A stretch of 64,000 nt of DNA, from NCBI GenBank assembly GCA_021234155.1, contig JAJEKV010000057.1:5549821-5613820 (forward strand). Direction: 5' to 3'. Source of the DNA: Isoetes taiwanensis. Lineage: Eukaryota; Streptophyta; Lycopodiopsida; Isoetales; Isoetaceae. Position 1 is the first letter of the stretch; every line of letters starts with the position of its first letter. A program made the translations under genes and the position numbers. The notes beneath the pieces were generated by a model, which did no database searches, was not told the DNA's origin, and saw only the letters and a list, made by a program, of their open reading frames with translations. Below, piece after piece: positions 1-64,000 of the stretch.

Positions 1-492
1 TGGGATATGACCAGGCACGAGGCTTTTGCCGACGCCAATGACCATTTATGGCAGATCTTTTATGCTCTAAGACGCCTCTTCAATCTCCTTATCATTAGCC
101 CCACGTTGGACTACCAGCCTGTTATCATCCAGGCACGGGCTCGCTACAAGTTGGTCAGGGCTGTACGCGAGAGCGTTCGCTACTCCATCCTGTACCCTTT
201 TGCACAGCCCTAGTCCAAATCTCTTCAGTTTGTCTTCTATGGTTAACTATGTGTGACTAAAAGTGTCTAATGTACAACCTTATGGCTAAATATGTGTATA
301 ATCGCTACTTTTGTACGATATAACCCTAAGTTTTGTTAGAGATGTATTTCTAATGTAACTGCTGCTTGGACTTAATAATAAAGATCCTTTTTTTCATTCT
401 CTTGTATTGTCTTTATTATTCTTTCCTAGCACTACTTAAAATGATCTTCTTTGTGACACTTCGTATTATAATAATTCTCCTTATACCCTCTT
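1..492 (+). other. Leader or flanking sequence before gag
   Basis: No retroelement domain is recognised here. A 68-codon open frame (7-213) ends at a stop and resembles nothing I know. An AATAAA lies at 377-382, followed by a T-rich tract, which looks like a polyadenylation region. No copy of the 3' LTR at 5871-6657 is visible, so the 5' LTR is either lost or lies left of the window. Confidence 0.4.
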
Positions 493-1378
493 ATGGTCAA
501 TATAGACGGTGCACGTAACGACCCATGGCAGAGACCCTCGAATGCCAGCAGATTAACACCTGAGCAAGAACTCATGTTGATGAAGCGGCAGTTAGTAGAG
601 CTGCAAGCTTATGTGTTGAATGCCAACCTACCGCAGCATATGTAGGAGGATGGGCCGGAGTTACCTCCGTTACCGCCCAGTCCCCCACCACAACATCCAC
701 TTGCACCTGAACCAGGCCCTGTACCGGCACAAAGGAGGCACCGTTCCAAACGTCATCGAAGTTCCTCAAGTGATAGTGCCACATCCTCACAATCAGCCAC
801 TTCTGAGTCCTTTGAGTTGTCTGTATCATCTGGTGATCATCCAAAGCGCCGGGACAAGGAACACCGTAAGACGGTTGATACGGCCATAACCAGTATATGG
901 AAAAATAGAAAATTGGCCCAGTTTGATGGGAAATCTAGAGGCGGGCTGAATGCAGAGCCCTGGTTGGACGAGATGAAGGAGTTTGGAAAATCCTATGGCA
1001 TGACAGAAAAGGATACAGGAAAGGTTGCCACCACAAACCTTACAGAGCCGCCAGATTTGGTGGAAGGGCTATGCCGAGCCAAGCATCCGACGTAGCGGAT
1101 GCAAATTCGTAAAGTTTGCCAAAGCTTTTAAGTCGCATTATGTGCATCGTGCGCACAAATGCCAACAGATTCAGACTTTCTACCGGTTAGAGCAGACGGG
1201 TATGTCAGTTCAGGCCTACACTGACGAATTCATGCGCTTGAGGCTGTATGTCCCAGGAATGAATGAGAAGAGGGCGGTGGAGGGCTATATTGAAGGGTTG
1301 GCCCCATCAATTAAACGAATGGTTAAGGCCATAGACCAAATCGCTTGTCGAGGTCGAGGCAAAGGCATTGAGCCTTGA
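493..1378 (+). pseudogene. gag of the Ty3/gypsy element, broken
   Basis: The likely start is ATG 493 (MVNIDGARNDPW), which leads into a Pro/Arg/Ser-rich stretch. An in-frame TAG occurs near 644. The retrotransposon gag helical region is recognisable at about 900-1330 (LNAEPWLDEMKEFGKSYGM; SHYVHRAHKCQQIQTFYRLE; GMSVQAYTDEFMRLRLYVPG), split between two frames near 1080. The hallmark gag pattern of a long helix followed by F-x-R-L is present. A degenerate CCHC-like knuckle (CYRCMRPG) lies at about 1617-1660 in another frame. In an intact element Gag would assemble the particle; here it is not translatable as one protein. Confidence 0.75.
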
Positions 1379-1547
1379 AGAGGACGCACTACCTAAAACA
1401 AAGCATCAAGCAGTTCCCCTCTTACTCGCTAAACCACGCCGCACACACCTTATAAGGGCCGTTCATCGAGTCCGGCCCTCTCGCCAGGTAACTCTAATGG
1501 CCGCCAGGAAAAGAAAGTCACCTTCAACATAGCCGACAAACCGAACA

Positions 1548-2159
1548 ATGTCGGTAAGGAAGTTCGGAACCTCTTATAGTCTATTCCCAAAGAGGCCCGA
1601 GAGCGCAGAGATAAAGCATGTTACAGGTGTATGCGGCCCGGGCCGTTATGTCACGCAGACTGCCCAGCTGGCCATGGCCGACCTCGATTGGGACGATCTC
1701 GAGTCTACACTACATGTCGAGGAGGAGGCTCCCGAGTATATACACGGTGCATCTCATATCCTTGCAGCCATAGAAACCGGCAATGCTGAAAGTCAGCCTG
1801 CTGTTATTTCCACCATAGGTCAAGTAGACAGTAAGCCTTTTATAATTCTTATGGATACGGGAAGTACACATAATTTTGCCTCTCCTAGAATGGCCCAGGT
1901 ATTGCAGCTTGAGACTTTGAGGTCCCGACCGAAACCTGTCACCTTGGCCAGTGGTAAAATCGCATACTCATGGTCGCCGATTAACCTTAAAATGCAATCG
2001 CCAGTGCACCGATTGCATTGGGTGCCGAAGTTAATGGATATTGGCAAATATGATCCGATTGTTGGTATGGAATTCTTGGCCTCCGCAAAAAAGCCAATAT
2101 TGATCATGAAAAGCGGAGGTTACCTTCAACGCAGCCTAATGGAGCCCGCAGAACTATAA
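1548..2159 (+). pseudogene. Retropepsin-like aspartic protease domain
   Basis: The catalytic motif is visible as ILMDTGSTHNF at about 1843-1875, followed by the flap and second lobe (PVTLASGKIAYSW; YDPIVGMEFLAS). This is the single-lobe retropepsin of Ty3/gypsy polyproteins, which cleaves Gag-Pol. The frame is open for 203 codons but starts inside the gag tail and stops before the reverse transcriptase, so it is separated from both. Sequence from 2160 to 2446 has no usable frame and probably held the protease-RT linker. Confidence 0.75.
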
Positions 2160-2446
2160 AAGGTGATCCATTAAACCCCATTATGCGATCTATTTCCATC
2201 AAGCAGGTTAAGTAAAGCTATACGCTAAAGATAAGCTACTGCGGCCATCGGACTTGCATCCATTGAGTCCGATGCTAAAACGTATAAATAGTTGATGCTT
2301 TGCCGTAAAGCATTGCTAATCTTCTTAGGGAATTTAGTGATCTCTTTCCGCATCGAGATCCGTAAACTTCCTCCATTCAGAGGGGTAGAATGTGAGATAG
2401 CTTTGGAACCAGGTACTAAGCCTACCAAGAAGGCCCCCCGCATCGT

Positions 2447-3742
2447 ATGAGTCCCCCTGAATTGGCCGAGCTTAAGAAGCAACTTCAAGAGCTACTAAAC
2501 CTAGGCTTCATTCGACCTAGTGTTTCGCCTTTTGGCGCTCCTATCCTTTTTGTTAAGAAGAAGGATGGCTCCCTGAGGATGTGTATTGACTATCGGCAGC
2601 TCAACAAGCATACGATCAAGAATCGCTACGCTTTGCCTAGAGCAGACGATCTTATGGACCAGTTGCAAGGGGCCAGGTACTTCTCAAAGATTGACTTACG
2701 CTCCGGATATCATCAGATAAGAATTAAAGAGGAGGACATCCATAAATCTGCTTTTCGTATGAGATATGGGCATTATGAGTTTACCGTTATGCCTTTTGGA
2801 CTAACTAATGCCCCCGCAACTTTTATGCGGTTGATGAATGATGTCTTTCGACAATACTTGGATGATTTTGTTGTTATTTTCTTTGACGACATTCTCATCT
2901 ATAGTAAGACTCTGGAGGAGCATGAGAAACATCTTCGGTTGGCCCTACAAAAGCTAAGACGTCACCAGCTCTTTGCCAAGTTCTCTAAGTGCAAGTTTGC
3001 CACTCCCAAGGTGGACTATTTGGGACATGTCATTTCAGCAGAGGGAATTGCTACAGACCCAGCGAAGATAGAGGCAGTAAAGGATTGGCCCATTCCGGGT
3101 AATGTCTCAGAGGTCCGAAGTTTTTTAGGCTTGGCAGGGTATTACCAGAAATTTGTTAAGGATTTTGCAAAGATTGCAGCACCTTTTACTGATCTTATAA
3201 AGCATGAGAAAGTGAAGGATTGGATTGAACATTGGAAAGCAAAGGTCCAGAGAAGTTTTCAGAAGCTTAAGGATGCTTTAATGTCAGCACCAGTCCTCAC
3301 ATTGCTGGACCCCGAAAAGGATAAACTAGTAGCGACGGATGCCAGTAGGATTGCTACCGGTGGAGTCCTAATGCAGGAGGGGAGGGTTATTGCCTATGAT
3401 TCAAAGAAAATGAACGAGACCGAGCAACGATACCCTACCCATGACCAGGAGTTGTTAGCCGTTGTACGTGCTCTGCGTATATGGAGACACTACCTTCTTG
3501 GTAGAAGGTTTCAGCTTGATACAGATCATCAAAGTCTCCGTTATTTGTCAACCCAGCCGAATCTCAACCTCCGTCAGAGAAGATGGATGGAATTTCTGGA
3601 GGAGTATGATTTTGAAATTACGTATAAGCCTAGGAAACACAATGTGGTTGCGGATGCATTATCATGCCATCCCTTGGTAACTCGAACCCATTGTAACGCG
3701 ATTTCCACACTCACCAGTGAGTTCGAAAAACAGATAGAGTAG
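2447..3742 (+). CDS. Reverse transcriptase and RNase H domains of Ty3/gypsy Pol
   Basis: This is a 431-codon open frame and the best preserved piece of the element. RT features are [20 protein letters not shown], the core [26 protein letters not shown], and the catalytic block [11 protein letters not shown] (FDD where Y/F-x-DD is expected), then YLGHVIS and the thumb [17 protein letters not shown]. RNase H follows: [17 protein letters not shown], a [12 protein letters not shown] block and TDHQSLRYL. The family copies element RNA into DNA. The frame begins at a convenient ATG, but in the parent polyprotein it would be fused to protease. Confidence 0.9.
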
Positions 3743-3745
3743 ACC

Positions 3746-4790
3746 TTGGCCATGGATCCAGAGTTCCGTGAGGTGTGGGATAGCTTGGCTAAGGAGGCAC
3801 GCACGGATAAAGAACGTGAAGCTTTCCGCCTGTATAAGAAAGAGGGCAATTTGTTATATCACAAGGACAAGTTGTGTGTGCCTGAGACTTCAGGAGTGCG
3901 TAAGCTCATTCTCCATGATACACACAACAGCCCTATAGCTGGACATGCAGGTTTTATGAAGACCTATTTTAAGATCCGCTCCAGTTATTTCTGGCCTTCT
4001 ATGAAGAAGGACATTGCCACGTACATTAAGCAATGTCAAGTGTGTCAACAAACCAAGGCTGAGCAACTAAGGATTCCAGGAGAGTTGCAACCTCTGGATA
4101 TGCCCAACGCTAAGTGGGAAGTCATAACCATGGATTTCATTGTGGGCCTTCCACGTACTCTCCGTGGATATGATGCATTGATGGTAGTGGTCGACAAATT
4201 GTCGAAAATGGCTCATTTCTTGCCATGTCGCACCACCGGATACTGACCTTCGATAACCGCTTTGTCGCTTGCAAAAGAGATCTTCAGATTGCATGGAATG
4301 CCATGAGTTATTGTATCCGACAGAGATCCCAAATTCGTAAGTGCATTCTGGAAAGATTTCTTTGCCACCATCCAAACTAAGCTTGCTATGAGTACGGCGT
4401 ATCATCCTCAGACGGATGGTCGGGGATTTAACGCACTACCAATCGCATTATAGAGGATATGCTACGGGTTATGTGTGGAGTAAACAATCACAATGGGCTG
4501 ATTATATTTATCTCGCCGAGTTTTTGCCTATAAAGATGAAGCGTGAGTCTTCTAGAATGTCTCCCTTTATGATAAATTATGGCTATCAATGCCTTACTCC
4601 AGACACATGGCATAACCCCGTTTCTAAAGTGGAGGTTTCTCAACAACTCCTCTTGGAAATGCAAGCTTTGGTTGAGGAAGTTCGTGGTTACTTATTGGAT
4701 GCACGCAGTCGTCAGAAGAGTGTAGCAGATAAGCCTGTAACCCCACGAGTCTTCGGGTGGGGTTTTAATCAGTTTATTGAAGATTAAGGT
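3746..4790 (+). pseudogene. Integrase of Ty3/gypsy element, frameshifted
   Basis: The first frame (3746-4246) has the HHCC zinc-binding region (THNSPIAGHAGFMKTYF, then CQVCQQTKAE) and the first catalytic Asp block (ITMDFIVGLPRTLRGYD). The continuation ([21 protein letters not shown]) is visible at about 4310-4420, but stops interrupt it (TGA near 4244, a second near 4303), and the last frame (4416-4787) is shifted. Integrase would insert the cDNA; this copy is inactive. It is separated from RNase H by a stop at 3740-3742. Confidence 0.8.
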
Positions 4791-4862
4791 AAAACAAGCC
4801 TGCTTAAGATTGGTAAATCGTGAAGAAGCCGGCACCCGGATGGGCCGGGTTGTTCAAGATTA

Positions 4863-5235
4863 TTGAACGCGGTTGGAGAACAGGCATATCGTTTGGAATT
4901 GCCACCCCGCTTGAAGATCCACAGGGTCTTTCACGTGAGTCTTCTGAAACAACACACCCCAGATCAAGAGGAGATCTTGGATACACCCACCCTTCTTGAG
5001 ATGACAGAAGAGCATCTAGATATAGTGCCTGAAGCTCTTCTTGATCGGGCCTATAAGCAACCAGGAGGAGTCAAATGCTACAATACTTGGTTAAGTGGAA
5101 ACACTTGCCAGCTGAGGATGCTACGTGGGTGATGAAGATAGACCTTGAGAAGCATTATCCGGACTTCATGCGAGAATCTCAGGGACGCACCATCAACGAT
5201 GCTATCAACCCCGCTCCCGGCGGTAAGCTTCAAGG
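4863..5235 (+). pseudogene. C-terminal integrase tail with chromodomain-like segment
   Basis: The first part reads LPPRLKIHRVFHVSLLKQH, the GPY/F-proximal tail common to chromoviral integrases. After a frame change near 5075 the segment YLVKWKHLPAEDATWV followed by LEKHYPDF matches the chromodomain core (Y-L-V-K-W-K-G...TWE...YPDF). In chromoviruses this module guides integration to chromatin. The aromatic residues Y, W and W are kept. The module is not continuous with the integrase frame. Confidence 0.75.
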
Positions 5236-5870
5236 CTTGATTCGCCGAGAATCATGCAGTAGAGGGGTAGATGCATCGTGGTTGATAACAGTTACCGATG
5301 ATGAGATCACCTTTGTGTTCTCTAGGACATGGTGTATTGTCAATGTGGGAATGACCGCGAATTGCTTGGGAAGCATGTAGTTGACAGGTCGCATTCATCC
5401 CGGCTATAATAGGAACTTGGCCATTCCTTACGCCGCAATGAATTGCGAACCATAAGCATGATAGGTTCCCTTGTAGATAGGTTTTTCTTTTATTTCTTAT
5501 AGGGGGTGGTCCCTTCAACCACAACCTATTTATATTATCTACATATACTAATGTATTGACATGTGCAGGCCAGTGAGCAGTACGTGACCTGCCCATGTAT
5601 AGAGGGTTGCTGATGACCCGACTTCTCCAGTTTTATTTTGTCTACATGTGTTGCCTTTTTGTTACTGTCATGTTGATATCGGACTACGGTCCTTAAACCT
5701 TTTTATGATAAGTATGTGAAATGCACCTCGGTGCTTAAACTATTTCAAACTTTAAATTTTAATGTTATTGCCTTCGGAAATAAGGAATTACCTTCCTTCA
5801 TAATGTAATTCCTATCTTTTTGACTAACCCTAATGCTGAGGACATCATTATTTCTAAGGAGGGGAGAATG
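5236..5870 (+). other. Ty3/gypsy 3' untranslated region and polypurine tract
   Basis: This is non-coding sequence between the chromodomain and the LTR. It ends with AAGGAGGGGAGAATG (5856-5870), a polypurine tract directly before the LTR start, as expected for plus-strand DNA priming. Confidence 0.7.
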
Positions 5871-6657
5871 TGATGTTCCAAGTATTTATATGGTATACGT
5901 ATAAATACACTGAGACGTCACCCAGTAAAGGTACGCCACCATGGGGTATTGTAACCTAGGGGGTTGACCTAAAAGGGATTAAATTAGCTATGCTAATTTA
6001 ATTATTAAGGATAATAACCTATAATTAAGGAATTAATATCTAAGTGGTTTAATTAAGTTAATTAATTACTTGGTAAGGCACCACCTGGCCAAACTCGATT
6101 GGCTAGCATGGGGAATGCTAATTTGAGCCATCAAGGTGGATCACTATCCCACTTAACCCCCAAATTGACTCGAGTGAGAAGGGCGGTGGCCGAAGTACCA
6201 AGTACTGTTCTTTTGAACACCCCGCGGGTTGCCGAACACCGATTTCGAGAGATGGAGGCCTCATGACAATGGATCAAGTCGAAACTCGGGTTAGTAGATA
6301 ATCTAGTTGATATCTCTAAGGCTAGCGCTTCAGTTAAGTTCTTTGAGTCTTCTTTGGTTGTTCTTACTTAGGATTAACCCTTCTTTGGTGTTTAGGATTT
6401 ACATTTTGATTATGGATTATTTATTATGAATGGATGGATGTGTTTATGAAAGTAGCTCTATTAAGCTTCCATAAAGCCGGGATTAGAGGGGGTAGAGACC
6501 TCTCATTGCCATATGCTTTAGTATGCTCCTAGTAGCTCCTTCAATTCCCAATATTTCGCCCAGGCTTAAGAGACCACCGAAGTCGGATGCTATGGAATGG
6601 CTTAGCACCAAATAAGGGACGCAGCTGGTGAAGTGGGGTGGGGTCTTGCACCTAACA
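5871..6657 (+). repeat. 3' LTR of the Ty3/gypsy element
   Basis: It starts TGATGTTCCAAG immediately after the polypurine tract, the start typical of plant chromoviral LTRs. A TATA-like TATAAATAC lies at about 5900. The right end is placed at CACCTAACA (6657) because it gives TG...CA ends and a G-rich U5-like end, but it cannot be tested since the 5' LTR is not in the window; an end at 6650 is also possible. Length is about 787 bp. Confidence 0.6.
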
Positions 6658-7157
6658 TACAAGGCTCTTGGGACTCCTACAATGGGCTAGGCCCGACAGC
6701 CGGCCACGAGGGTCGGGTGGGGGACACTCCCGGGTCGGGTGCAGGTGTGACCCGTGATGGGGCACCCCCCGCACTTTGAGTAGATTTAGGTGAGTAAGCT
6801 CGCATGGATGCGGGGTCGCTGATGCGCACGTATTCTCTAGCTCACCCATGGAACCACCGCGGATCCCGAAGGGGACACTTCCCCACCGCCTCATCTGGAC
6901 GGGCGCCATGAACCCCCGGAGTAGGCTCAAGGGTGATACCTTGAGTTCAAGGCTCCCGAAGGCTATAGTGATGCCACAAAGATGATTCGACTCATCCGCA
7001 AAGTGTGCAACGTAAGGGGCGGATGGAGTGGACAACCCTAGCCGATGTTCTATGCCGCCCAACGCCATGCCAAGATTCTCGCCTCGCGATCTCTTGAGAC
7101 CTAGCCGCCGGTCGATCCTCACCGAGTCCGAGCCGGGTAGAACCATGGGTTTGGGGT
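6658..7157 (-). repeat. GC-rich LTR-like sequence, left of the LINE insertion
   Basis: This GC-rich stretch ends exactly at the LINE target-site duplication and so was joined to 11335-11646 before the LINE inserted. It contains a 164-codon minus-strand open frame (6652-7146) with no recognised domain; that frame is probably a product of base composition. The best reading is U5 or leader of a minus-strand LTR element. Confidence 0.4.
7146..7157. repeat. Left target-site duplication of LINE
   Basis: TGGGTTTGGGGT here is repeated exactly at 11323-11334 and flanks the minus-strand LINE. Confidence 0.8.
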
Positions 7158-7374
7158 TTTTTTTTTTTTTTGAAGAACGTGATTTACTTCATATTATACA
7201 CTCAAAATATTACAAAGTACTTCCGTATAAGAAATGTCCCTGAAGCATCAATCACTTTTAGATGATCACTCCATATTGGAATTTTAATATGATCAGGCCA
7301 ATTGGAGATCCGAAAGCAATTATACAACTTCTTTACTTAATTTCTTGAAGCACCACCGAGATTTAATACGCTTA

Positions 7375-8152
7375 TCATAAAAGACCTTTCTTCTTTCGCT
7401 TCCATACACTCCATATTAGCCAAGACTTTGCCATGTGAAATGCAATCCTTTTAGAAGAAGGGCCCAATCGATTTGGATAAATACCCAAAAGAAAGTGCCG
7501 ACTATCCAAAGATACTCCAAAAAGAGAATGCACCAGACCTAAGACTACTTCACAAGCAGACACAAATATAAACAAGTGCTCCAATGTTTCAATGCACCGC
7601 CACACATTGGGCAAAGTGGGCTTACTCCCGGCTTTAAAGCGATGAACCATCTCATTAACTCTCAAAGAGCGATGAATCACCCGCCAAAGTAGAACATTTA
7701 CCTTTGGAGGATTATATTTAGACCAAACAAGGTTCCGTGATGGATTGCCATTGAGAAGGCAAAGTCCGAAGTGCCATTTTCGAGAAGGTGATAAAGTATT
7801 TGAGGAGGTAAGCAATCAGTAGCATGAACCGACTAGCTTCTTGCCTTCCTTAATACCTTGAACAAAGTTCCAAAGATCTCTTGTTACCCACCTTCTTAAT
7901 TAGAGGAAGAGCACTTGCTACATAAGCCCATATATCGATATCTTTATCCAACAATCCATATGTCTCCTCAAACCATTGCCAAGGAGCAATGTCAATACCA
8001 AAATACCATCGTTCAATAGAAATAATACCGCTCTCCTCCACCTCGCTTTGGGAATGCGCATGCATAAATTGACAACCGGGTGTAGTTGTCCATGAGTATA
8101 CAAAGGCAACCACGTGAAGGGGAAGATGCCCCGAGACAAGCTTCCCAATCAA
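7375..8152 (-). pseudogene. LINE ORF2 C-terminus (zf-RVT region)
   Basis: The frame 7375-7815 carries the C-terminal block of plant L1 ORF2: KYNPPKVNVLLWRVIHRSL followed by C-x-x-C/H-like residues (LPNVWRCIETLEHLFIF). The piece upstream (7850-8152, in overlapping frames) has ISIERWYFGIDIAPWQWFEE. It is broken by stops and continues the ORF2 of this LINE. Confidence 0.7.
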
Positions 8153-8194
8153 ATGTAATCACCATTGGACTACCTTCCAGCCCAAGCAAGCCTT

Positions 8195-9600
8195 TCAAGA
8201 TCGAGAAGCATGTGAAGAAGCTTTCAATAGATATAACAATGCCCAAGGGAGCTCAATTCTCACACCTCGCTTATGAAAAACCACACACTTCTTTACTGAT
8301 TGTTTAAGTAACTTCATACCTGGTGATGCACAATCATCTTTCAACAAACTGAACAATAGCTTAGAAGCTAAGACCTTACCCTGTAAAGAAAGATCCAACA
8401 TACCAAGACCTCCTTGTTGTTTAAACAACATACATTTCTTCCACGCCACCTTCACAATTGCCTCCTTGATCGGCATAACCGCACAAAAATCTCTTACAAT
8501 CTTTTTTATCTCTGCAAACTTAGAAGCTGGAGCCAATAGAACCGAAACCAAATAAATATGCGTATTGTTCAATACTGACTTATCTACTTGAATTCTACCT
8601 GCCAAGGATAACTTTGAACCTCTCCACCAAATCAGTTGCCTTTGTAAATTTAAGATAATTTCATCCCATGCTGCATTCATGTCAATATCTAAACCAAAGG
8701 GGACTCCTAGAAGCTTTTTGTCTTTGCAGATGGTACAACAACCTTCCGTGCATACTCATATAAAAATGCGAATTGCTTCCTTCCCCACCCATAAAGCACT
8801 ACACTTAGCCCAATTAAGGAGACAAAATGTGATGCAATTGAAAATATATCCAAAATCTTATTGATTATCTCAAGACATTATTCTCTTCACCATCCACTAG
8901 CAAGAAGGTATCGTCGCAAACCGATTAACCAAAACCTCGCTTTCACCTTCCTCCAATAATAATCCTTTTACCAAACCATCCTTTTCAGCCTCATGCAATA
9001 GTTGCGAAAGTCCTTCTGCCACTATAGTAAACAAAAAAGGAGCTAGAGGGCAACCTTGCCTTATGCCACGTTCAATTGGAAAAAGCACCAATGGTTCTCC
9101 ATGATACAAGACTACCCCCTTAGCGTAAATCAACGCTTTTGCATCGAGATCGGAAACCAGACCCAAATCCCAATTTCAAAAGCATGGCATCCAAGAAAGT
9201 CCACTTCACACTATCATAAGCTTTAGCAAAATCCAATTTTAAATATAGAAGATTTTGACCTGAACATTGGGCCCAATGAACTCCTTCATATGCTGCCACT
9301 ATATTATGAAAAATTTGCCGACTGAAGAAAGCCCGACCGAGCCAAGATCTATTCTCAAACCCAAAACCTGTTTAAGTCTTTTCGCGATAGGCTTTTGCAA
9401 TAATTTTATAGATAGTAGATAGAAGAGTTATTGGGCCAATCATGAATGCTCATGTGTGTTCTTTCACTTTAGGAATAAGAGAAATCAAACCCAGATTCAA
9501 AATCCTATCAAATTGATGTGAAGTACACAAATCTTTGTAGGCCTCCATAATGCTTACATCGACGCCCATTCCCAATACCTTTTAAAAAATTCTCTGTGGA
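8195..9600 (-). pseudogene. LINE ORF2 reverse transcriptase, fragmented
   Basis: The motif RGIRQGCPLAPFLFTIV (frame 8897-9166) is the non-LTR RT block B. Downstream, WWRGSKLSLAGRIQVDKSV in frame 8195-8680 is the thumb region typical of plant L1 elements. Block A can be read in rough form around 9180-9300. At least four frame changes separate the blocks, so there is no active enzyme. Confidence 0.8.
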
Positions 9601-9962
9601 TACCATCCATACCGGACATTTATCCGGGCCAACTCAAATGTTGTCGCCGTGAATTCAAACATGGAAAGTGGGGCCTCTAACAATTGAGATTCCTCTTGTG
9701 AAAGAATTGCATGAACCTTAGAAAGCACAATATCCTGCATACATCTTATCCTGCATACATCTTCATAAGGCAAGTGTTTGACCTTAAAAAAATTTTCAAG
9801 TATTGAGTAAGGGACTGCTTAATCTCATTTGGCTCTGTCATTACCCTCCCATCCGTGAGAGATAAAGAGTGCATAGTAGCTGCATACCTCTTCCGCTTTG
9901 AAGCTCTAAAAAACAAGCTTATTACAACGATCTCCATCTTTTCGGCCCGAAGTTAATCCCAT

Positions 9963-11083
9963 TTAACTCGTCTTTGATTGAATTTGGGCCACTTCAAGAC
10001 CACGAATAGCATCAATAACTTGTTGCAATCTAAAAGAGTCCGTACCCACTTTCTTAAGCTCCTCTAATTCAGCATATAACTTACTCAATGTCTCTTTTTC
10101 TTCACGCACTCGTTGCGCTCCCCACCTTTTCGCAAAAATCTTGACATTTGCCAAAGCCTCAACAATTCTTCGCATACCATGTTGTTGAGATGAAGCCTTT
10201 TGCCAAGCCTCCTGACATCCTGCTTCAAACTCCTCATTAGGCAACCATCTAATATTCAATTTAAAGACCGTTTTTCTCTTTTGTCAACTATGAGTAAGTT
10301 CACGATTTTCAAGAATTTGAGGATTATGGTCCGAGACTGCTTGTGCCAAATAATTAAGCCTCCATAACCGTGGGCATATATCACAAAACACACTATTTGC
10401 ATACATTCGATCATGACGAGCCTGTGACAATCCTGGGCCAACCCAATTATTAGTCCATCCATAAACCCATGTTGAAAGAGTAACTTCTGCCACTGCTGCC
10501 GTTCAAAGCCGCTTACAATCTGGCCACCACCTAACCTGTCTTGTGCTGATTCGACCATATTGAAATCCCCTACTAAAAGCCAAGCCACATTTTCTCCCCA
10601 TTTTGGTATTTTATTACATAAAGAAGCCCATAAAGTTGCTCTTTTTCTAGGAATATTAGATGCATATACATTAATGATACCACATTCTTGAAGTCCTTGC
10701 TCGCCATTTAATGATTGGTCCACCTTCCAAATTTATCTTTTGTTTGTAAATGTGACATGAACATCCATACTCCGTGCTATCATTGTACCACCCCGAGCCT
10801 TGCCTCAAGTACTTATTATAGCGTAAGTTTGCTTCCCAAACAAATTCATCATTGGAACAACCCCGCTTCTATCACATTTATGCTCTTGAATACATAAAAT
10901 ATCCGGATTAATGTGTTTAATTAAATTAGCCAACCTCCGCCGCTTTTGAGGAGATGAACGTGCTCCTCTCACATTCCAAGACATGATCTTAAGCATGAGG
11001 TATTTTGGATTTCTTCTTCCTCCTCTTTTTGATGAGGCTTTTCCCACTTTTACCTCAGTTTCCGTGGGCTTATATAATACCAA
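9963..11083 (-). pseudogene. LINE ORF2 apurinic endonuclease domain
   Basis: The N-terminal endonuclease is readable: LKIMSWNVRGARSSPQKRR and DILCIQEHKC in 10805-11083, then INVYAS and WLLVGDFNMVESAQDR in 10256-10723. These are the N-, E- and D-containing motifs of EEP nucleases of L1 elements. The linker to RT (LPNEEFEAGCQEAWQKA) lies in 9963-10259. It is split by a frameshift near 10730-10800. Confidence 0.8.
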
Positions 11084-11322
11084 GTTCGGTCCATGTTATG
11101 CTCACTAAGATCACCAATATCCTTGTGCCTTTCTTCCTCCTCGTGTGAATGAATCGTCCCAGCCCTCGACTCTATGATATCACCGTTATCCGTGTTATGC
11201 TTCACCCTTGCTTTACTTTTTACGCTTTTTAGGACTTTGCCATGCCAACTCATCATTGGAACATTTTACCATCTCTTCATCGGTGATGAATCATGAACAT
11301 CCTCACCAACCACCATTGGAAC

Positions 11323-11334
11323 TGGGTTTGGGGT
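11323..11334. repeat. Right target-site duplication of LINE
   Basis: It is an exact copy of 7146-7157. Confidence 0.8.
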
Positions 11335-11646
11335 GTTTTCTCTAGTATTAAATGTATCTTCTCTGTTGTTATCAGTTGGATGGATGTGCCACCCTTCGAG
11401 TGGTGGTATTTATAATATGGTTATGCTGTATGCTAACCTTGTATTCACGCTTCCGCGACCTAGGAGCCCCATTGAAGGCGTGGGCCGAATGACCCCTCTG
11501 TGTCCTTCACTCGAGCATCTTTCTATAGATGGCCCGAGTTAGACGGAGGGCCCCCGCTTTCGCGGGCGAAGTTGGTTGCCATGGGAGAGGAAAGTCCCCG
11601 TATGTATACGTCCGAGTGTCGTATATGTTCTGGGAGCGTCACATCA
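11335..11646 (-). repeat. LTR-like sequence, right of the LINE insertion
   Basis: Read on the minus strand it starts TGATGTGACGCTCCC, a start typical of gypsy LTRs, and has a TATAAATA box about 230 bp in (plus-strand TATTTATA, 11408-11415). It therefore looks like U3 and promoter of a minus-strand LTR, continued at 6658-7157 on the other side of the LINE. It could instead be the end of a plus-strand LTR, because the 5871 LTR begins TGATGT and this segment ends ACATCA. Confidence 0.5.
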
Positions 11647-11968
11647 TGGGCAACTAGGAAATAATCAACACGTTGCATTAGAAGGTGATAACTATATTAT
11701 ATAAATGCATTTTCGAGGTATGAGATGCATGTTTGAGATATAGAAAAGTTGTATAACAATGTTGACAAGGAATTTGACATCATTTGTAACACTCATGGAG
11801 ATGCCCCAGGATGGAAGTGTAAATTACATCAAGTGATTTCTGCCTTGATTGAAGCCTCAAAGGACTAAGGGGAAGGCTCTCATGCTTTGTATGGGCATTG
11901 CATGAGAGGCGAGGACTGATCATCTCGCATTGTTGATGATGAACTAACTAATATTGCAAACTTCACTT
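11647..11968. other. No feature seen
   Basis: AT-rich sequence between the LTR-like segment and the inverted repeat at 11969. I see no reading frame or repeat. Confidence 0.5.
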
Positions 11969-12002
11969 TATAAACAAGGTTTAAAATGAAACGCACTTAT
12001 TT
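11969..12002 (+). repeat. Left terminal inverted repeat of the 16.9-kb element
   Basis: TATAAACAAGGTTTAAAATG and the next 14 bases match the reverse complement of 28838-28871 at 33 of 34 positions. A further AAGTGCGTTT follows at 12006-12015, and the same decamer occurs twice at the right end (28823-28832, 28842-28851). Confidence 0.8.
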
Positions 12003-12199
12003 AAGAAGTGCGTTTGGAAGATTCCTTTATAAAAATTGAAAACTTAAAAAAAACACGCAAAATAGGGAGCAAAATAGATTGTTGAGCAATTAGCATTCGG
12101 GATACGGTGCTTCGAATGGCACCCGAAAGGAAGTTGGCCATCCAACTGGGTTCGCCCAAGCGAACCCTGAGAATTCGCCCAAGCGAACCCCGAACCCAA

Positions 12200-13541
12200 G
12201 CGAAGTCGCAGACGTGGCTATGGCGGCCGGCTCACTTGGCATTCTTTGCGGGTTCGCCTGCCACCCCCTAACCCGGTTACCTGCGCAGGGCGTCGGTGGT
12301 GCACTCGCCACCCTACCGGGTTAAGCCGCTTCAGCGAATCACGGGCGGCGTGCATGATGGCAGAGCGTCGGTGCGTCGGTGGAGTGCCCGCCACCCTACC
12401 GTTCCCCAGGGATTTATCCCGGGTGGCAGGCCCACACGGTGTGGCCATTATGGCCTGGTATGGCCCGGTGGGGATGACTGCGTGCCTTTTACCGGGTTCG
12501 CCAGCGAACTGTGGTGGTAGGTCTTTCGCATAACAGCCCTATTATGGTCGCAAGTCGGTGGCAAGATCGCGTGCACTGGCACCCTACCGGGTTCGCCAGC
12601 GAATCCAGGGCCTCCGCTGCACTGACCGCTTGGTGGAGGAAATCCAACTTTCGGTCTTCTTTGAATCCAACTTTTCGGTGCTGCAATTCACGAAAAGGAA
12701 TCTATGAATTTTGAGTGTAGCCTCTCGAGTATATATTCATACCTTCGAGGCTTTTGAGTTTGTATGTGAAGCGGTGGCGCCGAGCGGTTCAAGTTCGGGC
12801 TGATCTTGAAGCCAATCTCCGCGGCAACGTCTATCCGCCAAGTGAGTTTCTATCCGCTTGGTGGGCAATTTTTTTCTTGTTCTGGTCCATATTTTGTTAA
12901 AATGTTTTATTCTAAAATGGCGTGGAAATTGCTTGATATTGTCATTTTTTCGTGGAAAATCGTTGCCATTCTTCTTGCCCATCTTGTTACAATGGTCCGC
13001 CGGGCTTGAAGACCGTTTTGCGACGTTGTGTCCCTTCTAGCGAATAATGCTCCTCCTCCTCTTCCTCCTGTGGACATCTCCAGCAATCCCCGCCTCCTCC
13101 TCCTCCTCCTCCTCTTCCCCTACTCCTTCCTCCTTTCCTTTCACCGCCGTTTAAACGATGAGTGAAAGGGAGCTTCGATTGCGTCCGTGGGCAAGTCGCG
13201 GGAACGATCGGTAGAATGGCTCACCGAGCCAAATAATGATGAAACAATGTTGGATGTGCAGATAATGATGCAAGTCGTTGCATCCAATTGTCAAGTCCTC
13301 AGAATGGACAAAAACAATGTATAATATTTTATATGAATGGGAAACAAGTAGTATAATGTGTTGCTTTATAATTCATATTTGTGTTTTGTGAAGACCCCAA
13401 TGTATCTATAGCTTTGTACTCAGGCTTGTGTTCATGTTCGACTGTACCTCAGATATCTATTCGAGATCGTCGGTGCTAGAGCAGGCGCAGTTGCTATAGC
13501 AGGAGAATGGCTGAGGTAGTCACTGGCGACTCACCGGTGAG
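12200..13541 (+). other. MULE subterminal repeats and 5' region
   Basis: At 12280-12620 there are dispersed copies of CACCCTACCGGGTTCGCCAG-like units, GC-rich and probably subterminal repeats. An AT-richer stretch with TTTT runs (12860-13000) and CT-rich tracts (13030-13140) follows. No domain-bearing frame is seen. This is likely the promoter or 5' untranslated region of the transposase gene. Confidence 0.4.
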
Positions 13542-14746
13542 ATGTCAGATGAAAATGATAGTGAGTATGACCTTCCTGACAACGAGGATGACACAATGTT
13601 GGAGGAGGACACCGGGGATAATGTAGATGACGGGTGGAACCCGCCTGGTCAGGTTGCTCCAGAAGTTACTCCCAGCCAAAATTCCCAAGAACTGCTTGTA
13701 CATGAAGTGGCCGGTGTCTACCCGGACCCAGTTCAATGGCTCCGTGTTGCCCCCCAGGGTGGTTATGCCCTCAACGAGTCTGTGTATGGGTTGATGAGGC
13801 TGTGCCTACAGGAACACTATGTTCCCCACCCGGCCGAAATAAGTGCTGCTGATCCCCTCTTGCCCCCGGTCTCGCAGAGAAGCGGGAGGCCACCCATCGA
13901 GCACCATGTCAGGTTGATGTACCGATGGGCTGCATATTGTGAGGAGTTTGCAGTTGACGATGACTCCAACGGCTGGTTGTACCGGCGCGTAACTGGGCCT
14001 CATAAGTTAGTCCCTTACGTGGAGTTTTGGAGCCAGTTGGTTGCCATGGGCCACTTGAATGGAAGCACCCATCGGTCCCCCACTGCCACGTTTGAAAAGA
14101 TTTCAGAGGAATGGGAAATTGGTCTGCGGCGCCATGGCATCCCACAGGAATACATAACTGCATGCATGGAAGTGTGCACGTGCAAAAGTGGTCGCACCAT
14201 GAAGGACAACGACTTCAACTACGCGGAGGAGACCACCGTGGACCTCCTCGAGCAAAGGGTGATTGAGCTTCAAACCACTCATCGTGTCCGTTTGGTCCAT
14301 GGACATCAACGTGTCAGGGCGGCGACGGGCGAGATTGTGGATGACTATGCCTGCCACCGATGGAGGCAACCACGCAGGAGAGGGACCCGGGGGGATAGGC
14401 AAATCAGACGGTCCCACCGCAGAGGTTGCTTGTTTCGTTTGCGGACAGTGAAAGATAATGGAAATGGTGCACGGATATACGTTAGCACCGAACACACTGG
14501 CCATGATCCTTTCACCAATGCGGAAGATTGGTCCATGCGTGCATCCCGAACTCCCTTGGCGGCCGCCGACTAGAGCTTAGAAGTATTGGAATGACCCGTG
14601 CTGCGTGGGACATCGCAAGAGCACGGGGACCACAAATACGTACGACGGTGAGCCCAGTTGAGAGAGTCACATACCGCTTCACGATGGCGCAGGAGGATGT
14701 GTGGCAATTGGCCTACCGGCAGAGAATACTCGGTAAGCTCCACTGA
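13542..14746 (+). CDS. MULE transposase, N-terminal exon
   Basis: The open frame starts MSDENDSEYDLPDNEDD and runs 343 codons, with an acidic N-terminus, then a Cys/His- and Arg-rich region (ACHRWRQPRRRGTRGDR; YVSTEHTGHDP) that resembles the DNA-binding part of SWIM-type transposases. After a frame change near 14570 the frame continues SIGMTRAAWDIARARGPQIR to about 14730, where GTAAGC (14733-14738) is a good donor. The frame change could be an indel or a small intron. ATG 13542 is the first Met in an acidic open frame. Confidence 0.55.
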
Positions 14747-14854
14747 TAAATCTTTTACTATGGAACAGTGACGTTGTTGTAGATTTATGAGAATGCTTAG
14801 TTCGCTGCGAATAGTAATGAATTTGAAGTAAATATTTTATCATTTTATGCATCG

Positions 14855-15270
14855 TAGGCGGGAGTTTGGGTACGGACTGGGAAAGCCTCGAGAGCGGGAT
14901 TGACGATTGGAAAGCCTCCGGGAAGGTGATTTTTCACCAGCCTTGGAATCCGCGATGTCGCCGAAGCCGTTGGACCGACCATGGATCCTAGTCATCCAAG
15001 ATGACAGGATGTTGGAGGCTACTGTGAGATGGAGCGCTGGCGGTGGTTGGGCCATGGATTCAACCTTCTGTACAAATCTGTGGAAGTTTCCCTTGTACGG
15101 AGCGGTTGTACCGATTGCCGGGGGTGTGGGGTACCCAGTGTTTTACATGCTATGCAGCGTGGAGGCCGACGAGGGGCACCAACGACATGCCCTCGAAGAT
15201 AGCGCCACGCCTTGTCTTCGGTTTAATGGGCACAATCAGACCGAGGTCAATCACCATTGACATGGACGGT
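14855..15270 (+). pseudogene. MULE transposase catalytic core, first part
   Basis: After an acceptor near 14858 the frame holds DWESLESGIDDWKASGKVIF and then GGWAMDSTFCTNLWKFPLYG, which carries the first catalytic Asp (AMDST) of the MULE/SWIM transposase fold, followed by VVPIAGGVGYPVFYMLCSVE. A frameshift near 15180 moves the continuation to another frame, where ITIDMDGTVERRA (about 15250-15290) would hold the second Asp. These blocks are diagnostic for the DDE core of plant SWIM-finger transposases. The enzyme is broken in this copy. Confidence 0.65.
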
Positions 15271-15363
15271 ACTGTGGAGAGACGGGCTATCACCGAGGTT
15301 GTGTCGGGAAGACTAACATTGTTGGGAAGATGGCGAAAGCGTGTATGTCGACCCGTGCATTGA

Positions 15364-15759
15364 TTGTATCAACACATTGGTAACAATAGCCTCGGTTTTG
15401 CAAAAAGGTTGCGGTGCAATGTTCTTGCATGTTGGTTCCATCGGCGTCATGGGCAAAATATCCGTTCCGCGCTGGCCGAGATGCTAAGGAAAGACGTGGC
15501 CTTGCGGCTGTCGAGGTTGATGACTGAGCCAAATGCCAACGCCTACAATGCCCAGCTGGCACAATTTCAGCTTCTCTATGGACAAAACCACATCATCCAA
15601 GGGTACTTGAATCACAACTGGTTGAATGGGGCGACGTGGGATGGTAAATGGCAGAGACACAAACGGCTGTTCAACCATGCCAACGCCGACACAACAAACT
15701 ATTGGAGTCACACCGAAAGTTTTGAAGACTCAAACCTTGCAATTGCAAAGTCAATATAA
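15364..15759 (+). pseudogene. MULE transposase core, second part
   Basis: The frame reads VLACWFHRRHGQNIRSALAE, the conserved C-W-F-H helix after the DDE strand, then a helical stretch and TTNYWSHTESFEDSNLAIAK. That corresponds to the N-T-N-N-x-x-E-S motif with a conserved Glu. It is linked to 14855-15270 by a frame change. It belongs to the same transposase. Confidence 0.65.
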
Positions 15760-15911
15760 GGATGTACACACTAGTGTCTCATCTCATTGGTTTTCGGGAC
15801 GGACGATGCAGTAGGAGGCACAATCCTAACTCGGTGCGAAGAAAGATGGAGTCTTGGTAAGTACAAAAGGGTGTAACTCTCTCGTGTGTTGGTCGTAACC
15901 TCTCTTTTTCC

Positions 15912-16572
15912 ATGCGTACCGAAGTTTGGGACGCTTATAGCACGCTCATATCCAAAGAGACATGCTTTGGTGCTCACTCCATTATCCAATCATTGCACGA
16001 TAACCCCAACGCCATCCGGTTGGAAGATGCCGCAGACGTCAGTTATCTATGGCTAGCCACCAATCGGAGGGACCGAGATACACTCAAGATATGAGGATGC
16101 GATATTGCGACGCCCATGCCCTCATGCCGTGTGCAAACATCTCATAGCGGAGACTATTTCCTTACCCCGAGCCACCCCCGCATTGTACAATGAGCTATTT
16201 CCCAACCGACAATTCATTCCGCCCATGCCTCCGCGACCGCCCGCACCAATGAACGACGTCGATGTCCTCATGCCGCTGCTACAACAATGGGATGCGTTGC
16301 TCATGGCCGAACGTCAGACTGTGCAAGCCACTATGCAAGATGCTCATGCTCTTGACCCAGGAGATGTGCGTGAAATTATATCCAAGGTTCGCAGGCAGAT
16401 ACGATTCTATAGAGACGCAGCCGGCCCCCCGGTTCACGTCTTTCATGGCGGTTACGATAGGCAGCAAGAACATGCCCGCAGTGGAGTCCACAGATGGCGT
16501 GCAAGGCCGACCGCAGCGAGGGACCAACCACCACGACCTCGCGCACGAATGAGAGGCCACACAGCAAACTGA
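15912..16572 (+). pseudogene. MULE transposase C-terminus with SWIM zinc finger
   Basis: The frame 15912-16094 ends before CPHAVCKHLI (about 16115-16150), the C-x-H-x-x-C-x-H half of a SWIM finger (C-x-C-x(n)-C-x-H family, DNA or protein binding); the first C-x-C is blurred by a frameshift near 16095. The tail is Pro- and Arg-rich (PPMPPRPPAPMNDV), ending at the stop 16570-16572. Confidence 0.6.
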
Positions 16573-16825
16573 TATGCCATCACTCATAGCATTGTCACAT
16601 AAATAATGTCGCATATAATGTTACATACATGATTACATGATTACGGAGAAAAGCTTCTAGCTAGATAGATCCCAAACAAAGACTAACAAAGGACCATCGA
16701 AGTCTTTGTTGGTACCAAGACACCCTACAATAAAGCGGCCGACTACTACGGGCCACTCACTCCTAAACAAGCCAAGACATCGCCGCACCGTGGTACCAAC
16801 CCCGGCTTATCGGTATAACAAGATC
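16573..16825. other. Spacer between transposase and Ulp1-like gene
   Basis: Convergent 3' ends of the two MULE genes. Nothing else is seen. Confidence 0.4.
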
Positions 16826-17510
16826 CTACGGGTTTGCCACACGTCCCGCACGAGGTGGCGCATGATGAAACCAATGTGCATGCCACAGGTATTGTTGTCG
16901 ACCTGCAGCGGGCACAATGCAGGCCGCACATTTGAGGCAGCACCCCATCGATGTAACACCGGTGCCCCCATTCGCCAAGACCCAAGCGGTCGCTACTGCA
17001 CAAAGAGAGTACAGTCGATCACTAGTGGCGGGCACAAATGGGAAAGACAGGGGACTAGAAACACTCACGAGTTTAAGCGCCGGTAGGTTGATGCGCTCCG
17101 AAAACCCCGCCGCGGAAGGCATGTTGTCGAAGTACCACCAGCCCACGTGATCGTCATCTCCGAGGCCTAGGCGAAAAGCGCACGCCGGCGGATCGTATGA
17201 GAGCAACAAGCATCCAATGACCATCGCGACACGCCAAAGATGTATGACTTTCGCTTCCCTTAAGTCGAGGATTGCCTCGGAATTGAAAGTAAAGCAAAGA
17301 ATCGAAAGTACTTACCCCTCGGGACGATGGGCCGTAGCACTGCACGTAGTGCACCCGGTCGGGATGCGGGTGGGAAGAAGGTGGGAGACGACTCCTCGGG
17401 AGGGACGTTTCGACACCGAACAACATAGTCGTGATAGTAACGGGGTCTATCATCAACAACTCACGACGCCCTCTCCAAGCATCCGCCGCGAACACGCTAC
17501 ATATAAGCAC
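16826..17510 (-). pseudogene. Ulp1-like cysteine peptidase (C48) remnant
   Basis: Read on the minus strand, the catalytic order of Ulp1/SENP peptidases is visible: GHWMLVALI (about 17220, His), GWWYFDNMPS (about 17140, Asp/Asn region), then about 65 residues on GTGVTSMGCCLKCAACIV (about 16950-16900), where the nucleophile Cys is expected. The first two blocks are in frames one base apart, so a frameshift lies near 17195. Family members cleave SUMO-like modifiers; MULE-borne copies are common in plants. The usual Gln before the Cys is not clear, so the assignment rests on spacing and the HW motif. Confidence 0.45.
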
Positions 17511-19190
17511 ACGCCAAATATCGATTTTGTCGATCCATACAAACTAAACATAAACCCGACACGCACCTCATCAACACTCGAATGTGCCCCTCCTCCCATC
17601 GGCCCATCGTGGGCGACGCCGAGGAGGTCGATGTTAGTCACGACGCATGCTTTGGCCCGCCCTCTTGCAATATCCAAGTCGCCGCACCATCCGGACGCCT
17701 CGCCGCAACCATGGCAAGGTGTTCTAAGTGATCCGGGCCGTAGTAGTGCGCGCGGAACACCCTAACCTCTTTCCTTAAAAGGATTTGAAGATGTAACCCA
17801 GCGGGATCCGTAAGTGCTCGGGAACTGCGGCCGACCGGCCCGTGGGCCGAGACCATCCTCGAATGGGTACACACACCGTAGCTCCAGATGGTGTGCCCGT
17901 CCGAACTCTCCGCAAAGCGGGTACATGAAAAACCCGTGCTCGGTCTCTTATCCATGCCTCGCTCCCTCGACATTGCGATCAGCGAAATGGGGAAGTCAAT
18001 GTGTGTGCCATGCCCGCGGTGCCCGCCATCGCCGCCCTCATGATATCATCGAGGACCCGGGCGACTTCTGCTGGTCAGCCTCGCCACCGCAGCGCCCCTA
18101 TGGAAGGAGGGGTGGCCATGTACGATCGGCCGGCGGGGACGGTCTCATGATCGGGGCTGGATCGGACGCGGGTCCCTACCTCGACCGAACTCTTCCCCTC
18201 GCCGCCTCGCAAGCCACTCACCTCCCCGCAATGGAGGGATCGGGTTGGAGTGTGGATGCTCGTGGCAAAGATGACTGGCCAGAACTCGGGCCGAGACTCC
18301 CCGTGATCCCTGTGGAGCTCGGCTAGCAACTCCTCCTCCGTGGGAAAATGGCCACCGATCCTCTCTCAGGCAATGGCCCGGGCCATTGAGCATAGCATGT
18401 GCGGTCCAGTCTTCTGTCGAACGCCACACTGTGCTAATTAGCTCTTACTCTAATGCGACCTTCATGATAGGGCTGCATCCTCTCAAGGCCCCGCTACCAG
18501 GCGGTGTCGGCTGGCCTCATAAAACATGGCGCCCCGGCCCTCGGGGAAGGCATCTAGGGCCGCCTCGGGGGTAAGGACATCTTTGTAAGGCGATCGTTGT
18601 TGCTCCTTGTCTCCTCGCCTCTCTATGTCGCCCGCGGCCTCCATCATACGTGCGGCTTTTGCGGGATCTTTCGACGCTTTTGCAGCCCCCTCCCCGCTTC
18701 GGACACCACTCTCTCAGAATTGCGGGGTTGCACCCCTTGGCCGGGAATGTCCATGCGTGGGCCACCATTGATCCGCATGGTGGCTCGATGGTGCCCCCTA
18801 AGCTCCATGTGGGTCAACCCCGGAACCGGTCAGCGGCGACTTCTATCCACAAAGTGTGTACACCTGTGTCTTTGTGCAAATCCACCGCATTTGGGCAGCG
18901 GTGTGGGGCCCGACCGCTCTCAACAGGCGTGACCACATGCGCACGGGCACCAAATGCCATGGTATTCCACGTCTACAAAACAAATCGGTTAACAAGCACA
19001 CAAAACATACCTAGCGGGATAAGATTTGGTGCGGTTGGGGTACCATTCAACAATGCTACCGATCGTGGGGGGACATCAAAGCCGCTTGAGCCAAATGGCA
19101 AGGGACGGCATCATCCATGCCGATTTGGGGAAGCGCCTGGGCCGGAGACATGGTCTTTGGCGGATAAATGTAGATTGCTCAAATAGATAT
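17511..19190 (-). other. GC-rich region, probably N-terminal part of the Ulp1-like gene
   Basis: GC-rich sequence with several overlapping medium frames on both strands (for example minus 17638-17973, 18145-18429). None shows a domain I recognise. Position upstream of the peptidase core suggests exons or decayed coding sequence of the same MULE gene. Confidence 0.3.
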
Positions 19191-19640
19191 CCGAATTCCG
19201 TGTGATTATGAGTCGACGTAAGAGAAGCTTTAAGAAAAAGGAGAAGCTTCAACAAATAAAAAGAAGCTTCAACAAATAAAAATAAGTTCAACGTTCAAAG
19301 AAATAAAAATAAGCTTCAACAAATATAAATAAAGCCCACCTAAGGAAACAAACTTTATTATGATGGGCAACTCTCACCAATCAGAAAGCAATAGGGATGG
19401 CAATAGGGAACCTAGATGCACTTGTACGAGCACACTTATAATTTTGTCAATGGAGCTCAAAACAAGACTCAAAATCGCTCAATGCAACTCAAAATCGTTC
19501 CAAACAAAGAAAAAAGGAAGGCGAAATACTTGTTTTTAACAGGCTAAGGAGCCACGTTCTCCAATCGATCCAACAAAGGAGCCAACAAAGTGGCCACGTT
19601 CACAATCGATCCAACTGGAGTTGCTTCTGGAGCTTCTTCT
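19191..19640. repeat. AT-rich stretch with AAGCTTCAACAAATAAA repeats
   Basis: Three to four imperfect copies of AGAAGCTTCAACAAATAAA occur at 19240-19330. The rest is AT-rich and featureless. Confidence 0.5.
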
Positions 19641-19739
19641 TGCTTCAGGAGCTCGTTCTACAGCTGCACAAGGAGCGTCCGAGCCGAAGCGCAAAAAATT
19701 CTCTAGAAAAAAATTTTGCTTCCATTGTTATAATCCTGC

Positions 19740-20235
19740 AGGGCACGATTCCATGGGCCCGATGCTCACGGGCTCACGAAACCCGGGGTGACGGCCGACA
19801 GCGTCAGCCGGTCCGCCACCCGGCCCGTAAAATGACGGTCAGACTTTCCGTGCCGAGGGTTCGCCAAGCGAACCCGGTAGCAGAACCCTAAACCCACCTG
19901 AGCGCCGTATTCCCTCGCAGCTGGGCCTGCATCGCTAACCCGGGGTTCGCCCGCCAGCAACTCCTAGGCCGGGTCCGCCCAGAACGGCCAGAGCCGCCAA
20001 GCCCTCTCCGCACTGCCAAGCCTCAAGAATCATCCCGTAGCTGGTTAGCCCCAAGCGAACCCCGTGAGGGGAGACACGCCGATCCGCCAAGCCCCCGACG
20101 CCCACGCCACGCGGGCCCTCGCGAACCAAGTGGGTTCGCCCAAGCGAATTTTCCGGGTTCGCCCGGGCGAACCCACTTGGTTCGCGAACTTGGATTCGGG
20201 AGCCAATAAAGTGCGCGTTCGGGATACCCCCAAAA
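19740..20235. repeat. Right subterminal and terminal repeats of the MULE
   Basis: Repeated GGGTTCGCC(C)AAGCGAACCC-like palindromes; 20120-20185 forms a strong hairpin and is the inverted counterpart of 12147-12195. Medium open frames here (for example minus 19935-20241) look like products of base composition. Confidence 0.55.
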
Positions 20236-20240
20236 AAGCA

Positions 20241-20580
20241 ATATTTTTAAAGCTTTTTCATTTTAAAAGAAGGGCAAAAAAAAAAAAATGCTTGTTTTAA
20301 GGAGAGAGACATTAACTTTGATAACTCAAGAAGTATTTATTGTTAAAAAACAGAAGAAAATATAGATTGTTTTTTGCAAGCTTAATAGAAGTACTAAAAA
20401 AGACAAACATTGGAAAGACAAAGAGTGTGAAACTCGAGCAAGAAAAGAGTTGTTTCAATTAAGCATTGTTAGAGAGACAAAGCTTTCAGTTTAAAAATCT
20501 TCATCAAAATAAATTATAATATTACTTAGCACATAGTTTACAATGAAAGTGGTTAAGAACTCATTCAGATAAATTTATAC
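20241..20580. other. AT-rich spacer between MULE and methyltransferase gene
   Basis: TTTCATTTTAAAAG at about 20256-20269 resembles the core of the 16.9-kb element's terminal repeat (TTTAAAATGAAA) but matches over only about 13 bases. One half-palindrome ATAAATTTATAC lies near 20570. No gene is seen. Confidence 0.3.
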
Positions 20581-20854
20581 GAGAGGTGGTTTCTTCTTCA
20601 ATCCACAGGACTCTCGCACCCTTTAAGATCCGGGCTCTTTGCGAGCTTACAAAAGAAGGGCGCCTCCTTACGATTCCAAACCTATTGGCACAGCGGTTTC
20701 TGCGGCTCGGGCACCACAGCTCCAAGTCAACAAACTCCACCTCCTCATCTCTTCTTCCCGTAAGTGGAGGTCAGATTTTACGTAAGTGCCCTTAGCATCG
20801 GCCGGCACCGTTCTTTGCTCCCGGTTTCCCGTTTTCATCGTGAAAGGATTCGCA

Positions 20855-21265
20855 AGAGCTTATCCCGGTCCCGATGAAGCTTACTTTATCCGGGTCTATG
20901 TCGACGGAGGCGACATTGGTACCGCTTAAGGGCGAAAGCTGGCCGCGGGTGCCCGATCCGGAAAAGGCATCTAGGATCCGCCTCTGCCGAGAAAACCATC
21001 AGATCAAATTATTAATAAGCCGTGGCTTCGATAATGGGACACCACAAATAGCTTTGTCGCCATTTGTGGGTCTTTAATTTCGCAAAAACAATTTGGGGAA
21101 CCGAAATGCATTGCGGGGAGGAGTCTTTTTCATTCGCGTGTTAAAATGAACCATGGTTTTTTGGCGTCCGACTGTAAAAAACCTATATGAAAATGCTCGA
21201 AAACACTCACTAAGCGGACCACCACCATGACCCTTGACGTTTGTTTTAAGCCTGCCAAGCAATAT
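20855..21265 (-). pseudogene. Methyltransferase C-terminal exons (motif I)
   Basis: In one frame I read RNAFRFPKLFLRN, then VPLSKPRLINNLI and RRILDAFSGSGTRGQL followed by TNVASVDIDPDK. K-P...L-I then L-D-x-F-x-G-S-G-T is the standard motif X/I junction of beta-class enzymes, binding S-adenosylmethionine. Two in-frame stops fall upstream; the second sits just before a CGGCAG acceptor, so it may be intronic. An upstream frame (RLVSVFEHFHIGF, about 21190) could be the expected E/F-rich motif VII-VIII block. Confidence 0.6.
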
Positions 21266-21519
21266 AGAAATTAGAAATTAGTAAAAAGAAAACAAGGAAA
21301 ATAAGTTAGCCCAGTTAGTGTGGCGGTATAAACTTATACCACGGTTGCCTTGCTGTATAAATTTATACCACGGCGGCAAGCCGTATAAATTTATACAGAC
21401 ATTGCCTTGCTGTATAAATTTATACCACGGTTGTTCCAGCCTTTAAAATTTAAACCTTAAGACAGATGTGGTATAAATTTATACCAGGGAGTTACCGTAA
21501 AACAAAAAAACGTTAATTG

Positions 21520-21935
21520 TGAAGCTTACCAAACGTTTTTGCCGGGCTTCTGCCAAGCATGCATCCGCTCCCATAGGTTTAAGCACCGACATCGTCTGAA
21601 GGTCGAATGAAAAATGATGACCCTCCAGTTTTCAGATGTCGTGACTTCTTTGAGGCCATCCAGGAAAGACCGGACTTGCACGTGAGTGAAAGCCTCCTCA
21701 TCAAAAGCGCTATCCTTTATTTTAAATCCATAAGGAATATCTGCAATGCATAATGTAAAATGTTGCTTGTCTAAAAGAGTCCCCAGCCTTGTACAATCAC
21801 CCTCAACAACCCTGTATTGGACGTCCCGACCAAATGTGGTAAATCTCTCATATGTACAGTCAAAACTGGAAGTGGCGACCTCTCTACCCTGTTCAATTGC
21901 CTTTAACCTTTGCCTCTCTTCCTTGGCCCTACTGA
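21520..21935 (-). CDS. Methyltransferase catalytic exon (motif IV)
   Basis: This exon is a single open frame of about 130 codons from an AG near 21935 to donor TGG|GTAAGC near 21532. It reads RVVEGDCTRLGTLLDKQHFT then LCIADIPYGFKIKDSAF, the start-of-strand block plus motif IV D-I-P-Y-G of class-beta DNA amino-methyltransferases (compare GDC...L...D-P-P-Y-G). After that come FLDGLKEVTTSENWRVIIFH, a helix and strand (motif V/VI region), and RMHAWQKPGKNVW. Its open state over the whole length argues for fairly recent coding constraint. Confidence 0.65.
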
Positions 21936-21975
21936 ACCAGGTTCAAAAATCCAAAGTGGGTAGCCCCTTCTTCTT

Positions 21976-22480
21976 GTTTCTTAAGAGTAATGTGAGACAA
22001 AGGCACAAACACATAACATATTTTTGCAAAACTTACCCAAACCATCGGGTTAAGCTGCGTGCTCTCGATGATACTTGTCACGTGGTACAACTTGGGTACA
22101 AAAGTTTGCACTCCTCGATCTTCTAGGTTGAGCTGCTTCATTAACTCGGCGGGCAAGTGACAATGTCTTTTCCGATCGCAAAGGGAAAAATATTGTAAGA
22201 CAAAAAGGTAGAAAAAAACATGGCATAGCAAGTGAGGCTTACGTTTTAGCTTCCTTGGCCATCTCGCCTAATGTGAATTCTTTGGCAACTACTTTTTCCA
22301 ACAAAGTAACAAATATTTCTTTGCTTTTAAGACTCAGAATCAAGGCCCGAGGGTACAATGCTCATATTTTTTGTTTTGATTCACCACCTTTCTTTGGTTT
22401 CTTTCCCGCGTCTTTAGCTTGTTCTTTGAGCTCCCCATCTTGAACATACAAAAAATTCTTTCTTGAAGATCCCACACCGT
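21976..22480 (-). pseudogene. Linker exons of the methyltransferase gene
   Basis: Exon 22250-22480 reads FTVWDLQERIFCMFKMGSSK and, after a one-base shift, LILSLKSKEIFVTLLEKVVA and EFTLGEMAKEAK up to donor GTAAGC. Exon 21976-22165 reads RHCHLPAELMKQLNLEDRGV, FVPKLYHVTSIIEST and NPMVW before GTAAGT. These helical segments follow a ParB-like part, as a helix-turn-helix or linker would. No family hit can be named. Confidence 0.4.
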
Positions 22481-22915
22481 AAAGCGGTCAAACGAAATTT
22501 AGTCTTTGAATGGCGTAAGAGGATGGGCACGGCGACTCAACACGGTATAAATTTATACCGCGGTTCGGTCATGATATAAATTTATACACAAAGTGCACGT
22601 TCACAGGTAATTTATATCGCGATTTGCACTGTGATAAATTTATATCAGAAGCCGTCAGCGCATATAAATTTATCACGTTCGTCTCATTGTATAAATTTAT
22701 ACCGCGACCGGTGCACTGTGATAAATTTTATATCGCGGCAGCTTCCGTATAAATTTATACCGCGGCCAGGCACGGTATGAATTTATACCGTCAGTAGGCT
22801 ACTACAAGATTCTAACCACGCTAAACATACTACAAAAGATTGAATTGAATCTTTTACTTACTTGACCATCTCTCGAAAAGCGAAATGAAAGTAGTTATCG
22901 TATTGTTTGACGTAC

Positions 22916-23850
22916 CATTATGGGCTTCTTATCAGAATCATAGCTCAGGCAACACTCCGTCACACAGGCTTCTCGAAGCTCTTGAAGCTTATTCTTCTGT
23001 TTTTTGAAGTCCTCTCCATGCATTTGTTTGAACTCCACGTACTCTCGATGCATGAATCGGATCTTATCTATTAGGCTCATTTTTAACCGAAAAGTCATTG
23101 TCAAGATTGTGACTTTACGGCAATGACTTTTGCCTCTTAAATGCTGTGATACCCACGTAAATATGGGCTTCCACGCTTTTCCACACCTCGTTACGGGTTT
23201 CCTCCTTTGAGAGTTCTTTTCTAGCCTTGTAGCTGTGTGTGCCTCCAAGGACGTAGTAGGTGTAATCTTCGAAGTCTGCTTTTTGTAATCCTGCAATCGA
23301 TTGCATTGACTTCTATCAACCATAACAACTAGAGGCGACACATACGCGCATGAGGATTTCTTCTCATTCTTTGCTTAAGAATGGCCACATGTGCCGCGTA
23401 CAACTTTTCGGACTGGCAAGCACTCGACCCCATCTTCATTTTTTGGTGGCCTCTTGATAGTGCTTAGTGTCAAAGAAATGGTTTGTTTGAGCAGTTTGGT
23501 TTCATTAACCCGCTTGAGAATAGCACTTGACTTATCTGCGGGCTTCACAACGATGTCTGCTCCAGGAGCCTTCTGAAGAGCTTCTGCTGACTCCTCTATA
23601 GTCAAGGGCTTTGTTTTTCTAGATTTTTTCTTGGTAGGAGGCTGTGTATCTAGTACCAGGGAATGCTTCCTACCCTTTCCCTTTGTGTTGCCTGGTTCCT
23701 CCTCTTCCTCTTCCTCTTCCTCTTCCTCTTCCTCTTCCTCTTCCTCTACCTCTACCTCTTCCTCTACTACTTCCTCTTCGATACTACGGGGGTACCATAG
23801 ACCCTTGACCAACACTTTTTCGTCGCACAGCACTATTGACATCAAAATTT
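22916..23850 (-). pseudogene. Glu-rich and ParB-like exon of the methyltransferase gene
   Basis: The acceptor is near 23860 (CATTACAG) and the donor near 22916 (ATG|GTACGT). The N-terminal part (MSIVLCDEKVLVKGLWYPRS) runs into about 20 Glu encoded by a GAG/GAA microsatellite and a Lys-rich, NLS-like segment (PPTKKKSRKTKP). Further on, MVDRSQCNRLQ and YYVLGGTHSYKARKEL match the ParB/Srx fold signature (NR, then GG-x-H-x-x-x-A). ParB domains bind DNA and nucleotide in bacteria and are fused to methyltransferases in phages and some mobile elements. Frameshifts lie near 23370 and 23110. Confidence 0.55.
23697..23772. repeat. CTCTTC/GAAGAG microsatellite
   Basis: An uninterrupted CCTCTT repeat, translated on the minus strand as a poly-Glu tract in the ParB-like exon. 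Confidence 0.9.
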
Positions 23851-23931
23851 CTACTACGTCCTGTAATGCAGGGTTATGTTAAGAGACCCGATGGTATAAA
23901 TTTATACCTGAAAGCACCTAAGAATAACTTA

Positions 23932-24303
23932 CAAAGCCGCTCTTGTAATTGTCCGAAATGTAATCGTGCACGTCTTTAGGCTTGCACATGCTTATTTTAA
24001 ACATTCTAGTATTGAGAACATAGTAGAGGCGGGCCCCTTGTCATGGTTGCCTTCGCATTAGAACTTCATCATCGTTCTCTGTAGCAACAAGTTTCATAAT
24101 TTCGCCAAATAGGTAATAATCATCGACTTGAACTTGCCCTTCCCTCGATTTATTGCACAAGTAAAGGTGCGTGATCGATTGGGTTTGCTCTCTCTGCGCC
24201 CCGTGGACGCGTACCAAGTCCGATCCTTTAGTTCATAAGTCTGTGGCTCGGTGGTGCAGCCTTTGATGATGACCGCCGAGCACAAACTTGATCTTAGGGC
24301 TGG
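23932..24303 (-). pseudogene. BAH-like exon of the methyltransferase gene
   Basis: The acceptor TTTTCCAG lies near 24300 and the donor TTT|GTAAGT near 23932. The frame reads SAVIIKGCTTEPQTYELKDR then FKSMIITYLAKL; a one-base shift gives KLVATENDDEVLMRRQP and then LYYVLNTRMFKISMCKPKDV. The run of strands (YLAKI...E...DDEVLMR...RLYYV...MFKI) recalls a BAH domain, a chromatin-reading module. The call is tentative. One frameshift and one TGA interrupt it. Confidence 0.4.
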
Positions 24304-24895
24304 AAAACGAAAAAAAACCATTTTACATAAGAATATTAACCTTTTTCGAAGTTTTTGAAACACAAAACAAAAGAGAAAAAAGAGGATGAAAGGGCATAAA
24401 ATCCACACTAAATTAACACTTTATTTGTGTCATTTAAGCTAGAAACACAACAATATTACGAAAATATTAAGGTTGGGGACCATTCGTTGAGAGCTTTGGA
24501 CATCAAAAATCTGAAATAATTTCGAAGCGGTATAAATTTATACGGCTCGAGCAGCGGTATAAATTTATACCATTTCCAGTACGGTCGGTATCGACCGTGC
24601 TCGAGCTGGTATAAATTTATACCGCCTCGTGCTCTTTCCGTGATACCGATCAGGCTCGGAGGGGTATAAATTTATACCGCCGTGCTCAAGCCGATAAATT
24701 TATATGCTTTTAACCGAAGCGGTATAATTTTATCGGCCTCCGAGCACTTGCGATAGATCGCTAGTGCTCGAGCCGGTATAAATTTATACTTTCGAAAGCA
24801 CAAAGCTTATAAATTTATACCGATCCGAATCATCTCCGGTATAAATTTATACCGTGGGGCTTACACTCTAAATGATTAAAACAAAAGAGAAACTA

Positions 24896-25050
24896 AAAAC
24901 GATGCGGAAAGTAGACTTACATTGGCCATGACCGTATGAACTAGCGTATAGAGGTTCAGGAGAGCAAATAAGAGGGGGGTATATAAAGGCGGACCGCCGA
25001 CCTTCGACTCTAGCCAAGGCGTATATGGGAAAATAGGATTGGCGTGCCAC
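24896..25050 (-). CDS. Methyltransferase gene, putative first exon
   Basis: The open frame starts MARQSYFPIYALARVEGRRS and ends ...YASSYGHGQ at a clear donor (reading AAT|GTAAGT, near 24920). ATG 25050 is the first Met downstream of the divergent promoter region. No domain is recognised in these 40-odd residues. Confidence 0.45.
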
Positions 25051-25318
25051 GCTTAAGTACCCTCGCTAAGTGCCGCGTTTAGATAGCGTTTCTCCATAAA
25101 GATTCCAATACAAGTGTTCGTGAGTTTTCGTATATAAATTTATAATGTCTTCCTCCCCTCTGTATAAATTTATACCATCTCTCAGATAAATTTATACGGT
25201 CTGCAGGCTACAAGTTTGCCTTCTCTCAGATAAATTTATACCATCCCCTGTAAACTTTTTAGATACCGCTATTCATGTCGTATAAATTTATACAAATTGT
25301 GACGCTACCTTTTCGAGT
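25051..25318. promoter_or_regulatory. Divergent promoter region between the two element genes
   Basis: 268 bp between the start codons of the minus-strand methyltransferase gene and the plus-strand DUF7869-type gene. It carries five exact or half copies of the TATAAATTTATA palindrome (25133, 25163, 25183, 25228, 25280). Each copy contains a TATAAA on both strands, so they could serve as TATA boxes. Confidence 0.45.
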
Positions 25319-26819
25319 ATGGCTCGAGAAAAAGAACTGCAGAGCCTCCAACTCCCCGCTCGCGGGCTTCCTCCTGCGGTGACATTCACACCCCTCAATC
25401 GACACACGAAAGTAGCCTCGAAATTTACGCCTCGATATTCAAACCCCCACTACTGTTGATCTTACTCCAAAGACGACCACCTCGGCTTCCACCACCAGTT
25501 CAATTTACTCCACCACACCCGCCCTCAACGCCGTTTGCCCCCACCAATGCGCGTTTTACTCCACCACAGCCCTAGAGAGGTCGGACTACCTCCTCCACTT
25601 CATTTTAGCATTAAGCCCTTAGTCCACCATAGGCTAAATCCGAGGAGGCAAATCACGCCAACTCCATCAATTTCGCTAAATGGTACTACAACAAGTGGGG
25701 CGGTCGGCAAATGACATGCAACTCCCTTTTTTCACGACACCGGGGAGCTGGTCAACTACGCCACCAACCTCGATTACTTTTTTCCTAGGGAGGGAAAGCA
25801 CCTCCCCTCGGGACTTGCACACACTAAACCTATCGGCATCTACAAGTACACCTCAAGTTGATCTCTTAGGCTAAGAAACACCTCATGTTGATGTCTCGGA
25901 CGAGGACCTACCAAAGCCACAAGACTCTATGTTCAATTCAAAGCCCCCCGCAAGTAAGAATCTTAAGCGTATTAACTTACACAAGAAAGCATGTACAACT
26001 GTTAGAAGAAAGAAACTCATGGAGGAGGCTCACTTGCGGGCAACACATACAAAGCATTGTTGTTCTCAACGTTGTTTGCTTAAGATTGGACTAAAGGAAT
26101 TGAGGTTGATTCGTGATAGTTACAGAGTTCAATGACTCGCTAGACCAAAGGGGCTACTTAGCCTTCAATATTAGGGCGGATGATGGTGAGAAGTTTACTT
26201 ACACGGCTGGTGGCCACACCGCCCTGGTCAAACGGCCTTCAAATTGATTCATGCTTTAGGCGTGAGCGACGACTTGACCGCCTAAAGAAAAGGCTTGACA
26301 AGAATCCGGGCATTAATGACTCGCCATTCGGGAGGCATAACCGTAATTCATGCCCTTCAATGTGTCTCCGGATGGAAGGTTTCTTTAAGGAGTCTTGTGA
26401 GAAACTCCCTAATAGCCCTATGTACCACTTGAGTGACAATTTCACGAAACAAGAAGTCTACGATAATTATAAGGAGATGTGTGTTGAGGCTGAGAACGCT
26501 TTTATCCGCTACTCTTACTTTTCTTGTGCTACGGAAAAAAGAGTTTTCTCGTGGCCATTCCTAGAAAGCATAGGATGTCTGTTTGTGCTACATGCTCAAT
26601 TAAAAGCTCAGAGACAAAATGCAAGGACACTTCACACTAAAAGTAAGCTTCGGGGCGTGTTCTTGCCTAGTTCTACTTAAAAGTAGGTTTTTCCTAAACA
26701 TATTTTCATTTCAGATGCATTGAAGGAGAAACCGAACAAGCACGAGAGAACAACAATCTTTGGAAAGGAGAAAATTGACAAAACATAGGAAGAAAGCACT
26801 GGAACAACCACTCAACTAC

Positions 26820-27722
26820 ATATCAGTTGTTATTGATGGAATGGACCAGAAGAAGACCACCCTACCACATTTTGTCAATGTGCCTAAGGATGCTGCTGAA
26901 GAAGATTTCATACATCTGCATGTTGTTGGTGCTATGGTATTTAATGGAAAACTATCTTGCAAGGCATTTTTGAATTATCCAAACATTCATGCTGATCCAA
27001 ATCTCACTATCACAATATTGAATAAGCTTCTTTCCAATCTAGAACATATACCACCGGTTCTCAGATATCTTGACTAGACAACACGACAAGGGAAAATAAG
27101 AATCAAGCGTTGTTTGCTTATCGCGGCTATGCTAGTAGAGAAACAAATCTTCAAGAAGGTGAAGATTGGTTTCCTGCTTGTTGGTCATACACACGACCAA
27201 ATTGATCAGATGTTCAGTAGGTTCTCTAAACGTCTTGCACGAAAAAAAGCTCTCAGCCTACCAGCAATGATTGAGGTTATCCAAGATTCCTACAATCCTC
27301 GTCCAGACATCGAGTTGTTGGAAGAAACTTATGATTTCAAAGAATGGATTTTTCGAAGAGATCAACTGGGTCACTGTGCTATTGAGCCCTTGAGAAATAT
27401 TACATTTCAGCATCAGATCAAAATTTCACTTGTAGATGGCAGGGCCATCTTACAAGGAAAGAAATATGCCACATCTTTGCAAAGATGGCCGGCAGTGTGT
27501 ATTCAATTCATTCGCACCATCCCCAATACTAGTTCCATGCTCTGCAGAGAGCAAATGCCTCTAAAAAGCTTGAAAGAAATCACAAAGAGTAAAAAGGAGG
27601 GAAGAGCATTTGACTCAAGCAAATCATTGGATTTTATTGAGACAAGTATCAAACGTGCTCTAACCACTTTGGGGAGGCAGATGCTTTATGGTGGCCTCAG
27701 GTTTTTTTTCTCAAGAACGTGA
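26820..27722 (+). pseudogene. DUF7869 core domain
   Basis: The core reads YISVVIDGMDQKKTTLPHF, then HLHVVGAMVFNG, and after a frame slip near 27075 continues LVEKQIFKKVKIGFLLVGHT and HDQIDQMFSRFSKRL. Bases 27076-27125 in the shifted frame encode N-T-T-R-E-N-K-N, the conserved polar block between the halves. D-G-M-D and V-G-H-T-H-D-x-I-D-Q are hallmarks of the family, seen in plants, algae and animals. A nuclease-like DDE/RNase H fold has been suspected from such Asp-rich strands; here that is inference. The slip is a short insertion (TAGA-like) that adds a stop. Confidence 0.7.
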
Positions 27723-28410
27723 TATTTTGCAAGCTTCATTACAAGGTCGAAGACCAGTTACATTCAACTGGCCATCTAGGCAAACTCTCCCTGTGCAAGT
27801 TGATAATCAAGAGGAACATGTAGAGATATTGGCTAGCTCAGATGAAGATGACAGAGTCATGTACACTGGCCCCAGACGCACAGCACAACAAGTTGCTCGA
27901 GTATCTGGTTCAGTCTCAGAGATTCAGAAAGGAATGCTCATAGCTGTCCCAGCTGATAATGATGAGTCTGGGAAGCCGCTCGGCTAGCTAAAAAGTTTGG
28001 AGGTAACAAGAGAGGATGGAATTCCCACTCAACTAAAAGTGCAATCGGATGAGAACAAATGCTTTGCCGGTGCAAGCTTTGGGAGTTATACTTTGGAGAT
28101 GGTAAAAACAGGAGTGGGAAAGAGAGCAAAGTCCAAAGCAAGTACTGCTGTCATAGATCTATCTGAAGTGAAGGTTCTTGCATATGACTTTGTTTTGACT
28201 GCTGCTAATAAGTTACGTATGGTCACTCAAACTTTAATAAGGTCAGCATGTGGATTAGACAAACAACCTAGAAAGGTGGCCAAAAAGGATGATGATGAGG
28301 ACTCACTTGTAGACAGTGAGGAAGAAGATCGTTCGAGTACATCCAGTTTTGAGAGTGAAGCTGAGGATGAAGGCTCAAGTGATCAGGGATTAAATGAGTC
28401 TGGAGGATGA
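27688..28410 (+). CDS. C-terminal extension of the DUF7869-type protein
   Basis: The frame 27688-27987 (FNWPSRQTLPVQVDNQEEHV; VMYTGPRRTAQQVARVSG) and the frame 27997-28410 (FAGASFGSYTLEMVKTGVGK; DFVLTAANKLRMVTQTLIR, then an acidic Ser/Asp/Glu tail) follow the core with one frame change. They match no domain I know. The acidic low-complexity end is usual for nuclear mobile-element proteins. Confidence 0.45.
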
Positions 28411-28837
28411 GATGCATCCCGATCTTGTTTGCAAAATGTAAGTTTGTCCGATGACTCAAACATGTAAAAAACAGAAAGAGCAGGTGATGACTGTCTGTCA
28501 AAATGTTCTATATTTTTGACAATTTTGTTCATAATTTTGTACAATTTTCACAACCATGAATATATCACTTCTTTGTCACTCTATTACCCTTGCTATTTTT
28601 TTAATTGCCCCTTTTTTGCTACACTTTATAAAAGTAATTATTTTTTGTTCTAGTTTAGGAGGATGAAAATTGCTATTTGAAATTTTTGCATGAAAGTTAT
28701 GTTCAATCAACCCCTCAAAAATGGTACCTAAATTACTTAAATTGTCACACCTGTCACAAAAAAAATCTTAAAAATGGACTTTTTTAAGGGAATTTTAGGG
28801 AATCTTTCAAAGATTCCTTTTGAAGTGCGTTTCCAGC
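28411..28837. other. 3' flank of the DUF7869-type gene
   Basis: AT-rich untranslated region. A nearby short inverted repeat GGGAATCTTTCAAAGATTCC (28799-28818) is the only structure seen. Confidence 0.4.
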
Positions 28838-28871
28838 AAATAAGTGCGTTTCATTTTAAACTTTGTTTATA
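28838..28871 (-). repeat. Right terminal inverted repeat of the 16.9-kb element
   Basis: Reverse complement of 11969-12002 with one mismatch (33/34). Confidence 0.8.
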
Positions 28872-28948
28872 TTGCATGAATGATTTTAATAACTTTTGCC
28901 TACAAGGCTTATGTAGTCACTTAGAACTTCTGTGCTTCTGTCCACTTC

Positions 28949-29669
28949 CATTAGGAAATATAGAAGTGGACCTAAATGAATTATAGGTGCATTTGGAGGG
29001 ATGTTGGAGAGCATGGTCAAAGATGAATCTTTTGGTTGGTTGTCAAATTTCTTCTTGAATAAGATTGTTAAATCTCACAAGATTCTAGACTCTTTCTAAG
29101 GACAGTTTGACATTCTGTTGTGATGCTAATGGTTATTTCTATGTAGAAAAAATGAAATCTAAGTCTATATCTCCTAAAGCTTCGAAATATAAAGAACCAT
29201 CAAAATCTTTGAACTTAATGTTGGGAAAGTACTATTAAGTAAATTTCGAATTTTACTTTAATGATTTCGCAAGTCTATGGGTTGGTAAGTTTCCAAATAT
29301 GAAACCGCTAAAAGCTGTTGTAAGTTCATTCTATCTACGAACTTGTTAAATTAAAATAAAATTCAAAATTTATTTAATCGTACTTTCCCAACTTTTAAAT
29401 TCAAAGATTTTGATGGTTGTTTATCATCGGAAGCTTTCTGAGACATAGACTTAGATTTCATTTCCTCTACACAGAAATAACCGCTAGCAACACATCAGGA
29501 TGGCAAACTGTGATTAGAAAGAGCCTAATGAGATTTAACAATCTTATTCAAGAAGAAATTTGACAAACAACTAAAAGATTCATCTTTGGCCATGTACTCT
29601 TGGTACATCCAACACCCCTCCAAATGAATCCATAATTCAGCTAAGTCCATTTCTATCTTTCCTAATGGG
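28949..29669. mobile_element. Foldback (long hairpin) element
   Basis: The left arm (28949 to about 29275) and the right arm (about 29340-29669) are inverted copies at roughly 80% identity, with shared landmarks such as CTTGAATAAGATTGTTAAAT and GAAATGAAATCTAAGTCTA. The loop is about 65 bp. The ends are CCATTAGGAAA / TTTCCTAATGG. No coding capacity. It looks like a foldback or MITE-class element, or an inverted-duplication source of small RNAs. Confidence 0.8.
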
Positions 29670-30320
29670 TAATTATGAGCCATTTTCTACAATCAAGAAA
29701 CACACAACTTAGACTTATGTCCAAATCAGTATATATGCCTTGTATTAAAAAAAAAAATGATAAAGCAAATCCATGTTATAACAATTCGTACATCATCACT
29801 TAACAACGCGGGATGACCAATCCGTGCTTCTCCCGCAATGCCCATACAAAACACGAGAGCATCCTTGTTAAAATCATTTTAGGCTCCACTCAAAAGGCAG
29901 GTTGAATGACGCAATTCACACTTTCATCTTGAGGCATCTGTTAAGAGTGCTCCAGATGATGTCCAATTCCTTGTCAAGTTATGATACAAGTTTTCATATT
30001 TCAGACATGCATCACATATCTGAAACATGCATCAATAGCCTATGCGACATGTTAATCCTTTTCTTAGTCTATGAGGAACTAATATCCAACATTCTCTATT
30101 GGGCAATATTCAATAACATTACCGCATGTACTCACTATTTTTTTTTGCAAGTAATCGTCATTTTCAAAACATATATAACTCTCCTACAAATATTGCCTTT
30201 GGGATATACTTAATTGATACTTTCTCCTAAAATCGACACGTACCTTTTTGAGGAAAAAATAGGATTTTAAAAAATAGAGAAAAAAAAACAGCAAAATAAG
30301 GGATTTGGCTCGGCTATAGC
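29670..30320. other. No feature seen
   Basis: AT-rich sequence; the open frame 29902-30213 has no recognised motif. Confidence 0.4.
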
Positions 30321-30689
30321 GCCTTGCATCGCCATCGCCGGAGCTGGGAAGCATCTATTGCAGAGCCCAAAGAGGATTTTAGCCTAGTGAAGAATCCCCT
30401 GTTTAAGGGCACCGACCAACATAAGGCATGGATCCATGACCACGGATCCTCGAATAGGGAGGCTTGGAGTTTGGCTGCTTCAAATTTTGCCGGCTTCAAA
30501 TTTGTTTGGAGGCTAGGCGATGCATGCCCTCAATTCAACAATGCGGTTTTCACAAGCATTATTGGGCCGTGTTTTTGTTGGAAGCAAACACAGGCAAATT
30601 GGAACAGGAAAAAGGGGGGCAATAATCCGAACGGTCTGGGACAGTAGAATTAGGGGCAGTTGAAAATCTTCAAGCTTGGTTTTTGCTGG

Positions 30690-31145
30690 GTTCAACGGAA
30701 ATCTAGGGCAAAAGGATTTTTAGGAAGACTGCACGATGCATTCTTTGTAGCTCGACGAAATCGGGTGGTCCCAAACTGCAAAGCCTATAGTGTAACAGAG
30801 ATTGCAGTCTGGGCTCTTATGACTGTAGTGGTCATCTTTGAATTCTCAGTTGGTAAAGAATTGATACCTTAATCTCTGTACCTTTCCAATTTAATTAAGA
30901 TTATTTTTTGTAATCAAATAAAACTTCGGGAAAAATGTATGTTCCTTCTTGCAGGAGCAACTTTGAGCAAGGGGTTAAACAGAGGATTTGGAACATTCAT
31001 AGCTGCACTTGTCGCATTAGGGGTCTCATATTTAGCCGACTGGCGGGATTTCTGATCAAATGTCCACATGGTGGTATCCTGATCCAATCGATAGCAATGA
31101 GATTGTGGGAACTGTTGCGGTATTTTTCACAATCTATTTAGAAGT
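30690..31145 (+). pseudogene. ALMT: ALMT (aluminium-activated malate transporter) gene remnant
   Basis: Exon 1 ends TEIAVWALMTVVVIFEFSVG, and GTAAAG (30855) is the donor. After the intron, GCAG (30951-30954) leads into [20 protein letters not shown] then ALGVSYLAD. These are the TM5/TM6 blocks of the ALMT anion-channel family ([24 protein letters not shown]). The usual N-terminal DPRRV-HS-KVGLALTLVS block is missing, and stops follow after SYLAD, although EIVGTVAVFFTIY (31090-31140) may be the next decayed segment. It is a truncated copy. Confidence 0.75.
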
Positions 31146-32930
31146 CTGTTTGGCTAAGTTTTATAAATGCTTGATATAGTGAAGTGACATGTGTGATACA
31201 GAAGGCCAAAACGAAGGCATTGATTATAAATTCTTTGAATAGCTTTCCGAACTGAATCATTTTCTATTACTGACTGAGGTTTAGTGTAAGTTTTTTTCAT
31301 TTGTTTGCAGACTTTGGAGGTTTACTTCTTTGAGAGAGACTGCAGATCACACATAGTTGCCCATGGGGCACAAAGATTCTGGTTGTTGACCAACGGTTAG
31401 TTTAGATTTTGGCGAAGATTAGAGGGCATATTTTGGTACAGTTAATTTGATAATATGAAGAATTGTTAACATTCAAATTTTTTTTTTCTACTCTAGGTTA
31501 ATAGGTCATGCTGGTTGTTTGTACATAGGGATGTGTTGCTTACTATTCATATATCTATTGAAGATGCTTTTAGCCTTTCCCTTGATGAGTTTATTGACGC
31601 AAAGCATTTCATTTGAACAGAATCGATGTACAACCTGGTTCCTTTGGTCTAAATATTGGAAAGGTAGGAGGCAATTTATTAGCTTCAAGTCCTAGAAAAT
31701 TGAATGTTTAATCCTTACATGAACGGCCATATTCTTTCGTGTTCAGTTCTTTGATGACAATGAGTGTGAGAGCTAGGGCCGAGAGAGACATGAAATCTTA
31801 GAACTTGCTAAACACGTTGTACAATGCTGTAAGCAGCTTATTCTAGAGGTAAAGCCATTCTTTTTTCACAGATCAAAGAACTATTTGATACTGTTTCGAT
31901 GGATCCGGCCTTTTCCATCTGTAAAAAACATGCACATTTTCTGGTTTAATGAGTTTTCCGGATACATTCCATCAATTCTTTTGGTTTTGCCTGATCTAAT
32001 GTCATTCCTTGGATAGGTAACTTCACCTCTGCATTATTGGAAAATCCCTCACTCTCCCTACCGTATTTGATCAGGATATTTGATGATGTCTCTAAGAGAG
32101 TATAAGCTTCCTTGGAATGACGCTGAAATAAGAAGAGTATCCTGGTTGCAGACAAGCTTAGGGCTATTTTCCTGTGATGGTCATAGGTATTTACAACCTT
32201 TTATGCATGAAGGCCACTCAGGAACAGTTTACAAAAAGAAAGAGAAAATGGGTAAGAACGATGGTATTTTAGTCCATTTAATCTGGAGCATTGATTCTGT
32301 ATTTTTTTTTTCTATATTAGAATTGTAGGAAACGTCGAAAGCTAAACTGTCTCAAGCTATAATGTAGATCATACAAATCATGTTCTAGACTGTTTTTTCT
32401 TATTGATTGTCCTCGTGTTTTGGCAGATACACTATTGTTGTTCTTCTGATGGATTGCTGAAGATGGCCATTATGCCTTTGAAGCGAATCTGCATGAAAAA
32501 TAACATTGTTGAGAAATCCGATGTATTTCTAAGAAAATACCCACATTTTACCATTCTGTAAGGATGATCATTTTTAATTTTAGGTGTGCTCATTTGGGGA
32601 CAATCGACCTAGCAAGTGGTACTCAAAACGTTTGAAATTACCATCAAGCCATTACAGATAAAGTGCACACCTCCAACATAGTAACAATGAAGCCAAAAAT
32701 TGGTTTGTGTTTTCTTTTGCTATTGCAGTACATGGCATCCTTGCATTGCATTATCCCCCTTTTCAATTGTTCTAGGTGGTGGATACTGCCTATAATGCTA
32801 TTCTATTCTAATAATGTTCTATTCGTAGTAACAAGAAAGTTAAAATAACATAGGGTCATTACACACTGGCCATTATGTTAGGTTAAATTGCTAAGATAAC
32901 GGAATTTTTTTTATGTTAGGGTAACATAAC
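31146..32930. other. Unassigned, possibly decayed gene sequence
   Basis: AT-rich. One 82-codon frame (32080-32328) ends GHSGTVYKKKEKMGK, faintly like a kinase glycine loop, but no other kinase motif is visible. It may be intron-rich remains downstream of the ALMT fragment. Confidence 0.25.
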
Positions 32931-33160
32931 ATAAAGATTTCACTTCACACTCGTCGTTAGATTAAAATTTAAAATAACAGAAACTATTAAATCTTGCTTC
33001 ACACCAATTGTCACGCCGTTAGGTTAAAAATTGGTACAACAAAAACCGTTAAATATTGCTTCACATTGATTATCATGCCATTATGTTAGGAATTAACATA
33101 ATGGAAACCATTAAATATTGCTTCACACTAACTGTCACGCCATTAGGTAAAAAATTGAAT
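32930..33160. repeat. Degenerate tandem repeat, unit about 60-70 bp
   Basis: Three to four imperfect copies of a unit containing GCTTCACACTAACTGTCACG and CCATTAGGTTAAAAATT. Confidence 0.6.
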
Positions 33161-33184
33161 TGCCTTAAATTTGAAAGGCAAAAT

Positions 33185-33625
33185 CATGGCGCGTCAAGTC
33201 CGTCATTAAAATTTAACGTCACGAAATACAGTGTGAACCCCAATTAGTGTGAAGCACACTTAAGCTAAATTTTTTAACCTAGGGGCACGTTAATGGCCAG
33301 TGTGAAGCGACCCTTAATTTGTAAACTTTGAGTCAAGATCTAAATTTATATGGAGCAAGATAGTACTTGAACTCAGAGTTTGGAAATTTAAGGGAGAATT
33401 ATGACCCGTTAAGTTCGTCGTTAAAATTTAACCTCACGGAATACAATGTGAACCCCAATCAATGTGAAGCACATTTAAGCTAAAGTTTTTAACCTAACGG
33501 CCCTTTAACAGCTAGTGTGAAGAGGCCATTAACTTGTAAATTTTGGGTCAAGATCTAAATTTATATGGAGCAAGATGGTAATAATGGACTTGAACTCGGG
33601 TCTTAGTTGTAGACTTTGGATCAAG
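33185..33625. repeat. Direct repeat, two units of about 220 bp
   Basis: Copy 1 (about 33190-33395) and copy 2 (about 33405-33625) share GTGAACCCCAAT, GTGAAGCACA-TTAAGCTAAA and GTCAAGATCTAAATTTATAT in the same order. They continue the GTGAAGC-rich repeat to the left. Confidence 0.7.
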
Positions 33626-33671
33626 ACCAATGGCCAAAGATTTTAATAATACCCCCACATGGGATTAGAAA

Positions 33672-33925
33672 TTGGGAAAAAAGATAAACATGGCTAGGAA
33701 AGAAAGACAAGCATGGGAGTCTCTAATGGAACTATTCTCATACATTCCCCCCTCATCCTCAAACATGTTCTCTTGGAGCAATAAAAGGAAGAAAGAAGAG
33801 AGAACATATTGCATATTGGACAGATTTTACATTTGCAATAAGAACCTCTTTACATGGGATGATGTGATCATAATTGGAGATATGGGAAACTCAATTTCAG
33901 ATCATTACCCCCAAATATTATAAGG
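33672..33925 (+). pseudogene. Endonuclease C-terminus of an older LINE
   Basis: The frame ends FSWSNKRKKEERTYCILDRF then GDMGNSISDHYPQIL. The TWSN...LDR...SDH pattern is the C-terminal part of the L1 apurinic endonuclease; SDH carries the catalytic His. No RT follows in register, so this is a fragment separate from the LINE at 34500-40380. Confidence 0.65.
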
Positions 33926-34500
33926 GAGAGTACAAGCAAAAAAAAGTAGGTTTAAATATTCCGTTCAAATTCAACATGGGCTTGTTAAATAATAAGTTCT
34001 TTATTGATGAATACAAGCTATTCAATTCCAGCCTCAATCCGGTTAGCAAAACAGAGTCAATGAAATCCTTTGTCCAGGGGGAGATGAATGTTATGCGCTT
34101 CGAAACACGCCTCGGATTCCGTGCGAAACCCAGACCTAATGGATGAGACCTTCTTGGAGGTTGTTCTCCAGGGACTGGGTTTCCCCCTTATTCCATCAGA
34201 CTTTGATGTGACAGTGTCAGCTTTAGATAGTCTTATAATCCAATCTTACAGTTCTAGAATTAAACTAGGATTCAGTAGATCAAATTTTAACAGTCATTAT
34301 CTAAGCATTATGTGTTTTGACAGAGTCGGATCTTTAAGGATCTCGGCTCATAATTCGGGATATCTCGCCTTAGGAAGATTTTCACGCAACCTCTTTCAAA
34401 TTTTGGTGCTTGAGAGATTTGGGATTGAATCAATTCTACATTGGACGGATTTCTTTGATCTTCGCCCAGCCTGGTTTTTTTCAGACCTTCAAATCATAGT
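33926..34500. other. Junction between LINE pieces
   Basis: An open frame (34088-34525) without recognised motifs lies here. The left end of the next LINE is somewhere in this interval. Confidence 0.3.
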
Positions 34501-35377
34501 GTGGAGATTTGCGGGGGAAAACTAAAAATGACCAAAAAAGGGAAAAGCAAATCGGTTCTTATTCAGAACCAAAAAGAAATGGAAAAAGAACTTAAAAACA
34601 TCGAAGATGAGGAGTGGACAAATATTTTATGGGTGGAAGATAGGAGGGATCAGGTATGGGACAAGATGAAGACCATGTATATCACCTTCGAGCTTATAAA
34701 AGATCAACAGAGGGCAGCAACTGTCTGCATGGATGTTTGGAAGATGGGATTATTTCCGACATTCTGGAAAAGCTAAAAATCTTGGAAAAAGACAACAACT
34801 CTGGAAGGGCAAATGACAGGGACTGGGCCTGGAACACCCTAGAATTGCTTCAGGATATGGACAGAAATCTCTACAAACTGATCATGGCCAAGCAAGATCA
34901 TACAGAAATGTATTGCTGTAGCCTGAAGAACAATATTTTCCAGAAATCTATGAACGAACTACTCAATCTTGTCAAGATGTCTCTGGTGGACCTAGAAAGT
35001 CTCCAATGGAACTCGAAAGCCTCAATCAAGCTGATTAAAAGTTGGAAAGAAGCAGAAGATCATGTCGTTGAAAGGCACCGGAAATAAGTTCTAAGCTCCA
35101 TCAGGAGCAGATCAGGTTCTTGGGGAGGTCTCTCAGAAGTATGAAACTTTTCAAACAAGGCCCAAAAAAGATACCTCTGCATGCAAAATCAGGGATTCCA
35201 ATGGTTATTTCAATCCGTTAGAAACAGAGCAGTGCAAATGCAAGAACTGCGAAGAGATCAATGGTTCGGGGCTGAACAAAATAGACACCAAAATTGGGGA
35301 CCATCGTATTAGCAACCGGATTCCTGTTATAGGCAAGAGCGACAAGGCTAAAGGTCAAATTCTTTCTTCTTAGAATG

Positions 35378-36490
35378 CTTTGCTTAATATTGTTTCTTGT
35401 GATGTTCCGGCTGTTAACCAACCCTCTGAAAACTTGGATTTCATTGATTGCTCGAATATTAAAGATCCCACTGCTGCTAACCTATATTCCGAGAAAGGGC
35501 TTCTTATCCATTTCCCCATCAAATGCCCTTCAATTGGCGAGGTTAAATTCTGGATTACCAAGACGCACAGAGTTCCAATTCAATCCCTGCGTAAAGTTGA
35601 TGATGAAACCTTTCAGATCTTGTGCAGGGGTAATTATAGTGTGAATTATATGCTAAAAAAAGGGGGGGGGCAAAATTAGCAACAACGTTTTCTATAGTAT
35701 GAGATGGAGCCCTCTGTTCACCCCTGATAATCCCAAACATATCTCGACATCTACTTGGATTACCTTCTCTAATTTGCCGCCATCCTTATGGACTTTATCC
35801 CACCTTAGGGCCATATTTGGCAATCTTGAGCAAATTATATGCATTAACATCCCGCAAACAAATTTTTCCTCCATCTGTATCTCTAAGGAAATCGACTCTA
35901 AATGGTTAGATGCTGTTAAGATCAAACTGTCTAAGGACAGAATTCTTAACCTCAAAATTATTACTCTAAATATCCAATTCAGAAGATTTCTAAAAAGGAT
36001 TCGGAAGATTGTGAACACAATCTCTACAGCAAACAGCCTCCCCTTATTATCCGGCAGGAATGGCGTCCAAAAAAGAAAGAAGACGGTAAGGGGACTGGTA
36101 TGGACAACAAGGAAATTCAAAGTGCTGAGGTTAAAGAATGCAACAGAATAAAGGGTATCGATAACATGGAGTATTTCTTGGACACTGAGCCTAACTCTTT
36201 GTTTTTAGACAATAATTGGAATCTCATATTTATGTCAACCTTGCTGTTAAGTTTAAGATAGGTGACTCTTTCCTTCCCTCTCAAGGGAGAGAATTATGAA
36301 GAGACTGATACAAAGGATCATAATTCAGAGAGTGAATTCATTCACTCATGTGATGAGAGGGGATGGAAACAGATTACTTCAAAGAGAAGAGGAAGAGGTC
36401 AGAAAAAATCTTATATTGGACCTGTCAGACTTAGCCCGAGAAATTCAGCCATTCAATATAGGATGGCCAAAGGTTTGTACAAATGTTAAT
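35378..36490 (+). pseudogene. LINE ORF1 (DUF4283-like RNA-binding protein)
   Basis: The N-terminal frame has LLIHFPIKCPSIGEVKFWIT and FQILCRGNYSVNYMLKK. After a frame change at a G run (35661-35669) the frame reads SMRWSPLFTPDNPKHISTST then WITFSNLPPSLWTLSHLRAI, the W-x-P-x-F...W-x-x-x-x-x-LP signature of DUF4283 in plant L1 ORF1. The C-terminal frame (36262-36489) is charged (KRRGRGQKKS). ORF1 protein chaperones element RNA. At least two frameshifts are present. Confidence 0.65.
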
Positions 36491-37088
36491 GATCAACTCT
36501 GTTAAGATAATCACTTGGAATCTCCAGGGTATCAACAATCTAGTCAAAAGGGATCGTCTGAAGGTCTGTCTTTCTACTCTTAACCCTGATATTTTATTTA
36601 TCCAGAAACATAAGATTCATGACCCTGACCATGGTAATATTATTTCCAAGGCCCTCCCCCCTAATTTCAAAGTTTGGTCAATTAGTGCTAATGACTCCTC
36701 TGCAGGAATTGCTATTGCTTGGAATCAGAAAATTAATTTGGAAGTGAACCACATGATCTATGATAACAATGGGAGGTGGCAGATCCTTGTTGGCAGCATT
36801 GAATCTTGTAAAATTGCCTTAGCAAATGTCTATTCTTATCACAACCCCTCTGATAGGATTATTGTGTGGAACAAAATCAACCAGAGCCTGGCTAATCTGG
36901 ATGTTGATGACCTGGTCCTCGAAGGAGATTTTAACATGGTTACTGACAGTTTCATGAAGAACAGGAACTTCAAGGCTCTTCTCCCTCAGGAAAACTGTGC
37001 TTGGTCGAATCTTCTGACTGCTCATAACCTCACTTTAGCTAGGACTAAGCCCAATGCCTATAGCTGGTCTGAGGTTTTATATGAGTGA
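36483..37088 (+). pseudogene. LINE ORF2 endonuclease domain
   Basis: It starts MLMINSVKIITWNLQGINN and continues LNPDILFIQKHKI (the catalytic Glu position is Lys), SSAGIAIAWNQKI and LVLEGDFNMVTDSF. This is an L1-type EEP endonuclease; Glu to Lys in the Q-E-x-K motif would inactivate it. A stop at 37086 splits it from the SDH region, which is readable at 37137-37160 (YTLSDHxDN). Confidence 0.8.
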
Positions 37089-37185
37089 GAATCTTTGGGA
37101 TAATTGTAGCAGAGTTGAGAATCTGATAGGTTATACTCTTTCGGATCACTAGGATAACAAAGGGAAAAAGAAATCCTATTTTAAA

Positions 37186-38517
37186 ATGAATGTTAGCCTT
37201 TTAGACCAGGAAGATTTCTTGACCAGATTGCAAGACATCATTAATTGTCATCCTATGCCTTGTGGTGATTTTGGTTGGATGTGGTGGTGGATTAATTTGG
37301 CAAAGCATATCAAGAATTGGCTTAAAGAATGGAGAAGAAGCATTTTTCACCAGAATCAAGCTCATCTGTTAGATCTGAGAAAAAGACTGAGCAATGCTCC
37401 CATAGAGCAGCAAGATAATATTAGAATTCAGATCGAGAAAGAGGAAATTAATATAGCCAAGGGATGGAGGATGAAAGCCAAGATTAAGGGGCTTAAGGAA
37501 GATGAAAGGTGCAACTCCAAATATTTCTTCATCAAGACCAAGACGATAATTAAGATGAACCAGATATATGAAGTCAAGAATGGGGATGATCTCATTTCAG
37601 GGGACCATTATCTTAAAAGGGCTGCAGTGGACCATTTCACTACTATTACGGGAACTAATATGGATTGTTCAGGGGAGATGATCAACACGTTCATAAATAT
37701 GAGGAAAAAGATCAATGGCAATCAGAATGACATGATTACCACCCCCTTTGTCAATGATGAGCTCAGGGATGTGACCAAAGGTATGGATAATGGGAAAACC
37801 CCTGGACCAGATGGTTTGCCAGCTGAATTCTTCAAGAAAGCTTGGCCCATTTTAGGGGATGGTATTACCAGGCTGGCCAATGAATTCAGACTTTGCAAAC
37901 GTCTGGATGCTAGAATTAATACCAGCCTAATTGCCCTTATTCCAAAAATTGATTCCCTCACATCCTTTGCTGACTATAGACCCATATCTTTGACTAATGT
38001 TATCTACAAGATTATTGCAGGTGCTCTTGCTGCTAGACTTAAGAAGGTTCTGGAATCCACAATTAGCAGCTCCCAATCAGCCTATCTCAAAGATAGATAT
38101 ATCCTTGATAATGTTGTCACTACTATATTGGGTCTGCAATGGGCTAAAGACTCCAAACAAGAGATGGCTCTTCTCAAATTAGACATCACCAAAGCCTTTG
38201 ATACAGTGAGCTGGAACTTCCTCTTCAAAAGCTACAGAGCCCTGGGTTTTAATGAAGAATGTATTGGCATATTCAGAGCCATCCTCAGTAACTCAAGATT
38301 TGTTGTTCTCATAAATGGTGAATGTAGCCCTTTCTTCTCTATTCAGAGGGGAGTAAAACAAGGTTGTCCTCTTGCACCCTTTCTTTTTTTGATTGTTATG
38401 GAGGCTCTTCACATGTTGCTAAGCTTACTAACTCAATTAAGGGTCTTCAACTTCCTGAGAACTTTCAGACAGACCAAATCCTTAACGGACATTTTGCAGA
38501 TGATACCTTCATTTTAA
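37186..38517 (+). CDS. LINE ORF2 reverse transcriptase domain
   Basis: 443 open codons. The order is a long helical linker, GKTPGPDGLPAEFFKKAW, LIALIPKIDSLTSFADYRPI, SQSAYLKDRYILDNV, ALLKLDITKAFDTVSWNFLF (block A with catalytic Asp) and QRGVKQGCPLAPFLFLIVME (block B). The frame is lost just before block C, which is readable in the +1 frame as GHFADDTFILIS (38490-38525), the catalytic [FY]-A-D-D. So one frameshift near 38400-38450 breaks an otherwise well kept RT. Confidence 0.85.
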   Translation: MNVSLLDQEDFLTRLQDIINCHPMPCGDFGWMWWWINLAKHIKNWLKEWRRSIFHQNQAHLLDLRKRLSNAPIEQQDNIRIQIEKEEINIAKGWRMKAKIKGLKEDERCNSKYFFIKTKTIIKMNQIYEVKNGDDLISGDHYLKRAAVDHFTTITGTNMDCSGEMINTFINMRKKINGNQNDMITTPFVNDELRDVTKGMDNGKTPGPDGLPAEFFKKAWPILGDGITRLANEFRLCKRLDARINTSLIALIPKIDSLTSFADYRPISLTNVIYKIIAGALAARLKKVLESTISSSQSAYLKDRYILDNVVTTILGLQWAKDSKQEMALLKLDITKAFDTVSWNFLFKSYRALGFNEECIGIFRAILSNSRFVVLINGECSPFFSIQRGVKQGCPLAPFLFLIVMEALHMLLSLLTQLRVFNFLRTFRQTKSLTDILQMIPSF

Positions 38518-38562
38518 TTTCCATGGATCATAACTCGATCATCAATACTCAGCAGATCCTCC

Positions 38563-40070
38563 ATGATTTTAGACATGCCTCAGGATGCAAAATCAACCCT
38601 CAAGTCAGCAATTCAAGCAAGAGATATAGACAAAGGTACACAGGTCGCCAGCCTCCTAGGCTGTAAGTATAACACCCCCTGTACTAAATCTAAGATCTTG
38701 GGGATTCCCTTTGCTATAAGAAGTAATGCATCTGACTTGTGGAGTGACGTTATTGATAAATTCTATAAAAAGGTTGATTCTTTGAACTCCAAATATCTAT
38801 CCAAAAATGGTAGAGATATTATTGCTAATTTTGTGATCTCATCTTCTCAGGTTTATCAATCCTCTGTTATTTTGGCTCCCAAAAAGGTTTCTAACAAATT
38901 CCAGAGTATTATTGGCAGGTTCATTGCTTGTGGTCAGAATAAAAGATGCCGGCACCCTGTGTCTATGGAAGAATGCTGTAAATCCAAAAAGGAAGGTGGT
39001 CTTGGCACTATGAATATTGGGAAACAGGGATTGGTCCTAACTGCCAAGTACTTCTACAAAGCTTGCTATGATAGAATCAAGCACCCTATCTCTATTCTGA
39101 TCAGATATTACATTAGCAAATGTCATCCCTATGGTTGGAAATCCCTGAAGATGGAGCTTCCACATTTGATTTATTTTCCTTTCTCTGTCCCAGCAAACAC
39201 TCCCGGAATTATCAAGAAGTGGATAAAGGCTTGGCTTGAAATCAGGAACATGTATACATGAAAGAATGGGCTTCCATTGGAGCAGTCAATTTTTTGGAAT
39301 CCGGCTCTTATCCTCGACAATCCTAGTATGTGCCTTGCCTGCCATTTTCCTGAGCAAGCTAAGCTGTGGAAAGCGAGGGGGGTAATTCTTATTAAGGATC
39401 TTTTCGACAATATTGGAATTATTATTTTTAAAACGTTGTCCTCGCTGAAGCAGATCACCACACAAAAATGCTCTATGAGGTTATCACTAATATTATCTCT
39501 CATGGCAGATGGTCAAATTCTATGGACTCCTGGCAGCATAATGGTAAAAATGGTTACTCAGTAAAAATGGCATATAGTTTTCTGATGAGTAATCGGGAGA
39601 TTACTATCCATTTAAAATGGAGGGTCTCCCCTGATACTGCTAGAAGGAACCTGAAATTTATGTGGAATAGCCCGGTCAACCCAAAAATTAAAGCCTTTAT
39701 GTGGCAGCTCTGGCATAGAGGCCTGACAACCATTGTAAGAGATACAAATTATCAATGACCAATTCTGATATTTGTGACAGGTGTCTGACTGATAAAGAGG
39801 ATGAAAATCACCTCTTCAAGCTATGCCTCTAGTCGGAATGGATTTTGGAACTTGCCTCCGACATCTTTGGCTTGAATTTGGTAGCTTTGAATGAAACTGA
39901 ATTCTTTATGCCCTCAAACCCGGGTGACTGGAGGATTTCCATCCTCCTCTGGAGAATTTGGAAAGGAAGGAATGCTTTCATCTTTAATTGTGAAATTATC
40001 CCCCCTGAAGGAATTATTAAGCAGGTATTATATGATATCAATTGGATCCAGAGTATTAATGGTTGACTTG
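38563..40070 (+). pseudogene. LINE ORF2 thumb and C-terminal zf-RVT region
   Basis: Frame 38563-39261 contains KILGIPFAIRSNAS, YLSKNGRDIIANFVISSSQV and KKEGGLGTMNIGKQ, the RT thumb and connection of plant L1 ORF2. Frame 39468-39758 has MWNSPVNPKIKAFMWQLWHR and 39845-40066 has DWRISILLWRIWKGRNAFIF, the zf-RVT and distal blocks. Several frame changes separate them. Confidence 0.75.
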
Positions 40071-40344
40071 GTTTTGATTTCAGATACATTATTCTTGTTG
40101 ACAAGGAAGCTCAAATGGAGGAGAATAAATATCAGTGCTAACAACGATTGGACAAAACTCTTTGGAGCTGCCAACACTGTGGATCATGGGAAAAATACCT
40201 GTGGCTGTTGCTGTGATCAGAACTACAATGTTCGAAGAGAGCTGTTGTGTCAGGCCAAAGACTCCAAGGCCAGATTTAACATGGCTAAGTCAGAAATCTG
40301 CATGTGCATATACTGCACTTTCCATATAGTATTTAAAGGAAAAG

Positions 40345-40560
40345 AAAAAGTTCACTATTTTGAAAGACTCTAAATTTTATGGAAAGATGTCTAAATGTGC
40401 TTTTGCCCAACAAGAATTTGATTTACCTTCGGCATGTGATCTCAAACAATGGAATTGAACCAGATCCATCAAAGTCTGAAGCTATTCAAAGTTGGCTCAT
40501 ACTCAAATCTATCAAGGAAGTAAGGTCTTATTCATGAAGTAAGGTCTTATTCATGAAGTA
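40345..40560 (+). pseudogene. Ty3/gypsy reverse transcriptase fragment
   Basis: The sequence encodes, with frame changes, GKMSKCAFAQQEF, then HVISNNGIEPDPSKSEAI and SIKEVRS. This is the K-C-x-F...YLGHVIS...P-x-K segment between RT fingers and thumb. It is only about 70 residues and highly decayed, unrelated in frame to the LINE before it. Confidence 0.6.
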
Positions 40561-40568
40561 AGGTCTCA
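40519..40568. repeat. Short tandem repeat GAAGTAAGGTCTTATTCAT
   Basis: Two full units and one partial unit of about 19-20 bp inside the gypsy fragment. Confidence 0.8.
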
Positions 40569-42020
40569 AGGGAGTGGATTGGCATAAAAACAGTCATGGG
40601 CATTACTCGCCATCTGCTCCTCCTATGCACATTATGCAGACTGAGTCAGGTTATGCTATGTGTTGGTTACAACCTATCAAGGAAGTAACTCAAGGTCATT
40701 CTTGAGGGGCCTTACACTCTCAAGCTCGATGAGGAAGGAAACAAGTGATATTCATCTAGATAGTATGCTTGTACTAGTAGTAAATTGGGGTGTAGACCCA
40801 TCGTATTTGATTTATTCAATCGAGGAAATATGCTACTTCCAAAGAAATGTCAAGTCCATACTTAGCTCTCTATCGGTGGCTAACTATTACCAGTCTACTA
40901 TGGAGCCCTAGTAGGCTCTACACACCAAGGCTTCTTCCACATTGCAACCATCCTCTTTATTTAAATCAACCAATGAATAGTGCCTATAACAAGTGTTTGG
41001 ATCTTGTGCGTATGCCAAAATTAATTGAGTGTGACCATCCAAACAAGCCACTAGATTGCGACCTCCTAAGGATGAAACACAAGATTACTTGAGGACACCT
41101 TATCTATCAGCAACAAAAGTGACATGGAGAACAATATCATATGAAATAATAAATAAGGCTGTTGCTATCAAATTCTACCTCTACATATGGCATATTCAAA
41201 CACGTGGTCATTGTTAGATCAGTGTCTCCCCCCCTCCCCCCAAAACATCATTTAGACCTCGAGTTTGATGCCTTCACATTCAATATTACGACCAATACAT
41301 GTTAATTGTATACAATCCAGCATTGGAAACCCCGAATCTAAAATCCATGTGTAACGAGAGTTAGAGGGGTTCATGAGGAACGTACTGAATAAGAGGGTCA
41401 AGAACAACCATCTACTTCGACAATATATGGACATCTAGGATCTGGATCTGCGAGGACATGGGATGAGCTAAAAATCGTCAATAAACAATGGAACATACCA
41501 GAGGCGCAAGAGTTACTCACATAAAGAGGTAGTATTGGTAATGGAAGAAGAAATTTCCCTATCATTAGGCCTTTTTGCCATGCTATTGCTCGATCAAGGT
41601 CCAGCAATTGAGCTATGGACTAGGTTCAAGATACCAATAAGTGTCCAAATGACCAGACAATTGGCGTTAATGATTAATAACATTCTAACACAACACAATA
41701 CCAACATCATGGCATTTGGTCTTCAACGAAAGCCTTCTCTTGGAATGCATGAATTACAAACTTTTTTTTTTACTATGGGACATACTTAAATATGATGATG
41801 CAAATGACAAGCAAAATGAATACCCAAGGGATTCACCTATATGTAGTGGACATCATGACATCTGTGTTCCTAGGTCCATGTAAGAACTCCTTATCTGCCA
41901 CTGTATATAATGAACCCCTTATCATATGCTCCACCAATTGTCTCACATGTACACCTGTTAAACACCTGAGAACAAGAAAGAGTTGTATATGTCTTTTTTG
42001 AAATATTTTACTGATAGAGC
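40561..42020. other. Degenerate retroelement-like or unassigned sequence
   Basis: Frames such as 40847-41092 and 41535-41789 show no domain. Composition is uniform and AT-rich. Confidence 0.3.
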
Positions 42021-42024
42021 TCTC

Positions 42025-42070
42025 TTGGTCTCCGTGGACGATAAAAAATCTATTATACTCTATTCTATTC
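42025..42070 (+). repeat. Inverted repeat A, left copy
   Basis: TTGGTCTCCGTGGACGATAA and the following A- and T-rich stretch ending TCTATTCTATTCT match the reverse complement of 47592-47637 at about 41 of 46 positions. Confidence 0.7.
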
Positions 42071-42180
42071 TCAATCATTTCCTTTATAGTTTTATATCTT
42101 CATTTACAACTTTATTATTTGTACTTAGATCTTTTACTGTTATCATATTGCTTACAGAGATCTTAGTATAAAGCCGCATT

Positions 42181-42567
42181 CTTATTATGCTATCCATTCT
42201 ATTGCACACCAACACTACCTTAAATTACAATACAAATATAATTCTAGGGAACAAATCTATATTCATAATTCGTGTATCCATTTTATAAAATTGAATCAAG
42301 GTATGTTATTCACAGAAATGGAGTTTCCTACATTCATTGATTCTCCATGATATTATACAAATTTTGAATCAATCTTACTATGCTATCCATTCTATATTGC
42401 AGATCAACACTACCTTAAATTACAATACAAATATAATTCTAGGGAACAAATCTATATTCATAATTCGTGTATCCATTTTATAAAATTGAATCAAGGTATG
42501 TTATTCACAGAAAGGAGTTTCCTACATTTGTTGATTCTCCATGATATTATACAAATTTTAAATCAAT
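42181..42567. repeat. Tandem duplication, two units of about 193 bp
   Basis: Copy 1 42181-42373 and copy 2 42374-42567 are nearly identical (shared CAACACTACCTTAAATTACA and TATGTTATTCACAGAAA), with a few substitutions and short indels. Confidence 0.9.
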
Positions 42568-42742
42568 TTGTTGTTTTCTAAGAGTCATTTGAAGCTTTAC
42601 TATGTCATATTATATAAGAACCTTATCAACTTGCATGTTGTTTACTAAGAGTCATTCGAAGTTTTACTATGCCATATTTTTTTTTTAAGGATCAAATTAA
42701 TTAGGACCTTAAATAAGGACCTTATCAACTTGACGCTTCTTG

Positions 42743-42850
42743 ATTTTTGGGTTGCCCCTAGGGGGGCAAACCCTCGTTTATGTGGGTATGTGGGCATATC
42801 CAGGTATATGCCGGCATATGCCTAGCATATGCTGGTGACTGCTCCAAACT
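42743..42850 (+). repeat. Inverted repeat B, left copy
   Basis: TTTTTGGGTTGCCCCTAGGG, then GTGGGTATGTGGGCATAT, matches the reverse complement of 54481-54586 at roughly 75% over 105 bp. Confidence 0.7.
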
Positions 42851-42857
42851 GCCTGCT

Positions 42858-42917
42858 GCCCCATTCCTTCGCAGGCGTGGCTATGCAGCCCCATTCCTTC
42901 GCAGGCGGGGCTATGCG
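42858..42917. repeat. Tandem 30-bp repeat, two copies
   Basis: GCCCCATTCCTTCGCAGGCG plus 10 bases, repeated with one change, just inside inverted repeat B. Confidence 0.85.
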
Positions 42918-44130
42918 CAGCTCGACCCTTCTTCTTCTTCCAAGCATTTTCCTCTGGCTTCCAAAAGCATGGTGGTTCTATTTTGTTGCTTGTTGCAAAT
43001 GCAGATATGCCGAGAAAACAACATTTTATTGAGCATAAACAAGGAAGGCTATGGCGAGCTAGTGGTTATGGTGAGCTTTTTATTGCTCCATCCATGTAGT
43101 TTGGAATCTAGCCTTGTTCTTATGCACAGCTATGGCAGCCGACTATAGAGGTCCTGAAGGTTTCTTGAGAGCATCATGCTTTGGAAGAAATGTCTATGGC
43201 CGAAAATATTGTGGCTGTGGTTGTTGGGTGCAGAAAGCCCTGTGCAGAAGCCAACAGACAAGGGAGGCGGCCATTATCTGAAGTATCGTTTTGTGAATCT
43301 TATGTAGGCCGGCTAGTTCAAAGCTATCTCTTATATCTTGCCGAGGTGCTAAAAGGGCTTTTTTGCAGCCAATTGGTCCTACAGAGAAGCCTGCAAAAAC
43401 CAAGGAGGAAAATTTTTTAGCCCTATTATCAGCTCAGCCTAGGACCGTCCGCCCAGGTACGAGCTAGTTGCCATAGTTGCCAAGATGTTCTAATGCATCC
43501 AAGGTTGTGCTGCATGTATCCAAGTAAGTTATCTTCAATCCTTTTAAACTGGTCTTGAGGTCTTTTGTGCTATGTTTCAATCTTGTATTCATGTCCTCGA
43601 CATCTTGATTCAATGTATTAATGCATGCAAGACTTCAGTTATCATACATAGTTATCTGTGCTAGAAGACATCCTATTACTGGAAAAGAACAGACTGCTAA
43701 TTTTTTTGCATCACTGTGATAAAGCTCTTGACAGGCATAAAAGGGAAGATGCTTAGAGTTATGTAAATTCGATATATTTGATCACCTAATAGAACATTGA
43801 TATGTCTCCAAATAGCTTTTTATAAGATGTTTAGCATATTTACACAAGGAAACAATTTAATTTCGCATGCAATATGACCGTTTGATGGTCTACAACATAG
43901 ACACCCTTAATGGATGCCCAAATTGGATCATTGAGTCTTCAAACACTGAACTAAGTATGCTTTGAGTCACTTCGTTCTTTTGGTCCGTTGTCCTTCTCTT
44001 TGTTATCCTTACTAGTGTATTTGCAATGGCAGGTGTTGAGCATAGCATGTTGCGTGTTTTACAGTCACTGTGGTAATCGTAGGCCTTTAAAGGGCGGTTA
44101 ATTTAAGTCGCCAGGCTTCCTCTGCTCTGA
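42918..44130. other. Unassigned sequence inside the composite block
   Basis: Several frames of 65-80 codons show no domain. It may be intron or 5' region of the metallophosphoesterase fragment. Confidence 0.25.
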
Positions 44131-44133
44131 TCT

Positions 44134-46808
44134 TTGAGACTGCGATGAAGTCTAACTTAACAGGCTTGCTAAAGAAATGGCCTCAGATTCACGAATTTAA
44201 GGAGCAAGTTTGTAAATTTTGGTTGGCTCCAGTAGATTCTGCAAGTGATTATCCCATTTTCTCCAAGTGGGTTCTGTATGACGAAGTGTGTGGTCATTTT
44301 CTGACTCAGGTGGCAGTTTTTGTTTCCTATGGAATGTTATAGATTATAACCTGAATTTTTTTTCCAGCCAGGATGCACTGAAAATTGCACGGAACAATCA
44401 GATAACATATCTTCGGTTTATTCTTTCTGGGCAAAATTTATTGGACTATACATTGCAAACTATGTGGTGGAACGAACAACTGGGTGAGGGAATATATGCA
44501 GTTTAAGAGTTGAGTGGTTTCTAGATTTCTCTTTTCAGCCAGAAGTAACAGAGTAAGGGAGAAATTAATCACTTACACTCTGCAAAAATATATAACATCA
44601 CATAATGAAACAAAAAAGATTAGATTAACGTCTACAATAGACCGGTTGGGTGTATGAGACCAAATATACACCAATCATGTACAGCTAGGGGCGCATTTGC
44701 AGCCTCCTAGATGTTGCATAAAAAAGAAAAACTAAAACGATGAAATCATGAAACTTTTGTCTTCTGTTTATGGTTTTCCTTACTGTCCACTTTCTTCTTC
44801 TGGAGACTTTCATGGTTACTTCTTTTGAGATCGGATGAGATGGTCCAAGAAGAGGACCTAATTTCCATTTATTATCATTATTACCGCCAATGAGAAAGAG
44901 AGCAATCTGCCTTTGTGTAGGGTCATTTTCATGTTCCGCTCTTCCCACAGCCTGCTCCTTCAACAGAGAAAAAGTATTGTCATCCAGAAGCGGCCTTGGT
45001 ATTTTTCTGGTAAAAAAGTAAATACGTTGATTTACTATGTACATTAACAAGACTTTGTAATGTGGAATCCAGTCTGTAATTTATAATATGAAATAAGATT
45101 GGAATTCAGGGCACGACATTCAAAATGCTAGAGAAGTTGGCACATACAGTATCCAAGTTCATGAACATTTGGAAAATGGTCTTCAAAAACTAATAGAGGC
45201 TACCAAGAAGTCATTAGGTCATACATTATGTGCTAGTTCTATAAGTGCATTAGTTAACGTTAGTCGACTACCTTTCTGATTAACTCTAGATGCACGATAT
45301 ATTTTTGGCATACTGCAGGTTTTACTTCTACATTTCTTAATATAGATGGGCATTAGTGCATCTGCTCCTTCTGATTATAGGTGTACAATGTTCTGGCAAA
45401 TTGTATTGATCGTCCTGCTTTGTTTTATCATAGTTGGGTTCTTACCCATCCTCAACCATGTCCTGAATCAGAGCAGCACAAGGTTGTCACAGCTCCTGAA
45501 TTTCTAGACATGGTGCCATGGTATTCTGGGTGAGTACATTCATAAGATGCATTCTTGCAGGAGCTCCTGCAATCTTTTACTTACTGTGATTCTGAAGTTT
45601 TGTACAAAACATCAGCAGATTTATTCAAAACTGTGTTTGATCTTGTTAGATCTGTGACAGTATTTTTGTGTCGTTTTGATTTGCTTATGATGCAGGTCAC
45701 TAACTATTTGCAACTGCAATGAGAAACATGTTTAACTAATTAGTTTTTTTAGGCTGCAATGAACCAGGCACAATAGAGGGAAGGCAAGGAAGGATTTTTG
45801 TACACTCAATTTTTAAAGAAGGATGAACTTTGATTTGACTTTATGGCCGATACTGGAGATGGTGGCAATGCGACTTACTGCATAGCAAGGCTCCTTGCAC
45901 AGCCTCATCTTAAAGTTCGTCTTAAAGGTCAACTCAAGGACTTGCCACAAAGCAGTTTACTTCTAATTGGAGGTGACCTGGCGTGAGTTCTCTTCCCTGT
46001 CGATCTATATGTGAATATATGGCAACATCTACCACCTTAACCAAATTTGTACTTTTGTTTAGTATTTGCGTAGATTAGCTGGTTGTGTCACAAGAAGTTC
46101 CAAAGTGTCTGATTACCTACTTCAATATGAAATATTTGTACTTTTGTTTAGTATTTGCGTAGATTAGCTGGTTGTGTCACAAGACTAGTTTCAAAGTGTC
46201 TGATTACCTACTTCAATATGAAATATTTGCTTAGTCTTGCAGTACCACAGTCGAGACTCTCGTGCTGATAGTTGAAATTTGCATTTTAATTTTTTGTAGA
46301 TGTATTGCGATGTTTTATTGTATTCCGAGAATGGTTATAATTTATTCAACGTTTAAAAATCATAGTCCTCCTTCTTGGGACCACGAGGCCCTCTACTTTC
46401 TTGTCAGAATCATGTAGTTGCCGCTTGTTTATATGATGGATTTCTAGGTACCCAAATCCCTCACAGTTTCATATGAGGAACGCCTATTTCGTCCATTCGA
46501 ATATGCGATGCAACCACCGGCCTTTTATAAGCCAGAATATATTGCAACAAAGAAGCCCGAGCGTCCAATGGCGATTGGATCCCTTGAAGCTTATGATGGA
46601 CCACAGTGTTTTGCAATACCAGGCAACCACGGTGAGTTTCTACTTATAATTGAGAGGCGGCTCCTACAGTTGACTTATTTCATGAACATCTGCAGACTGG
46701 TTCGATGGGCCAGAGACATTCTTAATATATTTGCCATAAGAATTTGCTAGGAGGTTGGCTTTTACCACAGGAAAAGAGTTACTTTGCTTTGCAGCTTCTT
46801 GTAAATTT
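44134..46808 (+). pseudogene. Plant calcineurin-like metallophosphoesterase gene, truncated
   Basis: Exons with GT-AG borders follow the order of the plant membrane-anchored calcineurin-like phosphoesterase family. 44145-44310 has LLKKWPQIHEFKEQVCKFWL; 44372-44482 has FWAKFIGLYIANYVVER; 45430-45530 has PEFLDMVPWYSG; 45609-45695 has TSADLFKTVFDLVRSVTVFL; 45836-45982 has FDFMADTGDGGNATYCIARL (metal-binding D and GDGGN). 46448-46631 has LFRPFEYAMQPPAFYKPEYI and CFAIPGNH (the GNH metal motif). 46697-46808 has DWFDG and GGWLLPQEKSYFALQL. The C-terminal domain with the last His motifs is absent, and stops occur near 45780 and 46725. Confidence 0.8.
46045..46224. repeat. Tandem duplication of about 89 bp in a phosphoesterase intron
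   Basis: Two copies of ATTTGTACTTTTGTTTAGTA through CTTCAATATGAAAT, with small differences. Confidence 0.85.
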
Positions 46809-47590
46809 TTACCCAAAGCTTCCCACAACATGATTGTGACCATTGTTTACAGTGGATTTGTGTTTTAGCTATTAGTGACGGCTAAATGCAATAAGCATCA
46901 AGTCCGCAGCCTAGTCTTGTAAGTCCTCATGAATAAATATGTTGATAAACATCATTATCCGTTTGCTTCAAAGATCTGTGTCCATATCTTGCTTTTCAGT
47001 TTTCATCTGTACGAATTTGAAGTATGGGAAGTATAGGATGTAACTACATTGCCATTTTTTTTTTAGTTTAGCTCTCTATTCGTGCAAGAAAATTTGGGGA
47101 ATTGGTTGGATAAAAAGGGCTAAACTGATATATTTGATTTCCTCCAATGTGGCATGTCTTAAATGCATAGGGTGGCATCTGTCTATTGCGAAGTCCACCT
47201 TTATGATTACCATTTTGCCGTTTTATCAATTAGTGGCCATCACATGCATGCACTAATAGAAGTTTAGCCCAGTCGTGTAGGATTTAATGCTACCATATGA
47301 GAAACATTTCGTTATGGTCTAATTGGTACTTTGAAATGCCATATGAAACTTTTAATACCGAGGGTTTGCACAAAACAAAATGACATCAGTTTGGGTTTGT
47401 TGTTGATCAAAAATAATATCACAATTAATGGCGTTCAACTTTTACATAAGCTCTTAATTCTAACGCATATCAATGCCACAAAATGCCATTCTACACGTTC
47501 AAATTGACATTTTAGCATTTTGGAGTATTAAATAAACTACTCGATTTAACTGTTGCATTGTTTTGACTTTGGCCATAAGTGTGATCTTTT
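46809..47590. other. No feature seen
   Basis: AT-rich sequence after the last phosphoesterase exon, possibly its truncated next intron. Confidence 0.35.
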
Positions 47591-47591
47591 A

Positions 47592-47637
47592 GAATAGAAT
47601 AGAAGAATAAAGTTTTTATCGTCCACGGAGACCAATT
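47592..47637 (-). repeat. Inverted repeat A, right copy
   Basis: Inverted partner of 42025-42070. The pair brackets the phosphoesterase fragment. Confidence 0.7.
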
Positions 47638-47849
47638 GGCCTATGTGATCGTTTAGAGAGGTTTTTGTGTCAAAGCCTTCTCTCCATGTAAGGGATTTTC
47701 TTATGTCTTAATGACGACCAAATTGTAACTCAAAATTTTGCTAGCATGCATGACCTAATAGCCCTTGGTCAGACATGCATCTCAAGGCATGAACTACACA
47801 TGACATTATCGAGGCAAACAGATTGAAATGAGAAATATCATCGGTTAGG

Positions 47850-48927
47850 GCTTCCGCCCAAGGCGGCGGCCCTGTTTTTCGTGCAGAGCTACGATCGAGT
47901 GGAAGCTGGAAGGGCCTGGAATTTCGGCCAGATCTGCTGCTGCCCCTCTCTTGATTTGTTTTCTGATCAGTGGCTGTGCTTCGTCTCTGTTCAGAAGTTC
48001 CTGAGAACCAGCAGCAAATCACAGCAAGAGGTAACTCCAACTTGGTTTCCAGCTCTATTAATGCAGGCTAGTTAGATGAATAAGCCTCTGAGAATCGGCT
48101 GCTGCACTCATTGTAGCTGGGAAAGCCCGCACCCATTGCGGGCTGCCATGCTCATGAAGGCACTCCAGGTGCTACAGGGATTTTTTTCATTGCATCCTGT
48201 GTATGTTTTGCTGTTAGTTGTAGCTACTTCTTGGTCTGAACGGTAGATGCCCTCCTTGTCCCAGCAAGGGGAGGATTATGAGCAAATGATGGCTGCTCCG
48301 ATCACTCTGGAAAATGCTACTGGTGGTTTGCCATGGGATTCCCTGGGCGGGAGACTAGGGAGGCCCGGGCATTGTGGGAATGAAGCCCATATTCTTTGCA
48401 CGAAGGGATGAGGTTCAGCAGGCCTGTCTTCTTTTCTTATTGCTCGGAAGAAGGCTATACCTATAGTACTGCAGTAATGGAATCAGGCCGAGTTAATGTG
48501 TTGGAGCCTCGCCTTGGATGCTAGGATATTCTTCGGAGAATGCTTCAAGTGGTTCTTTCTTACTAAGATCTCTAGATGGCCATTCTATAATGGGAAGTTG
48601 CAGCCTGAACCTTGCTCTTGATCCTGGGCGATCGAGTCAGGATTAACTCTTATCTGGTGACCAGGTGCTTAAAATTACTTATTAGGCCTATTGTGGAGCC
48701 GTTGTAATAAGGTCTTAGACCGTGTTTTTATTAAAATTTAGCCTAGGAACGGAGTTCTTCTCTCCTATAGTATCCTATGGAGAAGAAGTTGAGAGAGGCT
48801 CTAAGTACTGGGTCTAGAGTCTGGACTCATGGATTCGAGAAGTGATAGCACCTCTGGACTCACTGTATGTGTAAACATTCTTATCCTTTGAATACAATAC
48901 AGATCATTCTTGCCTTAAAAAAAAAAC
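47850..48927 (+). mobile_element. 3' part of a non-LTR retroelement with poly(A)
   Basis: The last 170 bp (48757-48927, ending in an A run of 10) match the reverse complement of 62098-62268, for example TCTCCTATAGTATCCTAT and GAATACAATACAGAT-CTTGCCTT. Two copies with A-rich 3' ends indicate a retroposed family. The more distal part (47850-48680) has no recognised frame. Confidence 0.55.
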
Positions 48928-49050
48928 AAGGTGCTGCGCACGGAGGGTTGCCCTCCGTGACTCGAGGGTGAAGTGGCTTAAATCATACTTCAAAGTCATG
49001 ATTCACAATCAATCAAAAATGCTACTTCAAAACAATACAATACTTGATAC
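48925..49050 (+). repeat. Inverted repeat C, left copy
   Basis: AACAAGGTGCTGCGCACGGA and onward matches the reverse complement of 55430-55556 at about 90% over 126 bp. It contains an internal hairpin, CACGGAGGG...CCCTCCGTG (48940-48960). Confidence 0.85.
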
Positions 49051-49361
49051 TTGATACTTGATTCTTGTTTTCAACAAGAATTTGACCCTTGATCCCTAAA
49101 ATGTTATTCTAGGTCTGGAAAGGGCCAATTCAAGCCTCACGCATTTACCTCTTTGCGCATTGAACTGCTCCTTGTTTCTCTCGATCAATAACTCAAATGC
49201 CCGCAGCCTTTGGCAGCCCCAATGCCACATTATCATCTAATAATCTTATGTACAGTCGCATCCTTATCCTTACAACTCCTCCTCACCTGTACCTACTTGT
49301 GCTTTACACTAGTTTAAATTCACAAGACCTTCTTGAGCATATCTACTTGCTTTGATACCAC
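49051..49361 (-). other. LTR retroelement leader with primer binding site
   Basis: On the minus strand TGGTATCAAAGC (plus 49349-49360) is a methionine-tRNA primer binding site lying one base after an LTR end (CTAACA). It indicates a minus-strand LTR element fragment whose interior is cut off near 49050. Confidence 0.6.
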
Positions 49362-49487
49362 TGTTAGTTCTCAGTAAATAGCCTAGTCACAGTCATATCC
49401 CTCAAGAAATCACACAGGATCTCCGTGGATATTATTGGATGTGTTGTCGCAAAATCTAGTCAAGTAATGATCACTTATAACACATCT
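49362..49487 (-). repeat. LTR fragment of a minus-strand retroelement
   Basis: The plus-strand start TGTTAGTTCTC abuts the primer binding site. The far end is not defined, because a microsatellite follows. Confidence 0.5.
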
Positions 49488-49552
49488 CTCCCTCCCCCTC
49501 CCTCCCTCCCTCCCTCCCTCCCTCCCTCTATCTATCTATCTATCTATCTATC
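49488..49552. repeat. (CCCT)n and (CTAT)n compound microsatellite
   Basis: Uninterrupted CCCT repeats followed by TCTA repeats. Confidence 0.95.
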
Positions 49553-50300
49553 GTCATATGTCCCTATTAGATGCCGCCACGTGGTATGACGAAAAATATC
49601 TATCCCACGAGCACCGTAAAACATAGCAGAACACAAGGTAAAAAATGGGCTCAAATCCCGCATGTTAAAGAATGCGGACACAAATACATTACTAGCATTA
49701 TCAAACGTATAGTGAGTGCAACCCCACTCTACATATTTAGAACCAAAGGAATATTCACTGCAACTCAACTGTCACAATAAATTTCTTGTAGGGGTTGTTA
49801 TAGGGGTAATTAATGTATGATAGCAAACATCATCAATTCTCAAAGACCATTTTTGCCCTTTCAAATCCGTAAGGTATTTCTTGAAGGGATGCTTTTACGA
49901 GCACAAGTTATTTTGATGGGCTTAATTGGGATAAAACTGATTGTTCAACTGGAGACCTAAATTCTTGGTAGGCTGGTGTTTGCAAAGCCAATCTTGAATC
50001 TGGGAATCATGATTAGTAGGTTGGTTTGCATAAAAACAGTTTCATAATGATGCTTAAATAGAAATTCTACAAATTCTAATGCTTTTAAATACAAATTTTA
50101 ATGAGACTCTTCAATTCCCAGATGCTACCAGAAATCTACTATAAGATTGCAATATAAAAAATTATCTATGCAGAAAGAATAACACATGAATTGAATTGAG
50201 GCATGGACTAATATAGAGGCCTCCACTACATTTGAATTGAATTGAGGCATGGAAAAATATCCAGAGGCCTTCATTACTAGATTTGACAGGTTTGAGAGTT
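49553..50300. other. No gene seen
   Basis: AT-rich sequence with two copies of TTGAATTGAATTGAGGCATG (near 50190 and 50235). Confidence 0.4.
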
Positions 50301-50309
50301 ATCCATGCA

Positions 50310-50510
50310 AGTGAGGCTGGATAGCAGGCGTTTCAGACACTGTTCTCTTAGTTCCCAACGTGAGGATTTGCTGAGGCAGCAGATGGAACACCCAAACCAA
50401 ATGCGTGTGCACCTGCAACTTCTGCAGTACTGGCTTGATATGTCGTTGGTTCTTGATCTCCTTGTTCACCATTGAACTTGACCATTTCATCAATCTTTCT
50501 AAACTGCCAA
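50310..50510 (-). pseudogene. Possible exon of unknown origin
   Basis: The minus strand reads [20 protein letters not shown] then [20 protein letters not shown]. The frame is open for about 50 codons. It is not the FBL15 segment expected at this place. I cannot assign it; it may come from another captured gene. Confidence 0.3.
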
Positions 50511-50589
50511 GGCCATTGACTATTATAAAGAAATTGACGTAAATCAAAGCGGTTGTTCTAACACCCTCTCAAGAAATTTGAGAAAAATA

Positions 50590-53415
50590 GTCTCCATACC
50601 TCCAGATAAGGGCATGCTGCAAACACGGGTGATAGATCTGTTAGAAAAGTATACGATAAGTCCAACACTGTCAATGAATGCAGTCTGTCCAGCGCCAACA
50701 GCCCCACTGGTCCCACAGACGGGCAAGAAGCCAATATAAGTGATTGTATCATCGGACATGCATTTGCAGTGGCTGCTAAACAGTCATCTCCTAGTTGACT
50801 GCACAAGGATCAACTGTATTAGATAATGTCGAGCAGCTGTGTATGCTGGCTTGTTCATCCAAAAACTTACCTGCAATAAGAGGCATCAAGGCTTAACAAC
50901 CTAGGACAACATAGAGCTGCCTGAGATAATACCCCACAACCCCTCAAATCAAGAACTGTCATTTCCGTAGCTTCAATCTTCAGCTTCGATAAATGGGGGC
51001 AAATCCCAAGATTTAATGACTGTAATCCCACACGCAGAATTTAATAGCTACAAATGTAAGAAATAGGACCCAAAACAGAGATGCATTTACTTGCATTTAC
51101 TGCCAACGTTACCGGGGAGAAGGATGCAGTTGTCAGATGATCACAACCATCCAATTGAAGCTTCTCAAGGTTCGGGCAGACAAGGTCAAGTGAACACATT
51201 TTTTGACAACCAACTAAGGACAACCTGAGCAGTGATTGGGTACTCAGGGTCACCGCTGTCAAACCCTGCAAAACCCTCGTAGTGCAATAATATTATTATT
51301 GATAATAATAATAATGGTTGTTAATTTCCTCATTCTATCAATCAACTAGAGAAAATATAAAGACTTAGAAAGGCCGGCTTTAAACGAAAACCAAATACAT
51401 CCTTGCATCACGTTTACCTCACAACTGTCAAGGATCAAAGTGCTAAGCCTGGGACATCCACCACCCTCGCTGAATACCTTGCACAACGCATTCGTCAAAG
51501 AGTCGCACTCTGTTAAGTCAACCTCTCGTAGCCAAGGGCATTGCAATGCTATAGTTGTCAACCCTTGCTGCTGACTTAAGGCAAGCTTCTGCACAAGCCA
51601 AGTGAGAGGAAGTTAATGCCACATCCAGGCACAAAAACTAGACAATAAATGCACGATACCTCAAAAAAATAATACCTGATTTAACGAAATTGTACTATCA
51701 TATCTGGACTTGTTAAGTAATTTCTTAGCGAATTAACGTTTCTTTTACAAGCGACTGCATAGAAAACAAAATTCTAACTTTATATATATGCAGGTATTCC
51801 CCAGTAAAAACAAAATGCCATGGATGATACAGCAGATCCACCAGAACTGATAGGTGATTCAATTGATATAAACATATAAATAGTGACTTTCCATTGCAAG
51901 GTCATCATCAAGTGGCAAGGCTGTTGTAAGGAAGAGTTAAAATAAACTAAACTTGGCATACAGGCATGTCTGAATTCAAGAGAATGTACAACATATCCAA
52001 ATTTTAAATCATCCCATGATATACCATACCTTGATGCTGGTTGAGGTGATATCAATGCGGTTTAAGCTGGAACAGTTTTCGACATTAATCTCCATTAAAG
52101 ACGGAGTTCGAAGAGTAAGCTCTACAAATCTGCATGTAGATAATGTTATTTCAGCCAGATGATGAGTGTCACTTTCAACACAAAAAGTAGGCCTGCTACC
52201 TCTTACAACTACTCAAACTTATGCTCCGCAGATGAGGTAAATCAAGGACAACTGATGTCAGCCAAAAGCAAGAATCAAGCTCCAATAACTACAATATAAA
52301 CTTCCACATTAGAAATCAAACAGAAACAAGGAAACGAACTAAACTAAACAAGGACACTCAAAAAAAACCTCGAGCATGAAACAGTGTGATAAAGCTGCCA
52401 TTGAGGAAGAATTAATTCCTTCGCAGCTCTGAAGCCTTAGTTCAACTAATGCAGGCATTCGCACTCCCTTTACCAAAATTGAAAAGCATGTTAGCAGGCA
52501 AGAGTATGAGCTATATCGGCAGTTAGAATATTATTGATAACTAACCTCCAACGAGATGTTTGGGCAAAACGAAGCATTCAACGAACGCAAATTGGTGCAT
52601 GTAGAAGAAATCTCACGAAGAGTTTCATCACTCACATATGAACAAATAGACATGTCTAAATTTATAAGAAGAGGACATGCTGTTGCTGCTGCACAGACAC
52701 CTGCATCTGACAACTTGTGGCATGAAGATACGTCCAGCTTTAAAAGCCGCGGACAATTCAGCATTGCAGAAGCTGCCCCTGTGCGTTTCAGTGACAAAAC
52801 CTCCAACTGTGGGCACCTGTAACAAACTTATACAAGAAAGCCTAATGAGGAACCAGGTCAGCTAATGAGGAATTAGGTCATTGCTTAGACGTAGAACTAC
52901 CTGATTGCAATGCGAAGAACACGACATCTTAAAATATGAAGGTTTTTTAAAGAATCGTGTCGCAACTGAATTTCTTGAGAACCTCCATAGCCAAGGGTTG
53001 CCTCATTAATACTTAGAGTATGCAAGCTGCGGCATTCACTGGATAATGCAAGAAAGAAGCTGTCGCTGAGTGTAGCTTTCCCCAATATCAACGCCTCCAA
53101 TCGCCTGCAACAAACAAATGTTTATTATCACATGCAGGTGATAGCACTAGAGTAATCAAACTCAGACTACATAAACTGCTCTACCTTAATGAATGCAGTG
53201 CATCCTGTACAACTGATTCATCTACAGATGGAGTAATCCGTAGATTTAACTCCACAGCATTGGGATATCTTGAACATACGCGGCTGACTGCAAAATCGAA
53301 AAAATCCAATGCTCAGTTTAAGTACCTGCATTTTATTTAAATGATTGACTATGTAAAAAGCTCTGACCTTGCTGAGGAGAAACTTTGCGTCCTTCAAAGT
53401 TTAAAGACTTCCAAA
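50590..53415 (-). pseudogene. FBL15: FBL15-like F-box/LRR gene, F-box-side and central exons
   Basis: In minus-strand order the exons are DFWKSLNFEGRKVSPQQ (end of the F-box region, 53365-53415), RYPNAVELNLRITPSVDESV, LILGKATLSDSFFLALSSEC, EVLSLKRTGAASAMLNCPRL plus LRRs (52550-52806), ELRLQSCEGINSSSMAALSH, LLELDSCFWLTSVVLDLPHL, FVELTLRTPSLMEI, KLALSQQQGLTTIALQCPWL, GLTAVTLSTQSLLRLSLVGC, LNLGICPHLSKLKI, and QLGDDCLAATANACP to CPYLEV. All exons are open and have GT-AG borders. This is the FBL15/SLOMO family, SCF ubiquitin-ligase adaptors. The F-box N-terminus and the C-terminal LRRs are missing here. Confidence 0.85.
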
Positions 53416-53566
53416 AATCAACAGTATGAATTTACAACTCGGTCTTTGCAGATTGCCTTTCTCAGCTGAATTTTCTGACCTCTATCAGGATAGCAGAAAC
53501 ATAGACAAGGGAAGTACTAAGGACCCAACAAATAATTCGTTCACACAAAACTACACAAAATGCTAT

Positions 53567-54390
53567 ACCTGCAAACATAGACTGATCAATCGAGGACAGT
53601 CTAACTTGAGCTGCAATAAAGCCACGCAGTTGCTGGAAACATTAACAAGTCAAATGTCAATTCTAAGTTTATTGACCAACACATTTGACATGGAAAAAAA
53701 AAGCTAACAATATGTCTCCAAGAGTATCAGGCGAAACAACTTGTAAAAACTGTTTCCTTCTTTATTTAAGCAAACCCCTGCACATGTTATATATGCAGGA
53801 TAAGAAAGCGTTGCACAAACCTTAAGTTCAGTTGAATCAAATTGGAACATTCCAGTTGAACTTCTCGAACATTTGTTGATAATGAAAGGTTGAGAGAGGA
53901 TAGATTAAAACACTGAGCAGATCCTGGGATAACTACTCTCTTTATGTTAGGGCATCCAACACAATTCAATGTCTGAAGTGCTTTGCAAGAATAGCCATCT
54001 TCCCAATCCTGACATGCATTTCCAGGTTGTATCATCAAGTCATCTACAAGAATCGGTAACCCACTCCCAAGTGCCCCATTATTAAAGGATGCCAATGGAC
54101 TCTTTTGTAAACTAGTGTGCACGTCAGTAAACATGCCCACTCCCCCAAGCCAAAAGCAACCTCATCATCAGCAAGGTCATGCATATGTACATCGTCCAAT
54201 GATATTTTATCAACAGATTCCATATGGGTATCCCAATCAGCTGCCTTGCCAAAACTTCCGGGAACCCATTCAATATCATGAACATTTGCACAGCCATTGA
54301 GACTGATGTGGGTAAGATGTGGGCATCGTGAAAGCAATCCTTCAATTGCAGAGCGATCAAGGCTACCATAAGACAGGTCCATCCATCAAT
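53567..54390 (-). pseudogene. FBL15: FBL15-like gene, C-terminal LRR exons, displaced upstream
   Basis: The minus strand reads MDLSYGSLDRSAIEGLLSRC then LTHISLNGCANVHDIEWV, after a shift LQTLNCVGCPNIKRVVIPGS and NLSSLNLSLSTNVREVQLEC, and the exon 53567-53640 has ALLQLKLDCPRLISLCLQ. This is the part of FBL15 that should follow CPYLEV of the 50590-53415 piece, yet it lies upstream of that piece. A one-base slip near 54148 (G run) changes frame. The final LRR exon is absent. The two pieces do not overlap in content, so they look like one gene copy in permuted order rather than two full copies. Confidence 0.8.
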
Positions 54391-54480
54391 GCCCGAGCAA
54401 GGAGCGAGCACCGGTTTCCCGGTTTCCACAGTTCCTCTCCAGCAACAGGGGCAACCTAACATTTACAGCCTATGATGGGT

Positions 54481-54592
54481 TTTTAGCAGTCATTGGCAAT
54501 ATTTTGGGTATATATTGGCATATACCTAGCATATGCCACAAACCCACCTCAACAAGGGCTTGCCCCTTAGGGGCAACCCAAAAAAAAAAAAA
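54481..54592 (-). repeat. Inverted repeat B, right copy, with A run
   Basis: Inverted partner of 42743-42850, ending in 13 A at 54581-54593. It lies about 90 bp outside the first displaced FBL15 exon. Confidence 0.7.
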
Positions 54593-54593
54593 A

Positions 54594-55429
54594 TGAGAAA
54601 TATGCCAAGGTTGTGTGTGGAATTCAGGGCCATACATGTTGTAGGGTTGGCTAACAAGACAATTAACGAGACAAATGCACCACATAAGGTTGTTTTTTTA
54701 AAGCTAATTCTTATCGTCCCCCAACAATCAAACATCTATATCATCATGACCACAATCACAACCCACAACTATCTATACACATCCAATATAATGTACCTAC
54801 ATATATCCAAATTCTTTTGCAAGATCTATAATAACATCATAACAGTGGTAGAATCACATGAACATGACCAAAATTTTTCACATCCAACCCACTTTGGAAT
54901 AAAACTTTGCACTCATATTTTCAGACAGTTATCTGAGTGAGTGGCCAAGTAAGCAGGGATATTAGTGCAGCAACACCGAGCCCACGTTTACTAGGGTTAA
55001 AACTCATCTATATTAGAATATGTAATGGAATGCATTTTAGGATCTACGAATTGTTTCCTCCCCGAGGTATGCTATTTGATTCCATTATATGAGCCTACCT
55101 TTATGAGTTGCCTCACGCGCTTGATAGTCATGAAACATCGTGGGCAGTTCAAATCAATGACTCGCACGTGCATTCCACTTTTACCCCTACTAAGATGTCA
55201 TTTGTAGGAGAAGTGAAGATATCACGGGAGCATCCAACAAAGTAACATTAGATCCTTGGTGATGTGCTCTATGTGGATGTATAATTAGAATTCCGTCATG
55301 AAATAAAGTACGCCAACATGAAATAAAGTATGCCAATGAACCAGGATAGAATTTCGTGTTATGCTTTTGCAATCCTTGTTCTATGATAAAGACCAAAGAT
55401 TTCTTCAGGCCAATCTTCATAAAGTCATA
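54594..55429. other. No gene seen
   Basis: AT-rich. Open frames are short and without motifs. Confidence 0.4.
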
Positions 55430-55556
55430 GTATCAAGTATTGTATTGTTTTGAAGTAGCAATTTTGATTGCTTGTAAAAACATGACTTTGAAGTATAATT
55501 TAAGCCACTTCACCCTCGGGACACGGAGGGCAACCCTCCGTGCGCAGCACCTTGTT
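55430..55556 (-). repeat. Inverted repeat C, right copy
   Basis: Inverted partner of 48925-49050. Together they bracket a 6.6-kb interval holding the whole FBL15-like locus. Confidence 0.85.
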
Positions 55557-55559
55557 TAA

Positions 55560-55655
55560 GTAGTTTTATAAGTAAGAGTCATACAATGCTTTACTATGTC
55601 ATATTATATAAGAATCTTATCACCTTGGCGCTTCTTAATTTTCTAAGTCGTTTTC
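55560..55655 (+). repeat. Direct copy of the sequence left of inverted repeat B
   Basis: AAGAGTCAT...CTTTACTATGTCATATTATATAAGAA...CTTATCA and CTTGGCGCTTCTT-ATTTT also occur at about 42575-42750 in the same orientation, so related sequence flanks the composite block on both sides. Confidence 0.65.
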
Positions 55656-56185
55656 TAAGTAGTGGTCATATGAAACAATATGTGAAATCCACCCATTGAG
55701 CTCTTGCCATAAATGCGCAATATATAGAGAGTTTTGCTCGAATATTTATATTATATTATAATAATTGGTGCACGCTCATTTGCATAAATTATTTAGATAA
55801 GCTCATTTCTAATGGAGTATCACAAGCAGTGATGCTTAAAATGTTTTTATTTTTTTTATTGCGTTCAATTTTATTTTATTTTTATATGTATATGCCATGC
55901 AATGCATGCCAATTGCATCTTATCATAAATATCAAGTAGCCCTAGAATATGGCGTCGTCACAGTGTAAATTGCCTCTATTGAATATGAATTGTAACACAC
56001 GTATATCAAGAGTGATTTTTAGTTTTTAAAAGTAGTTTGACTTAGAGAGAATTACTTTACTAAGAAGGCTTTTTATTAATTATTGTTTCTTGTTTTTGGG
56101 TAGATGGTTCACAATATGCTACATTTAATGACTAGTAAAAACGACATACATGTTGCAAATGATCGAGTTTCTTACTAAAATAGAA
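55656..56185. other. AT-rich 3' flank of the membrane protein gene
   Basis: Parts around 55660-55830 echo the coding sequence of exon 2 in decayed form (for example CCACCCATTGAGCTCTTGCC against 56285-56305), so a second, eroded copy of exon 2 may lie here. Confidence 0.4.
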
Positions 56186-57902
56186 TTATGTCACTGTATG
56201 GATCTTGTTCAAATGGTCAAGTTGCCAGCCACTTAGTTTTCTAAGCAGCGGCCATATAAAAAATTGGACAGCACCAACCAAGATTGTGTAGAATCCACCC
56301 ACTTGAACTATTGCCATAAATGCACGATATATTGGAGAACTTTGTTTGACTATATCACAGTACGATGGTGCACATTCATTTGCATAAACAGGCCATGATA
56401 TGCTCATTCCCAATGCGGTATCGTTACCGATGACATTTAATACACCTTCATTCTTGGCAGCATTCCAATAGTCATCATACGTACTCCCATGCTTAGCTTG
56501 AAACTGTGCTATCATGGTGCGCCATACAGTATACAACAATCGCATCTTATCATAGATGCCATCTGTCCCATTGATGACCCTTAGAATATCATAGTTCCAT
56601 AAAATTTGATCCAAGTTTCCTGTTGCATGATAAATGTTAAGGCTACTAGTGCTTCAAAAGTGACAAGAATATTGGCATATGTATATGTTAATAAAACATT
56701 AAAAAGAAGGTGAAAGAGCTGTTAAGCACGCATGTATGATTAGGTTAGGGTTATATAAGTAATTAAGATCTGGGGTAGGCAGAGTAGAAGTTGAAATTAT
56801 GGCTAGGATAGGGCCTCAATGCTCTCAACCAAAGTCTTGTCTTAGATGTAAACAATTGATTAAGATAAGCACGCAAGCATGAACACATGCATGAGTTTAA
56901 AATAGGCTTGAATGGATTTAGTTTTTATCATCTCCGGTCTCCGGAGACTAAATAGGCTATGGGACCCAAACAAACAAAGGAACAAACAAACATAAGCAAA
57001 CAAACAACAATCGACCTATGGGAAACCGACCTATGGGAGAGGGGGCAAGGAGGCTAAGGTTATAAGATTTGAGGCAGAAGCTTTGACCTAGGGTAGGTTT
57101 ATTTGGCAACGATAAGGAAAGAAAAATAAAGAAAATGATTTGGCAATGAAAGTATGGAGTAAGTTGAAGATAAAAATTGAAAATTAATTTTAACGTCCAT
57201 GAAAACGACATGGAAGACAAGATGGCCTATGGTTTGTCCTAAATGTAAAGAGACCAGATGGCCTATGGGATAGAAGCTTTGTCCTAAATGCAAAGACTTG
57301 ATTCACATGGTCTTACACTAAGAATCGAGAAAAAGAAACTATTGTTGTGGGGGTGCGGAAAAAAAATACTGAAATCGAGAAAAAGCCTTACCTAGAACTC
57401 GACTGGCAATAGTATCGTTGAGCTGCTGAGGACCCATAAGGCTAGAATCAGCCAAGCAAGTCTGAGAAATATTGTTAAGAACAACCGAATCAACCATGAG
57501 TTTGCAGCCCCGCAGATCTTTATAAGCAGGCAGATCTTGGCAAAAGTCCAGGCCGTTGGTAACATTTTGTCCTCTTTGGATCTGTCCGGAGATATTCACA
57601 AGCGGAAAAAAGGCGACATAATCTGGCCAGTTGATGTTGAGTCGGGTGCAGACGCAGATGCTGGTCAGTTTTCCATTGAAATATTTATCCCCATCCTTAT
57701 CTGTAAAAGCAAACTGTTTTAGGTTCGAGCCTTCCTTTTTCTGGTCTGCCCATGCTCTGTCGGTTCTTGAAGAAGATGAATATATTGTGATAAAAAGCAC
57801 CAACATGGCTACAAATGCTAGTGCTCCTGCCCCTGCTATTACTACCCTCCCTACATTTCTGCCCTTGCCTCCTTCGTATGTTTTTGGCCTATACCATTGC
57901 AC
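56186..57902 (-). CDS. Two-exon gene for a 314-residue membrane protein of unknown function
   Basis: Exon 1 is 57392-57902 (MQWYRPKTYEGGKGRNVGRV) and exon 2 is 56186-56619, ending HTVT-stop. The donor CTAG|GTAAGG and acceptor CAACAG|GAAAC join in phase to give ...RVLGNLDQILW. Residues about 20-41 are a TM helix (VVIAGAGALAFVAMLVLFI), and residues about 275-305 contain a second (FYTILVGAVQFFIW). Between them is a domain with several Cys and at least five N-x-S/T sites (NISG, NVTN, NISQ, NDTI, NGTD), so a luminal or extracellular domain is likely. The C-terminal C-x-P-x-x-C-D...GG pattern recalls uncharacterised membrane proteins of seed-free plants. No function can be given. It is intact, unlike its neighbours. 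Confidence 0.75.
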
Positions 57903-58752
57903 AAAAATAACATCAACACAAAGAAAGCCTAAAAAAATGAAGGAAATAAAAACCCAATATATGTCCCAATATATGTCCCCTACTTACTGCTCTTTATCTC
58001 CCACAAATCCTGCACTTAAGTCCACCAATCCCCTCCAAAACACATCGCGCACTATATTTCCCATATGTGCTCTTCTTCTTCGTCTCCGCTTTCATTTCAA
58101 TCCATACATATTGCACCTTCAGAACTCATCCGTGTCCATTCTGTCACTTTCGCGAATGCTTCCATTGTTTAAAGTCAATTTATGTGACTTTTGTTTACAT
58201 AACCCAATTGCATTGGTTTTGGAGTATTGTATGATATTTAGACTCAGTCTTTGTCCGCATGTTACTTGTTATTGATTTACATTTTAGTTTCCAGTTGTAA
58301 AGAGCAATCCTTTATTCGTGTTCTAATGTAACTTTCCCTACATCCAAAACCCTTTATTCCTTTGGAACACGAACATTTAAGCATATAAAGAAATATTTAA
58401 ACATATTTTAATCAAATGTTATTGTTGATTATTGTTTGATTTCTGGCATTTAGATCATACTATGAAGCCTTTACAAAAGTCTATAGGTGTACGTAGTGGA
58501 TGTACACATAATATTTTCCATTTGACTAAAGAATATTTGCAAACACAAAACATGGTGGTTTTGGCAATAATTCCTCATCTTTGTTGAACAATAAAGAAAC
58601 TATAATCACAAACCATTTGAAGGGGTAGAAATCCGGTCTCTTGCAAGGAAAGGATTTGATATGGAACCGTGGACTTGACTCCAAGTCTTTGGGTTAGAAA
58701 GGCTTTACAGACTGTTCCAAGTCATCCCATGTAGCAAATGATGTCACTAGTA
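57388..58752 (-). repeat. Segmental duplication, copy 1 (exon 1 part and upstream flank)
   Basis: From about 57621 to 58752 the sequence matches 62699-63790 at an estimated 95%, in the same orientation, including the first 90 or so codons of exon 1 and about 850 bp upstream. Confidence 0.85.
57903..58590 (-). promoter_or_regulatory. Upstream region of the membrane protein gene
   Basis: Non-coding and conserved between the two duplicate copies. It is the only candidate promoter region; no confident TATA box is picked. Confidence 0.4.
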
Positions 58753-58755
58753 GTA
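58591..58755 (-). pseudogene. Non-LTR reverse transcriptase C-terminal fragment
   Basis: This is the copy-1 counterpart of 63627-63790. The coding match (LLQETGFLPLQMVCD region) is truncated at 58755. Confidence 0.5.
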
Positions 58756-58777
58756 GTATATATTTATAATCTCGTAT

Positions 58778-58905
58778 ATAACATTTATAACATCATTTGA
58801 TGAGGTGCTAATAGGTTCTATATTATGTACATGTGCCTCACATAACATTTATAACATCATTTGATGAGGTGCTAATAGGTTCTATATTATGTACATGTGC
58901 CTCAC
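58778..58905. repeat. Perfect tandem duplication, two units of 64 bp
   Basis: ATAACATTTATAACATCATT through GTACATGTGCCTCAC occurs twice in a row (58778-58841, 58842-58905). Confidence 0.95.
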
Positions 58906-59605
58906 GAACTAGCAACACTTCTACTAGAAATTTTACAAAAGTGTTATTAGTTTATGTGGTGGCAACTAAAGAATAGTATAGACATTTGACAAGATTAATA
59001 ATAGGTTTGACATTTGACAACATTAAAATAGTATAGACATTTACAACATTAATAATAGTTTGGATTCTATTATAGGTTCATATGCTAGACAAATGGTTTA
59101 TATGCTACCCCACACATTCACATATGTGCTACCTTATTCCAATTTCCACACGACTTATTATTGTTGCTTCCTAGCAAGTTGAGCTCCTCTTGCATTGAAA
59201 ATACAATTCCTTTAAGTGGCTACGGTGCTCAAGGACTTCAAGTCAACAATTTTCATCCTGAAAATGTACTAGGACATATAGACGACATTAGCACTATGAA
59301 CTAATGTTGAACCCACAATGTGCAACTTTCTTGACTTTATTCAATATATCCTACTCATTTGCTAATCTACTCTTGAGCCAAAGTGATATGGTCACATGGT
59401 TGCTGAGTTGGCATTCCTTTGCATCAAATATTTGAAACTCTGCTTCAACATAACTAGCTGTACAATACACTGTGTAGAAACATCCACTTTGAATAGCCAG
59501 AAGCGATATAAATGTACTTTGCTGAGGGGATATATAATGCAAAATGCAATTTGCTTTAACAATCTGGAAAGAACTTCCTTTACAAGTCGTTCATCCTTGG
59601 TTGAT
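58906..59605. other. No gene seen
   Basis: AT-rich sequence with short repeats of CATTTGACAACATTAA. Minus-strand frames 59351-59634 lack motifs. Confidence 0.35.
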
Positions 59606-59607
59606 GG

Positions 59608-60640
59608 TGGAGTTTTTTTTTGGAAGGAGGACAAGCTTTATTCACCAATGAGAAAACTATAACAAAATAAACTGGAAGACAGAACTATAACCCCAGTGGA
59701 CAAACTGATTCAGCTGAGCACAATCATATGTCTATGCATAAGAATGAATTTGAAGGTAAATATGCCAAATCAGTACGTTTTTCTCTTAGCCAAGAGAAGA
59801 ACAATTATAAGCCCTAACAATGTTGGAGTGCTTAGACCTAAAACCTTCTTGCGCAAATGCATGCACCTTTCTTTTCTCCGCCCATATTGTCAATTGTTGC
59901 TCAAGAATACCAGCCATAGTCTTGCCAATAATGAGCTGAAAATGATTGTGGGGGGTTGGCAGGGCAGTGTGAGTAAATTATTGCTTTATGTATTAAGACC
60001 ACTATACATTGACGGTCCATTGTGAGGGAAAGCCTTCTAGAGGGGCCATGTTGAACAGGTTGGTACGTATAGAACTATGGGTAGTCCAACCCACAGTTTT
60101 GCCTGCATGCCATCTAGGTCTGCAGCCTCGCCATTGGCGAGATGCTGCAAGCCTTTAGTAACGTTCGCCTCTTTATAACCAGTGATGGGTCTAGTTGTGT
60201 TGGCATTTTACTGCTTCCCCTGGTCTTGAGAAATGTTTCCAGCAATTTGCATAACTCTTCTCCAAAATATCTTGAGGTATTGATCAAAGAGATAGAACAT
60301 CTCCCCTTGGTGTTCTGTCACATATTGGGCTATCTTGCCATTAAAAGTTTTATATAGTTTGATCATCTGCACTGTAACAGTGGGGTCAATTCCCCTTATC
60401 CTAAGCATCAAACCACCTATTTTGAAGAGAGTCTGCCTGTGATGAAGGCCTTCTTGCTCTTCTGCTCTCAAAACACCTTTCTACAGCACTAAAAAGGGCC
60501 AGGGGGAGCCGAGGCATGTGTATGTTAGCCTGACACTGGGCTTGTATAGGTTGCCAGTCTACGTCTAAAAGGAGGGGTTGGTGATTTGAACCTGCCTTCG
60601 TATTTCTGTTGTTTGTCATATTTAATGGATGTTGACATAT
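59608..60640 (-). mobile_element. Probable non-LTR retroelement fragment
   Basis: A T run (59610-59618) followed by GGAAGGAGGACAAGCTTTAT resembles the reversed A-tail seen near 62102 (TTTTTTGGAAGG). Minus frames 60401-60619 (NHQPLLLDVDW) and 60208-60471 (MLRIRGIDPTVTVQMIKLYK) may be endonuclease or linker remains. The domain evidence is weak. Confidence 0.4.
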
Positions 60641-61815
60641 GTTTTAGCGGTAAAAACCAACTCTAGCATATGGCATTTAGAAGCTATGTTACGAAAACAT
60701 CATACAACTATGTTCTCAGTATGTGACGTATGGATTCATCAGCTAATAATAAATGCAAAAGATTTGGATTCATGAGTTAGTAATGTTATCATAGATTCCT
60801 TTGACTCTATTCACTTTAAAAATTACTACTAATTCCAACATAGATTTCTTTGGCACTCTTCACTTTCACCACTAATAATGCTAACATACATTCCTTTAAC
60901 TCTCTTCACTTCCAAAATCCTTTCCAATCTAGGATATAACTCTTTATCTGTTCTGTTTTATTATTGTAACCACAAAAGAAAAAGCAAACTCTTTTGAGAT
61001 TTTCGAACACATTCAGCTTCAAAAGATTTACTATCTATGATACTGCTATCAAAGAAGATGTAACCATATTTTCAATGCAAGTTCTGGTTTATTGGAGTGG
61101 TAAGATTATATAGTTTTTGCGTGAACATAACAGATTAATATACTTGGTCAATCACAACCATGGCCTACTCGAGGTGAAGCTAAGCACAAAGAGCTATATT
61201 CAATTACAATGTTCACTCCCATGCAATGTTAATTTGGTTATATTTTTGTTATATATCCTTGCTATAGTTGTGGCCAGCTCATCTGCTTTTGTTTTATTGT
61301 GACTCATGCTTCTCAACAAACCCCATATTAAAAAGAAAAGACCCCTTGAAAACATTGTACATTGCATGTGTACTCTTTTATTTACTGTCCATTTTGATTA
61401 ATGCGCCTGTGTTTTCCAAGTATGTGCACCCAATGCCTAAGCTATGATGAACATTCAAAGGTTTGCATGGAAGTTTCAGGTTCTATATATTCATCAAATT
61501 TTGCATGGAAAATTTAGGTGCTATTTCCTTTCTCCCTTATGAGCATAATGCCACGATTCTATTGCTCGCATTCTTTAGATGGGGACATCCTTCCTCACAT
61601 CTCCTATTTATGCTACCTCTTATTGCGTTTCAGTCTTTGGCATTCTCTTGAGCTCCTTTCATACTTGCTCCTTTGACTCGTGAAGTTTCCCTTCCCCTTC
61701 TCCCTCCTTCAAGCTTCTTTGTCATACCTGAGGTTTTTCAGATAGTCTAGTGCTTGGTATATTTCATCCAGTGATGTGGCCCAATGGCCTCCAATTTTTT
61801 ATGCATAGTCCAGGA
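60641..61815. other. No gene seen
   Basis: AT-rich intergenic sequence without recognised frames or repeats. Confidence 0.4.
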
Positions 61816-61817
61816 AA

Positions 61818-62090
61818 ATGCTTGTAGCTACTGCATCATTTTGCACAGGGTCCCACAAGCTATGGATTGAGATAGGTAGATGGGTGCGGCCGCAATTGCC
61901 ACGAGAAGCGAGATTATGTGCATTTTGCCAGTTACAGGTTATTGAAGATGAAAGCCATATTGTTACGGTCCAAGGGCGAGTCACGCTTGCAAACCTTGGG
62001 ACGTGGAGTTGGCCTTGGAAGTGCGACTATGGCTTGGGAATGCTCCAAGGTCAGTTACCGCTTAGGGGCGGTGTTGGGTTATTTTTAATT
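61818..62090 (+). pseudogene. C-terminal zinc-finger region of a non-LTR element
   Basis: SHKLWIEIGRWVRPQLPREA followed by LCAFCQLQVIEDESHIV matches the terminal C-x-x-C...E-D-E-x-H block of plant non-LTR ORF2 proteins. The second half of the frame is junk after 62000. Confidence 0.6.
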
Positions 62091-62097
62091 GGCATTT

Positions 62098-62268
62098 TGT
62101 TTTTTGGAAGGCAAGAATCTGTATTATATTCGAATGATAAAACATTTATGTACATACAGTTGAGTATGGAACTACTACCACTTCTCTGATCCATGAATAG
62201 TAGTCCAGACTCTTAGCCTTGTGGCTCTTAGAACCCCTCTCAATATCTTCTCTATAGGATACTACAGG
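62098..62268 (-). mobile_element. 3' end of a non-LTR retroelement, same family as 48757-48927
   Basis: Reverse-complement match to 48757-48927, with T run TTTTTTGG at the left. It is inserted next to the plus-strand zinc-finger fragment. Confidence 0.6.
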
Positions 62269-62698
62269 AGAGGAAGACTAAGTTTCTAGACCCTAATGAT
62301 GCAAATAGGGCCAGCTACGGGATAAGAACTACCCGACCTCTTCTCTAAACAGATACTATGGGAGCACATATCTTGTCTTTCCCCATGCCCCAACTGCATC
62401 ATAGCTTCAAAAAGGTTGGCTCTAAGATAAACAGAAGAAACTAGACTTGAGTTAGAGAGCTATAGAAGAACGGAGCAGCCAAGTGCACTGATCTGCCACC
62501 ACTATGTTAATATGACATTTTTAATATGAATATTAATGGGACTGTTTTAAAAGGCTTAACCATTGAATGTTGGGGATCCACATGGCGAAACCCCATTGGC
62601 TGTAGCCATTTAAAGGGGATTCATTCCCCCTCATACGAACAACAAACAAAGGTCACGGGATCTGTTAATAGGTTCTGGATTCTAGAAGGAGGACCGAT
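62269..62698. other. Unassigned sequence left of duplication copy 2
   Basis: No gene seen. The 62526-62801 frame runs across the duplication border. Confidence 0.35.
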
Positions 62699-63790
62699 TT
62701 GGAGGCCAGTTGATGTTGAGACGGGTGCATACACAGATGTTGGTCAGTTTGCCATTGAAATATTTATCCCCATCCTTATCTGTAAAAGCAAATTGTTTTA
62801 GCTTCGAGCCTTCCTTTTTCTAGTCTGCCCATGCCCTGTCGATTCTTGAAGAAGATGAATATATTGTGATAAAAAGCACCAACATGGCTACAAATGCTAG
62901 TGCTCCTGCCCTTGCTATTACTACCCTCCCTACATTTCTGCCCTTGCCTCCTTCGTATGTTTTTGGCATATACCATTGCACAAAAATAACATCAAGACAA
63001 AGGAAACCTAAAAAAATGAAGGAAATAAAAACCCAATATTACTGCTCTTTATCTCCCACAAATCCTGCACTTAAGTCCACCAATCCCATCCAAAACACAT
63101 CGTGCACTATAATTCCCATATGCGATCTTCTTCTTCGTCTCTGCTTTCATTTCAATCCATACATATTGCACCTTCAGAACTCATCCGTGTCCATTCTGTC
63201 ACTTTCGTGAAAGCTTCCATTGTTTAAAGTCAATTTATATGACTTCTGTTTACATAACCCAATTGCAGTGGTTTTGGAGTATTGTATGACATTTAGACTC
63301 AGTCTTTGTCCGCATGTTACTTGTTGTTGATTTACATTTTAGTTTCCAGTTGTAAAGAGCAATCCTTTATTTGTGTTCTAATGTAACTTTCTCTACATTC
63401 AAAACCCTTTATTCCTTTAAAACACGAACATTTAAGCATATAAAGGAATATTTGAACATATTTTAATCAAAAGTTATTGTTGATTATTGTTTGATTTCAG
63501 GCATTTAGATCATATATGAAGCCTTTACAAAAGTCTGTAGGTGTACGTAGTGGATGTACACAATATTTTCCATTTGACTAAAGAATATTTGCAAACACAA
63601 AACATGGTGGTTTTGGCAATAATTCCTCATCTTTGTTGAACAATAAAGAAACTATAATCACAAACCATTTGAAGGGGTAGAAATCCGGTCTCTTGCAGAA
63701 GAATTTGATATGGAACTGTGGACTTGACTCCAAGTGCTCGGGCTAGAAAGGCTTTCTGTACCCGTTTCAAGTCATCCCACATAGCAAATG
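62699..63790 (-). pseudogene. Partial duplicate of the membrane protein gene and its upstream flank
   Basis: This is the copy-2 counterpart of about 57621-58752. The coding part (62699-62985) lacks the rest of exon 1 and all of exon 2 and has frameshifts (the start context now reads MVYAKNIRRRQGQKCREGSN). The upstream part runs into the RT fragment as in copy 1. Confidence 0.8.
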
Positions 63791-63917
63791 ATGTCACTAG
63801 TCCCCATACTTCTGCTCCGTACAGGTGCGTCGGCTCCACCAACACCCTGAACAAGTACGACTGGTGTGTATAAAACTCTGCTCTATGGCAATTGTCCTGC
63901 TTTGCATAGAATTGCAA
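63627..63917 (-). pseudogene. Non-LTR reverse transcriptase C-terminal fragment
   Basis: The frame reads LYGAEVWGLVTSFAMWDDLK and VQKAFLARALGVKSTVPYQI, ending LQETGFLPLQMVCDY. YG-E-W-G and LGVK-TPY-ILL-ETG-PL are the RT-distal blocks of a plant non-LTR family. The element continues beyond the window or is truncated at 63917. Confidence 0.65.
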
Positions 63918-64000
63918 TGTTTCCAGATAAATCTTTTACATTTAAGAGTACTTTCTCACAACCTAGACCTCATGGACCTACTCCATCTGCTGCAATGCCA

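Follow-up and report, generated by a model that had tools for sequence, protein, structure and literature searches.

Genes that combine a ParB-like part with a methyltransferase have been reported from transposons of brown, red and green algae (PMC12477816, used here in excerpt, which cites Iyer 2011 and Petroll 2025), and the kind of gene described below is thus already known. In Sola1-1_Ec32, the ParB-like plus methyltransferase accessory gene lies on the strand opposite to that of the transposase, and proteins of this sort are, in the authors' proposal, able to bind and modify the element that carries them. Another point of reference is VANC21, which binds arrays of short motifs in intronic and intergenic DNA of the transposon that encodes it, VANDAL21 (PMC5735166, likewise in excerpt).

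The locus described here was found in a 64-kb window of Isoetes taiwanensis DNA, the window being the whole stretch that was analysed. As in Sola1-1_Ec32 and the excerpted algal genes (PMC12477816), a methyltransferase gene of a DNA transposon lies opposite a transposase-like gene. Unlike the algal genes, this one belongs to a plant element, its copy is broken and its ParB-like part is a weak assignment, made from motif and position; moreover, the gene opposite it encodes a DUF7869 protein, a putative transposase that may or may not be of the Sola kind. The element is made up of the following parts.

11705..11942, plus strand: outer inverted repeat, left copy (75% to 30032-29793, blastn E=1.5e-36)
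11969..12002, plus strand: inner inverted repeat, left copy (34 bp, 97% to 28871-28838, E=1.7e-10)
12106..20217, plus strand: nested element, GC-rich, bearing terminal repeats of 74 bp (78%)
20885..24929, minus strand: broken methyltransferase gene with about seven introns (by-eye model from frames, pieces, donors and acceptors)
26162..28410, plus strand: transposase-like DUF7869 gene, broken, and divergent in orientation to the methyltransferase gene (Pfam PF25273; extent by eye)
28838..28871, minus strand: inner right inverted repeat, pairing with 11969..12002
28948..29668, no strand assigned: fold-back repeat, with the inner right inverted repeat on one side and the outer one on the other
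29793..30032, minus strand: outer right inverted repeat, pairing with 11705..11942

Profile PF25273 matches one open frame of the DUF7869 gene at E=3.5e-29 and, when the pieces are joined with an X at a stop, covers positions 2-191 of its 192 with E=6.5e-40; this gene is probably the transposase of the element. A sequence-only reading had claimed that the methyltransferase gene is transposon-borne, and this is borne out by its head-to-head position with the transposase-like gene, within enclosing inverted repeats. The element, seen as a single copy in the 64-kb window, may end at the outer (75%) or at the inner (97%) inverted repeats. No target duplication was seen by eye at the inverted repeats of the main element, and a gappy extension of the outer repeat past 11705 was discarded as gap-driven (shuffles reach 181.5 vs 354). 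The nested element is flanked by a 10-bp target duplication, TTCGGGATAC, present as direct repeats (12096-12105 and 20218-20227). A search of 11000-31500 for Rfam families returned none.

Three parts of the methyltransferase gene carry motifs or motif-like strings.

23067..23397, minus strand: ParB-like segment HVAILKQRMRRNP ... SPLVVMVD ... YVLGGTHSYKA ... HNLDNDF, over three frames, with weak profile support
21530..21930, minus strand: exon with motif IV (ADIPYGF), whose open frame, left unaltered, matches Pfam UPF0020 at E=0.0015
20885..20990, minus strand: exon with motif I (LDAFSGSGTRG) and DIDPDK, from open frames and profile scans

The strings on which the sequence-only reading was built are all present on the minus strand, namely the ParB-like GGTHSYKARKEL at about 23246-23211, the motif IV string LCIADIPYGF at about 21753-21724, within a 138-codon open frame (21942-21529), and the motif I string RRILDAFSGSGTRGQL at about 20983-20936. 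Its GT-AG borders also hold, with good donors and CAG acceptors by sequence. Five of the six donors checked read GTAAGT, GTAAGC or GTACGT at the modelled coordinate, the sixth candidate is a GTAAGC offset by one base, and a CAG acceptor is present in 5/7 of the acceptor regions inspected; judged from these borders, the introns are of the spliceosomal type. The ATG at 24929, preceded by a TATA-like stretch, may by eye be the start of the gene. The gene is damaged, with one stop and four frame changes within 23402-23067 and additional stops or a frame change in its other exons; in the motif IV exon a frame change is suspected near the 3' end. We also considered reading introns into the ParB-like segment where we count frame changes (23399-23285 is one such case), but this would delete the ParB-like strand, and frame changes are therefore favoured there; still, part of the lesions counted in this segment may be splicing instead.

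These borders bear on whether the locus might be a recent bacterial or phage insertion, or contamination. The domains are indeed of prokaryotic type, but the intron borders with their good donors and the head-to-head arrangement with the DUF7869 gene speak against such an origin, as does the outcome of the phage, plasmid, viral-contig and protein searches, none of which returned a close relative, and we consider it very improbable. An old capture from bacteria and a long stay in the eukaryotic element, as suggested from the sequence alone, may be its history. The 553-residue joined query had no protein match at E<=0.01 among 7996 scored candidates, and its residues 310-553 had none at E<=1 among 834. 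At E<=1, PDB and plasmids gave no match, and phages gave one weak unannotated match (E=0.1); viral contigs yielded no pattern match. For DUF7869, six viral-contig stretches fitted a pattern and 0/6 were confirmed.

The methyltransferase part was scanned in two types of exon join, edited by eye and letter for letter. With the two letter-for-letter versions, phrog_498, a DNA methyltransferase family, is the top PHROGs match (E=0.015 and 0.0051), the first being colinear with the profile (residues 40-246 to profile positions 202-410); the edited join gives E=2.7e-6. The same letter-for-letter joins have UPF0020 as their top Pfam match, at E=0.0014 and 0.00043, under its curated cut-off. Whichever version of the motif IV stretch was scanned against Pfam and PHROGs, a methyltransferase family came out on top. 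Of four shuffled controls, one matched an unrelated family (E=0.38). No methyltransferase match attains any curated Pfam cut-off, and the NCBIfam scan of this part gave no methyltransferase match. A structure predicted for the motif IV open frame by itself, left unaltered, was of no use (mean pLDDT 40.6).

Among phage records at E up to 10, all ten found with the edited join, from seven different phages, are annotated as methyltransferases or methylases, and so are 5/6 of those found with the letter-for-letter join, the sixth being unannotated. A ParB-methyltransferase fusion of Streptococcus phage Javan630 has both ParB_N and N6_N4_Mtase matches and shares with our gene the order ParB-like segment, motif IV, motif I; the phage gene is one open frame, whereas the plant gene is broken and bears introns. 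The edited join of the methyltransferase part aligns to this fusion better than 300/300 shuffles. Taken from sequence, the methyltransferase assignment is moderately above chance, and the earlier proposal of a permuted amino-methyltransferase (motif IV ahead of motif I) gains moderate support, for what remains of the gene, from the top PHROGs and Pfam matches, the Pfam ones lying below curated cut-off.

Motif IV (the ADIPYGF exon) lies upstream of motif I (the LDAFSGSGTRG exon) within one gene, which is the beta-class order. Profile PF01555 (N6_N4_Mtase) reaches 14.1 bits with the edited join against a cut-off of 26.7, and 11.8 bits with one letter-for-letter join, being unlisted with the other; this lowers the beta-class claim and does not settle it, since the gene is broken. 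We infer that the predicted enzyme would methylate adenine N6 or cytosine N4 in DNA, adenine being the likelier. That it might instead act on RNA, like UPF0020 or tRNA methyltransferases, seems quite improbable to us. UPF0020 is the best Pfam match, and among solved chains the edited join matches just one up to E=10, a tRNA methyltransferase (E=0.28); against this stand the motif order, the DNA methyltransferase as best PHROG, and the annotation of the matched phage genes as methyltransferases or methylases, mostly acting on DNA.

For the ParB-like segment, the outcome of the proposed profile search was different: joined exons put methyltransferase families on top in Pfam and PHROGs, but gave no Pfam ParB match. 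PF02195 found nothing in the segment at E up to 10, in either edited or letter-for-letter versions. Its sole PHROG match is phrog_1033 ParB, at E=0.032, 0.22 and 0.13 in three versions, and 3/4 of the segment shuffles match unrelated PHROG families at E=0.07 to 0.21. A ParB profile that we built from 20 sequences gives the segment 2.1 bits, a score equalled or exceeded by 21/1000 shuffles, and against the Javan630 ParB 206/300 shuffles do the same, which is chance level. The ParB N-terminal domain usually has a nucleotide motif of the GG(x)HR type; the segment has GGTHSYKA, with Ser at the place of the usual Arg. The string named by the sequence-only reading is there, and no profile confirms its ParB-like character, the score being marginal against shuffles. 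Further searches with this part gave no support for ParB either: four PDB sequences, all TFIID subunit 5; two phage records annotated as sulfate transporter; six plasmid records, five without a listed gene (in the one opened, an open frame resembles an IS transposase by eye) and one hypothetical protein; and an NCBIfam kinase at E=0.0067, far under its cut-off.

The sequence-only reading had passed over the decay of both genes, the nested element, the algal precedents and a palindrome array. The gene region contains 28 copies of this palindrome, with core ATAAATTTAT and fullest form GGTATAAATTTATACC, 16 bp, distributed as follows (no strand assigned).

25130..25293: array of five copies upstream of the methyltransferase gene, between the divergent genes
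24530..24852: array of nine copies in intron A
23894..23907: single copy in the 72-bp intron B
22545..22788: array of seven copies in intron C
21326..21484: array of five copies in intron F
20567..20580: single copy at the 3' end of the methyltransferase gene

Modelled exons contain 0/28 of them, and three short introns of the gene are without a palindrome. GTATAAATTTATAC has 16 exact copies in the window, and no further 14-bp perfect palindrome is present more than once in the 64 kb. Palindrome pairs from viral contigs were set aside: their five stretches share one 60-bp sequence on either strand, a different repeat.

One could regard the palindromes as a selfish minisatellite or a tiny insertion spreading without function in noncoding DNA. 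Their spacing is tandem-repeat-like, with 13/22 close neighbours 27-32 bp apart and three stretches reported by Tandem Repeats Finder (periods 29, 28 and 22). Yet mean pairwise identity between copies is 0.83 for the 16-bp motif and 0.26-0.27 for the spacers (0.29-0.31 for adjacent ones), chance being 0.257, a contrast that plain tandem duplication does not yield, and the 64 kb holds 44 exact strand matches of TATAAATTTAT, every one of them within the methyltransferase gene region. We find this explanation unlikely.

In another alternative, rather unlikely too, the transposase, or a host factor controlling promoter or splicing of this gene, would use the palindromes as its sites, and the methyltransferase would act elsewhere. 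The array does lie around and inside one gene, with five copies upstream of its presumed start, and since it is confined to the methyltransferase side and does not extend across the DUF7869 gene, it may merely regulate that one gene. Transposase sites are expected near element ends, but no exact core occurs close to the inverted repeats or anywhere on the DUF7869 side; the presence of palindromes in four separate introns also fits this alternative poorly.

Our preferred explanation, held tentatively and a little short of even confidence, is that the locus is a decayed two-gene transposon whose methyltransferase, with its ParB-like segment, bound and methylated its own palindromes or DNA nearby, marking the element's own copies. 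Such an element would have carried DUF7869 and, divergently, an accessory permuted (beta) amino-methyltransferase with the ParB-like segment in front. Copies of the 16-bp palindrome lie in the promoter region and in four introns of the accessory gene; the protein would most likely have bound them and put methyl groups on adenine, or with lower likelihood on cytosine N4, at these sites or close by. The mark would have set the element's copies apart, either against host silencing or for control of its own expression. Counting against this explanation are the confinement of the array to the methyltransferase side, the three short introns that lack a copy, the methyltransferase matches below Pfam cut-offs, the weak ParB-like assignment, the single copy of the element and the two candidate sets of ends. 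In bacteria, parS is a 16-bp palindrome clustered near the ParB gene, and here, likewise, a clustered 16-bp palindrome lies near a gene for a putatively ParB-like protein. The packing of palindromes into introns and the upstream region, resembling VANDAL/VANC arrays, suggests self-recognition, and by this analogy the element may once have recognised and marked its own DNA. As in VANDAL21, where the sites are intronic, intergenic and terminal, a short motif is repeated in noncoding DNA of the element; the VANC21 motif, YAGTATTAY, is non-palindromic and in one orientation, whereas ours is palindromic (PMC5735166, in excerpt). VANC causes loss of methylation and the protein here is a putative methyltransferase; the likeness drawn concerns the motif arrays. 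The palindrome array is a feature of this locus, and the excerpt of PMC12477816 makes no mention of one for algal transposons.

The more specific reading, in which ParB-like methyltransferase and palindrome arrays formed the transposon's own modification system, placing adenine (or N4-cytosine) methyl marks on both strands of every copy and escaping or steering host silencing, seems to us doubtful. If true, the element would label itself and form a counterpart to VANDAL/VANC made of phage-type parts. Self-marking has been put forward for the transposon-borne methyltransferases of algae (PMC12477816). The present locus adds a specific sequence that could be the target: a palindrome, up to 16 bp long and A/T at its core, at which symmetric methylation would be possible. 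The self-marking proposal thereby becomes directly testable.

The three peptide strings from which the sequence-only reading had proposed a ParB-like segment, a motif IV exon and a motif I exon are all present on the minus strand between 25050 and 20580, in three different reading frames, and we drew by eye a gene model running from an ATG at 24929 to about 20885. The splice borders are largely in order: five of the six donors checked read GTAAGT, GTACGT or GTAAGC at the expected coordinate, the sixth is a GTAAGC displaced by one base, and a CAG acceptor occurs in five of the seven acceptor regions. The frames of this gene are broken, with four frame changes and one stop in 23402-23067 and stops or a frame change in other exons too, and we therefore regard it as a decayed copy. 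Bad sequencing of this particular copy might also account for the broken frames, but this is the less likely explanation; other elements of the same window keep intact open frames of 440 and 454 codons. The N-terminal part (24296-23810) contains DDYYLFGEIMKLVATENDDEV and ARLYYVLNTRMFKI and is followed by a long Glu tract; it found no Pfam match at E<=1 and a single PHROG of unknown function at 0.031.

Does this gene encode a methyltransferase? The unaltered motif IV open frame matched UPF0020 in Pfam (E=0.0015). When the exons were joined letter for letter with an X at each join (the clean join), the top PHROG was the phage DNA methyltransferase profile phrog_498 at 0.015, and the top Pfam family was UPF0020 at 0.0014. 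The match of this clean join to phrog_498 is colinear from motif IV through motif I, which bears out the suggested beta order, with motif IV preceding motif I. Restricting the query to the motif IV and motif I exons gave 0.0051 for phrog_498 and 0.00043 for UPF0020, while a rough initial join had given 0.022 in PHROGs and 0.023 in Pfam (whole query). An edited join reached 2.7e-6 with phrog_498, a value that depends on frames chosen by eye at the junctions, together with 7.5e-4 for UPF0020 and 0.047 for N6_N4_Mtase. Seven out of eight shuffled controls in PHROGs (four per kind of join) matched nothing and one matched an unrelated family at 0.38; four shuffles of the edited join found no match in Pfam. 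No Pfam family reached its curated cut-off with the methyltransferase query, and a scan of NCBIfam returned none. Against the phage collection, with E values as high as 10 admitted, all 10 records matched by the edited join, from seven different phages (best E=0.01), are annotated as methyltransferase or methylase, as are five of the six matched by the clean join (best E=0.5), the sixth being unannotated. The edited join also beat all 300 shuffles in pairwise comparison with each of four phage proteins; since those proteins were drawn from the matches, the comparison serves as a check but offers no independent test. Despite the weak scores, we consider a methyltransferase identity moderately supported, since different libraries agree and the motifs stand in beta order. 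Motif IV opens with Asp (DIPY), a residue commoner at this position in adenine N6 than in cytosine N4 enzymes.

The ParB-like part of the proposal fared less well. Its motif pattern (ILKQRMRRNP, SPLVVMVD, YVLGGTHSYKA, HNLDNDF) resembles that of a ParB N-terminal domain, but the Pfam ParB N-terminal domain PF02195 gave no match up to E=10. As a separate piece, the segment matched only one PHROG, the ParB-like partition protein phrog_1033, at 0.032, 0.22 and 0.13 in three versions, and this profile was absent from the listing when the segment sat inside a longer query. Three of four shuffles of the segment matched unrelated families in PHROGs (0.07 to 0.21), and the same proportion did so in Pfam (0.017 to 0.13). 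We also built our own profile from 20 ParB domains: the ParB-methyltransferase fusion locus of Streptococcus phage Javan630, 14 phage loci chosen among 40 listed of 382 phage records, and five among 80 genome loci. It scored 2.1 bits at the right place in the gene and ranked the unaltered open frame at 23312 third among 360 frames of the window. The search reported 879 of the 1000 shuffles, and 21 scored at least as high as the real piece. Ser stands at the nucleotide-motif position where ParB proteins usually carry Arg. We call the segment ParB-like by motif and position only, its statistics being weak.

The gene shares its surroundings with a second gene, on the opposite strand and broken as well, which matches DUF7869 (3.5e-29 for a single open frame, and 6.5e-40, covering the entire domain, once its pieces are joined). 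It carries VVIDGMD, YLD with a stop and then TTR, and GHTHDQID, motifs that seem to resemble those of a DDE-type transposase; our guess would be a putative Sola-type transposase. DUF7869 by name drew no mention in the literature searched. Both genes lie within inverted repeats, and the window contains the following features:

646-4787: retrotransposon remains, with reverse transcriptase and RNase H in a 440-codon open frame (2420-3742)
11705-11942 and 30032-29793: inverted repeats enclosing both genes (75%, E=1.5e-36)
11969-12002 and 28871-28838: further inverted repeats enclosing both genes (34 bp, 97%)
12106-20217 (12096-20227 with direct repeats): second, GC-rich element, between the left inverted repeats and the methyltransferase gene
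28948-29668: fold-back (hairpin) repeat between the two right inverted repeats, arms 84-89% complementary
36462-39261, plus strand: 454-codon open frame (37153-38517) holding a reverse transcriptase, non-LTR type by eye
57622-58275 and 62824-63210: nearly identical translated peptide (SAHALS.LEEDEYIVIKSTNMATNASAPA), hence a local duplication

By eye, the repeats and introns fit the plant origin assumed in the sequence-only reading. The second element has terminal repeats of 74 bp (78%) and is bounded by a perfect direct repeat of 10 bp, TTCGGGATAC, as in Mutator-like elements. Its long plus-strand open frames have no match in Pfam that reaches the cut-off; among five of its open frames scanned, four had no match at E<=0.1 and one matched DUF3106 at 0.039, below the cut-off.

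A transposon-borne ParB-like and methyltransferase gene is of a kind already known, from transposons of brown, red and green algae (PMC12477816). Published work also describes retrotransposons with cytosine methyltransferases and mentions DIRS elements with adenine methyltransferases (PMC5890265), and a survey of ParB-fold fusions includes methyltransferase partners in phages and UPF0020 partners in bacteria (PMC12704722); passages from PMC8885841 and PMC12695648 contributed nothing on this gene. Titles and abstract openings of the matches listed included no report of a land-plant ParB-methyltransferase gene, which leaves its absence unproven.

The noncoding parts of the gene carry an array of palindromes. 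With up to two mismatches, GTATAAATTTATAC has 27 copies in the window, against 0.42 expected across its whole length, and 24 of them lie within 20567-25293; TATAAATTTAT has 44 strand matches across the window, every one of them within 20569-25292. A scan of 20400-25500 for the core ATAAATTTAT (up to one mismatch) found 28 copies: five upstream of the gene, nine, one, seven and five in four introns, and one at the 3' end, with none in the three short introns. Perfect palindromes extend over 10 bp in 25 of these copies, over 14 bp in 16 and over 16 bp in seven. Neighbours closer than 70 bp (n=22) are mostly 27-32 bp (13) or 52-59 bp (seven) apart, with single distances of 22 and 44. No palindrome centre of the 28 falls in modelled exons, although exons account for 2720 of the 4740 bp (binomial 4e-11). 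This figure is somewhat circular: we placed the exons by eye, stops within the motif served in part to mark out the introns, and exon edges vary slightly between the two versions of the model. Mean pairwise identity of the 16-bp motif is 0.83, partly by construction, because copies were selected via the core, while the 13-base flanking spacers show 0.26 and 0.27, and adjacent spacers 0.29 and 0.31; composition alone predicts 0.257. A comparable arrangement is described for VANC21, a protein of the VANDAL21 transposon: the short motif that it binds recurs in arrays across introns and further noncoding DNA of that same transposon (PMC5735166). In the Isoetes taiwanensis element, the motif is kept although the spacers are unrelated, a pattern that points to selection for the binding of a protein and away from plain duplication.
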